A stretch of DNA of 44,300 nt from contig JAITVN010000091.1 in the NCBI GenBank assembly GCA_031285775.1, positions 1 to 44,300 on the forward strand. The letters run 5' to 3'. Source of the stretch: Streptococcaceae bacterium. Lineage in GTDB: Bacteria > Bacillota > Bacilli > Lactobacillales > Streptococcaceae. This document shows, piece by piece, positions 1-44,300 of the stretch (position 1 is its first letter; each line of letters begins with the position of its first letter). Below the pieces are notes generated by a model. It was given only the letters and a program-made list of their open reading frames with translations. It was not told the origin of the DNA and did not search any database. Position numbers and translations under genes: made by a program.

Positions 1-462
1 AGAACTAGACCCGCCAGGCACTTTCTCCAAGTCCCAAGCATTTTTCGTCGATTTAACAGAAGAATTCTCACCTGAGCCGCCCATGGCGAACTCGTCCATG
101 TTGGTTTTGCCGACCATAATCATGCCAGCCTGCTTGAATTTCTCAACCACTGTTGCGTCATAAGGCGGTGTCCAGCCCGTCAGAATCTTGGATGCTGCTG
201 TCGTCTCAACCGCTTTAGTGACAATATTGTCTTTAACCGCCAGCGGAATACCATCCGTCAGTACATCTGCACGGATACCACGTGCATCTACCTCTGCAGC
301 CGCTGCCAGCGCTTCTTTTTCTGTAATATTTAAAAATGCATCTACTTGCGATTCACGCGTTTTAACATCAGCCAAAGTCGCTTGCGTCAGCTCTGTCGCA
401 GAAATCTCTTTGCTTACCAACAAATCATGCAGTTCAGAAATCGTTTTATTATTAAAAGACAT
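1..462 (-). CDS. gatA: Glutamyl-tRNA(Gln) amidotransferase subunit A, N-terminal part (cut by window edge)
   Basis: The 154 N-terminal codons of the GatA amidase are present and the rest lies beyond the left edge. GatA releases ammonia from glutamine for transamidation of Glu-tRNA(Gln) in the GatCAB complex in the cytoplasm. The fragment contains the amidase-signature start: VKDNI with the catalytic lysine, then [18 protein letters not shown], where the Gly/Ser-rich region begins. The ATG at 462-460 overlaps the gatC stop codon as ATGA, so the two are translationally coupled. It is partial only because of the window boundary; nothing suggests a broken gene. Confidence 0.95.
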
Positions 463-767
463 CAGGCATCACCCCCACCTTCAAGAATTGCCGGCACCTT
501 GATAAAGCCGTCCTCAGTTTCAGGCACTTGCGACAGTAAAAGCTCGCGATCAGCCGCAGGCGCAGCTATATCTTCACGCCAGTGGTTCAGATTGTCGGCT
601 GGATTGGACGTGAAAGGCACACCTTCGGTGTCTACCTCGCCCAGCTGCTCAAACATTGTAATGATTTTGCCCAGTGTATCCGTGAAATTATCAATTTCAT
701 TGTCCTCAAATTTAAGTTTTGCCAAACCGGCTACATGTTCGATGTCTTGCTTTGTTATCGTTGACAT
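462..767 (-). CDS. gatC: Glutamyl-tRNA(Gln) amidotransferase subunit C
   Basis: A 101-residue GatC, the small subunit that holds GatA and GatB together in the tRNA-dependent amidotransferase. The family pattern is clear: an N-terminal helix with [11 protein letters not shown], a middle [15 protein letters not shown] segment, and a C-terminal REDI...[19 protein letters not shown] tail. The length is normal. A Shine-Dalgarno sequence (AAGGAG) sits just before the ATG. It is separated from codY upstream by a terminator hairpin, so gatCA(B) probably uses its own promoter in 768-830 plus readthrough. The order codY-gatC-gatA matches Lactococcus. Confidence 0.95.
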
Positions 768-831
768 TAATTCTCCTTCAAATATAGTCTCTTCACTTAT
801 ATCATATGTAAATACATTCCCTTAATTATAC

Positions 832-858
832 AAAAAAATCGGCTAAATTGCCGATTTT
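832..858 (-). terminator. Rho-independent terminator of codY
   Basis: Perfect 9-bp stem (835-843 with 850-858), 6-nt loop, followed on the minus strand by seven T residues (832-838). It lies between the codY stop and gatC. Confidence 0.85.
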
Positions 859-876
859 GATTTTTTCTTGTGCGTC

Positions 877-1665
877 TTAATGCAGGTAGCCCGCAAGCTT
901 GTCATAAATCCCATCGTTGACGACATGGAGATAAGTGCCCTTCATGCCGAGCGAGCGAGATTCGATAATGCCGGCAGATTCCAGTTTACGCAGGGCATTA
1001 ACAATAACTGAACGTGTAATGCCGATTTTGTCTGCTACAACTGAAGCCGTCAATTGGCCTTCGTTGCCGTTAAGCTCTTTCAAAATCGCCTGAACGGCTT
1101 TAAGCTCGGAGTAAGACAACGTGTTGACTGCCATGTTTAAGGCAGCATCGCTACGCAATCTTTCCTCAATCTGCTCCACTTGCTTATGGGAAAGCTGCAC
1201 GCCCATCACAGAAGTTGCCAGCTCAACAAGAACCAACTCATCATCGGTGAACTGCTTGCCGTCACGCCAGAGAATTAATGTGCCCAAGCGCATGCCGGAA
1301 CCATAAATAGGCGCCAAAGTGGTCACGCTGTCAGGATATTCTCCTTCCAACTCTGCAGGATAAAGGGAAAGAGGATCAGTCCCATCAAGGTTTGCCACGG
1401 TATCATAGATACGTACAGCCATTTTGGTGTACTCTGCGGGCAGCTGTCCTTCGTCAAAATAAGCTTTCACGCGCTCATTTTTTGCATCGAAAGGAAGATC
1501 ATATCCGAGCAGTTTACCTTTCGTGTCAATTACGCAAACATTAGCGTCAACAACCTCTGACAAGCGTTCGCAAACGCCATCATATGGATACTGTTTGGAA
1601 AGATCGGTCGCATCGTCTTGTAGGATTGCGGTAATCTGGCGCGTCTTTTCCAGTAAATTTGCCAT
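877..1665 (-). CDS. codY: GTP- and branched-chain-amino-acid-sensing global repressor CodY
   Basis: A 262-residue CodY, the pleiotropic repressor of nitrogen and amino-acid metabolism in low-GC Gram-positives. The N-terminal GAF-like effector domain spans about residues 1-155 and includes the family segment [16 protein letters not shown]. The C-terminal winged helix-turn-helix is at about 200-245, with the recognition region [20 protein letters not shown]. Length is typical. No good Shine-Dalgarno sequence precedes the ATG; GAGAT is the best candidate. It has a clear promoter with an adjacent CodY box, indicating autoregulation as known in Lactococcus lactis. Confidence 0.97.
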
Positions 1666-1698
1666 TTTTTATCTCATTTCTATAAAATATTATAACAA

Positions 1699-1727
1699 AT
1701 TATATCATAGTGTTTTACAAAAATCAA
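1699..1727 (-). promoter_or_regulatory. codY promoter
   Basis: On the minus strand: -35 TTGATT (1727-1722), 17-bp spacer, -10 TATAAT (1704-1699) preceded by TGA, giving an extended -10. It predicts a leader of roughly 25 nt. Confidence 0.8.
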
Positions 1728-1730
1728 CAG

Positions 1731-1745
1731 AATTGTCAGAAAATT
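1731..1745. promoter_or_regulatory. CodY box at the codY promoter
   Basis: AATTGTCAGAAAATT differs at one position from the lactococcal CodY consensus AATTTTCWGAAAATT. It lies immediately upstream of the codY -35 element, as expected for autorepression. Confidence 0.75.
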
Positions 1746-1936
1746 GTTGCGAATTCCTTCCATGAGAACAATTTTTAGATTGCTGATTTCACCAGAGCTT
1801 TCACGAGTTTCTTGCTAATATAAAGGCTCCAGCCACATCATAACTCCCAATAATGAGCTCTAAAATTGGACATACTGTCAAAAAATGATGTCTTTTTATT
1901 TAAGATTGTTATAAGCTTTTATCTCAAAATTCAGCT

Positions 1937-3901
1937 CTACTTCTTTATTCTAAACACCATGGCCGTACGACTGGCCAGATTCAGCTCGATTGTATTTCCC
2001 TCAAGCTTGAAATGACTCCGCGGCCCGAATCCGCCGAACTTGGCATCGTCCGAATCAAAAACGAGTGCCAATTTTCCAGGAACATCAAAGCTCATGTATT
2101 TCATCTCTGTCGGGTGAAAATTAAAGGCTATCAGCAGCTCGCCTTTCTGGAAAGCCAGCAGCTTGTCATCATTCTGAATCCATTTTTGACGCAGGCTGTC
2201 AGTCTGCTCAATGAATTTGAAATCATGCTCTAACTTGGTCATGGCATTGTCAAAAGCCAGCAAATACTGATAACGCAGCTCAGGATTGGTTGACAAACTC
2301 CACTGACGCCGGGCATGCTGAAAGCTGTCGCCATTGCCGGGACGCGGGAAGTCCAGCCACTCTGGATGACCGAATTCATTGCCTATGAAGTTCAAGTAGC
2401 CTTCGCCGGCCAAGCTGAAGGTTACGAGACGTATCAGCTTGTGCAGCGCCATGGCACGATCAATGACCAGCGATTGGCTGTGAATATCCATTGACCAGTA
2501 CATTTCCGCATCGGCCAGCCAGAACATGAGCGTCTTGTCGCCAACGAGCGCCTGGTCATGCGATTCGGCATAACCGATGTTTTTCTCGCCTGGGCGGCGG
2601 GTGGTTAATTCCCAATAAAGGCCTGTCATGTCCAGCTGTTCGTCAGTTCTTGTTTTGAGTTGTTTTATCCAGTAATCAGGCACCCCCATTGAGAGGCGGT
2701 AGTCAAATCCTACGCCCCCCTCGTCTATGGGCAGTGCCATTCCAGGCATGGCGGACATATCTTCTGCAATGCAGGTGGCATCTGCTTTGAGGTCGTGAAT
2801 GAGATCTGTGGCAAGCATGAGATAAGTCACGGCTTCAACATCTGTATTCATGGAGAAGTATTTTGCGTAGCTGTCAAAGCTTGAGCCCAGGCCATGATCC
2901 ATGTATAGCATACTGGTCACACCGTCAAAGCGGAAACCGTCAAATTTGTAGACATCTAGCCAAAATTGTAAATTGCTCAGCAGAAAATGGATGACTTCAT
3001 CTTTGCCATAGTTGAAAAGTTTGGTGTTCCAGGCTGGATGATCGCCGCGGGCACCTTCATGAAAGAACTGATAACTTGTACCATCGAAAAGATTTAGGCC
3101 ATCACCAACATTTTTTACAGCATGAGAGTGCACGACATCAAGCAGAACACGGAGACCCAGCCGATGCGCTTCGTCGATCAGCGCCATCAGCTCATCGGGT
3201 TTGCCGAAACGACTGGAGGCTGCATAGAAGCTCGAGACTTGATAACCGAAACTGCTGTATAGGGGATGTTCCTGAATGGCCATCAACTGGATGGTGTTGT
3301 AGCCGTCCGCTTTGATACGCGGCAGGACATCGCGTGCAAATTCTGCGTAAGAGTTAATCTTAAAGTCTTCAGAGGAGATACCGACGTGCGCTTCGTATAT
3401 CAAGGGCGCCTCAGCGAGCTTGGGCTGCGGATGCTTGAATTTGTAGGTCGGCTGGTAGAGGACTTGCGCATAGGTCGTGTCAGGCTGCTGCTCGACGTAA
3501 TTTGCATAAGTCGGCACGCGCCAATTTCGCTGGCCGTCAATGATCAGCTGGACTTTGACACGTGAGCCAAGCGGCATTTTTCCTGGCACACGCAATTCCC
3601 AGACGCCTGCGCCAATTGAGGTCAGCTCATGATGAGCGCCGTCCCAGTCGTTAAAATCGCCAGCCAGAAAAACCTGACTCACGCCGGGATTTGGCGCCCA
3701 TTCGCGGTAGACCCAACTGTCTTTTTCTTGATGAAAACCGAAATACTTGTAGCCCTGGGCAAATTCAGCCAGTGTCTTTTCTTTCTTGTCTCCAAGGAGT
3801 CTTTTTTTTGTGCGCTCGTATTCAAAAACGCGATGCAGTAAATCGCCTTCATAAGGCTCAAGCCACGGGTCGCGTTCCAGAATTTTCAACTTTTTGTCCA
3901 T
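1937..3901 (-). CDS. glgB: 1,4-alpha-glucan branching enzyme, eukaryotic-type (GH13_8)
   Basis: A 654-residue alpha-glucan branching enzyme (EC 2.4.1.18), which cuts alpha-1,4 glucan chains and rejoins them as alpha-1,6 branches. An N-terminal CBM48-like domain (VFLAGDFNDWDG, about 78-88) precedes the GH13 barrel. The catalytic regions are intact: DVVHSH (255-260), nucleophile Asp326 in GFRFDGVTSMLY, acid Glu380 in IAEDMSAMPG, and Asp449 in AESHDQALVGDKT. These segments, with LNFIGNEFGHPEWLDFPR, match the animal/plant/fungal subfamily (GH13_8) rather than the usual bacterial GH13_9 GlgB. No other glycogen genes are nearby. Upstream lie two GT4 glycosyltransferases, so its substrate may not be glycogen. 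AAAGGG is a usable ribosome-binding site. Confidence 0.9.
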   Translation of the reverse strand: MDKKLKILERDPWLEPYEGDLLHRVFEYERTKKRLLGDKKEKTLAEFAQGYKYFGFHQEKDSWVYREWAPNPGVSQVFLAGDFNDWDGAHHELTSIGAGVWELRVPGKMPLGSRVKVQLIIDGQRNWRVPTYANYVEQQPDTTYAQVLYQPTYKFKHPQPKLAEAPLIYEAHVGISSEDFKINSYAEFARDVLPRIKADGYNTIQLMAIQEHPLYSSFGYQVSSFYAASSRFGKPDELMALIDEAHRLGLRVLLDVVHSHAVKNVGDGLNLFDGTSYQFFHEGARGDHPAWNTKLFNYGKDEVIHFLLSNLQFWLDVYKFDGFRFDGVTSMLYMDHGLGSSFDSYAKYFSMNTDVEAVTYLMLATDLIHDLKADATCIAEDMSAMPGMALPIDEGGVGFDYRLSMGVPDYWIKQLKTRTDEQLDMTGLYWELTTRRPGEKNIGYAESHDQALVGDKTLMFWLADAEMYWSMDIHSQSLVIDRAMALHKLIRLVTFSLAGEGYLNFIGNEFGHPEWLDFPRPGNGDSFQHARRQWSLSTNPELRYQYLLAFDNAMTKLEHDFKFIEQTDSLRQKWIQNDDKLLAFQKGELLIAFNFHPTEMKYMSFDVPGKLALVFDSDDAKFGGFGPRSHFKLEGNTIELNLASRTAMVFRIKK

Positions 3902-3913
3902 ATAGCCCTTTCT

Positions 3914-3941
3914 ATAATATGATACTTGGATGATTGTTCAA
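3914..3941 (-). promoter_or_regulatory. Promoter of the branching-enzyme gene
   Basis: Minus strand TTGAAC (3941-3936), 16-bp spacer, TATTAT (3919-3914), giving a leader of about 6 nt that retains part of the ribosome-binding site region. The gene can therefore be expressed independently of the upstream glycosyltransferases. Confidence 0.55.
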
Positions 3942-3987
3942 GCAATGAGACTTTTTTTAACAAATTTAGACAATGAATCGAAATTCA

Positions 3988-5604
3988 TTATTTTTCTTTG
4001 AGCGTCTGGTTTCCCAGGCCTTTCGTAATGTCAGGTATATAATCAATTTTTTTGGACTTTGCATCGTCAAGCAAGGCCTGCCAAGATTTCCAGACACTCG
4101 CTTCAGAGTATCTTTCGGATAATTCATAGGCTCGATCAGACATGTGCTGCAGGAGTTCATCATCTGTGAAGAGCCGAACAAGACGATCCGCAAAAGCTTC
4201 CAGGTCATCATATCCGACAATAAAGCCATTTTCTCCATCAACTGTCAATTCATTTGGTCCATAATTGACATCTGTTGAAACCGAAACCATTCCGTGACTC
4301 TGAGCCTCCATTAACGAGAGATTGAAGCCTTCCATGATTGAGAAAAGACCGTAAACTTGGTGCTGCTTGTGCAGACTCGGCACGTCCTCTGAGTAGCCGA
4401 ACTGATGAACTGCTTCTTCCATTTGGTAGTCTTTTATGGCAGCATCAATGTCTTTCTGAGCGGCGTCATTGTCACGATGGTCCACGTAGCCGTAAAAATC
4501 AAGCGTGATGTCAGGCACCGTTTTACGGGCTTCTCCAATTGCGCGGATAATTTTGTCAATCCGCTTTTCTGGGGCCACACGGGCAGTCACAAGAACAGAA
4601 TGCTTTTTGCGGTCAGCCATGGGCACATGCGCCTCTTCAAACACTGCGTCTGGAATGACACCAACTGGGATTGTGAACATGTGACATTTCGGATCAAATC
4701 GAGCAATGACATCATTGGTCTGTTTTTGAGTCGCAGAAATCACGGCATCAAAACGGTTCATATTGGTAAGGCCATATTCGTAGAAATTATTCAGCACAGA
4801 GTGCATGGTGTCTTGCGCATCACCTGCATGGCTATTGTGCAGATGCATCACAGTATAAGCTGGTCTCTCCAGCTTCAGCAGCGCCCAGTCACCTAAGTGC
4901 GTCCTGTCCAGAATAAAAACATTCAGCGCTTTATCAGACCAGTATTCTGCATTGATGAGATTAAAGAAATGCAGTGTCAATTCGTCAATGTTGCTGAACA
5001 TGTAAACTGCGCCATTCTCATCGTAGGTCAAACGCCAGCCTGTCTTGACAAGCTTTCCAGTTCCGTCAAACTTGTTGAAAGTCTCGAGTACGGGCTTGCC
5101 ATTCACATCATACCAGACTTCAGTTCCGATTTTATTATCAGGCGTATACCATTGCGACAGCGACAAAAAGCCGCGAAAATCATAATTATCTACTCGATAA
5201 AGGTTGCCGAAGGCGTCAAATAATTCGGCCATTGACACACGACGATGCTCGTCTTCCTGATAATAGTGCACGCGTGCCACAAACATTTTTCCCTGCATGA
5301 CATGATAAATGTCGTCCTTTTCTTGTTCAACATAAGACAGGTTGTCCACACCAAAGTCGAGATCTTCGACCTGAATAATTTTGTCTTCTACCAGTTCTGA
5401 GTGCTGGAAAAAGTCAAACATGCCCAGTATCTCTTTATCTGACACGCCGACTTCATTTAGGAAATAATGCAGACGCGGATTCCACTCACGGAAAACCAGC
5501 TTAAATGGTGTGTCATGGTCGCGAAAAAGCTGCGCTCGTTTCAGCTGAGCGTGTTCAATTCCAGAATTTTGTTTATTGAAGCTTGAATTGATAAAAAAGT
5601 TCAC
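3988..5604 (-). CDS. GtfA/TagE-like GT4 glycosyltransferase
   Basis: A 538-residue retaining GT4 enzyme of the GtfA/TagE type. The N-terminal half (about 1-210) contains the extra beta-rich insertion typical of GtfA and poly(glycerol-phosphate) alpha-glucosyltransferases. The C-terminal Rossmann half shows VTARVAPEKRIDKIIRA (about 340-360) and the acidic EGFNLSLMEAQSHG donor-binding motif (about 420-435). No signal peptide or membrane segment, so it is cytoplasmic. The start codon is GTG at 5604, with AGGA eight bases upstream. It follows the related gene at 5614-7149 after 9 bp, in the same frame order as gtfA/gtfB pairs that glycosylate Ser-rich adhesins or teichoic acids. The acceptor cannot be told from sequence. 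Confidence 0.8.
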   Translation of the reverse strand: MNFFINSSFNKQNSGIEHAQLKRAQLFRDHDTPFKLVFREWNPRLHYFLNEVGVSDKEILGMFDFFQHSELVEDKIIQVEDLDFGVDNLSYVEQEKDDIYHVMQGKMFVARVHYYQEDEHRRVSMAELFDAFGNLYRVDNYDFRGFLSLSQWYTPDNKIGTEVWYDVNGKPVLETFNKFDGTGKLVKTGWRLTYDENGAVYMFSNIDELTLHFFNLINAEYWSDKALNVFILDRTHLGDWALLKLERPAYTVMHLHNSHAGDAQDTMHSVLNNFYEYGLTNMNRFDAVISATQKQTNDVIARFDPKCHMFTIPVGVIPDAVFEEAHVPMADRKKHSVLVTARVAPEKRIDKIIRAIGEARKTVPDITLDFYGYVDHRDNDAAQKDIDAAIKDYQMEEAVHQFGYSEDVPSLHKQHQVYGLFSIMEGFNLSLMEAQSHGMVSVSTDVNYGPNELTVDGENGFIVGYDDLEAFADRLVRLFTDDELLQHMSDRAYELSERYSEASVWKSWQALLDDAKSKKIDYIPDITKGLGNQTLKEK

Positions 5605-5613
5605 GAGTTCGTC

Positions 5614-7149
5614 CTACGCTTTCACTAAAAGATTATTCACTTGCTGCCCTGCTTCTTCCCAAAGCTGCCAGGCCCGCTCAGCGTTGAAATATTGTGCACG
5701 TTCATAGGCTGCTTTAGAATAAGCTGCTTGAATTTCAGGATTTGACAAGATTTTGAGAATCGCTTCAGCTGCGGCTTGTTCGCTTCTAAAAGGGACTAGA
5801 TTGCCATCCTTGCCGTTTTTAATCATCTCTGTCAGGCCATATTTGACCTTGTAAGCCACCACTGGCAGGCCGTAGCTCATTCCTTTCAAGATGCCCATTC
5901 CAAAGGCTTCGCCTTCAGATGTACTCAGCAGGACACCGCCTTTTTCCAGGATTTTTGCCAACTCATGCTCGCTCTTGTAGCCGGGAAAAGTCACAAACTC
6001 TTTCGAATTAAGCGCCTCTGCTCTCTTTTCAATTGCCTGACGATAATCCATCGGAGAGGCATAGCCATAAAATTCCAGCTTCACATTGGGCATTTTCTCA
6101 CGCACCCTGGCCAAGATATCCACTGCCTCAACAGAGCCCTTATTGGCAGAAATCATTCCCAGACAAATGATAGTCTGCTCACGTGCTTGCGAAAGCTGCA
6201 CACTGGCATTTTCTACATTCTCAGCATATGTGTCCGGAAGAACCAGAACGCGCTTAAATTTGTAATACCTCAGAATTTCCTCTCGCTGCTGATTTGTCGG
6301 CACAATAAGGCCATCTATCTGATCTACCCAATTGTTAAACAACGGCTCCAGATACGGCACCAACTTACGAGAAGCACCTGCCTGGCGATTATCTGCCGCA
6401 TGCGTATTGTGCAGAAACTGCCATTTACCCGCTGCATTTTCGATTTTGAGCATCGCACTGGTCAGCGTAGGACGATCACAAATAAAGCTGGAAGGCTCTT
6501 TTGCCGCCAATTCAGAAGCAAAAAACGCAAAAAGGTCTTCTTCGGTATTGAAACGCAGAACCTTGTCACTATAATCTAAAAGCTTCCAGCTGGTTGGCGC
6601 CAAAACACCGTTAATATTCATATGGGTCAACTCAATTTTAGGCTGGCCTTGGGCATTGAAAAAAACCTGCGGGCCGAGCGAGCCGTCTGGATGATAATAT
6701 TGTGTGGAAGATTTGAAACCACGGCGATCCCAGACATCACGCGCCACAACAACTTTGTTGTCATTGTACCAGTCAATTGTTCCCACAAGTCCAACAGTTG
6801 CAGGCGCAATCGAAACTTTGGCAATGACTCTGCCATGGAATTTTATCATTGATTCGTTTGCATCAACTGCTTCTATGTGATAAAGATTTTTATCGAACAC
6901 ATCAATGTAGCGGACATCAGCATTGACTCGGGGCTGATCTGTGACTTCCTGAAAATAGTCATACATGTTAAGCACATCTGAGGATTCAAGGCCAACACGT
7001 TCAATGTCGGCAGCACTGTTACTATTGTAATTGCGCGTCAGAATCTTTGCGGGCTGGCCATTTTTCTTGAACAACTGCAGGCGCTTGATGGCAGAAAACT
7101 CAGTTCCAGAATTTAGCGTGAAAACACTTTCGTTTAAAAAATAGTTCAT
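5614..7149 (-). CDS. GtfA/TagE-like GT4 glycosyltransferase (partner of the next gene)
   Basis: A 511-residue paralogue of its downstream neighbour. N-terminal sequence pattern NSGTEFSAIKRLQLF parallels NSGIEHAQLKRAQLF there. The beta-rich insertion (about 60-210) is followed by a GT4 domain with LGMISANKGSVEAVDILARV and the EGEAFGMGILKGMSYGLPVV motif (about 415-435). In accessory-Sec loci, paired GtfA/GtfB proteins form a complex in which one member is catalytic and the other helps bind the acceptor; whether that applies here is inference. It has a good Shine-Dalgarno sequence (GAGGAG) and its own extended -10 promoter. No SecA2/SecY2 genes are in the window. Confidence 0.78.
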   Translation of the reverse strand: MNYFLNESVFTLNSGTEFSAIKRLQLFKKNGQPAKILTRNYNSNSAADIERVGLESSDVLNMYDYFQEVTDQPRVNADVRYIDVFDKNLYHIEAVDANESMIKFHGRVIAKVSIAPATVGLVGTIDWYNDNKVVVARDVWDRRGFKSSTQYYHPDGSLGPQVFFNAQGQPKIELTHMNINGVLAPTSWKLLDYSDKVLRFNTEEDLFAFFASELAAKEPSSFICDRPTLTSAMLKIENAAGKWQFLHNTHAADNRQAGASRKLVPYLEPLFNNWVDQIDGLIVPTNQQREEILRYYKFKRVLVLPDTYAENVENASVQLSQAREQTIICLGMISANKGSVEAVDILARVREKMPNVKLEFYGYASPMDYRQAIEKRAEALNSKEFVTFPGYKSEHELAKILEKGGVLLSTSEGEAFGMGILKGMSYGLPVVAYKVKYGLTEMIKNGKDGNLVPFRSEQAAAEAILKILSNPEIQAAYSKAAYERAQYFNAERAWQLWEEAGQQVNNLLVKA

Positions 7150-7180
7150 GATCTCCTCGTATTTCTTGAATGTCCCAATT

Positions 7181-7189
7181 ATTATATCA
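7181..7189 (-). promoter_or_regulatory. Extended -10 promoter of the GT4 pair
   Basis: TGATATAAT on the minus strand (7189-7181), about 32 bp before the start codon, leaving a normal leader with a Shine-Dalgarno sequence. No convincing -35 box. Confidence 0.5.
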
Positions 7190-7203
7190 TAATTCAGATA
7201 AAT

Positions 7204-8544
7204 TTAATTAAGCGTCACAAGTTTGACTGCGCGAATCTTAGCATGCCAGCCGGCCACTTTCGAATTGTCAAATTGAATGGCAGTCCAGTGTTTTCTTGCC
7301 GAAAAAGTAGCCTGACCTTCTTCAAGTTCAAGATCCTCCCGCTCAGCTTTGGCATTTGATACCAGGCAGAGATGTCCTAAATCCTGATCCGAAATGATTT
7401 CCAAATGATATTTCCGGCCAATGTCGAGAACCGCTTTGAAATGGAACAAGAGACTCGTCTCAGCTTCGTAAGCAGAACGCAAAATCTTCAAACCGTCCGA
7501 TTCGTACTGAAAAGTATAAGCGCGACTTAATTTAATCGGTCTGGCATCCCAGTCCCTGCTGTCCAAATAAAGATCGGGAATCTGCTCCGTGACAGCTTTT
7601 ATGTCCGGCGCATAAAGGAATTCATTGAGATACTGCAAGGCTAAAGGGAAATTACCTGTCACGAAGACACCGTGTGAGCGGTCGCCATTGTAGTCAACAA
7701 ACATTTTATAATCCAAATTCAGTAAAGTAAACTTGCGCACATCCAACTGCACAAGAAATGGATAATTTCCCAGCAGAGAATCTGAACTCAAAACCTTGAT
7801 TTTATCAGGACTAAGTGTTGAATTTAACAATAATCCATTGATTCGGGCGACAAAGTTTTCTGGAATGAAATCCTGCACAATCGCGCTGTCAATCAGGCCA
7901 TCATCCAGCGTTCGGCGATCCATCAGAGGATCAAGCATTACCGCCTGATAGCCGCCCAGCAGCGCATGAACAAAAGCACCTGTCCCGCCGCGAGAATCTC
8001 CATAAATGACAACATTGTCACTGCCCACAGCATTTTCCGCCGCCATTTTCCGGATCAATTGCTGGATCTTCTCTTCATAATCTGGAAAAGTCTGTGTGTT
8101 CTGAAAAAACGAGCCCGAAATCAGGTTACTGTCAGCCAAACGCAGAATAAATGTATTATTGGCCACACGACGAGATAAATCGGGCCAGCGTTGATGTTCC
8201 GCACAGAACATGCGCATTTCCGCCGCCGCATCAAAACGATCTGGAAAAGGAGAAAACCATACCAGCAACTTATTTTTCAAATCCTGATCCACCATAATCG
8301 GCTTTTCCAGATTATAATAGACACCCTCAAAATTATCCGCATCGATATGAATCTGTGATAGAGGCTTGATAATATAACCCAGCTCAGCATCATAACCGTC
8401 AATTGTTTTTCCTGACAAGGCCAAATCATGTATCACATCGTAATTTTGCTTGTCTCGGCCCATAAAATTCTTCATTCCAAAAGTGATCGGCCAAGAACTG
8501 TCTCGCCCTTCATAAAGATCATGTTCAAGCTTGATATGCGCCAT
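7204..8544 (-). CDS. Alpha/beta-hydrolase-fold protein resembling Asp2/XcbB
   Basis: A 446-residue soluble protein with an alpha/beta-hydrolase core. The nucleophile elbow is YGDSRGGTGAF, with Ser184 as candidate nucleophile in a G-x-S-x-G motif. The DYNGDRSHGVF segment (about residue 290) is a plausible source of the His. The C-terminal ~110 residues form a separate beta-rich region. The overall plan recalls Asp2, the acetyltransferase-like partner of GtfA/GtfB in accessory-Sec loci, and the XcbB/CpsF capsule family. Its place directly upstream of two GtfA-like transferases supports a role in modifying the same glycan or glycoprotein. The assignment is by pattern and context only. GGAG precedes the ATG. 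Confidence 0.6.
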   Translation of the reverse strand: MAHIKLEHDLYEGRDSSWPITFGMKNFMGRDKQNYDVIHDLALSGKTIDGYDAELGYIIKPLSQIHIDADNFEGVYYNLEKPIMVDQDLKNKLLVWFSPFPDRFDAAAEMRMFCAEHQRWPDLSRRVANNTFILRLADSNLISGSFFQNTQTFPDYEEKIQQLIRKMAAENAVGSDNVVIYGDSRGGTGAFVHALLGGYQAVMLDPLMDRRTLDDGLIDSAIVQDFIPENFVARINGLLLNSTLSPDKIKVLSSDSLLGNYPFLVQLDVRKFTLLNLDYKMFVDYNGDRSHGVFVTGNFPLALQYLNEFLYAPDIKAVTEQIPDLYLDSRDWDARPIKLSRAYTFQYESDGLKILRSAYEAETSLLFHFKAVLDIGRKYHLEIISDQDLGHLCLVSNAKAEREDLELEEGQATFSARKHWTAIQFDNSKVAGWHAKIRAVKLVTLN

Positions 8545-8573
8545 AAATTCTCCAAAATCTATGTAATCGCTTA

Positions 8574-8582
8574 ATTATAACA
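8574..8582 (-). promoter_or_regulatory. Extended -10 promoter of the Asp2/XcbB-like gene
   Basis: TGTTATAAT on the minus strand (8582-8574), about 29 bp before the start codon, with a ribosome-binding site downstream. The -35 region is weak. Confidence 0.5.
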
Positions 8583-8607
8583 TATTTTTAACTTTTCATT
8601 TTATGAC

Positions 8608-8648
8608 AAAAAAGTCCAGACATTCCTTTGATCAAAGAAAAGCTGGAC
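8608..8648 (-). terminator. Rho-independent terminator of the metal ATPase gene
   Basis: GTCCAG (8614-8619) pairs with CTGGAC (8643-8648), with an inner CTTTGATCAAAG dyad. On the minus strand the stem is followed by six T residues (8608-8613). Confidence 0.75.
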
Positions 8649-8681
8649 AATAAGATTCAAAATATTCGCAAGGATTGAAAA

Positions 8682-10478
8682 TCAGGATTTTCTGTTTATT
8701 CCCCGCAGCGCGCGCAGTGCGTAGAAAATCGAGACCGTATCCACCACTTCCTGAAAGAGCGCACCAATTGTTGCAGGAATTAGTCCCGTTGCCGCAATCA
8801 GCATCAGCACCACACAAATGAAGATTCCTATCAACACTGCCTGCTTGGCAATTGTCATTGTGTCGCGACTGATCCGAATTGCTGTCGGAATCGATTCCAA
8901 ATCATTCTTCAGCAGAATCATATCTGCAGTTTCGCTGGCCACTGTACTCTCGCCCAAACCCATAGCAATACCAACGTCAGACAGAGCCAAGGCAGGTGCA
9001 TCATTAACGCCGTCTCCGACCATGATGCTGGGTTTATCAACGGCAGACTTGACCAAGTCAAGCTTCTGTTCCGGCAGGAGTGACGCATGAACATCTGTGA
9101 TCCCGACCTCTTCGGCAATCGCATTTGCAGTCACCTCATTGTCACCTGTCAACATCGTAATGTCTTTGAGCTTCAGCTTTTTCAGTTCAGTCATGACTGA
9201 TTTGGCATTGGCACGAAGCTGATCAGAGAAGGTAATCTGGCCGATGAACCGCTCATCACTCGAAACATAGAAAGCCGTCGTAACCGCATCGTCAGGCGCC
9301 CCCGCAAAACTCGCGCGGCCGATTTTGATATGTTTGCCGTCAATCTCCGCGGAAATCCCCATTCCTGGAACTTCTGTCAAATTTGAGGTCGGAAGCGGCT
9401 GGATCCCATTTTCTTCGGCATAAGCCACGAAGGATTTGGCTAGAATATGATTTGAGGAGTTTTCAATCGAATAAACCAGAGATTCAAGCTCGGATTTTGA
9501 GATTCCTGACTCTGGTATAACTCCAGAAACCGCTAGCTTTCCACTGGTTATCGTGCCGGTTTTATCAAAAAATATCGACTTTGCGGTTGCCAGTTTCTCA
9601 ATGATCGTCCCATTCTTGATAAGCACCCCATTTTTAGACGAGCGGGACATGCCGGAAACAAAAGCAATCGGCGCTGCCAGAATAAGAGGGCAGGGACTTG
9701 CGACCACCAACACTTGAGCAATACGAACAGGCTCCTTCGTAATGGCGAAAGCCACCCCAGCGATGACATATGCGGCAATCGTGAATGGAATCGCATAGCG
9801 ATCAGCCAGACGCACAAAATGTGCCGGCTGTGACTCCGCTTCCTTGACCAGGGTCACAATCTTCTGCAGCTGTGAATTTGCAGCTTCTTCAGTTGTCTGG
9901 ATTTCAATTGTACTGTCTGTATTAATTGATCCGGACATGACCACATCGCCTTTTGACAATTCATAAGGCTTGGTTTCCCCCGTCAGAGAAGCCTCATCCA
10001 GCGTCGCATGCTCCGAAGACAGCACACCATCAATCGGAACAACCTCCAGAGGCTTTATCAGCAGTGTCGTTCCAACCTTAACCGCATCCAGCTCGCTGTC
10101 AACAATCTTTCCGTCTTCAGCTTTAACATGTGCAATACTTGGCGACTTCTGAAGGAGATTTGTCAATTCGCGATGTGCAACACCCGCAGCATAATCCTCC
10201 AAGGACTCACCGCCGACCAGCATCACAATAATAATCAGCGCAGCCCAGCATTCTCCAACCAAAAGCGTTGCGATAATTGCCGTAATCGCCAGCAAATCCA
10301 CGCCATAATTGCCCGAACGCAGAGTTTTTATCATTCCCACAAACATCGAAAGCGCCAAAATAGAACCCGCAATCGTAATGACCACACGCGCCATTAAAGG
10401 GTTGCCAAAAACAAACTGCGCCAGTAGCGCAATTGCTGCAACAAAAAATGTAATCACCAACTTTTGCCAATTCTTCAT
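8682..10478 (-). CDS. P1B-type heavy-metal-transporting ATPase with SPC motif
   Basis: A 598-residue P-type ATPase that pumps a metal ion across the membrane with ATP. It has no N-terminal metal-binding domain. Visible motifs are the actuator TGE (166-168), membrane SPCPL (261-265), phosphorylation site DKTGT (305-309), TGDN (about 444) and GDGVND (488-493). SPC rather than CPC suggests the P1B-4 class (Co/Fe/Zn/Ni-like), not a copper pump. Two departures: the usual His-Pro of the nucleotide-binding domain is His344-Ile345, and the last membrane helices carry Gln576 (FQEVVD) where HEG-type residues are common. Metal specificity is open. The start codon lies 6 nt after an extended -10, implying a leaderless mRNA. 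Confidence 0.85.
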   Translation of the reverse strand: MKNWQKLVITFFVAAIALLAQFVFGNPLMARVVITIAGSILALSMFVGMIKTLRSGNYGVDLLAITAIIATLLVGECWAALIIIVMLVGGESLEDYAAGVAHRELTNLLQKSPSIAHVKAEDGKIVDSELDAVKVGTTLLIKPLEVVPIDGVLSSEHATLDEASLTGETKPYELSKGDVVMSGSINTDSTIEIQTTEEAANSQLQKIVTLVKEAESQPAHFVRLADRYAIPFTIAAYVIAGVAFAITKEPVRIAQVLVVASPCPLILAAPIAFVSGMSRSSKNGVLIKNGTIIEKLATAKSIFFDKTGTITSGKLAVSGVIPESGISKSELESLVYSIENSSNHILAKSFVAYAEENGIQPLPTSNLTEVPGMGISAEIDGKHIKIGRASFAGAPDDAVTTAFYVSSDERFIGQITFSDQLRANAKSVMTELKKLKLKDITMLTGDNEVTANAIAEEVGITDVHASLLPEQKLDLVKSAVDKPSIMVGDGVNDAPALALSDVGIAMGLGESTVASETADMILLKNDLESIPTAIRISRDTMTIAKQAVLIGIFICVVLMLIAATGLIPATIGALFQEVVDTVSIFYALRALRGINRKS

Positions 10479-10484
10479 AACTTA

Positions 10485-10513
10485 ATTGTAACAAGCTTTC
10501 AGAATGTTGTGAC
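10485..10513 (-). promoter_or_regulatory. Leaderless promoter of the metal ATPase gene
   Basis: Minus strand: TGTTACAAT extended -10 (10493-10485), then six bases, then ATG. A partial -35 (GTCACA, 10513-10508) lies 17 bp upstream. There is no Shine-Dalgarno sequence, so transcription should start at or next to the A of ATG. Confidence 0.65.
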
Positions 10514-10593
10514 CAAATAAATCTGTCAAAAACATTAGACAATAATAGAATAATGTTTTAAAAGGGCACAGTATTCAGACCAAAACACAGGAC

Positions 10594-10622
10594 TTGCAAA
10601 AAACGGAAGAATCTGCTATTAT
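10594..10622 (+). promoter_or_regulatory. rpmF-rpmG promoter
   Basis: TTGCAA (10594-10599), 17-bp spacer, TATTAT (10617-10622). The leader is about 50 nt with an AAAGGAG ribosome-binding site at about 10667-10673. Confidence 0.7.
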
Positions 10623-10680
10623 ATTTAGGCATATATTTTGTGAAAATATTTGAAATTTAAAATCTAAAAGGAGTCTATAA

Positions 10681-10851
10681 ATGGCTGTACCAGCACGTCA
10701 CACCTCTTCGGCGAAGAAAAACCGCCGTCGTACACATTACAAACTGACAGCACCAACTGTTTCATTCGACGAAACAACTGGTGATTACCATCATTCACAC
10801 CGCGTTTCTTTGAAGGGTTACTACAAAGGGCGCAAAGTCACTAAAGCTTAA
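10681..10851 (+). CDS. rpmF: 50S ribosomal protein L32
   Basis: A 56-residue L32 protein of the large ribosomal subunit, starting [20 protein letters not shown] and ending [17 protein letters not shown]. It lacks the CxxC...CxxC zinc ribbon, so it is the zinc-independent type usual in lactococci and streptococci. A strong ribosome-binding site precedes the ATG. rpmG follows after 14 bp in the same transcript. Confidence 0.97.
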
Positions 10852-10865
10852 GAAAGGGGCCTCAC

Positions 10866-11015
10866 ATGCGCGTTAATATCATGCTTGAACACAAAGAGTC
10901 TGGTGAGCGTCTTTACCTCACTCAAAAGAATAAACGCAACACACCTGACAAACTTGAGTTGAAGAAGTATTCTCCAAAACTTAAGAAACATGTTATTTTT
11001 AAAGAAGTGAAGTAA
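10866..11015 (+). CDS. rpmG: 50S ribosomal protein L33
   Basis: A 49-residue L33 ([20 protein letters not shown] at the N-terminus), without the zinc-binding cysteines. It is co-transcribed with rpmF, with the AAAGGGG ribosome-binding site in the short gap. The zinc-free form of both proteins in one operon is normal for this family of bacteria. Confidence 0.97.
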
Positions 11016-11050
11016 AGGGTTGCCTCCTTCAATTTAAAATCACGACTAAG

Positions 11051-11080
11051 ACCAGCCGACAAAATGTGCTGGTTTTATTT
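11051..11080 (+). terminator. Rho-independent terminator of rpmF-rpmG
   Basis: ACCAGC (11051-11056) and GCTGGT (11068-11073) form the stem, followed by TTTATTTATTT. The next promoter begins three bases later. Confidence 0.85.
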
Positions 11081-11082
11081 AT

Positions 11083-11121
11083 TTGACCAAGTGATATTAT
11101 TATGATATTATATTAATATCA
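11083..11121 (+). promoter_or_regulatory. Promoter with overlapping operator-like repeats, SPFH gene
   Basis: TTGACC (11083-11088), 17-bp spacer, TATTAT (11106-11111). TGATATTAT occurs at 11092-11100 and again at 11103-11111, one helical turn apart. The second copy is the left arm of the palindrome TGATATTA-TAT-TAATATCA (11103-11121), which covers the -10 and start site. This is a good operator candidate, possibly for the ribbon-helix-helix-like protein encoded downstream. Confidence 0.6.
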
Positions 11122-11138
11122 AATAAAGGAGCCTCGCC

Positions 11139-12143
11139 ATGAACAAAAAAGACGTGACCGAAAAAGAGTTGAAGCCGATGAACGGCATCGGTATGCTGAT
11201 TTTGAGTATCATACTCGTTCTATCCTTACCGCTCGGAATCTTAATGCTGGTGATGAACCAAAACACACTGAGCATTACAGTATTCACGCTGAGCATCATT
11301 CTTTCCTGTATTGTCGCCCCGATATTGTGGGCAGGCCTGAAGTCCGTCCAACCCAATGAAGCACGTGTGCTGACCCTTTTCGGAAGCTATCACGGCACCA
11401 TTAGTCATCCCGGCTTCTACTTCGTCAACCCTTTCTGCGTGTCCTATTCCCCAGAAAGTACCAAACTCAGCGTGACACCAACAGGAGAAGCAGTCGTCAC
11501 CCCGAATCAGAAACTTACGCGCTGTATTTCCCTGAAAACCCAGACTTTGAACAATAACAAGCAAAAAGTCAATGACCTCCTGGGAAATCCGATCATCATC
11601 GGCGCCATCGTGCTCTGGCGGGTGGACAATCCGACTCAGGCCGTCTTCTCTGTCGAAAACTACAAGGTCTACCTGGAAACCCAGACCGACTCAATCATCC
11701 GAAATGTCTCGCGCTTGTATCCATATGATATTTTTGACGAGGATGACGATGCGGCAGATAATGTCGAAGGAACAGACAAGCAGGAGAAAACCTTGCGCGG
11801 CTCCGCTCTTGAAATTGCCGAGCTGATGAAGGCAGAGCTGCAGAAACGTGTGCACGATGCCGGCCTCATCATTGAGGATGTGCGAATCACGCATTTGGCT
11901 TATGCGGAAGAAATTGCGGCTGCCATGCTGCAGCGACAACAAGCCGCTGCCATCATTGCTGCACGGCAAAAAATTGTGGACGGCGCAGTTGGTATGGTCA
12001 AAATGGCCATTGATAAACTCGGTGAAGAGGAAGTTGTGATACTTGATGAGGAGCGCAAAGCAGCAATGGTTTCTAATTTGCTGGTCGTTCTTTGCGGCAG
12101 TCATGATGCGCAGCCGATTGTCAATAGCGGGTCCATTTACTAA
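11139..12143 (+). CDS. SPFH/band-7 domain membrane protein
   Basis: A 334-residue stomatin/prohibitin-family protein. Two N-terminal membrane segments (about 17-38 and 44-64) are followed by the SPFH domain, starting [33 protein letters not shown] long helical region (about 220-310) contains an acidic stretch and the typical Ala/Gln-rich [31 protein letters not shown] segment. Such proteins oligomerise at the membrane and organise microdomains or protect against envelope stress. AAAGGAG precedes the ATG. It is probably co-transcribed with the small gene at 12284, with a strong hairpin between them. Confidence 0.88.
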
Positions 12144-12240
12144 TTAGATGTGAGGCGCGCCCGTTAAGAAGCGTAGAAATTAAGGGAGTCTAGGTTCTGC
12201 CTTAGGGCAGGTTTAAGATTCATCTAATTTCTACGCTTCT
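12143..12240 (+). repeat. Intergenic inverted repeat with competing pairings
   Basis: A perfect 16-bp inverted repeat (12167-12182 with 12225-12240) encloses a small hairpin CTGCC-TTAG-GGCAG. In addition ATTAGATG (12143-12150), at the end of the SPFH gene, is complementary to CATCTAAT (12221-12228), which overlaps the right arm. The two pairings cannot form fully together. No T-run follows, so it is not an ordinary terminator. It may act in the mRNA between the SPFH and downstream genes. Confidence 0.6.
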
Positions 12241-12283
12241 GGCCGCCAAACTCAGTTGGGGGAAAATAGGAAGCTGGGCTAAA

Positions 12284-12538
12284 ATGGATTTAAACGAAAA
12301 AGAACTGAAGCTTCAAGAGCGGCTAGCCAAACTTGAGAAACTTGAAGCGGAAATTAAGGCACGTGAAAAGTCAGTCAAAAAAAAGGAACAGGAGAAAAAG
12401 CAGGTACTGCTTCGTTTGTCTCCCACTCTCTGGAAGCAGGTTGCGACTTGGTCAGAAGAAGATTTTCGCTCCATCAACAGTCAGATTGAATTCATTTTGA
12501 CTGAAGCTGTTAAGCAGCACTTTGGCAAGAAAAAATGA
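12284..12538 (+). CDS. Small coiled-coil protein with ribbon-helix-helix-like (Arc type) C-terminus
   Basis: An 84-residue basic protein. Residues 1-45 are a highly charged predicted coiled coil (repeated Lys/Glu with Leu spacing). Residues 45-80 (VLLRLSPTLWKQVATWSEEDFRSINSQIEFILTEAV) look like a ribbon-helix-helix DNA-binding fold: a beta strand followed by two helices with the S-x-N-x-Q-I-E-F-I-L second helix. Proteins of this kind are often encoded beside SPFH-domain genes. It may repress the operon through the palindrome at 11103-11121, but that is inference. The ribosome-binding site (AGGAAG) is modest. Confidence 0.65.
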   Translation: MDLNEKELKLQERLAKLEKLEAEIKAREKSVKKKEQEKKQVLLRLSPTLWKQVATWSEEDFRSINSQIEFILTEAVKQHFGKKK

Positions 12539-12624
12539 GCTGGCAGATCTGGGCGAATTCATTATTCCAGCATCTGAGGCAAAAATTCCAACTTTTTAAT
12601 CAGGCTGGAGTTTTTGACCTTCCT

Positions 12625-12647
12625 AAACCTTTTCTGGAAAGGTTTTT
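12625..12647 (+). terminator. Rho-independent terminator after the SPFH operon
   Basis: AAACCTTT (12625-12632) and AAAGGTTT (12638-12645), 5-nt loop, followed by TT. It ends two bases before the extended -10 of the next gene. Confidence 0.7.
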
Positions 12648-12648
12648 A

Positions 12649-12657
12649 TGATATAAT
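12649..12657 (+). promoter_or_regulatory. Leaderless promoter of the DUF2142 gene at 12664
   Basis: Extended -10 TGATATAAT (12649-12657), then six bases and the ATG at 12664. No -35 match at the right distance and no Shine-Dalgarno sequence, because the terminator stem occupies that space. Confidence 0.6.
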
Positions 12658-12663
12658 TTACCA

Positions 12664-14019
12664 ATGGATTTCTTTGCAAAATTTGTCGAAAAAATAAATC
12701 AGACAAAAAACATTACAAATTTTGCTTGTGTAATCATTTTTGTTGTCATTTCATTTATGATGGGAAGCTTTTACATTAAAAATGTTTCTCCTTTGACGCT
12801 TCCTGATGCCAATATGCATTTGGAGAATTCGGTCTCATTAGCAGAAGGAAATGTTTTCTTAACCAAAGACTATGTTAAGCTTCCAAGCCAGTATTCCTTT
12901 GAGTATGAGGACAAAAATTCCGTTCGTCCTTTGGCTGACTTTGCCAAAACCAATCGTTTGATCTCGAATATTTTGCCGGATATCTACACTAAAGGAGATG
13001 ATCATTGGATTAGCAAGATTCAGAAGCTCCCAAAAGTCACAGGCAAAACCAAAACATATATCAGACATCAATACCCTTCGATTAACTGGCTGCCGCAAGC
13101 TCTTGGTTTTTCTTTCGCACAGGCGCAGAGGAGTTCAGTGGCAAATACTTTTATTTCAATGCGCGTCGCGAATCTGATTTTCTACATTGTGACTGCTGTC
13201 ATTTCACTTTGTCTTCTGCCCCGCGGGAAAATTATCGCTACGGCACTTTTGCTCAATCCATATACGATTTTTTTGGCCTCTTCGATTTCTGGTGACATTT
13301 TCACCATTGCTGCGGCGAATCTCTTTATCGCTTTCCTTTTCAATCTTTGCGCCCAAGGTGAGACGCTTCGCGCCTCAAAGATAGTTCCCCTATTTTTCCT
13401 TGGAATATTGCTCTTCTTGACAAAGGTGGCATATGTTCCTCTGCTTCTCTTAATCTTTGCGATTCCAAAACAGCGGCTCAAGCTCAGTCTAAAGTTTTTG
13501 TATACTGCGCTAATCGGTGCCATTGGCTCCGTTCTTTACCTTCTCTGGTCAAAATTCTTCTCGGTCGTCGGCTATCCGCTGGAGTTCAAGCCTGAAAAGA
13601 ATCTGGCTTATGTGCTAGAAAGACCTTGGAAAGCAATAGTCAGCATTTTTGATAACGTGATTCAGCCCAAAGAGGTTTTGAGTTACTGGAATAAAGCATT
13701 TTCCGGTAAGGTCAAGCTTGTCAACCAGCAGTTATTATATCCGGTAATCATTTGTTTTATCCTTGGGCTTATCTGGCTTATGGTCTACTTGATTTTCCTT
13801 AGAAATAAAGCGAATTTGCGGCTGTTCATTGTTTCAGTGCTGGCAGCCTTCGGCTCAATATTTATTACCAATGCGGCACTGCTTGTGACTTGGACTTTCG
13901 CTTACAAATTCGGCTTTAAAGACATCATCGGTTTTCAAGGCAGATATTACATCCCGCTCATCTTACTGCTCCTTGTCCCTTGGGTCGCAAACTATAAAGC
14001 AAAAAACAAGCCTGACTGA
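12664..14019 (+). CDS. DUF2142 polytopic membrane protein (GT-C-like)
   Basis: A 451-residue membrane protein with about ten hydrophobic segments, first at about 20-38. A large extracytoplasmic loop follows it (40-150), beginning with the acidic PDANMHLENS segment. The C-terminus carries GFQGRYYIPLILLLL, the QGRYF-type signature of DUF2142 proteins. That family has a GT-C glycosyltransferase appearance and is found in wall-polysaccharide loci. It is probably an undecaprenyl-phosphate-sugar-dependent transferase working outside the membrane. It is related to the gene at 25597-27135, but stands alone here, 7 kb from the polysaccharide cluster. The ATG appears leaderless. Confidence 0.75.
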   Translation: MDFFAKFVEKINQTKNITNFACVIIFVVISFMMGSFYIKNVSPLTLPDANMHLENSVSLAEGNVFLTKDYVKLPSQYSFEYEDKNSVRPLADFAKTNRLISNILPDIYTKGDDHWISKIQKLPKVTGKTKTYIRHQYPSINWLPQALGFSFAQAQRSSVANTFISMRVANLIFYIVTAVISLCLLPRGKIIATALLLNPYTIFLASSISGDIFTIAAANLFIAFLFNLCAQGETLRASKIVPLFFLGILLFLTKVAYVPLLLLIFAIPKQRLKLSLKFLYTALIGAIGSVLYLLWSKFFSVVGYPLEFKPEKNLAYVLERPWKAIVSIFDNVIQPKEVLSYWNKAFSGKVKLVNQQLLYPVIICFILGLIWLMVYLIFLRNKANLRLFIVSVLAAFGSIFITNAALLVTWTFAYKFGFKDIIGFQGRYYIPLILLLLVPWVANYKAKNKPD

Positions 14020-14030
14020 TATTTTAAAGC

Positions 14031-14061
14031 AAAAAAGCTTAGCATTTCGATAAGCTTTTTT
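14031..14061. terminator. Bidirectional terminator
   Basis: Perfect 11-bp stem (14031-14041 with 14051-14061) with A-runs and T-runs on both sides, between the convergent genes at 12664 and 14089. Confidence 0.85.
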
Positions 14062-14088
14062 AATTGAGTTCGTTTCAGGGTAATTCGA

Positions 14089-15312
14089 TTAGTTTGTTTC
14101 CTCCAGCAGCTGCTCGATTCTCTTGATAATCAAATCAAATTCATTGTCTTCAGCAGGCGGCGCTTCAGATTCAATCGAATGGCTGCTTATTGTCGAAACA
14201 GATTCAGGCGGCACAATAGCCTGGACTTTTTGGCTGTCAGAGAGAAGGACTTCATCGCTTTGTTCGAGCGAGTGCCATTGCTCCTGGGCTTGTCTCAGTG
14301 ACTCCAAATGTATCTGATAAGATTGAGAACTTGAATCTGATAAGAATTCCTGATATTGTTCGCTTGCCTGCTGACTGTTACGCAGTGAGGCTGACTGACG
14401 CCAATAAAGCTGCGCACTCACTGACTGGCTCTGACTTGTCTGCCATTCAAATTCTTGGCTAAGCGCCGTTTGACGGGCAGCTTCTGACTGACTCAAGCTA
14501 TCCAAAAGCTGGGCACGTTCGCGCTCAGAAAGTGACTGTGAATTTTTCTCTGAAATCTTTCCAAAAATTCGTTCGGAAACCTGCTCTGAATTGTGTGCTG
14601 AATTTTGCAGCGAATTTTGCTCTGAATTTTGCTCTGAAATCCGCCAAGAATTTTGCTCATCTATCAGCAGCGAATCTTGCGCAGAGATTTGCTCTGATTC
14701 TTGTGCAGAATATTGTTCAGAATACAAAACGGAATTCCTGTGATCAGCCATGCTTTGTTCGCTGATCTCCTGAAGCCGCAGTTTTTCTGATTCTGAGCTT
14801 GAGGAGAAATTGGTTTGTACGCCTGTATGTACATGTTCAATTTTCTGTAATTTCTCAATCGGGGTCTCGGATTCAAAGCTCTGACTATACGCTCGACTTC
14901 TACCGAGAGCTTTTCCTTCTGAGAAAAGCAGGTCACTTTTAGAGGCGCGCTTTGCTTGTGAAGGACGGGCAGGTTCATCAAAGCTAGAAATAGGCAGCTC
15001 CTCCTGTACTTTCGACGAAATCGCTGGTTTGAGCGCTTTCTGCACCTCTATTTCCATGGCTTGGTCTTCATCTAGTCTTTCATTATAAAGTGACCAAAGT
15101 TTGCCGATCCCGACAAGTGCCAGCAGCACAACGACAAAAATAATTGTCTGCCCAATAAAGCCAGACGTTTTTCGCCCGCCAGAGCCGAATAATGACTGCC
15201 AATAAGCCTGCAGCATTCGGACAGCAAAAATAGCCGCCGCCACAAAAATAAGAAAATAAACGATTGACAATACAACTCTGGAAATTCCTTGTTTTCGGAT
15301 GAAATCTGTCAT
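14089..15312 (-). CDS. Membrane protein with long Ser/Gln/Glu-rich repetitive domain
   Basis: A 407-residue protein of unknown function. Two membrane segments (about 12-33 and 50-70) precede a long hydrophilic tail. From about 140 to 370 the tail is extremely rich in Ser, Gln and Glu. A degenerate unit such as SEQNSEQNSLQNSAHNSEQ places Ser every three or four residues, so Ser would line one face of a helix or coiled coil. By charge, the N-terminus should be inside and the tail also cytoplasmic, but this is uncertain. There is no LPxTG motif and no signal peptide. Ser-rich composition makes it a possible substrate for the GT4 pair at 3988-7149 or for a Ser/Thr kinase. The mRNA appears leaderless. 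Confidence 0.6.
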   Translation of the reverse strand: MTDFIRKQGISRVVLSIVYFLIFVAAAIFAVRMLQAYWQSLFGSGGRKTSGFIGQTIIFVVVLLALVGIGKLWSLYNERLDEDQAMEIEVQKALKPAISSKVQEELPISSFDEPARPSQAKRASKSDLLFSEGKALGRSRAYSQSFESETPIEKLQKIEHVHTGVQTNFSSSSESEKLRLQEISEQSMADHRNSVLYSEQYSAQESEQISAQDSLLIDEQNSWRISEQNSEQNSLQNSAHNSEQVSERIFGKISEKNSQSLSERERAQLLDSLSQSEAARQTALSQEFEWQTSQSQSVSAQLYWRQSASLRNSQQASEQYQEFLSDSSSQSYQIHLESLRQAQEQWHSLEQSDEVLLSDSQKVQAIVPPESVSTISSHSIESEAPPAEDNEFDLIIKRIEQLLEETN

Positions 15313-15318
15313 GGAACA

Positions 15319-15346
15319 ATTGTAGCATATCTTTTCACAATTTCAA
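15319..15346 (-). promoter_or_regulatory. Leaderless promoter of the Ser-rich membrane protein
   Basis: Minus strand: TTGAAA (15346-15341), 16-bp spacer, extended -10 TGCTACAAT (15327-15319), six bases, ATG at 15312. No Shine-Dalgarno sequence. Confidence 0.7.
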
Positions 15347-15399
15347 GAATATTTTATGAAGTAACTTATTAAATCAGGCATTTGTGCTGTGTGTTCATA

Positions 15400-15428
15400 T
15401 TTACAAACGTTTTCAAATATGGTATCCT
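15400..15428 (+). promoter_or_regulatory. Leaderless GH25 promoter with overlapping cre-like site
   Basis: TTTACA (15400-15405), 17-bp spacer, extended -10 TGGTATCCT (15420-15428), seven bases, ATG at 15436. The sequence TTACAAACGTTTTCA (15401-15415) matches the catabolite-responsive element consensus WTGNAANCGNWNNCW with one mismatch and overlaps the -35, so CcpA could block this promoter. Confidence 0.6.
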
Positions 15429-15435
15429 ATAGATT

Positions 15436-16683
15436 ATGAAAAAGAAAAGTTTATTGATCCTTGCGGCAGCCCTCACCGCCTTTGGTGTCACCTGTCTGAC
15501 TGGACGATCTGCCCACGCTGAGGGATCCGCTGATCCGTCAAACAGATCTGACCTTGTTGGAGGCATTCAGGCGCTTGCTGACAGCGTTCCGAACATCTTT
15601 TCGGGCGACACTTCACTCCCGCGTGTTGATGCGGTGGATGTCGCGAGTTACCAATCATGGATGACTCAAGCAGATTTTAATCAGCTGAGAATACAGGGCG
15701 TGCGAACGGCGATCGTCAAGCTGACTGAGGGAACAAGCTACGACAATCCTGTTGCGCCCAAGCAGATCAATTTTGCTGCAAATGCAAGCATGAACGTTGC
15801 GGCTTACCATTATCTTAAGTTAGACGATGCCAAGACTCAGGAGGTCGCAAATGCCGAAGCTGTCAAAGAAGCGCAGAAATTCGTGAATGCGGCCAGCTAT
15901 TACGGCTTAGGAAGCAGCACCGTTATGATCCTCGACTGTGAAAGTAACGGCGTCGACAGAAACAAGGTTGACTGGACTGAAGCTGCTGAGAAATTTGCAG
16001 ACAAGCTTGCTTCTGTCGGCTATACAAATGTTCGCTATTATGCTGGTGCAAACTGGATCAAGGCTAAAATCATTGATCCAGATGTGCTTGGCTATAAAAA
16101 TATATGGGCTGCACAGTACCTTTATGACAAACCAAGCGCTACAAACCTGAAAAACACGCAATATGGCGCTTGGCAATTTTCCAGCCGCATGTATTTCAAA
16201 AATATGAGCCAGTCGCGGCCGCTTGACGTCTCAATCGACTATGCGAATATCTTCGGCGGAGGAACAGGCCCTGCCATTTTTGGAGGACCAGGCTCAGTCT
16301 TTAGGCTCTACAATCCGAATAGCGGTGAGCACTTCTACACTGAAAGCGCCTTTGAGGCAAATCAGGATGTGATTGCCGGCTGGAAATACGAAGGCATCGG
16401 CTGGACAGCACCCGACACTGGAAACGAAGTCTACCGGCTTTACAATCCAAATGCAGGGGATCATTTTTATACCATGATTCCATTTGAGCGGGATTCACTC
16501 GTCAAGGCTGGCTGGAACTATGAGGGCGTAGATTTTCACTCCGGCGGAAATACACCGCTTTATCGGGCTTACAATCCCAATGCCAAGACAGGCGCGCACA
16601 ACTACACCACCTCTCCATTTGAACAGCAGAATCTGCTCAAAGCCGGCTGGCGTGATGAAGGCATTGCCTGGTACGGAAAGTGA
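15436..16683 (+). CDS. Secreted GH25 lysozyme with three DUF5648 repeats
   Basis: A 415-residue secreted muramidase. The Sec signal peptide (1-28) ends AHA before Glu. A linker leads to a GH25 domain (about 64-275) with the family start DVASYQ (Asp68) and the catalytic DCE (Asp167, Glu169). GH25 enzymes cut the MurNAc-GlcNAc bond in peptidoglycan. The C-terminus (about 284-415) holds three copies of the DUF5648 repeat, pattern RLYNPNxGEHFYT...E...L...GW.YEG, probably a wall or carbohydrate-binding module. No Shine-Dalgarno sequence: the mRNA looks leaderless. It is divergent from the Ser-rich protein gene, with both promoters in 123 bp. It could serve in autolysis or in killing neighbours. 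Confidence 0.9.
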   Translation: MKKKSLLILAAALTAFGVTCLTGRSAHAEGSADPSNRSDLVGGIQALADSVPNIFSGDTSLPRVDAVDVASYQSWMTQADFNQLRIQGVRTAIVKLTEGTSYDNPVAPKQINFAANASMNVAAYHYLKLDDAKTQEVANAEAVKEAQKFVNAASYYGLGSSTVMILDCESNGVDRNKVDWTEAAEKFADKLASVGYTNVRYYAGANWIKAKIIDPDVLGYKNIWAAQYLYDKPSATNLKNTQYGAWQFSSRMYFKNMSQSRPLDVSIDYANIFGGGTGPAIFGGPGSVFRLYNPNSGEHFYTESAFEANQDVIAGWKYEGIGWTAPDTGNEVYRLYNPNAGDHFYTMIPFERDSLVKAGWNYEGVDFHSGGNTPLYRAYNPNAKTGAHNYTTSPFEQQNLLKAGWRDEGIAWYGK

Positions 16684-16702
16684 TGAAGCACTAAAACTTA
16701 AG

Positions 16703-16733
16703 AAAAAAAGGAGATTATTTTTTCTCCTTTTTT
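16703..16733 (+). terminator. Rho-independent terminator of the GH25 gene
   Basis: A/G-rich arm (16703-16714) pairs with TCTCCTTTTTT (16723-16733), ending in six T residues. Confidence 0.85.
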
Positions 16734-16882
16734 AGTCACACTTATTAGTTTCGTCCTGAAACATTTTCGGAAAAATTGCGTATTAATAAATAAGGGATTG
16801 AATTCCAGATTTAATCCCTGTGTCAATTTATCATTCGGTGATCATGGCCTCACACACTATCTTCGATAATGAGGAGGTCAGT

Positions 16883-16942
16883 ATGACATTTGTTTTGATA
16901 TGCTGCCATTCTCGAAAGGTGATTGGATGGATTTTCTGTTAG
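16883..16942 (+). CDS. 19-codon leader ORF overlapping the peptide gene
   Basis: Encodes MTFVLICCHSRKVIGWIFC. It has the best ribosome-binding site in the locus (GAGGAGG, spacing 5) and ends 16 bases inside the next ORF, in another frame. That arrangement suits translational coupling: ribosomes on the leader could open the mRNA around the peptide start. CCTC at about 16848-16851 can pair with GAGG over part of its own ribosome-binding site. The peptide may have no function of its own. Confidence 0.4.
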   Translation: MTFVLICCHSRKVIGWIFC

Positions 16943-17022
16943 AAATTCTTGGTGCAGTTCGCGACATCGTGAACACGATCAAGATGATAATGGAAATCAA
17001 AAAGCTTAACCGCAAGGATTAA
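16927..17022 (+). CDS. 31-residue amphipathic peptide (possible type I toxin)
   Basis: Encodes a 31-residue peptide beginning MDFLLEILGAVRDIVNTIKM and ending with a basic EIKKLNRKD tail. Hydrophobic residues at positions 4, 7/8, 11, 14/15, 18, 21/22 and 24 would line one face of a helix, as in membrane-active peptides such as delta-lysin-like or type I toxins. AAAGGTG is a suitable ribosome-binding site six bases before the ATG. It is too short for standard gene callers. The ribosome-binding site and first start base (16918-16927) are perfectly complementary over 10 bases to 17028-17037, just after the stop codon, extended by ATTCTC/GAGAAT. A strong terminator follows, and an antisense promoter points back at it. 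No homologue is claimed. Confidence 0.5.
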   Translation: MDFLLEILGAVRDIVNTIKMIMEIKKLNRKD

Positions 17023-17055
17023 GCAAGTCCAATCACCGAGAGAATAATTGACACG

Positions 17056-17082
17056 CCGTGTGTTTGCCCACACGGTTTTTTT
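17056..17082 (+). terminator. Strong Rho-independent terminator of the small peptide mRNA
   Basis: CCGTGTG (17056-17062), loop TTTGCC, CACACGG (17069-17075), then seven T residues. On the minus strand no T-run follows, so antisense transcription should pass through. Confidence 0.9.
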
Positions 17083-17103
17083 GTGTCACTCTCTGATAGA
17101 AAT

Positions 17104-17132
17104 ATCATACCATATCAATGAGGGTTTTTCAA
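17104..17132 (-). promoter_or_regulatory. Convergent antisense promoter
   Basis: Minus strand: TTGAAA (17132-17127), 17-bp spacer, TATGAT (17109-17104) preceded by TGG, an extended -10. No minus-strand ORF with a ribosome-binding site follows until the end of the GH25 gene. Confidence 0.65.
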
Positions 17133-17195
17133 GAAGCTTGCCCACTTCTGAATCATTCATATAATTAACATAAAATCTAATAATGGAATTGAAAA

Positions 17196-17243
17196 TCCGA
17201 GTGGAATGACTTAATATTAAGGTATCAGGTAGCTTCACTCGGA
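17196..17243. repeat. Nested dyad in an intergenic gap
   Basis: TCCGAGTG (17196-17203) and CACTCGGA (17236-17243) are perfect inverted arms. Between them lies a 12-bp perfect palindrome, CTTAATATTAAG (17210-17221). No T-run follows on either strand, so it looks like a protein-binding or recombination site rather than a terminator. Confidence 0.5.
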
Positions 17244-17287
17244 GTTCTTGATTTTTCTGTTTGTTCCAGATTTGTTCCCAAAGAGGT

Positions 17288-17317
17288 AAAAAAAACGAAC
17301 CTCCGAAGAGATCCGTT
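17288..17317 (-). terminator. Rho-independent terminator of the left DUF5648 gene
   Basis: 10-bp stem with two wobble pairs (17294-17303 with 17308-17317) and a tetraloop (TTCG as RNA UUCG on the minus strand), followed by eight T residues on the minus strand. Confidence 0.85.
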
Positions 17318-17334
17318 TTCTGCATTAGAGCTTA

Positions 17335-18123
17335 TCAGCTGTTATCACCAACGATTGTTTGGTTAGGGCCTGATCCATTGCTTGCAGTATCAGGAGTTGA
17401 TTCGCCTGGTAATACTGAACCGTTAGAAACAGGGCCTTCTGGGCCTGCATAACCAGTATCAGCTGCAGGGAATGGGTTACCAGTTTCAACCAAGTGGAAG
17501 GCTACATTGCCCATACCACCAGCTGGCTGCCAGCCGGCACCGAGAAGTGAATTTTCTTCAGCCAAGAACATTGTGTAGTTATGTTGGCTGTTATTAGCAT
17601 TGTATGCTGCATAAACATCAAATTGGCCTGCATCAATGAAAGCAACGCCTTCATCTACCCAGCCCTTAGCCATCAATGAACGTGCCTCATACTCTGAAGA
17701 TGTGTAATAGTGAACACCTGCATTTTTGTTATACAAACGTGTTACAGCAGTTGAGTGACCAGTAGTATAAGTTTTTCCTAAAGTACCCTCGTAGTTCCAG
17801 CCTGAGTTGATGAGCAATGAAGCTGCTTCGTAAGAAGAAACTGTGTAGAAGTGCTCACCTGTATTAGGATTGTACATACGGAAGATTGAAATAGGAGTGG
17901 TCTCATCTGCAGCAATTACAGAGTTTGCTTCGATGTGAGCCAATGCAGCTTGTTTTGACTTGTCTGAAGTAAAGAATGTTTGACCGATGGATGCATTATT
18001 TCCAGAGATATGCACTGGAGGATCGACAGGACCGCCTTCTGCAAATGCAGTACCTGTAGAAGCAGCAGCTCCGCCAAGAGTCAAAGCTGCTACTGCTGCA
18101 GCAGTAATTTTTGTAAGTTTCAT
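17335..18123 (-). CDS. Secreted DUF5648-repeat protein (left copy, apparently without ribosome-binding site)
   Basis: A 262-residue secreted protein. The Sec signal peptide (1-28, MKLTKITAAAVAALTLGGAA then ASTGTAFA) is followed by a short spacer and three DUF5648-type repeats (FRMYNPNTGEHFYT, TRLYNKNAGVHYYT, YAAYNANNSQHNYT) and a Gly/Ser/Pro-rich tail. The mature part is clearly homologous, but not identical, to the protein at 20536. The ATG at 18123 is chosen because the signal peptide and 11 bases upstream are identical in both copies. An in-frame TTG at 18207 would add an implausible basic extension. No Shine-Dalgarno sequence or promoter lies directly upstream; the recombinase gene ends 95 bp before it. 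It may therefore be silent in this orientation. Confidence 0.85.
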   Translation of the reverse strand: MKLTKITAAAVAALTLGGAAASTGTAFAEGGPVDPPVHISGNNASIGQTFFTSDKSKQAALAHIEANSVIAADETTPISIFRMYNPNTGEHFYTVSSYEAASLLINSGWNYEGTLGKTYTTGHSTAVTRLYNKNAGVHYYTSSEYEARSLMAKGWVDEGVAFIDAGQFDVYAAYNANNSQHNYTMFLAEENSLLGAGWQPAGGMGNVAFHLVETGNPFPAADTGYAGPEGPVSNGSVLPGESTPDTASNGSGPNQTIVGDNS

Positions 18124-18134
18124 AAATTGAAACT
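18041..18134 (-). repeat. 94-bp perfect inverted repeat, left copy
   Basis: Identical, in reverse orientation, to 20525-20618. It covers 11 bases upstream of the start codon and 83 bases of signal-peptide coding sequence. Identity stops abruptly at both ends: at the Shine-Dalgarno position upstream and at the last signal-peptide codon downstream. No synonymous difference occurs in 27 complete codons, although the mature proteins have diverged. Confidence 0.9.
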
Positions 18135-18218
18135 TAAAACGTTTAAAGCGCTTATTCAAAGTATTTCTGAGTTGTCCGCTAAAAAATTCTCTCCGAGCTT
18201 GTTCCAAGAACCTAGCCG

Positions 18219-19376
18219 CTAAAAACCTTCTCGGATAATTTTTTCAACGATTTCGCGGTCTTTGTCTAACACATGAAGATAATTTTTCTTAAAGGTCGTC
18301 TCAGAATGTCCCCATTGCTCAGCGACGGCTTTTTGAGCGCTGACAGTGTTTGCTACCTTTGAAGCAAGGATGCTTTCTGTGGTGTGCCGCATGGCGTAAA
18401 GGGTCAGCTTGCAATTTAAACCCAGCGCGTCAAGAAATTTTCTCAGCCTGCGATTGATTGTCTCTGGAGAAGTCGGAAGGCCATATTTATATTTGGGACT
18501 TGCAAAAACCAGTTGATGTTCGTTGACACGTTGTCCAGAATATGCAGCATAAGCTTTTTCCTGCCTCTGCTTCAAAGCCTGCAGAAGCTGATAATCCTCT
18601 GATGATAAAGGAATGGGAATGCGATCTCGAAGCTTTGTTTTATTGCCTGAAGAGGCGCGATGATTTTCTAAATCATAAGAGCTGATCCAGAGGTAGGGAA
18701 ATCCTTTTTCATTCATGTACAAATGGTCCCATCTCATCCCATAAAGCTCCTTCGGCCTTAGACCGTATTTTGAAAAATAAAGCAAATAATTGATGAAGTC
18801 ATTTTCCTTATCATTTAAATGATTTTTCAACTGTTCATACAAGATCCGGCATTCTCGCTCACTTGATAAATATTTGTTTTTCTCCTCTTTGGGCTGCTTT
18901 TTAGACAGAAAGACGGTGCCAAGTGTAAAGTCTTTCAACTGAATGTTTTCACCCAACGCACATTCAATTGCTTTTTTAACATAACCGTTAAAGCGGATCA
19001 GATAGGCCCTCCCCCATTTTCCACAGAGGCGGTTAATGGCAGTTTGATAGACAGTGTGACTGATTTTATTAATAGGAATTCCGTCAAAAAGTTCCTTCAT
19101 ATTTTTCAGGGCTTGTCGGTATAATTTCTGACTTCCTCGCGAGTTCCTATTTTTTTGTGTCATCTTCAAATAGGCCGAAAAGAAATCACTGAGATCGCTC
19201 CTTTTCTCATCAAAGTCCAAGTTGAGCACTCCCAGTTTGAGCTCGTTTTTTATTTTCAAAGCCCAAAAGAGCGCGTCATCTTTTGAATCAAAAGTCCTGA
19301 CCGCGATGGTTTGAGCAGATTGGCGAACGGTGGCTGTAATTCGGCCCTTTCTATTTTGTAGTCTAATGCTTGACAT
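18219..19376 (-). CDS. Tyrosine recombinase/integrase
   Basis: A 385-residue site-specific recombinase of the phage-integrase family. The N-terminal part (about 1-165) fits arm- and core-binding domains. The catalytic domain (about 170-385) has Arg207 (GLRPKEL), a candidate Lys248, Arg330 (YAMRHTTES), His357 (WGHSETTF) and the nucleophile Tyr366 (KNYLH). The box II His is replaced by Tyr327, a known variation in this family. A good ribosome-binding site (AGGGGG) and a TATAAT (19403-19398) lie upstream. No excisionase, relaxase or phage gene accompanies it. It lies between the two inverted DUF5648 genes, so a role in inverting that segment is the most interesting possibility; a degraded integrated element is the alternative. 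Confidence 0.85.
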   Translation of the reverse strand: MSSIRLQNRKGRITATVRQSAQTIAVRTFDSKDDALFWALKIKNELKLGVLNLDFDEKRSDLSDFFSAYLKMTQKNRNSRGSQKLYRQALKNMKELFDGIPINKISHTVYQTAINRLCGKWGRAYLIRFNGYVKKAIECALGENIQLKDFTLGTVFLSKKQPKEEKNKYLSSERECRILYEQLKNHLNDKENDFINYLLYFSKYGLRPKELYGMRWDHLYMNEKGFPYLWISSYDLENHRASSGNKTKLRDRIPIPLSSEDYQLLQALKQRQEKAYAAYSGQRVNEHQLVFASPKYKYGLPTSPETINRRLRKFLDALGLNCKLTLYAMRHTTESILASKVANTVSAQKAVAEQWGHSETTFKKNYLHVLDKDREIVEKIIREGF

Positions 19377-19446
19377 TGAATTTCCCCCTGGTGTTATATT
19401 ATAGAGCTGGAAATAGTAAATTTGTCGGAAAAATTTGCTTTTATTC

Positions 19447-19475
19447 TTGCTTTTTTGTTCCTCTTCTTATAAAAT
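19447..19475 (+). promoter_or_regulatory. Leaderless promoter of cppA
   Basis: TTGCTT (19447-19452), 17-bp spacer, TAAAAT (19470-19475), six bases, ATG at 19482. No Shine-Dalgarno sequence in the pyrimidine-rich upstream region. Confidence 0.6.
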
Positions 19476-19481
19476 AAACAT

Positions 19482-20210
19482 ATGACTAACTTACTTGAAC
19501 AGATTGAAGAAATGCGGCCGGTTTTTCGTGTTTCTGATCGTGATGCAACCGTTAATTTTTATACAACGGTACTCGGCCTGAAATTGATCAATGAAAATAG
19601 TTTTATGCTCCAATTCGGAAGTCGCGATGATGAGCAGATTTGTGTGATCTGCGCGATTTCCCCTGAAAGTCTTGGTTTTCATAAAGCCGAAGGCCAGAAA
19701 CGCCACATCGTCACGATTATAAAGGCCAGCCAAGCAGATATCCGGCAGCTGATTGTTCGCCACAAGGATAAAATGGCACAGATTTTTTATGGGGCATCAG
19801 GCTATGCTTTCAGTACCGTATCGCCTGACGGAGATGCCTTTACAGTCATGACGGCAGATGCTGGTCCTTCCACAGAAATTCCCAAAGATGACCTTGACTT
19901 AAGAGAAGACTATTTTATCGGCCTCAAAGATGTGTCAGTAGTTTCGACCATGATCGCTTCTCCAGATGCGGGTGATTTCTACAATAAAAACCTCTTGGTT
20001 CAGTACATCCATCCTGTGCCTGTTCCTACTGAAGCTGCTTCAGACACGGAGACTTGGGATTTAGGTGCAGTTCAGTTCAAGCTGAAAGAAGACGTCAGAC
20101 TTGACGAACTCATGCTGGATCTCACAGATCTGAATTATAGTTTCAATGAAAACACGCAACTCTTCTCAGTCACGGCTCCCAACAACCTAGAACTTCAGTT
20201 TACTAAATAA
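19482..20210 (+). CDS. cppA: CppA-like protein (VOC/glyoxalase fold)
   Basis: A 242-residue protein of the streptococcal CppA family, once described as a C3-degrading proteinase. The N-terminal half (about 8-125) has a vicinal-oxygen-chelate/glyoxalase-like pattern (RPVFRVSDRDATVNFYTTVLGLKL). The C-terminal half (about 140-242) is a second domain with DLGAVQFKLKEDVRLDELMLDL. No signal peptide is seen, which argues for a cytoplasmic role. Its function is not established. It lies inside the segment bounded by the 94-bp inverted repeats, next to the recombinase and divergent from it. Confidence 0.75.
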   Translation: MTNLLEQIEEMRPVFRVSDRDATVNFYTTVLGLKLINENSFMLQFGSRDDEQICVICAISPESLGFHKAEGQKRHIVTIIKASQADIRQLIVRHKDKMAQIFYGASGYAFSTVSPDGDAFTVMTADAGPSTEIPKDDLDLREDYFIGLKDVSVVSTMIASPDAGDFYNKNLLVQYIHPVPVPTEAASDTETWDLGAVQFKLKEDVRLDELMLDLTDLNYSFNENTQLFSVTAPNNLELQFTK

Positions 20211-20441
20211 ATCAGAACATTAGCGGTTCATAAAAAATAGTGAAAAGTCCCTAAAGATCGCTGAAAAGTAATTTTGAGAGGCTTTTTTGTTTGAATGAAA
20301 TATCGGGAGTCAAGTCGGAGAAAGTTGGGTAAAACGCCGTCAAAATCACACGAAAGAGCAATTTGATCCGAGAAGAAGGCCAGAATTGCCCAAACTCAGG
20401 AATCGTTAATTTACTCTATTTTTTCATCATATCATCATGAT
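20211..20441. other. Intergenic region after cppA without recognised gene
   Basis: No ORF with a plausible start is seen here. TTAGCG (about 20220) and CGCTGA (about 20261) could pair with a long loop, too weak to call a terminator. TAGCGG here recalls the same six bases just after the recombinase stop at about 18215, but nothing longer is shared. Confidence 0.4.
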
Positions 20442-20485
20442 TTGACGCATTATTACTTGACAAATATATAATAATGCGTTAAACT
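20442..20485 (+). promoter_or_regulatory. Promoter embedded in a 14-bp inverted repeat, right DUF5648 gene
   Basis: TTGACGCATTATTA (20442-20455) and TAATAATGCGTTAA (20469-20482) are inverted arms matching at 13 of 14 positions. Between them lies a consensus -35, TTGACA (20457-20462). With a 17-bp spacer the -10 is TAAACT (20480-20485). A dimeric regulator binding the arms would cover the promoter. Leader about 44 nt with AAGGAG. Confidence 0.65.
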
Positions 20486-20524
20486 ATTTCTGTAGTGTTA
20501 GAGCTCTACATAATAAAAGAAAGG

Positions 20525-20618
20525 AGTTTCAATTTATGAAACTTACAAAAATTACTGCTGCAGCAGTAGCAGCTTTGACTCTTGGCGGAGCTGCTGCTTC
20601 TACAGGTACTGCATTTGC
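20525..20618 (+). repeat. 94-bp perfect inverted repeat, right copy
   Basis: Exact reverse-orientation copy of 18041-18134. The left border falls within the Shine-Dalgarno sequence, so promoter and most of the ribosome-binding site lie just outside the repeat, inside the potentially invertible segment. Confidence 0.9.
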
Positions 20619-21285
20619 TGACGGCGTGACCTTAGACACAGCAACTCAAGGCGACCTTGGTCAATTCTTGGCAACAACTAAAGATCCTACAACACTTGAC
20701 GCATTGAAAGATATTGCTGCTCAGGCTAATCCTGCTGGCGGTCTCGCACTTTACCGCATGTACAATCCTGGTAACGGCGAGCATTTCTACACTGTTTCTT
20801 CTTTCGAAGCTGCTTCATTACTTTTGGCTGGCTGGAGCTATGAAGGAACTCTTGGCACAACTGCTGCCAGCGGTTCATCTGTTCTCCGCCTTTACAATGC
20901 AAATGCTGGTGTTCACTATTACACAGCTTCAGAATATGAAGCACGCCAATTGGTAGCTAAAGGCTGGTCAGATGAAGGCGTTGCATTCATCGATTCTGGT
21001 TCTGTTCCTGTCTTTGCAGCTTACAATGCAAACAACAGCCAACACAACTTTACAACGATTCCATTTGAGCAAAATGCTTTGATCGCTGCAGGCTGGCACA
21101 ATGCTGGCGGTATGAATGCTGTCGCTTTCCATTTGGAAGCTCAGGGTACTTCATTCGGCGCTAAAGATGCTTCAGGCCTGACAGGTGATTCTATCACTTC
21201 AAACGGCGATTTGCTGGCTCCTGCTGAAGAAGCTGCTCCAAATTCACCTGCTGGAACACCAATTCACGGAAATTCTGGTTATTAA
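20536..21285 (+). CDS. Secreted DUF5648-repeat protein (right copy, with promoter and ribosome-binding site)
   Basis: A 249-residue secreted protein. The signal peptide (1-28) is identical in DNA sequence to that of the left copy. The mature part has an Asp/Thr-rich N-terminus, three DUF5648-type repeats (YRMYNPGNGEHFYT, LRLYNANAGVHYYT, FAAYNANNSQHNFT) and a Pro/Ala/Gly-rich tail without a sortase motif. Retention at the surface would have to be non-covalent. AAAGGAG lies nine bases before the ATG, and a promoter with a 14-bp dyad lies upstream, so this copy should be the expressed one. Codon choice looks biased toward common codons, suggesting high expression. Confidence 0.88.
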   Translation: MKLTKITAAAVAALTLGGAAASTGTAFADGVTLDTATQGDLGQFLATTKDPTTLDALKDIAAQANPAGGLALYRMYNPGNGEHFYTVSSFEAASLLLAGWSYEGTLGTTAASGSSVLRLYNANAGVHYYTASEYEARQLVAKGWSDEGVAFIDSGSVPVFAAYNANNSQHNFTTIPFEQNALIAAGWHNAGGMNAVAFHLEAQGTSFGAKDASGLTGDSITSNGDLLAPAEEAAPNSPAGTPIHGNSGY

Positions 21286-21310
21286 TAGGTATTGATGACG
21301 CTAACACGGA

Positions 21311-21344
21311 AAACGGTTCTCTACTCCATGAGAACCGTTTTTTT
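21311..21344. terminator. Terminator between right DUF5648 gene and rgpF
   Basis: Perfect 11-bp stem (21311-21321 with 21330-21340), followed on the plus strand by a run of seven T residues in all (21338-21344). On the minus strand a short T4 follows, so it may also stop the leftward polysaccharide transcript. Confidence 0.85.
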
Positions 21345-21354
21345 GTGGTCTGTC

Positions 21355-23145
21355 TTATTTTTTAAGCAACTTTCTGAGGCGGTACTTGACGAGGTACTGC
21401 AGACGGCCAAAAAGCATGCTGATGATTTCCCGCACTCGAATGATGTTGTCCTCAGCGCCGCCGTCTTTCTTGATTTCAGCCAGATATTTGCCTAAAACTT
21501 CGTTGGTTGAGTGGTTGTTCCAAAAACCATTGTTACTGTTTCGATGCGCAATTCTGAAGTCGAAGTCATTTCCCCAAGCGGTATAGACAAGCAAGCGCTC
21601 AAAGGCATGCAGGATACTATTTTCAGGCAACGGCTCATCTGGTATTTCTGCTTCGATGTTGATCGCCAGTAAATTATCAAGCGCGGCCGGGCGATACCAA
21701 GCCATGGTGCCATAGCTCATCACATAAGACAGCTGTTCCTGCAGTCCTTTTCTGGAGCTGAAATTGATAATTCCCCAAAGATGCTTCATCAGCGGCCAGA
21801 CCTTCTCTTCCTCTGTGCAAAGCGGTCCGTGGAAGCTCTGCTGAAAGGTCGGAACGTCAGAAATGATCAGACCCACTTTGTCATTTTGTTCAAAGGCTTC
21901 GAAAAGGCGCTGCGCAGGCTCAATGAGGCTCTCTTCTAAATCATCTCGCCAGCTTTCTCCCAAAATCCACCAGTTTTCGACGGATTTTTTGGTGTGAAAA
22001 TGCCCTGCAATGGGATAATTCGACAGTTTTTCATGAATTTTCATCCAGGGCAGCACATCGCGGCCTTTTTTTCCTGTCACAATAATTTCTTTTATTGCTG
22101 GATGATTTTGTGACAGTTCTTCGATTGTCTGCTTACTTTCTGGACTGTCTGTCGTGATGAATAGATCATAATTTTGTACATAACGATCAAATAATTCCAA
22201 ATAATGCGTCAGCAATTCCTTATAATAAACGTGTAAATGAATCCCGATTTTTGGATGCGCGGATGCTTCTATCGGATGCGGCACATTTATCATCTTGCTG
22301 TTGAGCATATAAGGACGCTCAGGATAATCATACCAAGTCATGTGGTCAATGATCAAATCTAGCGGATAATCGCTGAATTTTCTCAAGTATTCAACTGTCA
22401 CTGGAGTACTCGGATGCTTGGCGCCGATTGCAAATGCCTTGATTTTCAAGAAAGGAATCCGGTGCTCTAAAATGGACGACATGTTAAATACAGAGAAGTC
22501 ATGAACCAGCATTTGTGACCAGTCTTCCTGACGCGTATCAAAGACCACGCCAGGTTTGAATCCCGCCTCTTTGAAATACTGCGTCATGCCTGTTTCATAT
22601 TTGACAATGACATCAACCACATCGTCTAAAATCTGAATATTTGACCAAAAGTTCTTAAAACTGTCTGATGCGACGACGTTCTGCTTAAAACAGACATAAT
22701 AACTCTGAATATGATCAGGTAATTGGACTTCATGTCCATCTGCGTGCGGATCAACCACATGCGCGCGGTTGTTCGTCATTCCCCAGAAATCTACTTGTTC
22801 ATCTGCTTCGAATTTTTTCTGAATGGGCTGCAAATCAAAAATCGGGCCAAAACAGGTGTCATTCATCACTGTTACGGAATCATACTGCTTGAGCGTGTCA
22901 AAGCCGTATTCCACCATGGCTTCGCCCCAAGCCTTGAAATCAAAGCCGATGTTTTCGCGCTGGATGAAATGATCCATCAGCTGAGCATCTCTCAATAGCT
23001 GCTGCTTCTCAGCCGACAGCAAGCTGTTGGAAATCAGACAAACTTCATCAAAAAATGGACGGATATGCTCTAATTGATAAATAACATGATCCGCCAGCTT
23101 ATTTTCTCGGTTGAAATGGACATAAAGTAGTAAATTTTTAGACAT
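21355..23145 (-). CDS. rgpF: Rhamnan synthesis protein F
   Basis: A 596-residue RgpF-family glycosyltransferase (PF05045 type), needed in streptococci and lactococci to build the rhamnose backbone of the wall polysaccharide. Family features include LLLYVHFNRENKLADHVIYQL at the N-terminus, NIGFDFKAWGEAM, VMNDTCFGP (about 93-101), DFWGMTNN, and the later HLHVYYKEL and HFHTKKS segments of the second half. No membrane segment; it acts at the inner face of the membrane. It is the last gene of the leftward cluster and is separated by 2 bp from the preceding GT2 gene. Confidence 0.9.
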   Translation of the reverse strand: MSKNLLLYVHFNRENKLADHVIYQLEHIRPFFDEVCLISNSLLSAEKQQLLRDAQLMDHFIQRENIGFDFKAWGEAMVEYGFDTLKQYDSVTVMNDTCFGPIFDLQPIQKKFEADEQVDFWGMTNNRAHVVDPHADGHEVQLPDHIQSYYVCFKQNVVASDSFKNFWSNIQILDDVVDVIVKYETGMTQYFKEAGFKPGVVFDTRQEDWSQMLVHDFSVFNMSSILEHRIPFLKIKAFAIGAKHPSTPVTVEYLRKFSDYPLDLIIDHMTWYDYPERPYMLNSKMINVPHPIEASAHPKIGIHLHVYYKELLTHYLELFDRYVQNYDLFITTDSPESKQTIEELSQNHPAIKEIIVTGKKGRDVLPWMKIHEKLSNYPIAGHFHTKKSVENWWILGESWRDDLEESLIEPAQRLFEAFEQNDKVGLIISDVPTFQQSFHGPLCTEEEKVWPLMKHLWGIINFSSRKGLQEQLSYVMSYGTMAWYRPAALDNLLAINIEAEIPDEPLPENSILHAFERLLVYTAWGNDFDFRIAHRNSNNGFWNNHSTNEVLGKYLAEIKKDGGAEDNIIRVREIISMLFGRLQYLVKYRLRKLLKK

Positions 23146-23147
23146 GA

Positions 23148-24065
23148 TTAGTTTTCAGGCTTTCTTAATTTTCTTAAGGGAATGCTGACTAAGTTTTTCA
23201 AACTGCGGGCGTAGGAATTCTGATAATAACTGACCTTTTCTTCAAGGGCCTTGATCTGTTCATCCTGCTGCTCCTTCTGGAAAGTCCGCTCGTGCAGCAT
23301 TTCTAGACACTCGTCAAAAGTCTTGATCCAGTGTAAAATATTATCTTTCTTGGCTTCATCAACTTCTTTCGAAAAACTTTTCTGATGCTTGTTGAGAATG
23401 TAAAAGTAATTCTCATAATAATCCTGCCAATTGCCGCGATCTGACATTGAGCTTTGGCGCACACGATAATTCAACTTTGTCTCAGACACAAAAACAGGCG
23501 CTGCCAGATTTTCCAGGATCAAATCCAGCCAGAAATCATAATCTTCCAGTGCCCGATTGTTCAAAGCCTTATCAAATCTGCTTCCAGAAATCTTGCTGCA
23601 GCGAATGAGCGAAGAGGCGTCGATCAGATTCCCCTCCAGCTCTTGTTTTAGAGAATATTCTAAGTTCTCCTGCAAAATATTGCGCTGATTTTCAAAATCC
23701 CAAAGCTGCGTATAAGCAATGTCTTTGCTTGTTTCTTCCAGCTTTGCCAGCAGAATTTCGACATGCTTCTCATTCAGCCAATTGTCACTGTCGACAAAGA
23801 GGAGAAAATCTCCTGTGATTCTTCCCAGCGCATCATTTTTGACAGCAGATAGGCCACGATTTGCCTCATCAAAAAAATAAAGCTCAGGCAAAGCACTTGT
23901 CGCCAGCAAGGGCTTGATCACTTCGGCAGAATTGTCAGTTGAGCCGTCATTATAGACAAGTAGTTCAATATTTTGATAGGTCTGCGAAAAAATACTTTGT
24001 AGACATTGCGCGATGTATTCTGCGTGGTTATAACACGAAACGACGATTGAAACTTTTTTACTCAT
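23148..24065 (-). CDS. GT2 glycosyltransferase with C-terminal coiled coil
   Basis: A 305-residue inverting GT2 enzyme. SKKVSIVVSCYNHAEYIAQCL starts the GT-A fold. DGSTDNS (about 43-49) and FVDSDNWL, the DxD-type metal site (about 94-101), are clear, as is RALEDYDFWLDL (about 175). Residues 240-290 are charged and helical, possibly a coiled coil that anchors it to partners. The start at 24065 is preferred over upstream ATG and TTG codons because AGGAA then has six bases of spacing. Donor sugar unknown; rhamnose or another dTDP/UDP sugar is likely from context. Confidence 0.82.
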   Translation of the reverse strand: MSKKVSIVVSCYNHAEYIAQCLQSIFSQTYQNIELLVYNDGSTDNSAEVIKPLLATSALPELYFFDEANRGLSAVKNDALGRITGDFLLFVDSDNWLNEKHVEILLAKLEETSKDIAYTQLWDFENQRNILQENLEYSLKQELEGNLIDASSLIRCSKISGSRFDKALNNRALEDYDFWLDLILENLAAPVFVSETKLNYRVRQSSMSDRGNWQDYYENYFYILNKHQKSFSKEVDEAKKDNILHWIKTFDECLEMLHERTFQKEQQDEQIKALEEKVSYYQNSYARSLKNLVSIPLRKLRKPEN

Positions 24066-24115
24066 AAGCATTTCCTTCAAGACTTTCTGGCATTATTGTC
24101 CAAAATCTGATTCCT

Positions 24116-25600
24116 TCATTTTGTCAAGGCAACGATTGTTTTATCCGCCTGATAAATTGTCCAGCTTTCATTGCTGCTGACTTTATTCTTGGGATCCTTG
24201 ACGATGGAAGACAGCTCGGCATCATTTTTTCTATCAACAGGAATATTCGTTAAGGATTCAAACCAGTATCGGTTCGGAAAATAAGGATCATGATTGCTTG
24301 GTACGATTTTTTTCAAAACAGGATAATTCTTGCATGCGGACAAAAAAACTTCAGAGTCTACTAGAAAATTATCTGCGACATAGACCTTATCTCCAGACTG
24401 ATAGAGCGAAATCAGGCTTGTATGAAGAAGCGTGCTTGACGAAATAAAGGATTCTTTTTGGATCTGAAGCATGGATGAGAACATAAAAACAAAGGAAATG
24501 ATCTGATAAGTAAGTCCCGCCACTATCGCGCCTCTCACAATATCTACAGCTTTTAATGCCAAGCTGGAGCTGCTCAGGATACATACAAGCGCGATCCAAA
24601 CACCAAAGCCGTAATTGTAACGCGGTGCTTCCGAGCTGATCGGATGCTCTAAAAACAGATAAAAGCCGAAAGACGCAACTAACGTGACCAACAGATAAAT
24701 CACGCTGAATCCTATTGTTTTAAGCCATAAAATCCGGCTTTGCTTCAGCATTGAAAAAACAAAGGCAAAAAGTAAAAGAAGAATCAAGAAATTCCAAAGT
24801 TTCGCATTGTCAGAAAAAACCGTCCGAAAATAAGTCAGCAAATTCGTCACGATGTCATCAATGAAATAGCCGCGCATAATTTCTGCCGTATTATCTTGTG
24901 TGGTAGGCAAAAATATCAGCTGAATCAAATAGAGAAATGTCCCAGCCAAAAGTGGAATAACAGTCAATAAAACTCTCTGCAGCAGCTTACCAGCAGCTCT
25001 TCCTTCCAACATTTCCAAAAACATTAAACTCAAAGCAACAATAAGATAAACACCTGTTGATGCCTGATAAAAATTATACATGAGAAAGATAGAAATCAAA
25101 GCCGCCACAGTAAAGTTCAGCTTGGCTTTCCACCAAATGAAAGGCAGGACAGCAAACAGCAAACTCAACGAAATAAGCGGACCGTCAAAACGATAAGCCA
25201 CCGCATTTAAAAACCAAGGATTTAGACCGACAATGACAGAAGCTGCCGAAGAAAGATAATTAATTTTTTCCCCTAAAAGTGCAGCTTGAATGATAAAACT
25301 CGCGAGCGTCAATATCAGCGCAGACAGGATAAATGGCGTCAGACCGCGATCTGTCAAATGACTGCTTCCCTGAAAAATCCAAGAGACAAATTCACTTCCC
25401 CACCTTGAATAATGTAAACCGAAATTCGCTTTTCCATCCAATCTTCTCACTGCGTCGTCAATGTAAGGATAATTAATCAGCCCAATTGAACAAAGCGCGA
25501 CAAAGTAAATCACAAAACTAAAGAGTAATTCATTTTTCTTTGCTTTGGCTAAAGCTATGAAATTTTGGACAGAGTGCTGCTTTCTCATTGATTCAATCAC
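24116..25600 (-). CDS. GtrII-like membrane glucosyltransferase
   Basis: A 494-residue polytopic protein of the glucosyltransferase GtrII type (GT-C fold). The first membrane helix (about 25-43) is followed by YPYIDDAVRRLDGKANFGLH, with the acidic pair expected of GT-C active sites, then RWGSEFVSWIFQ. About eleven further hydrophobic segments precede a C-terminal extracytoplasmic domain (about 400-494). GtrII enzymes transfer a sugar from undecaprenyl phosphate to a polysaccharide outside the membrane. With the GtrB-like synthase (40324) and GtrA-like flippase (31346) it completes a three-part decoration system. Its ATG overlaps the preceding stop (ATGA). Confidence 0.78.
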   Translation of the reverse strand: MIESMRKQHSVQNFIALAKAKKNELLFSFVIYFVALCSIGLINYPYIDDAVRRLDGKANFGLHYSRWGSEFVSWIFQGSSHLTDRGLTPFILSALILTLASFIIQAALLGEKINYLSSAASVIVGLNPWFLNAVAYRFDGPLISLSLLFAVLPFIWWKAKLNFTVAALISIFLMYNFYQASTGVYLIVALSLMFLEMLEGRAAGKLLQRVLLTVIPLLAGTFLYLIQLIFLPTTQDNTAEIMRGYFIDDIVTNLLTYFRTVFSDNAKLWNFLILLLLFAFVFSMLKQSRILWLKTIGFSVIYLLVTLVASFGFYLFLEHPISSEAPRYNYGFGVWIALVCILSSSSLALKAVDIVRGAIVAGLTYQIISFVFMFSSMLQIQKESFISSSTLLHTSLISLYQSGDKVYVADNFLVDSEVFLSACKNYPVLKKIVPSNHDPYFPNRYWFESLTNIPVDRKNDAELSSIVKDPKNKVSSNESWTIYQADKTIVALTK

Positions 25601-27135
25601 TTCCCTTTGTCTTTCTTATTTTCGTATAAAATATAATGTTCGACACCTGAGCGATATTCATCTAGCGGACGATGCAGGGCATAAAAGCGAGTTGCCAGCA
25701 CCGAAAAATTTAAAACAAGGAACAAAATTGAAGAGGCCATTACCAAGTACTTCAGCCACTTACCTGAAACAACGGCAATTTTTTGGGCGACAAGTGTAAA
25801 AAATGGCGCAAGTATGAGAATTAACGGCGTGAAATAACGTCCCTGCGGGCCCAAAATGATGTTTCCAGTAAAGTCTTTATCCAAGGCATAAGTATACAAG
25901 ACGCCGAACATATTGACCACGAAAAGTAACATACCCAGCCAAGCGAACCAGCTCGGCACGACTTCTTCACGTTGAGACAGCAGCACTAAAATGAGCACAG
26001 CAAACTCTGCCAGCATTGCCCAGCCAGGCAAACCGGCCACCGAAGTCCCGGATAAAATCTGAGCAGAAAGGATCGTGTAATAAGGCTCAAGCAGCGACAT
26101 AAAAAGTTTGGGAATAAAAACAAGAAGCTTCTCGTTCAGAACAATCACAGCGCCTAAGGCACCAATGCCCAAAATAGGCAGACCCAGATAAGCCAATTGC
26201 CTTGACCTGATTTTTAATCCGAAAAGCTTAAGCAGCAGCCCCAAAGCTACTAATGCCATCAAAAGATAAAGCAGCCAGAAATTCCATTTGGCAAAAAGCA
26301 AGGCCAGACTAGATAGCATAAGCGAAATAAAACTGATCCCGAGCTGGGCGAAGCTGATTTTTTTATCACTCTTCAAATGATGCGCCGCATTGATCAAACA
26401 AGCAGAAGCCAAGGCAACCGCCACATAGGCATAACAATCATAACTCAAACTCGTTGCCAGCTGAATCACAGTCGGGCTCAAACTCACAAAAACAAAGAGT
26501 AGCTTATAAGCCGCCAGACGCTTGATGATAAAGAAAAGACACAAAATGAAAAAAGTCAGGTTAAGAATTCGCGCGGTTATCACCATTGAGCCTAAGGAAG
26601 GATAAATCGCATGCCCAATCATGACACCAAGCGCAGGAACATCATGCGAAATATCGTTCAGCCAAGTACTTCCTTCAACACGCTTATCTTGTACCTGATC
26701 TTTATTGACTGTCGGCAGCTTGGTTTGGAAGAAAAGCTTGAAATAGCTGCCGTCAGCTACGGTCGAACTCATCCAGCTGACACCCTTTTTCCAATCGGAA
26801 ACATAAGGGGGCTCAACCTGCGTATGATTATCATAATCTTCGCCGAAAAAGCCGATTTTTGCTCTGTCGACGACTGTATTTGCGATATAAGTTGATTTCT
26901 CAAAATGATAACTGGAATCCGGCTCAATAAAAAGCGGCTGAAAAATGGCAAATACTAAACCGATGACGACGGCAACACAGAGAAAAATGGACTCAGGTTT
27001 AATCCCTGAAAATTTTTGAAAGTTCTGATTTCTGGAAAGGTTTTTGAGTGCAGCAAAACTATCTGAATGCGCATCGCTCAGTGTTTGATTAGAGTTTGCA
27101 GCTCTCCGTCGATAGTTTGTTCTTCTTTCTTGCAT
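25597..27135 (-). CDS. DUF2142 polytopic membrane protein (GT-C-like)
   Basis: A 512-residue membrane protein with a ~65-residue basic cytoplasmic N-terminus, then a first helix (about 48-66). FIEPDSSYHFEKSTYIA follows, the acidic motif equivalent to PDANMHLENS in its paralogue at 12664. The C-terminus has LGPQGRYFTPLILILAP, the DUF2142 signature. Probably a second lipid-phosphate-sugar-dependent transferase adding side groups to the exported polysaccharide. It starts one base after the rgpD stop, so translation is coupled. Confidence 0.78.
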   Translation of the reverse strand: MQERRTNYRRRAANSNQTLSDAHSDSFAALKNLSRNQNFQKFSGIKPESIFLCVAVVIGLVFAIFQPLFIEPDSSYHFEKSTYIANTVVDRAKIGFFGEDYDNHTQVEPPYVSDWKKGVSWMSSTVADGSYFKLFFQTKLPTVNKDQVQDKRVEGSTWLNDISHDVPALGVMIGHAIYPSLGSMVITARILNLTFFILCLFFIIKRLAAYKLLFVFVSLSPTVIQLATSLSYDCYAYVAVALASACLINAAHHLKSDKKISFAQLGISFISLMLSSLALLFAKWNFWLLYLLMALVALGLLLKLFGLKIRSRQLAYLGLPILGIGALGAVIVLNEKLLVFIPKLFMSLLEPYYTILSAQILSGTSVAGLPGWAMLAEFAVLILVLLSQREEVVPSWFAWLGMLLFVVNMFGVLYTYALDKDFTGNIILGPQGRYFTPLILILAPFFTLVAQKIAVVSGKWLKYLVMASSILFLVLNFSVLATRFYALHRPLDEYRSGVEHYILYENKKDKGK

Positions 27136-27136
27136 C

Positions 27137-28345
27137 TCAGTTGCTGAACTCCCACTTACCGTTTCTCTGGATCAGACCAGTTGCAGAGTCTTTCTCGCTC
27201 TCACTAGCCGTCACAAGGTCTTTTCGGCCGATGATGATAATCTTTTCATCACTGGCATATGCAATCATCTGATCTTTGTCATTTCTGATGGAAACTTGCA
27301 GTTTGAGCTTGAGTTCATTGACCATGTTCAGTGAACAGCTGTATCGAACAACTTTTTCACCCGCGCCCTCGGTCAGATGATCCATGGAATTATCATTATA
27401 AATCCAAATATTCCGATCCGCATCTGTGAGTGAAAAGGCTATGTAGGTCTTGATATCCTGCTTCACATGATAATGGATCTCAAACATAATCGGCTGATCT
27501 GGGCTTGTTTTAGCTTCTGAAAGGAGCTCAACCCTCAAGTCGTCAATGACACTCGCTTCGGTCTCTTCTTCTTCGCTGTCGTCCGAATTCACTGCAATCC
27601 CCTGAAGACTGTTCAGGCTGTATTGGTTTGCCACCTCATTGACATCGCCTGCCACCTTTATCAGTCCCTGGTCAGTAAGAACGGCTTTATTACAGTATTT
27701 TTTTATGGCATTCATGTCATGCGTCACAAGAATCGTAGTCAGCCCAGACTTTTTACGCTCCAGAAAATAATCGTTACATTTGCGCTGGAAAGCTTCATCA
27801 CCAACTGCTAGAACCTCATCCAGCACCAATACATCGCCTTTCGCCTTTATCGCCACAGAGAAGGCTAAACGAACCTGCATGCCAGAACTGTAGTTTTTCA
27901 ACTTCTGGTTCATAAACTCGTCTAATTCAGCAAAATCAACGATATCTTGATACATGGCGTCTATTTCCTGGACAGAAAATCCCAGCATGGCACCGTTCAA
28001 GTAAACATTCTCGCGTCCCGTCAACTCTGGATTAAAACCGACGCCCAGCTCGATAAATGAAACAAGCTTGCCGTTGACTTCGACTGTTCCTTTGTCCGGC
28101 TCATATATCTGAGAAATGATTTTCAGCAGGGTTGATTTACCCGAGCCGTTACGGCCGACAATACCGAAGAAATCACCTTTTTCCACTTCAAAAGAGACAT
28201 CTTTCAGGACATGCTGCTCTTTGTAGCCTTTGATGCCGCGCATCTGATTGACGAGCATACTTCTGAGACTGGTAGTACTTTCTGTTGGCAGGCGGAAAGA
28301 TTTGCTGACATGATCAATTTTTACTGCAATATTAGTATCAGACAT
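27137..28345 (-). CDS. rgpD: Polysaccharide ABC transporter ATP-binding protein RgpD
   Basis: A 402-residue ABC ATPase of the Wzt/TagH/RgpD group, which powers export of the lipid-linked polysaccharide. Walker A GRNGSGKST (about 63-71), signature YSSGMQVRLAF (about 152-162) and Walker B VLVLDEVLAVGDEAF (about 172-186) are intact. The N-terminal ~245-residue nucleotide-binding domain is followed by an acidic linker (DDSEEEETE). A C-terminal beta-sandwich (about 270-400) resembles the Wzt domain that recognises the polysaccharide end. The ATG at 28345 is preferred over the GTG at 28348 because of GGAGG with seven bases of spacing; it overlaps the rgpC stop (TGATG). Confidence 0.92.
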   Translation of the reverse strand: MSDTNIAVKIDHVSKSFRLPTESTTSLRSMLVNQMRGIKGYKEQHVLKDVSFEVEKGDFFGIVGRNGSGKSTLLKIISQIYEPDKGTVEVNGKLVSFIELGVGFNPELTGRENVYLNGAMLGFSVQEIDAMYQDIVDFAELDEFMNQKLKNYSSGMQVRLAFSVAIKAKGDVLVLDEVLAVGDEAFQRKCNDYFLERKKSGLTTILVTHDMNAIKKYCNKAVLTDQGLIKVAGDVNEVANQYSLNSLQGIAVNSDDSEEEETEASVIDDLRVELLSEAKTSPDQPIMFEIHYHVKQDIKTYIAFSLTDADRNIWIYNDNSMDHLTEGAGEKVVRYSCSLNMVNELKLKLQVSIRNDKDQMIAYASDEKIIIIGRKDLVTASESEKDSATGLIQRNGKWEFSN

Positions 28346-29172
28346 CACACTACCTCCGCAAATTTCTTGGCACGCTTATTGAAGACTGAAAGTCCCAGCC
28401 AGAATATCAGAAATGATAAAATAACTGGAATAAAGCCGAAATACCAGTGATGGGTATAAATCTGCCAAGCTGTCGGATTCATGTTGTTGCTGTAAGTCAG
28501 CACATAGCGGAAATCTTGCACAATCTGCGCCATTGGATTGAGCATGACGAGTCTAGCAATGATTTGTCCGAACTGCCCTTTCATGACCGTGGTAATTTGA
28601 GAAATCGGATAGATAATTGGTGTGGCGTAGAAACCCGCCTGCATAACGACTTCCCAAACTGGCGCCAAATCTCGGAAATAGACATACACTGTTGACAAAA
28701 GCAAGGTCACACCTAAAGTGAAAACGACCAGTTCAACGGTTAATGGAATAATTGCGATAATTGTCCAGCTAAAATGTACACCATTAATGATGGCAAAAAT
28801 AAGCACCACAACCAGTGATATACCGAAATTGATGAGTGCATTCATGACAACTGCTACGATTAAAATTGGCTTGGGAAAACTGATTTTTCGGAGCAAATCG
28901 CCGCGCGATACAATCGTTGTCATTCCTATACCAGTAGACTCACCGAAGAAATTCCACAGCGTAATACCCAGCAGGAGCGCAACCGCAAAGTGGGGAACCA
29001 TTTCCCCCAAACGCAGGAATTTTACAAATACTGCATACATGACAATGAACAGCAGAATCGGCTTCAAAATCGACCAAAGGTAGCCGATAAATGAGCCCTG
29101 ATAGCGTAGTTTAAAGTCAGTCTTGACAAGACCTTTCAGCAAAATCCAATTCTGCTTTTCAAATATATTCAT
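28345..29172 (-). CDS. rgpC: Polysaccharide ABC transporter permease RgpC
   Basis: A 275-residue ABC-2-type permease with six predicted membrane helices. The N-terminal KTDFKLRYQGSFIGYLWSILKP is the hallmark of the RgpC/TagG/Wzm family. TPIIYPISQI and LNPMAQIVQDFRYVL near the C-terminus are equally typical. With RgpD it moves the finished undecaprenyl-linked rhamnan to the outer face of the membrane. It begins three bases after the upstream gene. Confidence 0.93.
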   Translation of the reverse strand: MNIFEKQNWILLKGLVKTDFKLRYQGSFIGYLWSILKPILLFIVMYAVFVKFLRLGEMVPHFAVALLLGITLWNFFGESTGIGMTTIVSRGDLLRKISFPKPILIVAVVMNALINFGISLVVVLIFAIINGVHFSWTIIAIIPLTVELVVFTLGVTLLLSTVYVYFRDLAPVWEVVMQAGFYATPIIYPISQITTVMKGQFGQIIARLVMLNPMAQIVQDFRYVLTYSNNMNPTAWQIYTHHWYFGFIPVILSFLIFWLGLSVFNKRAKKFAEVV

Positions 29173-29175
29173 TAA

Positions 29176-30156
29176 TTATTTTTTCCTATGATAAATTCTG
29201 TCGTAGAAGACATTTTCAAACAATCTGAGCCGATAAAGAAATACGGCATGCAGCCGATGCGGCATCTTTCGCAGGTAGTTTTTCTTAATATTTCGAATGT
29301 AGGCCGCATGATTTCCGCTCAGTTTCTTGATATCATGAATCACCCCTGCGAGCAAATAATAAGTCCGATAGGGCGGAATTCCTAGCTTCACCGCTAAATC
29401 AAAGTTTTCAATTCCAGCTTGAATATTGTCATCCAAGAACTTGAAGTTGTCGCGATGATGCGTCACAGAATCCGCATGCTGCAGCCAGTAATAAAGCACA
29501 AGATCCACATCGACGACTTTATTCACTCGGCTGAGAATCGGGCCTACAACAGCCACATCCTGAGCAAATCGCCCTTCTGGGAATCTGATGCCGTCAAACA
29601 ATTCCCGCTTGTAGAGCTTGCACCAGTTTGATTCATTGAAATAATAAGCTTCCTGATGCTTCAGCCTTCTCAACAATTTTGGAAAGACTGTCTGATATTG
29701 TCTGTAGGCATCGGTAAAAGCTGTCATTTTCTGCGCGATTTGAACGACGTAAGTTTCGTAAGTCAGATGCGACAATTCAGATAAACCTGGACGCTCCCAG
29801 CGTCCTTTCGCCATATCCGCTTGAGCCCCTTCCAAAGCCTCGGACAAGATCTCCAAATACTGCGGATGATAAAGGTCATCATTGTCGCAGAAAGTGAGAT
29901 ATTCACCTCGGGCTTCGTCCAAGCCCTTATTCTGCGCGGATGATATTCCGCCATTTCTACAGTGAAAAACTCTCACGCGCGCGTCCGCCGCAGCCAGCTC
30001 ATCACAGATTCGACCTGAAAGATCCTTGGAACCATCATCCACAAGGAGCAATTCCAGATTCTTATATGTCTGTCTCAGAATTGACTCAGCCGTTTGACGA
30101 ATGAATTTTTCTGCATTGTATACAGGAACGATAATTGAAATTAATTTTTCTCTCAT
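29176..30156 (-). CDS. GT2 glycosyltransferase
   Basis: A 326-residue GT2 enzyme: LISIIVPVYNAEKFIRQTAESIL, DDGSKDLSG (about 39-47), FCDNDDLYHPQYLE (DxD-type site, about 92) and a WCKLYKRELFDGIRFPEGRFAQDV segment typical of capsule and wall-polysaccharide transferases. A basic C-terminus (about 290-326) could hold it at the membrane. No strong Shine-Dalgarno sequence. Sugar specificity cannot be read from sequence. Confidence 0.82.
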   Translation of the reverse strand: MREKLISIIVPVYNAEKFIRQTAESILRQTYKNLELLLVDDGSKDLSGRICDELAAADARVRVFHCRNGGISSAQNKGLDEARGEYLTFCDNDDLYHPQYLEILSEALEGAQADMAKGRWERPGLSELSHLTYETYVVQIAQKMTAFTDAYRQYQTVFPKLLRRLKHQEAYYFNESNWCKLYKRELFDGIRFPEGRFAQDVAVVGPILSRVNKVVDVDLVLYYWLQHADSVTHHRDNFKFLDDNIQAGIENFDLAVKLGIPPYRTYYLLAGVIHDIKKLSGNHAAYIRNIKKNYLRKMPHRLHAVFLYRLRLFENVFYDRIYHRKK

Positions 30157-30213
30157 TTAATATTAGATGCGAACCACTCGCTGTTGAAACAGTTTAACGC
30201 GTCATTCATCAGC

Positions 30214-31170
30214 TTATAGCTTCGGCATCGGCTGCCAAGTCTTGTCTTTGCGCAGTTTCTTGCCGTCTTTCATGCCTTTTAACAAAATCTTGAGACTCTT
30301 CATTTTTTCCTTCACAAAGACCAGACGAATGACTTCTTTGGAGAAGGTCAGAAAGGTCCCGAAGGTAAAGACCAACGGCTTATAATCACCATTAAGCTTG
30401 AAATAGTGCGCCATGTATCCGCGATTTCGCATGATATAGTAACGTGTCACGTCTGAGGTAGAATTGAGCTTGCGAATCCGGCCGATTTTGATGTTTTCAA
30501 GCGGTCGTGTTCTTGCCATCAGTGTTTCATTGATCAAAACGGGCTGCGTCACCTTGCTGGCCAAGTAACCATAGATCGTATCATCCCAATAAATAAAGAA
30601 GCGGTTATCCGGCAGGCCGATCTGCTTGACGAGATCATGGTGAAATAGGCCGCCTTCGAAACACATGGTATTTATCTTCTTGAATGATTCGCCTTCTGCA
30701 AAACCGGAAGGCGCGATGGGATTCGGAATGCCCAGATGATTTTTGAAGTCATACTGCCAGTAAAAGTCACTCCCGTCATAATTTTTACGGCGAATCTGAA
30801 CAGCCAGCGTGTTATTTTTGACAGCCTTATCCAGCCATGGTGCCAGTTCCTCAAGTGACTCAGGAAAAATTTTGACATCATCATCCATCATCCAGATCCA
30901 GTCAGTATCTAAACCGTAAGCAACTTCCATTCCTTTAGAAAATCCGCCTGAACCGCCTGTATTTTCCAGCATCGGCACATAATGCACTTCAGTTCCAGTC
31001 AACACAGTTGATTCTACAATCTGCTTCGTCTCTGCCGAATTTTCATTGTCCACCACAACCAAAGCAGCTGGATGCGTGTGCAGCGCCTGAATCGAGTCAA
31101 GCAAAAGCTTCAAAAGTTCTTGACGTTTGAATGTGACAATGACGATCGCAAGGTTCGGGTTTTTTTGCAT
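30214..31170 (-). CDS. GT2 glycosyltransferase of the GlfT/rhamnosyltransferase type
   Basis: A 318-residue GT2 enzyme with NLAIVIVTFKRQELLKLLLDSI, NTGGSGGFSKGMEVA (about 70-84) and the WMMDDDVKIFPESLEEL site (about 92-108). The NTGGSGGF and DDD motifs also occur in the GlfT2-like protein at 34051 and in mycobacterial galactofuranosyl- and rhamnosyltransferases. A role in starting the galactofuranose chain is possible. A 9-nt gap separates an extended -10 from the ATG, so its mRNA would be almost leaderless. It is divergent from gtrA. Confidence 0.8.
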   Translation of the reverse strand: MQKNPNLAIVIVTFKRQELLKLLLDSIQALHTHPAALVVVDNENSAETKQIVESTVLTGTEVHYVPMLENTGGSGGFSKGMEVAYGLDTDWIWMMDDDVKIFPESLEELAPWLDKAVKNNTLAVQIRRKNYDGSDFYWQYDFKNHLGIPNPIAPSGFAEGESFKKINTMCFEGGLFHHDLVKQIGLPDNRFFIYWDDTIYGYLASKVTQPVLINETLMARTRPLENIKIGRIRKLNSTSDVTRYYIMRNRGYMAHYFKLNGDYKPLVFTFGTFLTFSKEVIRLVFVKEKMKSLKILLKGMKDGKKLRKDKTWQPMPKL

Positions 31171-31179
31171 AACAACAAA

Positions 31180-31188
31180 ATTATAGCA
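31180..31188 (-). promoter_or_regulatory. Near-leaderless promoter of the GT2 gene at 30214
   Basis: TGCTATAAT on the minus strand (31188-31180), nine bases, then ATG at 31170. The predicted leader is two or three nucleotides; no Shine-Dalgarno sequence. Confidence 0.6.
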
Positions 31189-31282
31189 TAATTCAAGTAA
31201 AGATAAAAGCCATCTCTTCCCAGTTAAAAATGAAGTCTGTTTGATTGAATGCGATTCGCTCGTCTGAAGATTATTCTTGTCA

Positions 31283-31296
31283 AGAAAACGTTTTCT
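31283..31296. promoter_or_regulatory. Perfect palindrome resembling a cre site, upstream of gtrA
   Basis: AGAAAACGTTTTCT is a perfect 14-bp palindrome; the 15-mer from 31282 matches the cre consensus with one mismatch. It lies about 55 bp upstream of the expected gtrA start site, between divergent promoters. Confidence 0.4.
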
Positions 31297-31329
31297 TTTT
31301 TTCTTCTACTCAATTTCTTTTCAAATAAA

Positions 31330-31338
31330 TGTTATAAT
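31330..31338 (+). promoter_or_regulatory. Leaderless promoter of gtrA
   Basis: Extended -10 TGTTATAAT (31330-31338), seven bases, then GTG at 31346. It lies inside the longer ORF that begins at 31277, which is the reason for choosing the internal GTG. Confidence 0.55.
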
Positions 31339-31345
31339 AGATTTA

Positions 31346-31783
31346 GTGCAGAAAAGTCACAATTTTTCATTTTCAGAAGCAGGCCGTTACATACTTGTCG
31401 GGCTTGCATCAACTCTCGTTTTCCTTTCTTTGAAAATGGGCTCTTTTGATTTGCTGAAAAGCGGTGTCTTTTCTGAAATAATTGCACAGGTTTTGACAAC
31501 TCTTTTCGGTTATTACATGAATCGCAGATTTGTTTTCAAGAGCAAGTCAAAGTATATCGCGCGAGAGCTCTTTGCTTTCAGCAGCACCCGTATTTTCGTG
31601 ACGCTGCTGGCAGTTTTTCTGAACTGGCTTTTGGTGGACACGCATCCGCATCTGCTGACTGACCTGCTCGGTGTGAGTCTTAAAGTCTCTGTGTTCTTGC
31701 TGTCTATCTCACTGCAGATCTTTTCTACCGTTCTCAACTACCTATTTGCGAAATTTCTGGTTTTCAGGAATAAGGAAAAGTAG
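31346..31783 (+). CDS. GtrA-like membrane protein (putative lipid-linked sugar flippase)
   Basis: A 145-residue protein with four predicted membrane helices and the GtrA-family pattern: F.EAGRYILVGLASTLV at the start, FGYYMNRRFVFKSK in the middle and LNYLFAKFLVFRNKEK at the end. GtrA proteins are thought to flip undecaprenyl-phosphate-sugar for GtrII-type transferases. The GTG start at 31346 is preferred over the ATG at 31277, because the promoter -10 lies between them and the upstream extension does not fit the family. It is the only plus-strand gene inside the leftward cluster. Confidence 0.75.
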   Translation: MQKSHNFSFSEAGRYILVGLASTLVFLSLKMGSFDLLKSGVFSEIIAQVLTTLFGYYMNRRFVFKSKSKYIARELFAFSSTRIFVTLLAVFLNWLLVDTHPHLLTDLLGVSLKVSVFLLSISLQIFSTVLNYLFAKFLVFRNKEK

Positions 31784-31807
31784 ACACTCTTTGATTAAAT
31801 GTATTAT

Positions 31808-31833
31808 AAAGACGAACCGCGAAGTTCGTCTTT
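31808..31833. terminator. Bidirectional terminator between gtrA and glf
   Basis: 10-bp stem AAAGACGAAC (31808-31817) with GTTCGTCTTT (31824-31833), A/T runs on both sides, between convergent genes. Confidence 0.85.
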
Positions 31834-31838
31834 TAGTA

Positions 31839-32969
31839 TTATTCCCCAAATTCTTTCGCTACTGTCTTCAGCGCCGCGTTGAAAACCTGGTCCATGTCAT
31901 AATATTGATAATTGCCCAAACGTCCGCCGAAGATGACTTTGTCAAGCTTGAGCGCCTCAGCGCGATATTGTTTGAAAATCGATGAATTCCGTTCGTCATT
32001 GACAGGATAATAAGCCTCTTTGCTGCGATCCCAATCCTGCGGATATTCTTTGGTCAAAATGGTGTAGCCGTCATCTGCCTTCTGGTCAAAGTGGCGCCAT
32101 TCCATCACACGTGTGTAAGGTGTCTCCGCATCAGTGTAATTAATCACCGCGTTGCCCTGCTTGTTGTTGGACTCGAAAGTCTCTGACTCAAAGCGAACCG
32201 AGCGGTACTCCAGCTCGCCGAACTGGTAATCGAAGAACTGGTCAATCATACCAGTATAGACAATCCGAGGGAATTCGTCCAGATACTCGGACTTATGGGC
32301 GAAGAAATCCGTATCAGTCTGCACATCAATCAGGTCAGAGTCCAGCATTTTGTCGAAAATCGCGGTATAGCCGTCAACTGGGACACCTTGATAACGATGG
32401 TTGAAATAATTATTATCGAAAATATAACGCACCGGCAGACGACGAATGATGAAGCTTGGCAATTCAGTCGCCTTGCGGCCCCATTGCTTCTCGGTGTAGC
32501 CTTTGATGAGCTTCTCGTAAATGTCAGTTCCGATCAACGAAATTGCCTGCTCTTCCAGATTCTTCGGCGTACCAGTGATCCCAGCAGTCTTCTTCTGTTC
32601 TTCAATCTTTGCACGCGCCTCGTCTGGCGTCTTCACACCCCACATCTCATAAAAAGTGTTCATGTTGAAAGGCAGATTGTAAAGCTCGCCCTTGTAATCT
32701 GCCACGACCTGGTTGATATAACCATTAAACTCGGTGAACTGATTCACATAGTCCCAAACCTCTTTGTTGTCGGTGTGGAAAATGTGAGCGCCGTAATCAT
32801 GCACATTGATGCCGTGCTCTTTGTGCGTGTACATGTTCCCGCCGACATGGCCGCGCTTCTCAATGATCAGACTGCGCTTGCCTCGCAAAGCCGCCTCATG
32901 CGCGAAAATAGAGCCATAAGGGCCTGCGCCGACAATCAGATAATCATAATTTTTCGTATTATAATTCAT
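31839..32969 (-). CDS. glf: UDP-galactopyranose mutase
   Basis: A 376-residue flavoenzyme that converts UDP-galactopyranose to UDP-galactofuranose (EC 5.4.99.9). FAD-binding motif YLIVGAGPYGSIFAHEA (about 11-27), GGNMYTHKEHGINVHDYGAHIFHT (about 43-66), YTEKQWGRKATELP and GRLGNYQYYDMDQV near the C-terminus are all intact. The ATG at 32969 with GGAGGAAG upstream is chosen; an earlier in-frame ATG adds an unrelated 17 residues. It shows that the wall polysaccharide contains galactofuranose, in agreement with the GlfT2-like gene upstream. Confidence 0.95.
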   Translation of the reverse strand: MNYNTKNYDYLIVGAGPYGSIFAHEAALRGKRSLIIEKRGHVGGNMYTHKEHGINVHDYGAHIFHTDNKEVWDYVNQFTEFNGYINQVVADYKGELYNLPFNMNTFYEMWGVKTPDEARAKIEEQKKTAGITGTPKNLEEQAISLIGTDIYEKLIKGYTEKQWGRKATELPSFIIRRLPVRYIFDNNYFNHRYQGVPVDGYTAIFDKMLDSDLIDVQTDTDFFAHKSEYLDEFPRIVYTGMIDQFFDYQFGELEYRSVRFESETFESNNKQGNAVINYTDAETPYTRVMEWRHFDQKADDGYTILTKEYPQDWDRSKEAYYPVNDERNSSIFKQYRAEALKLDKVIFGGRLGNYQYYDMDQVFNAALKTVAKEFGE

Positions 32970-33056
32970 TACTTCCTCCATTGGATAGTGAGTTTTCGCA
33001 TTCGCTTGATTAAATATCATTCACATAGATGCTCAACTATTTATTTTACTATAATT

Positions 33057-34067
33057 CTAGGAATTTCTCATGAGTAAATGTTTCATCAGCCCCTTAAAAA
33101 CACGATTTCCATAAAGTCCAGAAGCCAAAACAATCAAAAAACGATAAAAACTTTTATTTACATAAAGCAACTTGCGAAGGCCGCTGTTCCTTGAATAGTC
33201 CTTGTTCTGGCGCCAGAGCTGATCAAAAAACTCAGCTGCCAGCTCCGACTTATCCTTCACAGCAATTTGCGCCCAGAAATCATTGGCATTCAAGACATTG
33301 GCAAGGCCTAAAGGCAAAGCTTCCGGATGCTTTTCCGCCAAAAAGTCGACTTGCCTCTGATTCTTGAGAAGCAAATCAAAGTTCCCCTGCTTAATCTGTG
33401 CCTGCCCAGTAATACTTGCGGCATTCGGACGGTAAAAATAGTCCACACTGTCCACGACCGCATAATCTCCCGCTGCATCCAGCAGAGGAAAAATCACACT
33501 GCTGTCCTCAAAAACTTGACCCTTAGGATAACGAATCGCCTTGAAAAGCGTGCGATGATAGATTTTGTCCCAAGCCGCATCATTCGGCATGAGATCCTGA
33601 TTGATTCCAAGGGCTTTGATCCGGTTCTCGAAAGTCCCTGACACACGTCTCAAGCTTGTCACTGCTTTGTCATTAAGCTCTGTGCGATTCCGCGTCATCT
33701 TGCACATGGCCAGCTTAACTTCTGTCTGATGAATTGCCTCGTACAAATTTTCCACATAATAAGGACTGACCAGGTCATCACTGTCCATAAATACCAGGTA
33801 ATCACCTTTGCAGTGCTCAATGCCGAAATTTCTGGCATCGGACAATCCGCCATTCTTTTTGTTAAACAGCGTAAAATGCACATTGGCGTCCGCAAATTTT
33901 TGTGCAATTTCAGACGATTTGTCATTGGAGCCGTCATTTATCAGCAGAACTTCTAGATTCTGATAAGTCTGTGCCTGCACAGATTCTAAACACGCTGTAA
34001 GATACTGCTCAACATTGTAAATCGGGATAATCAGGCTAATCAACGGATTCTCAGTGTTTGTCAACAT
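33057..34067 (-). CDS. GT2 glycosyltransferase
   Basis: A 336-residue GT2 enzyme: LISLIIPIYNVEQYLTACLES, NDGSNDKS (about 44-51), GLSDARNFGIEHCKGDYLVFMDSDDLV (DxD about 95) and a NDAAWDKIYHRTLFKAIRYPKGQVFEDS acceptor-side segment. The ATG at 34067 is chosen for its AGGAGG; longer versions lack one. It overlaps the preceding gene by 17 bp. It probably adds a sugar to the repeat unit; donor unknown. Confidence 0.82.
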   Translation of the reverse strand: MLTNTENPLISLIIPIYNVEQYLTACLESVQAQTYQNLEVLLINDGSNDKSSEIAQKFADANVHFTLFNKKNGGLSDARNFGIEHCKGDYLVFMDSDDLVSPYYVENLYEAIHQTEVKLAMCKMTRNRTELNDKAVTSLRRVSGTFENRIKALGINQDLMPNDAAWDKIYHRTLFKAIRYPKGQVFEDSSVIFPLLDAAGDYAVVDSVDYFYRPNAASITGQAQIKQGNFDLLLKNQRQVDFLAEKHPEALPLGLANVLNANDFWAQIAVKDKSELAAEFFDQLWRQNKDYSRNSGLRKLLYVNKSFYRFLIVLASGLYGNRVFKGLMKHLLMRNS

Positions 34068-35805
34068 CTTGGCCGCCTCCTGAAAAGATCTCCTGCCACA
34101 TGGCTTCACTGGTCAAAGCATCAAATTTGGCCAGCAAACGCGCCTTGACCTTTTTAAAGCCGAAGATCAAACGCAAGCTGTCAACTGCCAAAAGGCACAG
34201 GCCGCTAAAAAGTTTCCAGGGCTTGACTGTGACAATGAAAGCCTTATCTCCCAAATAATAGAAAATCCGCTTAGAGCCAGCCAGTTGATTAAAATGCGGC
34301 AGCATCAAGTATTCGCTCTTGACCGTTCGATTTTTTCGGGGAAGAAAGATCATCCTCAAAAGACTCTTCAAGGTGCTCTCAGCTTTAGCATCAACGCTGA
34401 CAAAGCCTGAAGTATCATAATCTACAGGCTTGAGCCGCTCATTCTTAATCATGGCATTGACTTCTGGAAGTTTTTCTTTGAGCGATGCACTTTCAATCCA
34501 TTTTTCGGGCGTCATGTTCAGAAAGTCGTTGAGTGCCATTCGCTCAAGCTGGTGATGCTCGTAACGCGCCGACAAAAGACTGACCAGCCTGTTCATGGCA
34601 ATATAATAGCTGTCTGACAAAATGCGGCTGCTGAACAAAGCGTCATAAAGCAGCATATTTCTGGCGTCCAGATAAGTCGTCATAGCGGTCATTTTTTTCT
34701 GAAAATCTTCGGCATAGCTGGCAATTCCGTTTGCCCAGATGAGATTGAAATCATTGAACTGGGCAAAGGCCATGTCATCGCTGCGGACAAAAAATGGCGG
34801 GACGAGATGTTTGACCGATTTGATGGGAAAGGCATTGAACCACCAACCTGCAAAGGCTGTTTTCGGCGTTTCCTGCGCCCATTTCTGCTCGGTTTTCAAC
34901 ACTGTATCAACATCTGTCGCATTTTCTTTTTGAAATTCTACCTTGACCCAATATTTTCCCACGGAAGCGCCGCGCTCAAGAAAAATATCTGGTGCGTCAT
35001 CGTAGAAGAGCGCTGCTGCAACAGCTGTGTTTTCCTTTTCTGCAAATGATAATATCTGATAGGCTCTTTTGATCGATTCCATTTCCAAGGCTGCATCATC
35101 GTCCATAAAAAGCACATGTGTTGCGTCGGTCTCATTTTTGTAGTGCAGAAATCCGCGCATAAAGCCGCCTGATCCGCCTGTATTCTCATTTGGAATGACT
35201 TTGACGCCCTGAGTTTCTTCTTTTGTCAAATCGGAAGAATTGTCCACCACGATGAGGTCAATTTTCTCCCGCCACTCGGCTGTATCCAGCAATTTTTCCT
35301 TGATCCGCGTCAAGGCTGGAAGCACAAAGGCTTTTCGCTGAAATGTCGTGATGGAGAGACCTAATTTGACCTGATGTCGGGCAGGCGCGCTGCTTGCCCA
35401 TTTCATCGCTGTTATTGATGCTGCACCATGAGTTGCCGTGATTCTCGGATAAATCAGTCCTTCGGCCTCGCTCAAACTTTGCTCAAACACGCTGACATCT
35501 TTCGGGGACAAATCAATTTCTTTTTTCTGTAAGATACTTTCGCCAGTTTCGGTAAATTGGCAGAGCGCAACCGTCACTTTCCCGCTTCCTGACATCAGCA
35601 GATTCGCTTGGCTCAAACCGACCCTTTCCCGCCAAAGCGGAATTGAAAAAGCATTGTAGTAAGTATCAAAAACCACAGATGACGCATTCGCCATCTGCAG
35701 CTTATTTTCTGAAATTCCCCCATCAAAAGAAGCACGGAAATATTTCTCCCGAGAGCCGAATTGTTCACTCTCTGGAAAGATGAAATTTTGAAGTGTTTCC
35801 ATCAT
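34051..35805 (-). CDS. GlfT2-like galactofuranosyltransferase
   Basis: A 584-residue multi-domain GT2 enzyme. An N-terminal beta-rich domain (about 1-150) is followed by the GT-A core: LGLSITTFQRKAFVLPAL, NTGGSGGFMRGFLHY (about 210-224) and the metal-binding FMDDDAALE (about 234-242). A C-terminal helical domain (about 390-584) completes the plan, as in mycobacterial galactofuranosyltransferase GlfT2. It would polymerise or add galactofuranose from UDP-Galf made by Glf. The start codon at 35805 overlaps the stop of the preceding gene (TAATG). Location next to glf supports the assignment. Confidence 0.85.
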   Translation of the reverse strand: MMETLQNFIFPESEQFGSREKYFRASFDGGISENKLQMANASSVVFDTYYNAFSIPLWRERVGLSQANLLMSGSGKVTVALCQFTETGESILQKKEIDLSPKDVSVFEQSLSEAEGLIYPRITATHGAASITAMKWASSAPARHQVKLGLSITTFQRKAFVLPALTRIKEKLLDTAEWREKIDLIVVDNSSDLTKEETQGVKVIPNENTGGSGGFMRGFLHYKNETDATHVLFMDDDAALEMESIKRAYQILSFAEKENTAVAAALFYDDAPDIFLERGASVGKYWVKVEFQKENATDVDTVLKTEQKWAQETPKTAFAGWWFNAFPIKSVKHLVPPFFVRSDDMAFAQFNDFNLIWANGIASYAEDFQKKMTAMTTYLDARNMLLYDALFSSRILSDSYYIAMNRLVSLLSARYEHHQLERMALNDFLNMTPEKWIESASLKEKLPEVNAMIKNERLKPVDYDTSGFVSVDAKAESTLKSLLRMIFLPRKNRTVKSEYLMLPHFNQLAGSKRIFYYLGDKAFIVTVKPWKLFSGLCLLAVDSLRLIFGFKKVKARLLAKFDALTSEAMWQEIFSGGGQDVDKH

Positions 35806-36929
35806 TATTTTTTCAGACTTGGGATATGTCCATCTTTCCAAGTAAATTCAACCCGGTAACGCAGCCAAGTTGCGGTGTTGCCGATGCCGTTCCAGCTGTC
35901 GTGTTTACCTTTCCAGGCATTGAAAATCAAGTAATTCTTGTCGTCATCCTGGAAAACAGCCGGCTCTGATGGGCCTTGTAAGCCATTGTTCATCTGATCA
36001 TTTGATACAAAGCTTCCGCCGTTCGTGTAAGGCCCAGTAATCGAATCTGACACGGCGTAACCAATGTATGCCGTATCTAAGTCAACTTTATCAGCTGAAT
36101 AAATCAGCACATACTTGCCGTCAGGCGCTTTTACAAGTGCGGGACGCTCCACAAGCGCAACTTTTGATGTCTTCTTATACTGATCAATCGTTGTCGAATC
36201 AACAAGCTTTGTCGGATCGCCAATAATACCCAAGCCGTCATCTGACAACTGCTGAATCCAAATGTCATAGCCCAGGTTCTGATCCGTGGCATAGAGCATA
36301 TAGTTTTTGCCATCTTCTTGATAAATGCTCACATCAAAATAAGAGGAAAGCACACCATAATCAGCCAATAATAACGGCTCTTCTACAGGTGTATACGGCC
36401 CTTCAACTGTTGGCGAAGTCGCTGCACCGATGGCGAAGAGTCCTGAGGCTCCATTTACAAAGTTCGCGTAAATGATGTACTGATCGCCCATCTTCCAGAT
36501 TCCTGGACGCGTGAGTTTATTCGGCGTGGCAGACCAGCTCGGCAATGTTGGTAAAATATCTGCATCTGATGGCGTGAAGTTGACATTGTCAGTCGATGTC
36601 GCCAGTCTCACATGCGGCGTGTTATCTGCATCCGAAGAAAATGCGAAATAGTTTGCATCAACTTTTATCGTATTCTCGCCTAAAAAGTTGTTCCCAGTAA
36701 ACTCTGTGAACTTGTAGGTACTTGTATTATTTCCGTTGTCTTTCTTGCCCGCTGCCTTGTTGGAATTACTCTGCTGAAGGAAGATAAAAACAGCGGCGGC
36801 AATAACGACCAAAACCAGCACAGAAATCACGGCAATCAATGGACCGCGAGATTTCTGATGTCGCTGCGAACGTGAACCTCTTGAGTGAGGTTCTTCATCA
36901 AAATTCGAATTTAAATTTTTTCTTGTCAT
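35805..36929 (-). CDS. Membrane-anchored GH43-like five-bladed propeller protein
   Basis: A 374-residue protein with a basic cytoplasmic N-terminus (Arg/Ser-rich, 1-29), one membrane helix (about 31-52), a Gly/Asn linker, and an extracellular beta-propeller of the glycoside hydrolase 43/DUF377 kind. Blade signatures include WKMGDQYIIYANF, DVSIYQEDGKNYMLYA and ERPALVKAPDGKYVLIYS, the last placing a Glu where the GH43 general acid usually lies. The Asp expected as base in the first blade is not obvious (TRPGIWK in its place), so activity is uncertain. It could trim or bind galactofuranose side chains. The ATG is eight bases after an extended -10. Alternatively, an 11-codon TTG ORF with AGGAGG ends as ATGA on this start. 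Confidence 0.7.
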   Translation of the reverse strand: MTRKNLNSNFDEEPHSRGSRSQRHQKSRGPLIAVISVLVLVVIAAAVFIFLQQSNSNKAAGKKDNGNNTSTYKFTEFTGNNFLGENTIKVDANYFAFSSDADNTPHVRLATSTDNVNFTPSDADILPTLPSWSATPNKLTRPGIWKMGDQYIIYANFVNGASGLFAIGAATSPTVEGPYTPVEEPLLLADYGVLSSYFDVSIYQEDGKNYMLYATDQNLGYDIWIQQLSDDGLGIIGDPTKLVDSTTIDQYKKTSKVALVERPALVKAPDGKYVLIYSADKVDLDTAYIGYAVSDSITGPYTNGGSFVSNDQMNNGLQGPSEPAVFQDDDKNYLIFNAWKGKHDSWNGIGNTATWLRYRVEFTWKDGHIPSLKK

Positions 36930-36937
36930 ATTTCTAT

Positions 36938-36946
36938 ATTATAGCA
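36938..36946 (-). promoter_or_regulatory. Near-leaderless promoter of the GH43-like gene
   Basis: TGCTATAAT on the minus strand (36946-36938), then eight bases and ATG at 36929. The nearest AGGAGG is about 40 bases upstream of the ATG, too far to serve it directly. Confidence 0.55.
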
Positions 36947-36970
36947 CAATAAAATGAACAATAAACCTCC

Positions 36971-37010
36971 TGTAAAAGGCGAATTATTTTTGTAAAAGGC
37001 GAATTATTTT
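36971..37010. repeat. Perfect 20-bp tandem duplication
   Basis: TGTAAAAGGCGAATTATTTT occurs twice without a gap (36971-36990 and 36991-37010). The second copy includes the stop codon of the gene that ends at 37004. It looks like a recent slippage or duplication event. Confidence 0.9.
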
Positions 37011-40000
37011 TGTTCCTCTTGAGAGACGTCTTCCCCTAGCACCTGGGAAAGGCTGTCAACATGCCCAATCGTCACGCAATCTTTTATGACTTTCTGATAG
37101 GCATTTTCCGCCAGCTCCTGACGCAATTCTGCAGATCTGATAAGCTGCTCCAGTTTCAGCTGCCAGTCATCGTCTCTGGCCAATAATCCAGTTTTGCCGT
37201 CTTCTACCATTTCTTCAAAGGCGCCGATTTTGCTTGCAATTGTCGGTACCTTGACCAAAGCGGCTTCGATCCATTTAATCTCTGATTTTGCCTGATTAAA
37301 GATACTGTCTACCAGCGGCGCCAGATTAATGTCCATTTTCGCCAGCAGTCCTGGAAGTTCCTGCCAATCAACATAATCGTGGCTTATCAGCTGCCGGCTG
37401 TACGCAGACAGTTCTTTGGGAATGTCCAAATGTCCCACCAAATTCAGACGTACTTGCGGATATTTTTTCAGGACTTCAAGAATCGCTGGCTTGATGAGCT
37501 CAAAATTTTCATTATGGGTAATTGAGCCGGAAAAATAACCGATATTTACCAGATCACTGCTGACATCATCATCTTTCATAACTTTTGCGCTTAAGTCGAC
37601 TAATTCTGCACTGGCCAAGTTTCTGTTTAATAAAACGCGCTTCTGATAATGCTGCAGCTCTTTTTGAAGGGTAAATGTCGTCGTAATCGCCGCATCACAG
37701 GCTTTAAGCAATTTTCCGTAACCGAGCACTGTCGCATCGTAGTTTTTCTTTTCCTGCGGGGATAATGCCTGTGTGTAAGCCAATTGATTGGTGTAAACTG
37801 GATCAATCACTAAATCATCAATGTCGTAATAAACAGGCTTGCCGTACTTGCGCGCCAAACGCAGCAGTTCTTTGAAAACAACATTGTACTCCGCACGATA
37901 AATGATGATGTGGCTGGCAAATTCGGCATCAGGCAGTTTGAATTCAGATTGATTGACCGTTTTGACAGAAAATCCTAAGCTTCGCAGCTGCTCGGCTTTG
38001 TTCAGCACACGATAACGTGTACACTGCGGAATCTTGTTTTCCACCCCATCTATGATCAGAATGTAGCGCTGCTCCTGCTTCTTTTTCTGAACGTCAAAGA
38101 CTTCATCAATGACTGACATCGGGTAATCGGTCTGCGTTCGGATATAATTCAACAACTCAGGAATCTCTGAAGCCCGATCAATGCCCTGCCATTCGTATTT
38201 TTCGTCAGTGTCATTCATGAAAGCGGTGTATTTCACCAATGGGACACCTTCCAGTATCATCTCCAAGGGATGAATATAAATCGCGCTGTCATAATTATTA
38301 TGTGTCACAGCGTCATGTCGAAAGCCTAGGTCTTCAAATTTTTGAGTGAATACCGTTTCATGCAAAAGAATTGCACGCTCACGGGAATTCGTATCCGGCA
38401 TATTTTCCCAATAACTCCAGAAACCGTCATAATTCAGCAAATTTTTCTTGATGACCAGAAAATAGCTCTGGAGATGCTTGGGAATCATGCCGTAAGGATT
38501 GATTTTCAGCGGATCTCCCTGTTCTTCGCCATAGGATACTCCCCAGAAATCAAGCGGCTCAGCATCCATTTTATGGAAAACCTTCGACAAATCAATAAAA
38601 GGACCAACATTGGTGTCATTGACCATCACGAGCTCGTCAAACCCTGCCAGCTCCGACTTTCCAGCCATTAATAAACCATAACGGAAAGCTGCCGCATCGT
38701 ATCCTTCGTTTTCGCGCATCTCAAGTCTGCCGTATTTTGACAGAAGCGCCTGATCTTCTGGCGTCAACTGGCCATTGACAACGATCATGACTTTGTCAGC
38801 CATCTCAGCCAGCGCTTTGAGAAAAAGAATCTTGTACTGCTGAACACGGGGCTGATCCTCATAGATCACGTAAATCAGGTAACGGCGGGGTTTTCCAGAT
38901 GTGATGGGCTTTCCGCGCGAACGATCACGCATTTTATGATACAGGGCTTTTCGCGCCAGAAAAATAGGCCGTTTGAGATACCAAGTCAGGCGTTTCAATG
39001 CTTTCTTTGGATCCCTGTAGGCATGATAGGCAGGCCTTAGTAGATTTTTCACTTTAGCAGGATTGATGTGCAAGCTGTCGTAGATCTTTGACTTTATCAT
39101 GGTTGAGCGCTTGACATAGCCTTTATAGCCGTTCAGGCTCAACAAATCCCCGATTGCTGCGACAGGATTCGGCTTGGCGGCCAGCTCCTCGGATTCAAGC
39201 TCGGCCACAAGCTCTGCATAGGCATTTTCTACCTGGTATTTTTCTCGCACGGCAGGCGCAGCTGCCAGACTTGCAGCCTTTTCAGCCTCAAAGTTTTCCA
39301 TGGTTGCGAGGATCTGCTCATCGAGCTGCTGAACATTGCCCAGATGGTAGATTTTGCCCAGATGAAAAATATCATAAACCGTTTCATAACCTGGATTGTC
39401 CGACATGATGACAGGAACGCCATTCAGCAGTGCTTCAATCACAACCAGCCCGAAGGTTTCTTTGCCTGAGCTGGTCACGAAAATATCCTTGTTAGTGACT
39501 GCCGACCAAGGATCCTTCATATTTCCCATGAAAGTGACATTTTTGACCTGATAATCTTTGATGTACTTTTCCAGCAGCGGTTTGTAATCTTCCTCGATCT
39601 CTCCAATCAGGATCAGCTCTAAGTCTGGACGATTCAGCTTATGAAAGGCGCGAATCAATTCCAGCTGATTTTTGCGCGGCGACAAGCGGCCGATGCAGAC
39701 AAGGCGTGTCTTTTCTCCTGAGCGTAAACCATTGACTTTCAGCTCAGAAAAAGGCACGAACGTTTTAATCTGACGCGTTGGAAAATAGTGCGTCAGCGCC
39801 TGCTGCAGATTTCCCTGAACCGAAAAAATCTCAGTAGAATACTGATCAATGTAATCGATTTTGTCCAAATAGTATTCGAATTCATCTTCAGGAAATTCGT
39901 GAATCAGCCAAATATGCGGGATATTCTCTATCGCTGCAGACACACTGCCTTGAGAGACATTGACCGTATTCGAAACAATCACGTCCACACGATTTTCCAG

Positions 40001-40300
40001 AATCAGCTGACGAATCCGCTCAACATGCGCCCGATGATTGAAAGCCAGCTCATTCTCATCCACCTTACGCCCTGGCGCATCTGCCCACCACCATTTGATT
40101 GAGGGCAATAGGTAAGTTTTTACGCCGATTTCTTCAAAGGCAGCAATATAACTGAAGCGCGCCGCATGCGAAAAATCCGGGGCCACATTAATAACCTCGT
40201 GTCCGCGCTGCTTCAGCAGCTTCATTAAGTTGAAAATTGAGATTTCTGCCCCATTGTCAAGGGTTGCTGTGGGTGAAAGGAATAGGATTGTTTTTTTCAT
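37004..40300 (-). CDS. Three-domain GT4-RgpF-GT4 glycosyltransferase
   Basis: A 1098-residue fusion. Residues 1-370 are a GT4 domain (LFLSPTATLDNGAEISIFNLMKLL; CIGRLSPRKNQLELIRAF; GKETFGLVVIEALLNG with the two conserved Glu at 281 and 289). Residues about 473-735 resemble the first half of RgpF (YLIYVIYEDQP; NEGYDAAAFRYGL; MVNDTNVGP; DFWGVSYGEEQGD). Residues about 745-1085 are a second GT-B domain (PQCTRYRVLNKAEQLRSLGF; YYDIDDLV; GYFSGSITHNENFELI). No membrane segments. It could add two or three consecutive sugars, probably early in rhamnan assembly, perhaps replacing RgpA/RgpB, which are not in this window. No Shine-Dalgarno sequence precedes the ATG. Confidence 0.82.
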   Translation of the reverse strand: MKKTILFLSPTATLDNGAEISIFNLMKLLKQRGHEVINVAPDFSHAARFSYIAAFEEIGVKTYLLPSIKWWWADAPGRKVDENELAFNHRAHVERIRQLILENRVDVIVSNTVNVSQGSVSAAIENIPHIWLIHEFPEDEFEYYLDKIDYIDQYSTEIFSVQGNLQQALTHYFPTRQIKTFVPFSELKVNGLRSGEKTRLVCIGRLSPRKNQLELIRAFHKLNRPDLELILIGEIEEDYKPLLEKYIKDYQVKNVTFMGNMKDPWSAVTNKDIFVTSSGKETFGLVVIEALLNGVPVIMSDNPGYETVYDIFHLGKIYHLGNVQQLDEQILATMENFEAEKAASLAAAPAVREKYQVENAYAELVAELESEELAAKPNPVAAIGDLLSLNGYKGYVKRSTMIKSKIYDSLHINPAKVKNLLRPAYHAYRDPKKALKRLTWYLKRPIFLARKALYHKMRDRSRGKPITSGKPRRYLIYVIYEDQPRVQQYKILFLKALAEMADKVMIVVNGQLTPEDQALLSKYGRLEMRENEGYDAAAFRYGLLMAGKSELAGFDELVMVNDTNVGPFIDLSKVFHKMDAEPLDFWGVSYGEEQGDPLKINPYGMIPKHLQSYFLVIKKNLLNYDGFWSYWENMPDTNSRERAILLHETVFTQKFEDLGFRHDAVTHNNYDSAIYIHPLEMILEGVPLVKYTAFMNDTDEKYEWQGIDRASEIPELLNYIRTQTDYPMSVIDEVFDVQKKKQEQRYILIIDGVENKIPQCTRYRVLNKAEQLRSLGFSVKTVNQSEFKLPDAEFASHIIIYRAEYNVVFKELLRLARKYGKPVYYDIDDLVIDPVYTNQLAYTQALSPQEKKNYDATVLGYGKLLKACDAAITTTFTLQKELQHYQKRVLLNRNLASAELVDLSAKVMKDDDVSSDLVNIGYFSGSITHNENFELIKPAILEVLKKYPQVRLNLVGHLDIPKELSAYSRQLISHDYVDWQELPGLLAKMDINLAPLVDSIFNQAKSEIKWIEAALVKVPTIASKIGAFEEMVEDGKTGLLARDDDWQLKLEQLIRSAELRQELAENAYQKVIKDCVTIGHVDSLSQVLGEDVSQEEQK

Positions 40301-40323
40301 TTTTGTTTTTCAGGAGAATATTT

Positions 40324-41259
40324 CTAGCGTCGGATTTCTTCCATCACTTGATAAATGTAGAGTTCGTAAGACATCCGACTCTGTCGAACAATTGTATCAA
40401 GAATGAGACCGGAGATCAAAAAGAGTGCCGCCAGGATCATCAAACCTACCGCCAGTATTGCCAAAGGCACGTGGGTGATGTACTGAATTTGAGCGTATTC
40501 AACCAGGACAGGGATACCGACTAAAAGCCCAATGATAAAAAAAGTCAGCGCTAGGACGCCAAAAAAGCGAAAAGGCTTGTAGTCTTTGAAAAGACGGAAA
40601 ATTGTCACCAGAACCTTCACACCGTCCGAATAGGTGTTCAGTTTTGATTCAGAGCCTTCCGGCCGATCCTGATAGGAAATAGGCACCTCAACCAGCTTAA
40701 ATCGCTTGTCCATGGCATGAATCGACAGCTCCGTCTCAATCTCAAATCCAGGGGATAAGACAGGGAAAGATTTGACAAAAAGACGGTTGAAGCCGCGGTA
40801 GCCCGTCATGATGTCTTGATAGTGTCCCTTATAAAGATTATTGATCAGCCCTTTTACCAGATTATTTCCTAAATCGTGGAAGGCGCGCTTATTTTCGTTG
40901 GAATAAGTCCCATTTGACAGGCGATCCCCGATGGTCATATCGGCTCTGCCGGCACGCAGCGGATCTAGGAGCTTATTGACCTCAGCCGCAGGATAAGTAT
41001 CGTCGGCATCTACCATCACGTAGTAGTCGGCATCTATTTCATGAAACATTGAGCGCACAGCATTTCCCTTGCCCTGTCTCGGCTCAAAAACGACATGAGC
41101 GCCAGCTTCACGCGCAATCTGATTGGTATGATCCTTTGAGTTATTGTCGTAGACAAAAATCTCAGCTTCTGGCAACTCCTGCTTGAAATCAGCAATAACC
41201 TTGGCAATTGTTTGTTCTTCGTTGTAGGCGGGGATAAGAATTGCAATTTTTTCACTCAT
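40324..41259 (-). CDS. GtrB/DPM-like undecaprenyl-phosphate sugar transferase
   Basis: A 311-residue GT2 enzyme with two C-terminal membrane helices (about 230-250 and 262-288). IAILIPAYNEEQTIAKVIADF, the VMVDADDTYPAAEV metal site (about 92-105), MTGYRGFNR and FEIETELSIHAM are those of the DPM1/GtrB/GacI group, which attach a sugar to a polyprenyl phosphate on the inner face of the membrane. It is the first gene of the leftward cluster, which starts from an extended -10 promoter 78 bp upstream. Its product would feed the GtrA-like flippase and the GtrII/DUF2142 transferases. Confidence 0.85.
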   Translation of the reverse strand: MSEKIAILIPAYNEEQTIAKVIADFKQELPEAEIFVYDNNSKDHTNQIAREAGAHVVFEPRQGKGNAVRSMFHEIDADYYVMVDADDTYPAAEVNKLLDPLRAGRADMTIGDRLSNGTYSNENKRAFHDLGNNLVKGLINNLYKGHYQDIMTGYRGFNRLFVKSFPVLSPGFEIETELSIHAMDKRFKLVEVPISYQDRPEGSESKLNTYSDGVKVLVTIFRLFKDYKPFRFFGVLALTFFIIGLLVGIPVLVEYAQIQYITHVPLAILAVGLMILAALFLISGLILDTIVRQSRMSYELYIYQVMEEIRR

Positions 41260-41336
41260 TGTTAACTTTCTTGAATTTTATTGAACTTTCTTAATTTCTG
41301 CACTTTTCCTTTAGTTCTATTTTCTTATTACAAAAA

Positions 41337-41345
41337 ATTATAGCA
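41337..41345 (-). promoter_or_regulatory. Promoter of the polysaccharide operon
   Basis: Extended -10 TGCTATAAT on the minus strand (41345-41337). A leader of about 70 nt precedes the ATG at 41259. The ribosome-binding site is weak (AGAAAG). Confidence 0.55.
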
Positions 41346-41405
41346 CATTAAGAGAAAATATTCTTGCTAACCAAACATTGAAATTGTAATTATTTATTGC
41401 TTCCA

Positions 41406-41414
41406 TGGTATAAT
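41406..41414 (+). promoter_or_regulatory. Promoter of the DUF5648 gene at 41459
   Basis: Extended -10 TGGTATAAT (41406-41414) with TTGTAA (41384-41389) 19 bp upstream. It is divergent from the polysaccharide promoter, with the -10 boxes about 60 bp apart. Confidence 0.6.
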
Positions 41415-41458
41415 GAGGCATCGTTGATTAAGAAAAACAGATTATTTTAGGAGAAATG

Positions 41459-42160
41459 ATGGAAAAGAAAACATTGCTGATTCTAGCAGCTTCTGCTGCT
41501 CTTAGCTTCGGTATCACAGCGAAAGCCAACGCGGACACACAGATGCAGCGCCTCTATAATCCTAACTCTGGCGAGCACTTCTATACAGCAAAAACAGCTG
41601 AGAAAGATAACCTTATTACTGCGGGATGGACCTACGAAGGTACTGGCTGGGTTGCTCCAGACTCTGGCGCACCCGTTTATCGCCTCTATAATCCAAATGC
41701 CGGCGATCATTTCTATACCTTAAGTGCTTTTGAGAGAGATTCACTTGTGAAAGTCGGCTGGAACGACGAGGGCATCGGCTGGTATTCCGGAGGCTCCATT
41801 GCGCTCCAGCGTGCCTATAACCCTAACGTTTCAGCGGGTTCTCACAATTACACAACAAGTACTTTTGAGCAGGAAAATCTCGTTAAGGTCGGCTGGAGAG
41901 ATGAGGGAACTGCCTGGTATGGCGTCGGCATGGGCACGCCGGTGACGCCAGCGCCTACTGCACCTAGTACTGGCGGGCAATACTATGTGTCAGACTCCTG
42001 GGCCATTGCTGCAAAAGGTATGGTCTTTATCCATAAGGATTCTGGTTTAGCTTACACGCGCGTTAAAAATCCTGAAAATTACGCTTATGTTGCATGGACA
42101 AATCAAACGAGCGGCAACGGAAATGGCTCTGCTCAGTTTGATTTGTCTGATATTCAGTAA
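41459..42160 (+). CDS. Secreted DUF5648-repeat protein with extra C-terminal domain
   Basis: A 233-residue secreted protein. The signal peptide (about 1-25, ending AKANA before Asp) leads straight into three DUF5648 repeats (RLYNPNSGEHFYT, RLYNPNAGDHFYT, RAYNPNVSAGSHNYTT; about 29-153), closest to those of the GH25 lysozyme. A Pro/Thr linker (TPVTPAPTAPSTGG) joins a ~60-residue C-terminal region (YYVSDSWAIAAKGMVFIHKD) of unknown type. The second of two adjacent ATG codons is preferred, five bases after AGGAG. With the catalytic domain missing, it is a stand-alone binding module. It could coat the wall or compete with the lysozyme. Confidence 0.85.
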   Translation: MEKKTLLILAASAALSFGITAKANADTQMQRLYNPNSGEHFYTAKTAEKDNLITAGWTYEGTGWVAPDSGAPVYRLYNPNAGDHFYTLSAFERDSLVKVGWNDEGIGWYSGGSIALQRAYNPNVSAGSHNYTTSTFEQENLVKVGWRDEGTAWYGVGMGTPVTPAPTAPSTGGQYYVSDSWAIAAKGMVFIHKDSGLAYTRVKNPENYAYVAWTNQTSGNGNGSAQFDLSDIQ

Positions 42161-42349
42161 TTTGCACAATCAACTAGCAAGCCTAGCATAAACATGAACA
42201 TTATTTTCAGTCACTTCACATTATAGAATCACCTTAACAATTAATTCCCCCCTTACTTATTAATACGCAATAAGATGAGAATTGTAGCAATACAAGAGTA
42301 TTCACTTTGTCCATTTTATAGTTTTTTCTACAAAATATAGCCAAGAAAA

Positions 42350-42373
42350 GCCCAGAACAAGAACATTCTAGGC
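42350..42373 (-). terminator. Terminator of the AAA ATPase gene
   Basis: GCCCAGAA (42350-42357) pairs with TTCTAGGC (42366-42373) with one wobble, followed on the minus strand by CTTTTCTT. Confidence 0.65.
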
Positions 42374-42401
42374 ACATCACAATAATTATCAAGCCTTAAA
42401 T

Positions 42402-43568
42402 TTATTCCAGCAGCCACTTCTCAATATTTTCATGTACGATTCCTCTTTGACTAAAGTTAAGTGCATCCATCGACAATACGAACTTTGGAAAATTATCATC
42501 AATTCCTCTATATGCACCAAATTCACGTTCGCGGGTTTCAGCACTTTGGAGAAGATAACTCACTTGAAAATACTCGACATATCCAGCTTTTTGTGCAATA
42601 AAGTCGATTTCCTTTTCGCCATTTCGTCCAATTGTAACCTTGTATCCTCTTCTTAACAACTCGTAATAGACAATATTTTCGAGTACTCTTTCAATATCTG
42701 CAATATTGCTTTCCAGCAAAGCTTCTCGAATGCCATGATCAATCACATAAACTTTGTCATTCACATTAAGTATCTTTTTTCTTAACGCATCTTGATAGGT
42801 CACCCGACTCATCAGGTAAGCCTGTTCACATGCATGTAAATAATTTAGGATTGTATCCGTTGAGACTTTACGTCCTTCACTTTTAAAGTACTTTGAAAGT
42901 GAATTAGCACTAAAAACATGACCAACCTCACTGAAAATATAAATCAACAATCGGTTGAGTAAATCCGTATCTCGAATCTTGTTTCTTGAAATCACATCAC
43001 GCAATAATACTGAATCATAGATATCCTCGAGCAAGTTTTTCCTGGCTTCTGGCGAATCCAAAAAATCACTGGCCATTGGCATTCCGCCAACAGTTAAATA
43101 ATCCTCAAAAGAAGCTCCAGGTGAGTTTTCCAAAAACTCCTTGTAAGAAAATGGGTAAATTTCTATACTCACATATCGCCCAGCGAGATAGGTCGCTAAT
43201 TCTCCCGACAGCAGCTGCGCATTACTTCCAGTAATGTAAATGTCAACGTCAAAACTTGCCCTCAGAGAGTTTACAACGATTTCCCAGCCCTGAACCAACT
43301 GAACTTCATCCAAAAAAATATAAGTCTTCTCGTCATCTCGCCTGATGAATTCCTGAATCGTTTCATCAAGTTTTCGAGAATTTGTCCAAAAACTTTCATT
43401 TTGAGTCTTCTCAAAATTGAAATATATTGTCTTGCTGCTTTCAATCTGGTCCATAAGCTGTCGTAAAAAGACAGATTTTCCAGATCTACGGACACCTGTG
43501 ATTACCTTGACAATGTCCTTGTCAATGAAGGGGCTTATTCTGTCTAAATATTGTTTTCTTACTATCAT
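42402..43568 (-). CDS. AAA-14/DUF4143 ATPase
   Basis: A 388-residue ATPase. The N-terminal AAA_14 domain has Walker A TGVRRSGKSVFLRQL (about 25-39) and Walker B TYIFLDEVQLVQGWE (about 82-96). Sensor-like ITGSNAQLLSGELATYLAGR follows. The C-terminal DUF4143 region (about 195-388) includes LENIVYYELLRRGY and GRNGEKEIDFIAQK, which resembles a PD-(D/E)xK nuclease-like E-x-D-F motif. The family is widespread, sporadic and of uncertain role; links to mobile-element or stress functions have been suggested. The ATG at 43568, six bases after a full promoter, is preferred over the upstream ORF start, giving a leaderless mRNA. Confidence 0.82.
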   Translation of the reverse strand: MIVRKQYLDRISPFIDKDIVKVITGVRRSGKSVFLRQLMDQIESSKTIYFNFEKTQNESFWTNSRKLDETIQEFIRRDDEKTYIFLDEVQLVQGWEIVVNSLRASFDVDIYITGSNAQLLSGELATYLAGRYVSIEIYPFSYKEFLENSPGASFEDYLTVGGMPMASDFLDSPEARKNLLEDIYDSVLLRDVISRNKIRDTDLLNRLLIYIFSEVGHVFSANSLSKYFKSEGRKVSTDTILNYLHACEQAYLMSRVTYQDALRKKILNVNDKVYVIDHGIREALLESNIADIERVLENIVYYELLRRGYKVTIGRNGEKEIDFIAQKAGYVEYFQVSYLLQSAETREREFGAYRGIDDNFPKFVLSMDALNFSQRGIVHENIEKWLLE

Positions 43569-43574
43569 TTGTCT

Positions 43575-43603
43575 ATTGTAACAGATAGGAAGTGAAAAAT
43601 CAA
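43575..43603 (-). promoter_or_regulatory. Leaderless promoter of the AAA ATPase gene
   Basis: Minus strand: TTGATT (43603-43598), 17-bp spacer, extended -10 TGTTACAAT (43583-43575), six bases, ATG at 43568. No Shine-Dalgarno sequence. Confidence 0.75.
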
Positions 43604-43720
43604 TAACACCATTCAACATAATCGATAGAAATTACAGATTTAAGGGTTGCATTCGGTATAATCGATACAAATTACTGTTTTATTGGTTTTATTCGATATA
43701 TCTGATAAAAATCATATTTT
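43581..43720. repeat. Degenerate 40-bp tandem repeats over the ATPase promoter
   Basis: Units at 43621-43660 and 43661-43700 are clearly related: both start ATCGATA-x-AAATTAC, contain GGTT, and end ATTCG-x-TATA. A partial unit starts at 43701 (TCTGATAAAAATCAT). A weaker one at 43581-43620 (ending ATTCAACATA) carries the promoter -10/-35 region. The 40-bp period is close to four helical turns, so equivalent bases face the same side. Possible cooperative binding sites. Confidence 0.6.
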
Positions 43721-43763
43721 AGCAACTTTGATCAGAGAATAGTGAGCGTTATTTCATCTCAAA

Positions 43764-44222
43764 TTATTTCTGATTTAAAATCCTCAAAACTTCATAATTA
43801 TAATATTTTTTGTTACGATGCGTGACTTTGTCCGTATATATTAGCTCAAGACTTCCAAGCTTACCTAAGACTTTCCTTGCAGTTTGAGGTGTAATGTCAC
43901 ATGCAGAAGCAGCATCTGAAGCCGTAAACTGAGGGGCATTGAATGAGTAAAACCATACACGCTTTTCATTCTCAGTGCTGAGCTGGCTTGCACCTCTTCG
44001 CGCGAGTGCTTCACATTGATGGAGCTTCTCAAGCAGATTTTCTGCCATTCTTAATGAAGCTTCCAAAAAGAATTTTATCCAGGCATACCAGTCCGGTTTT
44101 TCGCCACGAACACCATTGAGCAAGTCGTAATACCTGGCTTTTTCACGCTCTAACTCTTCACTGACGAAAAAAATAGGCTGCTGCGAGGCTGCTGAAAAAG
44201 TTCTGATTTGCTCAAACATCAT
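43764..44222 (-). pseudogene. Truncated Fic-family protein, C-terminal part only
   Basis: A 152-residue ORF matching only the C-terminal end of Fic-family AMP-transferases. PIFFVSEELEREKARYYDLLNGVRG and DWYAWIKFFLEASLRMAENLLEKLHQCEAL are the usual helices after the active site. A winged helix-turn-helix (about 100-150, FTASDAASACDITPQTARKVLGKLGSLELI) follows. The catalytic HPFxxGNGRxGR motif and everything before it are absent. A strong hairpin lies just 11 bases upstream of the ATG, and no ribosome-binding site is evident. Most likely a decayed remnant; a stand-alone DNA-binding remnant is possible. Confidence 0.65.
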
Positions 44223-44232
44223 TAATCCAAAA

Positions 44233-44271
44233 GTAAAAGTCGACAGGTTTTACAAACTTGTCGACTTTTAC
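44233..44271. terminator. Long hairpin, probable bidirectional terminator
   Basis: 18-base arms (44233-44250 with 44254-44271) match with one wobble and a 3-nt loop. A T-rich tail follows on the plus strand and TTTT on the minus strand. It separates the Fic remnant from whatever lies to the right. Confidence 0.65.
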
Positions 44272-44300
44272 TTTACCTTCCCATCTTATTTTTCATCTAT

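Follow-up and report, generated by a model that had tools for sequence, protein, structure and literature searches.

A candidate inversion switch between two secreted DUF5648 paralogues, with a tyrosine recombinase gene inside the predicted invertible segment

In the H1/H2 flagellin switch of Salmonella, the gene of the Hin recombinase and a promoter are both located within the invertible segment, Hin being a serine recombinase and the H segment bearing a single outward promoter for one operon plus a repressor. The slp site of Lactobacillus has reportedly been compared with the Hin recognition sequence, i.e., with a serine-type site, and the cwpV switch of Clostridioides difficile turns a single gene ON or OFF. 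According to PMC2784873, the cwpV inversion is driven by a recombinase and makes a cell-wall protein phase-variable. In Lactobacillus acidophilus, as set out in the passages of PMC6015585 and PMC7858073 that refer to Boot et al. (1996), an expressed and a silent S-layer paralogue (slpA and slpB) are exchanged by the inversion of a segment, and the slp genes of L. crispatus M247 are likewise opposed, being transcribed in opposite directions (PMC10763512). In Streptococcus pneumoniae, the inverted repeats of the cod/spnIII locus, which have from 15 to 298 bp, are found in paralogous hsdS coding genes and are served by PsrA/CreX, and both recombinase-dependent and recombinase-independent routes of inversion have been documented for them (PMC7096588, PMC6620402).

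The locus described here lies in a window of 44.3 kb, the full length of contig C101 in the 2.26-Mb draft genome of a Streptococcaceae bacterium (119 contigs, 90% complete), and it is read here as a two-gene DNA inversion switch operated by its own recombinase, with a probability of roughly 0.77. The nearest known system is slpA/slpB, with which the locus shares the existence of two secreted or surface paralogues, opposed to each other, that have identical 5' ends and expression signals on only one member, and an inversion that would exchange which of the two is made, whereas the cargo in the present case is not an S-layer, as both products are DUF5648 proteins, and a tyrosine recombinase gene is found inside the segment. 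As in the Hin system, the recombinase gene and the promoter are inside the segment, but here two paralogues would be swapped at their start codons, and the recombinase belongs to the tyrosine class. The similarities with cod/spnIII include a locus-encoded tyrosine recombinase, inverted repeats in paralogous genes and the related bacterial order, although in that system the hsdS coding halves are recombined, whereas here the coding sequences would stay whole and it is the promoter and the Shine-Dalgarno sequence that would move. The difference from cwpV is that the choice here would be made between two genes. In the same genome, the hsdS-associated recombinases of contigs C80 and C82 resemble PsrA/CreX more, by their context.

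The integrases of Lactobacillales phages and ICEs, such as bIL309 and BK5-T, are of the same family, with SAM-like N-terminal and catalytic domains, but these enzymes integrate and excise elements. At the present locus the two putative sites are inverted rather than direct and there are no phage or ICE genes around the recombinase, which rules out the integration site of a prophage or an ICE. An inversion switch is, as a kind of system, already known, but the papers searched contained neither this combination of features, with two paralogues and an internal tyrosine recombinase, nor a DUF5648 cargo, nor a crossover that falls inside the Shine-Dalgarno/start region. The features of the locus are listed in Table 1.

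Table 1. Features of the locus, with positions in the window.
Feature	Position	Strand	Basis
Intrinsic terminator of the left gene: 14-bp stem, UUCG loop, U tract	17290..17321	-	RNA fold -17.4 kcal/mol, z -3.9
Left DUF5648 gene, 262 aa, signal peptide, intact ORF	17335..18123	-	ORF; Pfam PF18885 1.3e-58
Left arm of the 94-bp inverted repeat (11 bp leader + signal-peptide codons)	18041..18134	-	Sequence comparison, genome scan
Left core-site-like dyad AGTTTCA-TAAAT-TGAAACT (9-bp arms if extended, 18114-18136)	18116..18134	.	Sequence scan
Predicted invertible segment, 2390 bp	18135..20524	.	Between repeat edges; in-silico inversion
Tyrosine recombinase, 385 aa, phage/ICE integrase type	18219..19376	-	PF00589 3.4e-12, PF14659 (SAM-like); PHROG integrase 7.5e-31
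cppA paralogue, passenger in the segment	19482..20210	+	Pfam PF14506 1.6e-19
Operator-like dyad, 11-bp arms, over the -35 element; unique in the genome	20445..20479	.	Sequence scan
Promoter TTGACA-17-TAAACT of the right gene, inside the segment	20457..20485	+	Promoter match
Shine-Dalgarno AAAGGAG, split by the repeat edge	20520..20526	+	Sequence
Right arm of the 94-bp inverted repeat	20525..20618	+	Sequence comparison, genome scan
Right core-site-like dyad AGTTTCA-ATTTA-TGAAACT	20525..20543	.	Sequence scan
Right DUF5648 gene, 249 aa, with promoter and Shine-Dalgarno	20536..21285	+	Pfam 4e-36
Intrinsic terminator of the right gene	21308..21343	+	RNA fold -19.1 kcal/mol, z -4.4

A first-pass annotation of the window had described a perfect 94-bp inverted repeat over the signal-peptide starts of two divergent paralogues, and this description holds: the arms are identical at 94 of 94 positions, they are the only two copies of this region in the whole genome, and they form the only perfect inverted repeat of at least 24 bp in the window. 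Each arm runs from 11 bases before the ATG to the signal-peptidase site, so encoding the signal peptides of both DUF5648 genes, and the alignment confirms that the identity takes in these 11 non-coding bases and every synonymous site and has sharp ends, with the flanks returning abruptly to paralogue-level similarity on the outward side and no similarity being found inward. The mature parts have diverged, as had also been stated, and retain 60% DNA identity, with values of 0.43 for dN and 1.41 for dS between the left and right genes (a pairwise dN/dS of about 0.3). In the mature parts, the degenerate codons used for identical residues match in 61 of 111 cases, and at this rate the full silent-site match of the repeat would have a probability of ~1e-7. 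Given that the silent sites are identical in the start regions, in genes whose mature parts have 60% identity and a dS of 1.41, the history of the start regions must be much younger than that of the remainder of the genes. A shufflon involving further DUF5648 genes that share the start region is ruled out by the presence of this region in only two copies in the genome.

The dyad AGTTTCA-ATTTA-TGAAACT has its outer base exactly on the inner edge of the repeat, and the motif has exact matches at these two sites only in the 2.26-Mb genome; dyads with 7-base arms and spacers of 4-8 bases are found in the window at a frequency of 0.0005 per position. The core sites of tyrosine recombinases are made up of short inverted arms around an asymmetric spacer of 5-8 bp, and the dyad at the repeat edge, which has this shape, is the predicted crossover site. 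On the plus strand, the spacer reads TAAAT at the left dyad and ATTTA at the right one, which is the arrangement that would give inversion. Short TTCTCGGAT repeats, noticed by eye as candidate arm-type recombinase sites, are not expected to exceed chance and were dropped.

The other 75 bp of each arm, on the outer side of the dyad, require a different account, since a tyrosine recombinase swaps no more than the few overlap bases that separate its two points of cleavage, and their identity needs a second process. Most simply, the arms are kept identical by homologous recombination or gene conversion that takes place between them from time to time, a form of exchange that may itself flip the segment. 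The earlier argument, by which repeated recombination makes the start region uniform, is thus retained for homologous recombination and gene conversion, but not for the crossover of the tyrosine recombinase, in which only the overlap bases take part.

Between the repeat edges, the predicted segment contains a single promoter, the 5' half of a Shine-Dalgarno sequence, the recombinase and cppA as a passenger, and the putative head-to-head core sites overlap the start codons of the two divergent DUF5648 genes. A second copy of cppA is found elsewhere in the genome (G000:C32), and the distribution of cppA across its family places the genome in the Lactobacillales and probably in the Streptococcaceae. 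The promoter of the right gene and the operator-like dyad beside it were both found inside the segment, where the first-pass annotation had put them, and a promoter search in 17900-18300, upstream of the left gene, gave no match, in agreement with the claim that this gene has none. The Shine-Dalgarno sequence had been placed just outside the repeat, which is correct for the greater part of it, AAAGG being within the segment, but its last two bases (AG) are within the repeat. This AG is shared by the left gene, where it is preceded by TTTTA rather than by AAAGG. In the present orientation, the right gene is predicted to be expressed and the left gene, which is without promoter or Shine-Dalgarno sequence, is predicted to be silent.

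The inversion of the segment in silico reproduced the shift that had been proposed, in which the left gene gains both TTGACA-17-TAAACT and AAAGGAG, and the right gene is left with TTTTAAG, without promoter or Shine-Dalgarno sequence; the locus presents, in this respect, the layout of an inverton, with inverted repeats that bound a promoter-bearing segment for a flanking gene. In the proposed mechanism, the recombinase would recombine the two cores and flip the segment, with the right protein being made in the present orientation and the left protein in the inverted one. It is very probable that the segment is invertible by one mechanism or the other, and probable, to a lesser degree, that the encoded recombinase is what performs the inversion. 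We infer from these arrangements of sequence that inversion occurs, that the recombinase is its agent and that expression follows, as we also infer that the products bind a ligand.

The recombinase residues R207, R330, H357 and Y366, singled out in the first-pass annotation, align with the catalytic residues of its homologues, and the position of the HxxR histidine is occupied by Y327, as in some relatives. With the catalytic R...R-H...Y set and a Phage_integrase domain (PF00589) above the cut-off, the protein is a tyrosine site-specific recombinase, being 25-30% identical to the integrases of Lactococcus, Listeria and Latilactobacillus phages, and the contexts of two of its relatives look like those of integrases of conjugative or integrative elements. 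The family is otherwise integrative (phage, ICE), which counts against the reading of the locus as a switch. In favour of that reading, inverted repeats of at least 16 bp across the gene, within 8 kb, were found at none of 17 other homologues of the phage/ICE type. The neighbours of the recombinase are the DUF5648 genes, cppA, a GH25 lysozyme and glycosyltransferase-like genes.

Its closest relative in the genome (28% identity) is found on contig C72, where it is encoded on the minus strand and flanked by divergent paralogues for collagen-like surface proteins, and where the place of cppA is taken by a regulator of the Rgg type. Of the eight tyrosine recombinases of the genome, those of C101 and C72 are the only ones found between divergent paralogues (the contigs C80 and C82 are too short to judge), and these two form a group apart from the other integrases at 100% support, though on long branches. 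The paralogues of C72 are about 75% identical in DNA, and the element that stands out there, TTGTTAAACTACAGGTATGAAA, which is perfect over 22 bp (imperfect over about 45 bp) and found about 190 bp upstream of both genes, may be a second inversion site or, equally, a box of the Rgg-type regulator. Given that these repeats are short and imperfect, and that the C72 recombinase has Gln at the second catalytic His, the parallel is architectural only, and supports the layout rather than the mechanism; the locus on C72 may be a switch of older date, one that is now dead, or a regulator-controlled pair. A wider and rather tentative reading would be that this species has domesticated a lineage of integrases from integrative elements, which would choose in cis between the members of surface-protein pairs at no fewer than two loci (C101 and C72); the crossover of C101, inside the Shine-Dalgarno/start region, would let one promoter and ribosome-binding site serve two alternative secreted lectins.

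The assembly contains a single orientation, in a contig that runs through both repeats. Contig C80 ends, on both sides, in a perfect inverted repeat of 119 bp, which suggests that the k of the assembly was 119. With this k, the assembly would have bridged the 94-bp repeats and a frequent second orientation should have interrupted the contig, whose continuity would then indicate either that one orientation dominated the sample or that switching is rare. A flipped copy was sought among the relatives, and four other genomes of the genus gave DUF5648 proteins of 31-46% identity and no match to the recombinase, exact scans for the core and the start region gave no match in genome_contigs and viral_contigs, and scans of sequence collections with cppA and with the recombinase found no close relative. 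A wrong join of the flanks at the 94-bp repeat, which might be suspected in a draft of 119 contigs and 90% completeness in which C80 ends exactly in an inverted repeat, is highly improbable, since both copies are inside one contig with distinct flanks, and the repeat, the core and the two cassettes could not result from a mis-join, which would at most swap the orientation. The single orientation, together with the lack of relatives that show otherwise, also speaks for the absence of any switch, in which case a one-time inversion or duplication would have made the left gene promoterless, and gene conversion, which alone is also expected to leave a short identical tract, would have copied the signal-peptide region into what is now a silent remnant. 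This is improbable, given that the left gene is an intact and undecayed cassette, with a complete ORF, a terminator of its own and a dN/dS of about 0.3 in the comparison with the right gene, and that a decaying gene is not expected to retain every base of the leader, the core dyad and the signal peptide.

The most serious competitor is RecA-dependent homologous recombination between the 94-bp arms, which would invert the segment, or would have inverted it, with the integrase as a bystander, an unrelated remnant of a mobile element. Only homologous exchange or conversion explains the identity of all the silent sites in the outer 75 bp, and some of the hsdS inversions of the pneumococcal cod/spnIII locus are independent of PsrA/CreX (PMC7096588, PMC6620402), but this account leaves aside the position of the inner edge, which falls on a core-like dyad found in exact form nowhere else in the genome, the intact recombinase gene inside the segment and the recurrence of the layout between paralogues at C72, and it is considered unlikely. 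The inversion switch operated by its own recombinase is therefore kept as the best explanation of the locus, as the first-pass annotation had it, now with the dyad at the repeat edge, the layout of C72 and the terminator of the left gene in its favour, although without the argument from homogenisation and without an inverted copy having been seen.

As regards the products of the switch, both proteins score above the gathering score of DUF5648 (PF18885) and have the propeller joined to a signal peptide only, and the structure model of the right protein is a three-bladed beta-alpha propeller, with a pLDDT of around 90 over the blades. The three-bladed propeller fold of DUF5648 has been described (PMC12853789), and the binding of glycans has been proposed for it in Bacteroidales toxins and GH70 enzymes. 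Given this, the two products are probably glycan-binding, and would be alternative secreted lectins with the same signal peptide and a differing mature propeller. If the segment flips, a secreted and probably glycan-binding protein would be changed in a subset of cells without mutation, which would add a DUF5648 example to phase variation and provide a clear case of an integrase that acts as an invertase from within its own segment, and the locus gives a precise predicted crossover site. Finally, DUF5648 has 33 matches in the genome, and a neighbouring gene of the locus joins this domain to a GH25 lysozyme.

The DUF5648 family to which both genes of the predicted inversion switch belong is the product of a large and lineage-specific expansion in this bacterium, with 33 matches spread over many contigs of its draft genome (G000), and between 0 and 9 in four other genomes of the genus.

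A second divergent pair of paralogues, which encode collagen-like surface proteins, is found on contig C72, where a tyrosine recombinase related to that of the window and an Rgg-type regulator lie between the two genes, each of which has upstream of it a 45-bp inverted element common to both. The entire contig C80 (L131, 3776 bp) is bounded at both termini by perfect inverted repeats of 119 bp and is likely to be the inversion segment of a type I restriction locus, left unresolved; all of its listed products except the recombinase were named by eye. The hsdS locus of contig C82 is a candidate phase-variable type I restriction locus.

Within the predicted invertible segment, the dyad at the promoter of the right DUF5648 gene is probably an operator, and has no other exact match in the whole genome. 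The cppA gene of the segment, one of two in the genome that have diverged from each other, is a passenger with no obvious part in the switch.

Features of the window and of other contigs of G000
Feature	Location	Remark
GH25 lysozyme-DUF5648 fusion	window 15436-16683	adjoins switch
Additional DUF5648 match	window 41513-41908	
Dyad ACGCATTATTA-13-TAATAATGCGT	window 20445-20479	covers -35 of right DUF5648 gene's promoter
cppA	window 19482-20210	within segment
cppA	G000:C32:4939-5619	
Divergent paralogous collagen-like surface protein pair	L073 (G000:C72:12000-26554) 2055-14533	
Tyrosine recombinase, zeta-toxin-like kinase, DUF1016-like protein, hsdS-like piece	G000:C80	
hsdS and tyrosine recombinase	L075 (G000:C82) 4018-6103	convergent, at end of contig

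The GH25 gene is also adjoined by a gene for a membrane-anchored protein (window 14089-15312) with a long low-complexity Ser/Gln-rich region.
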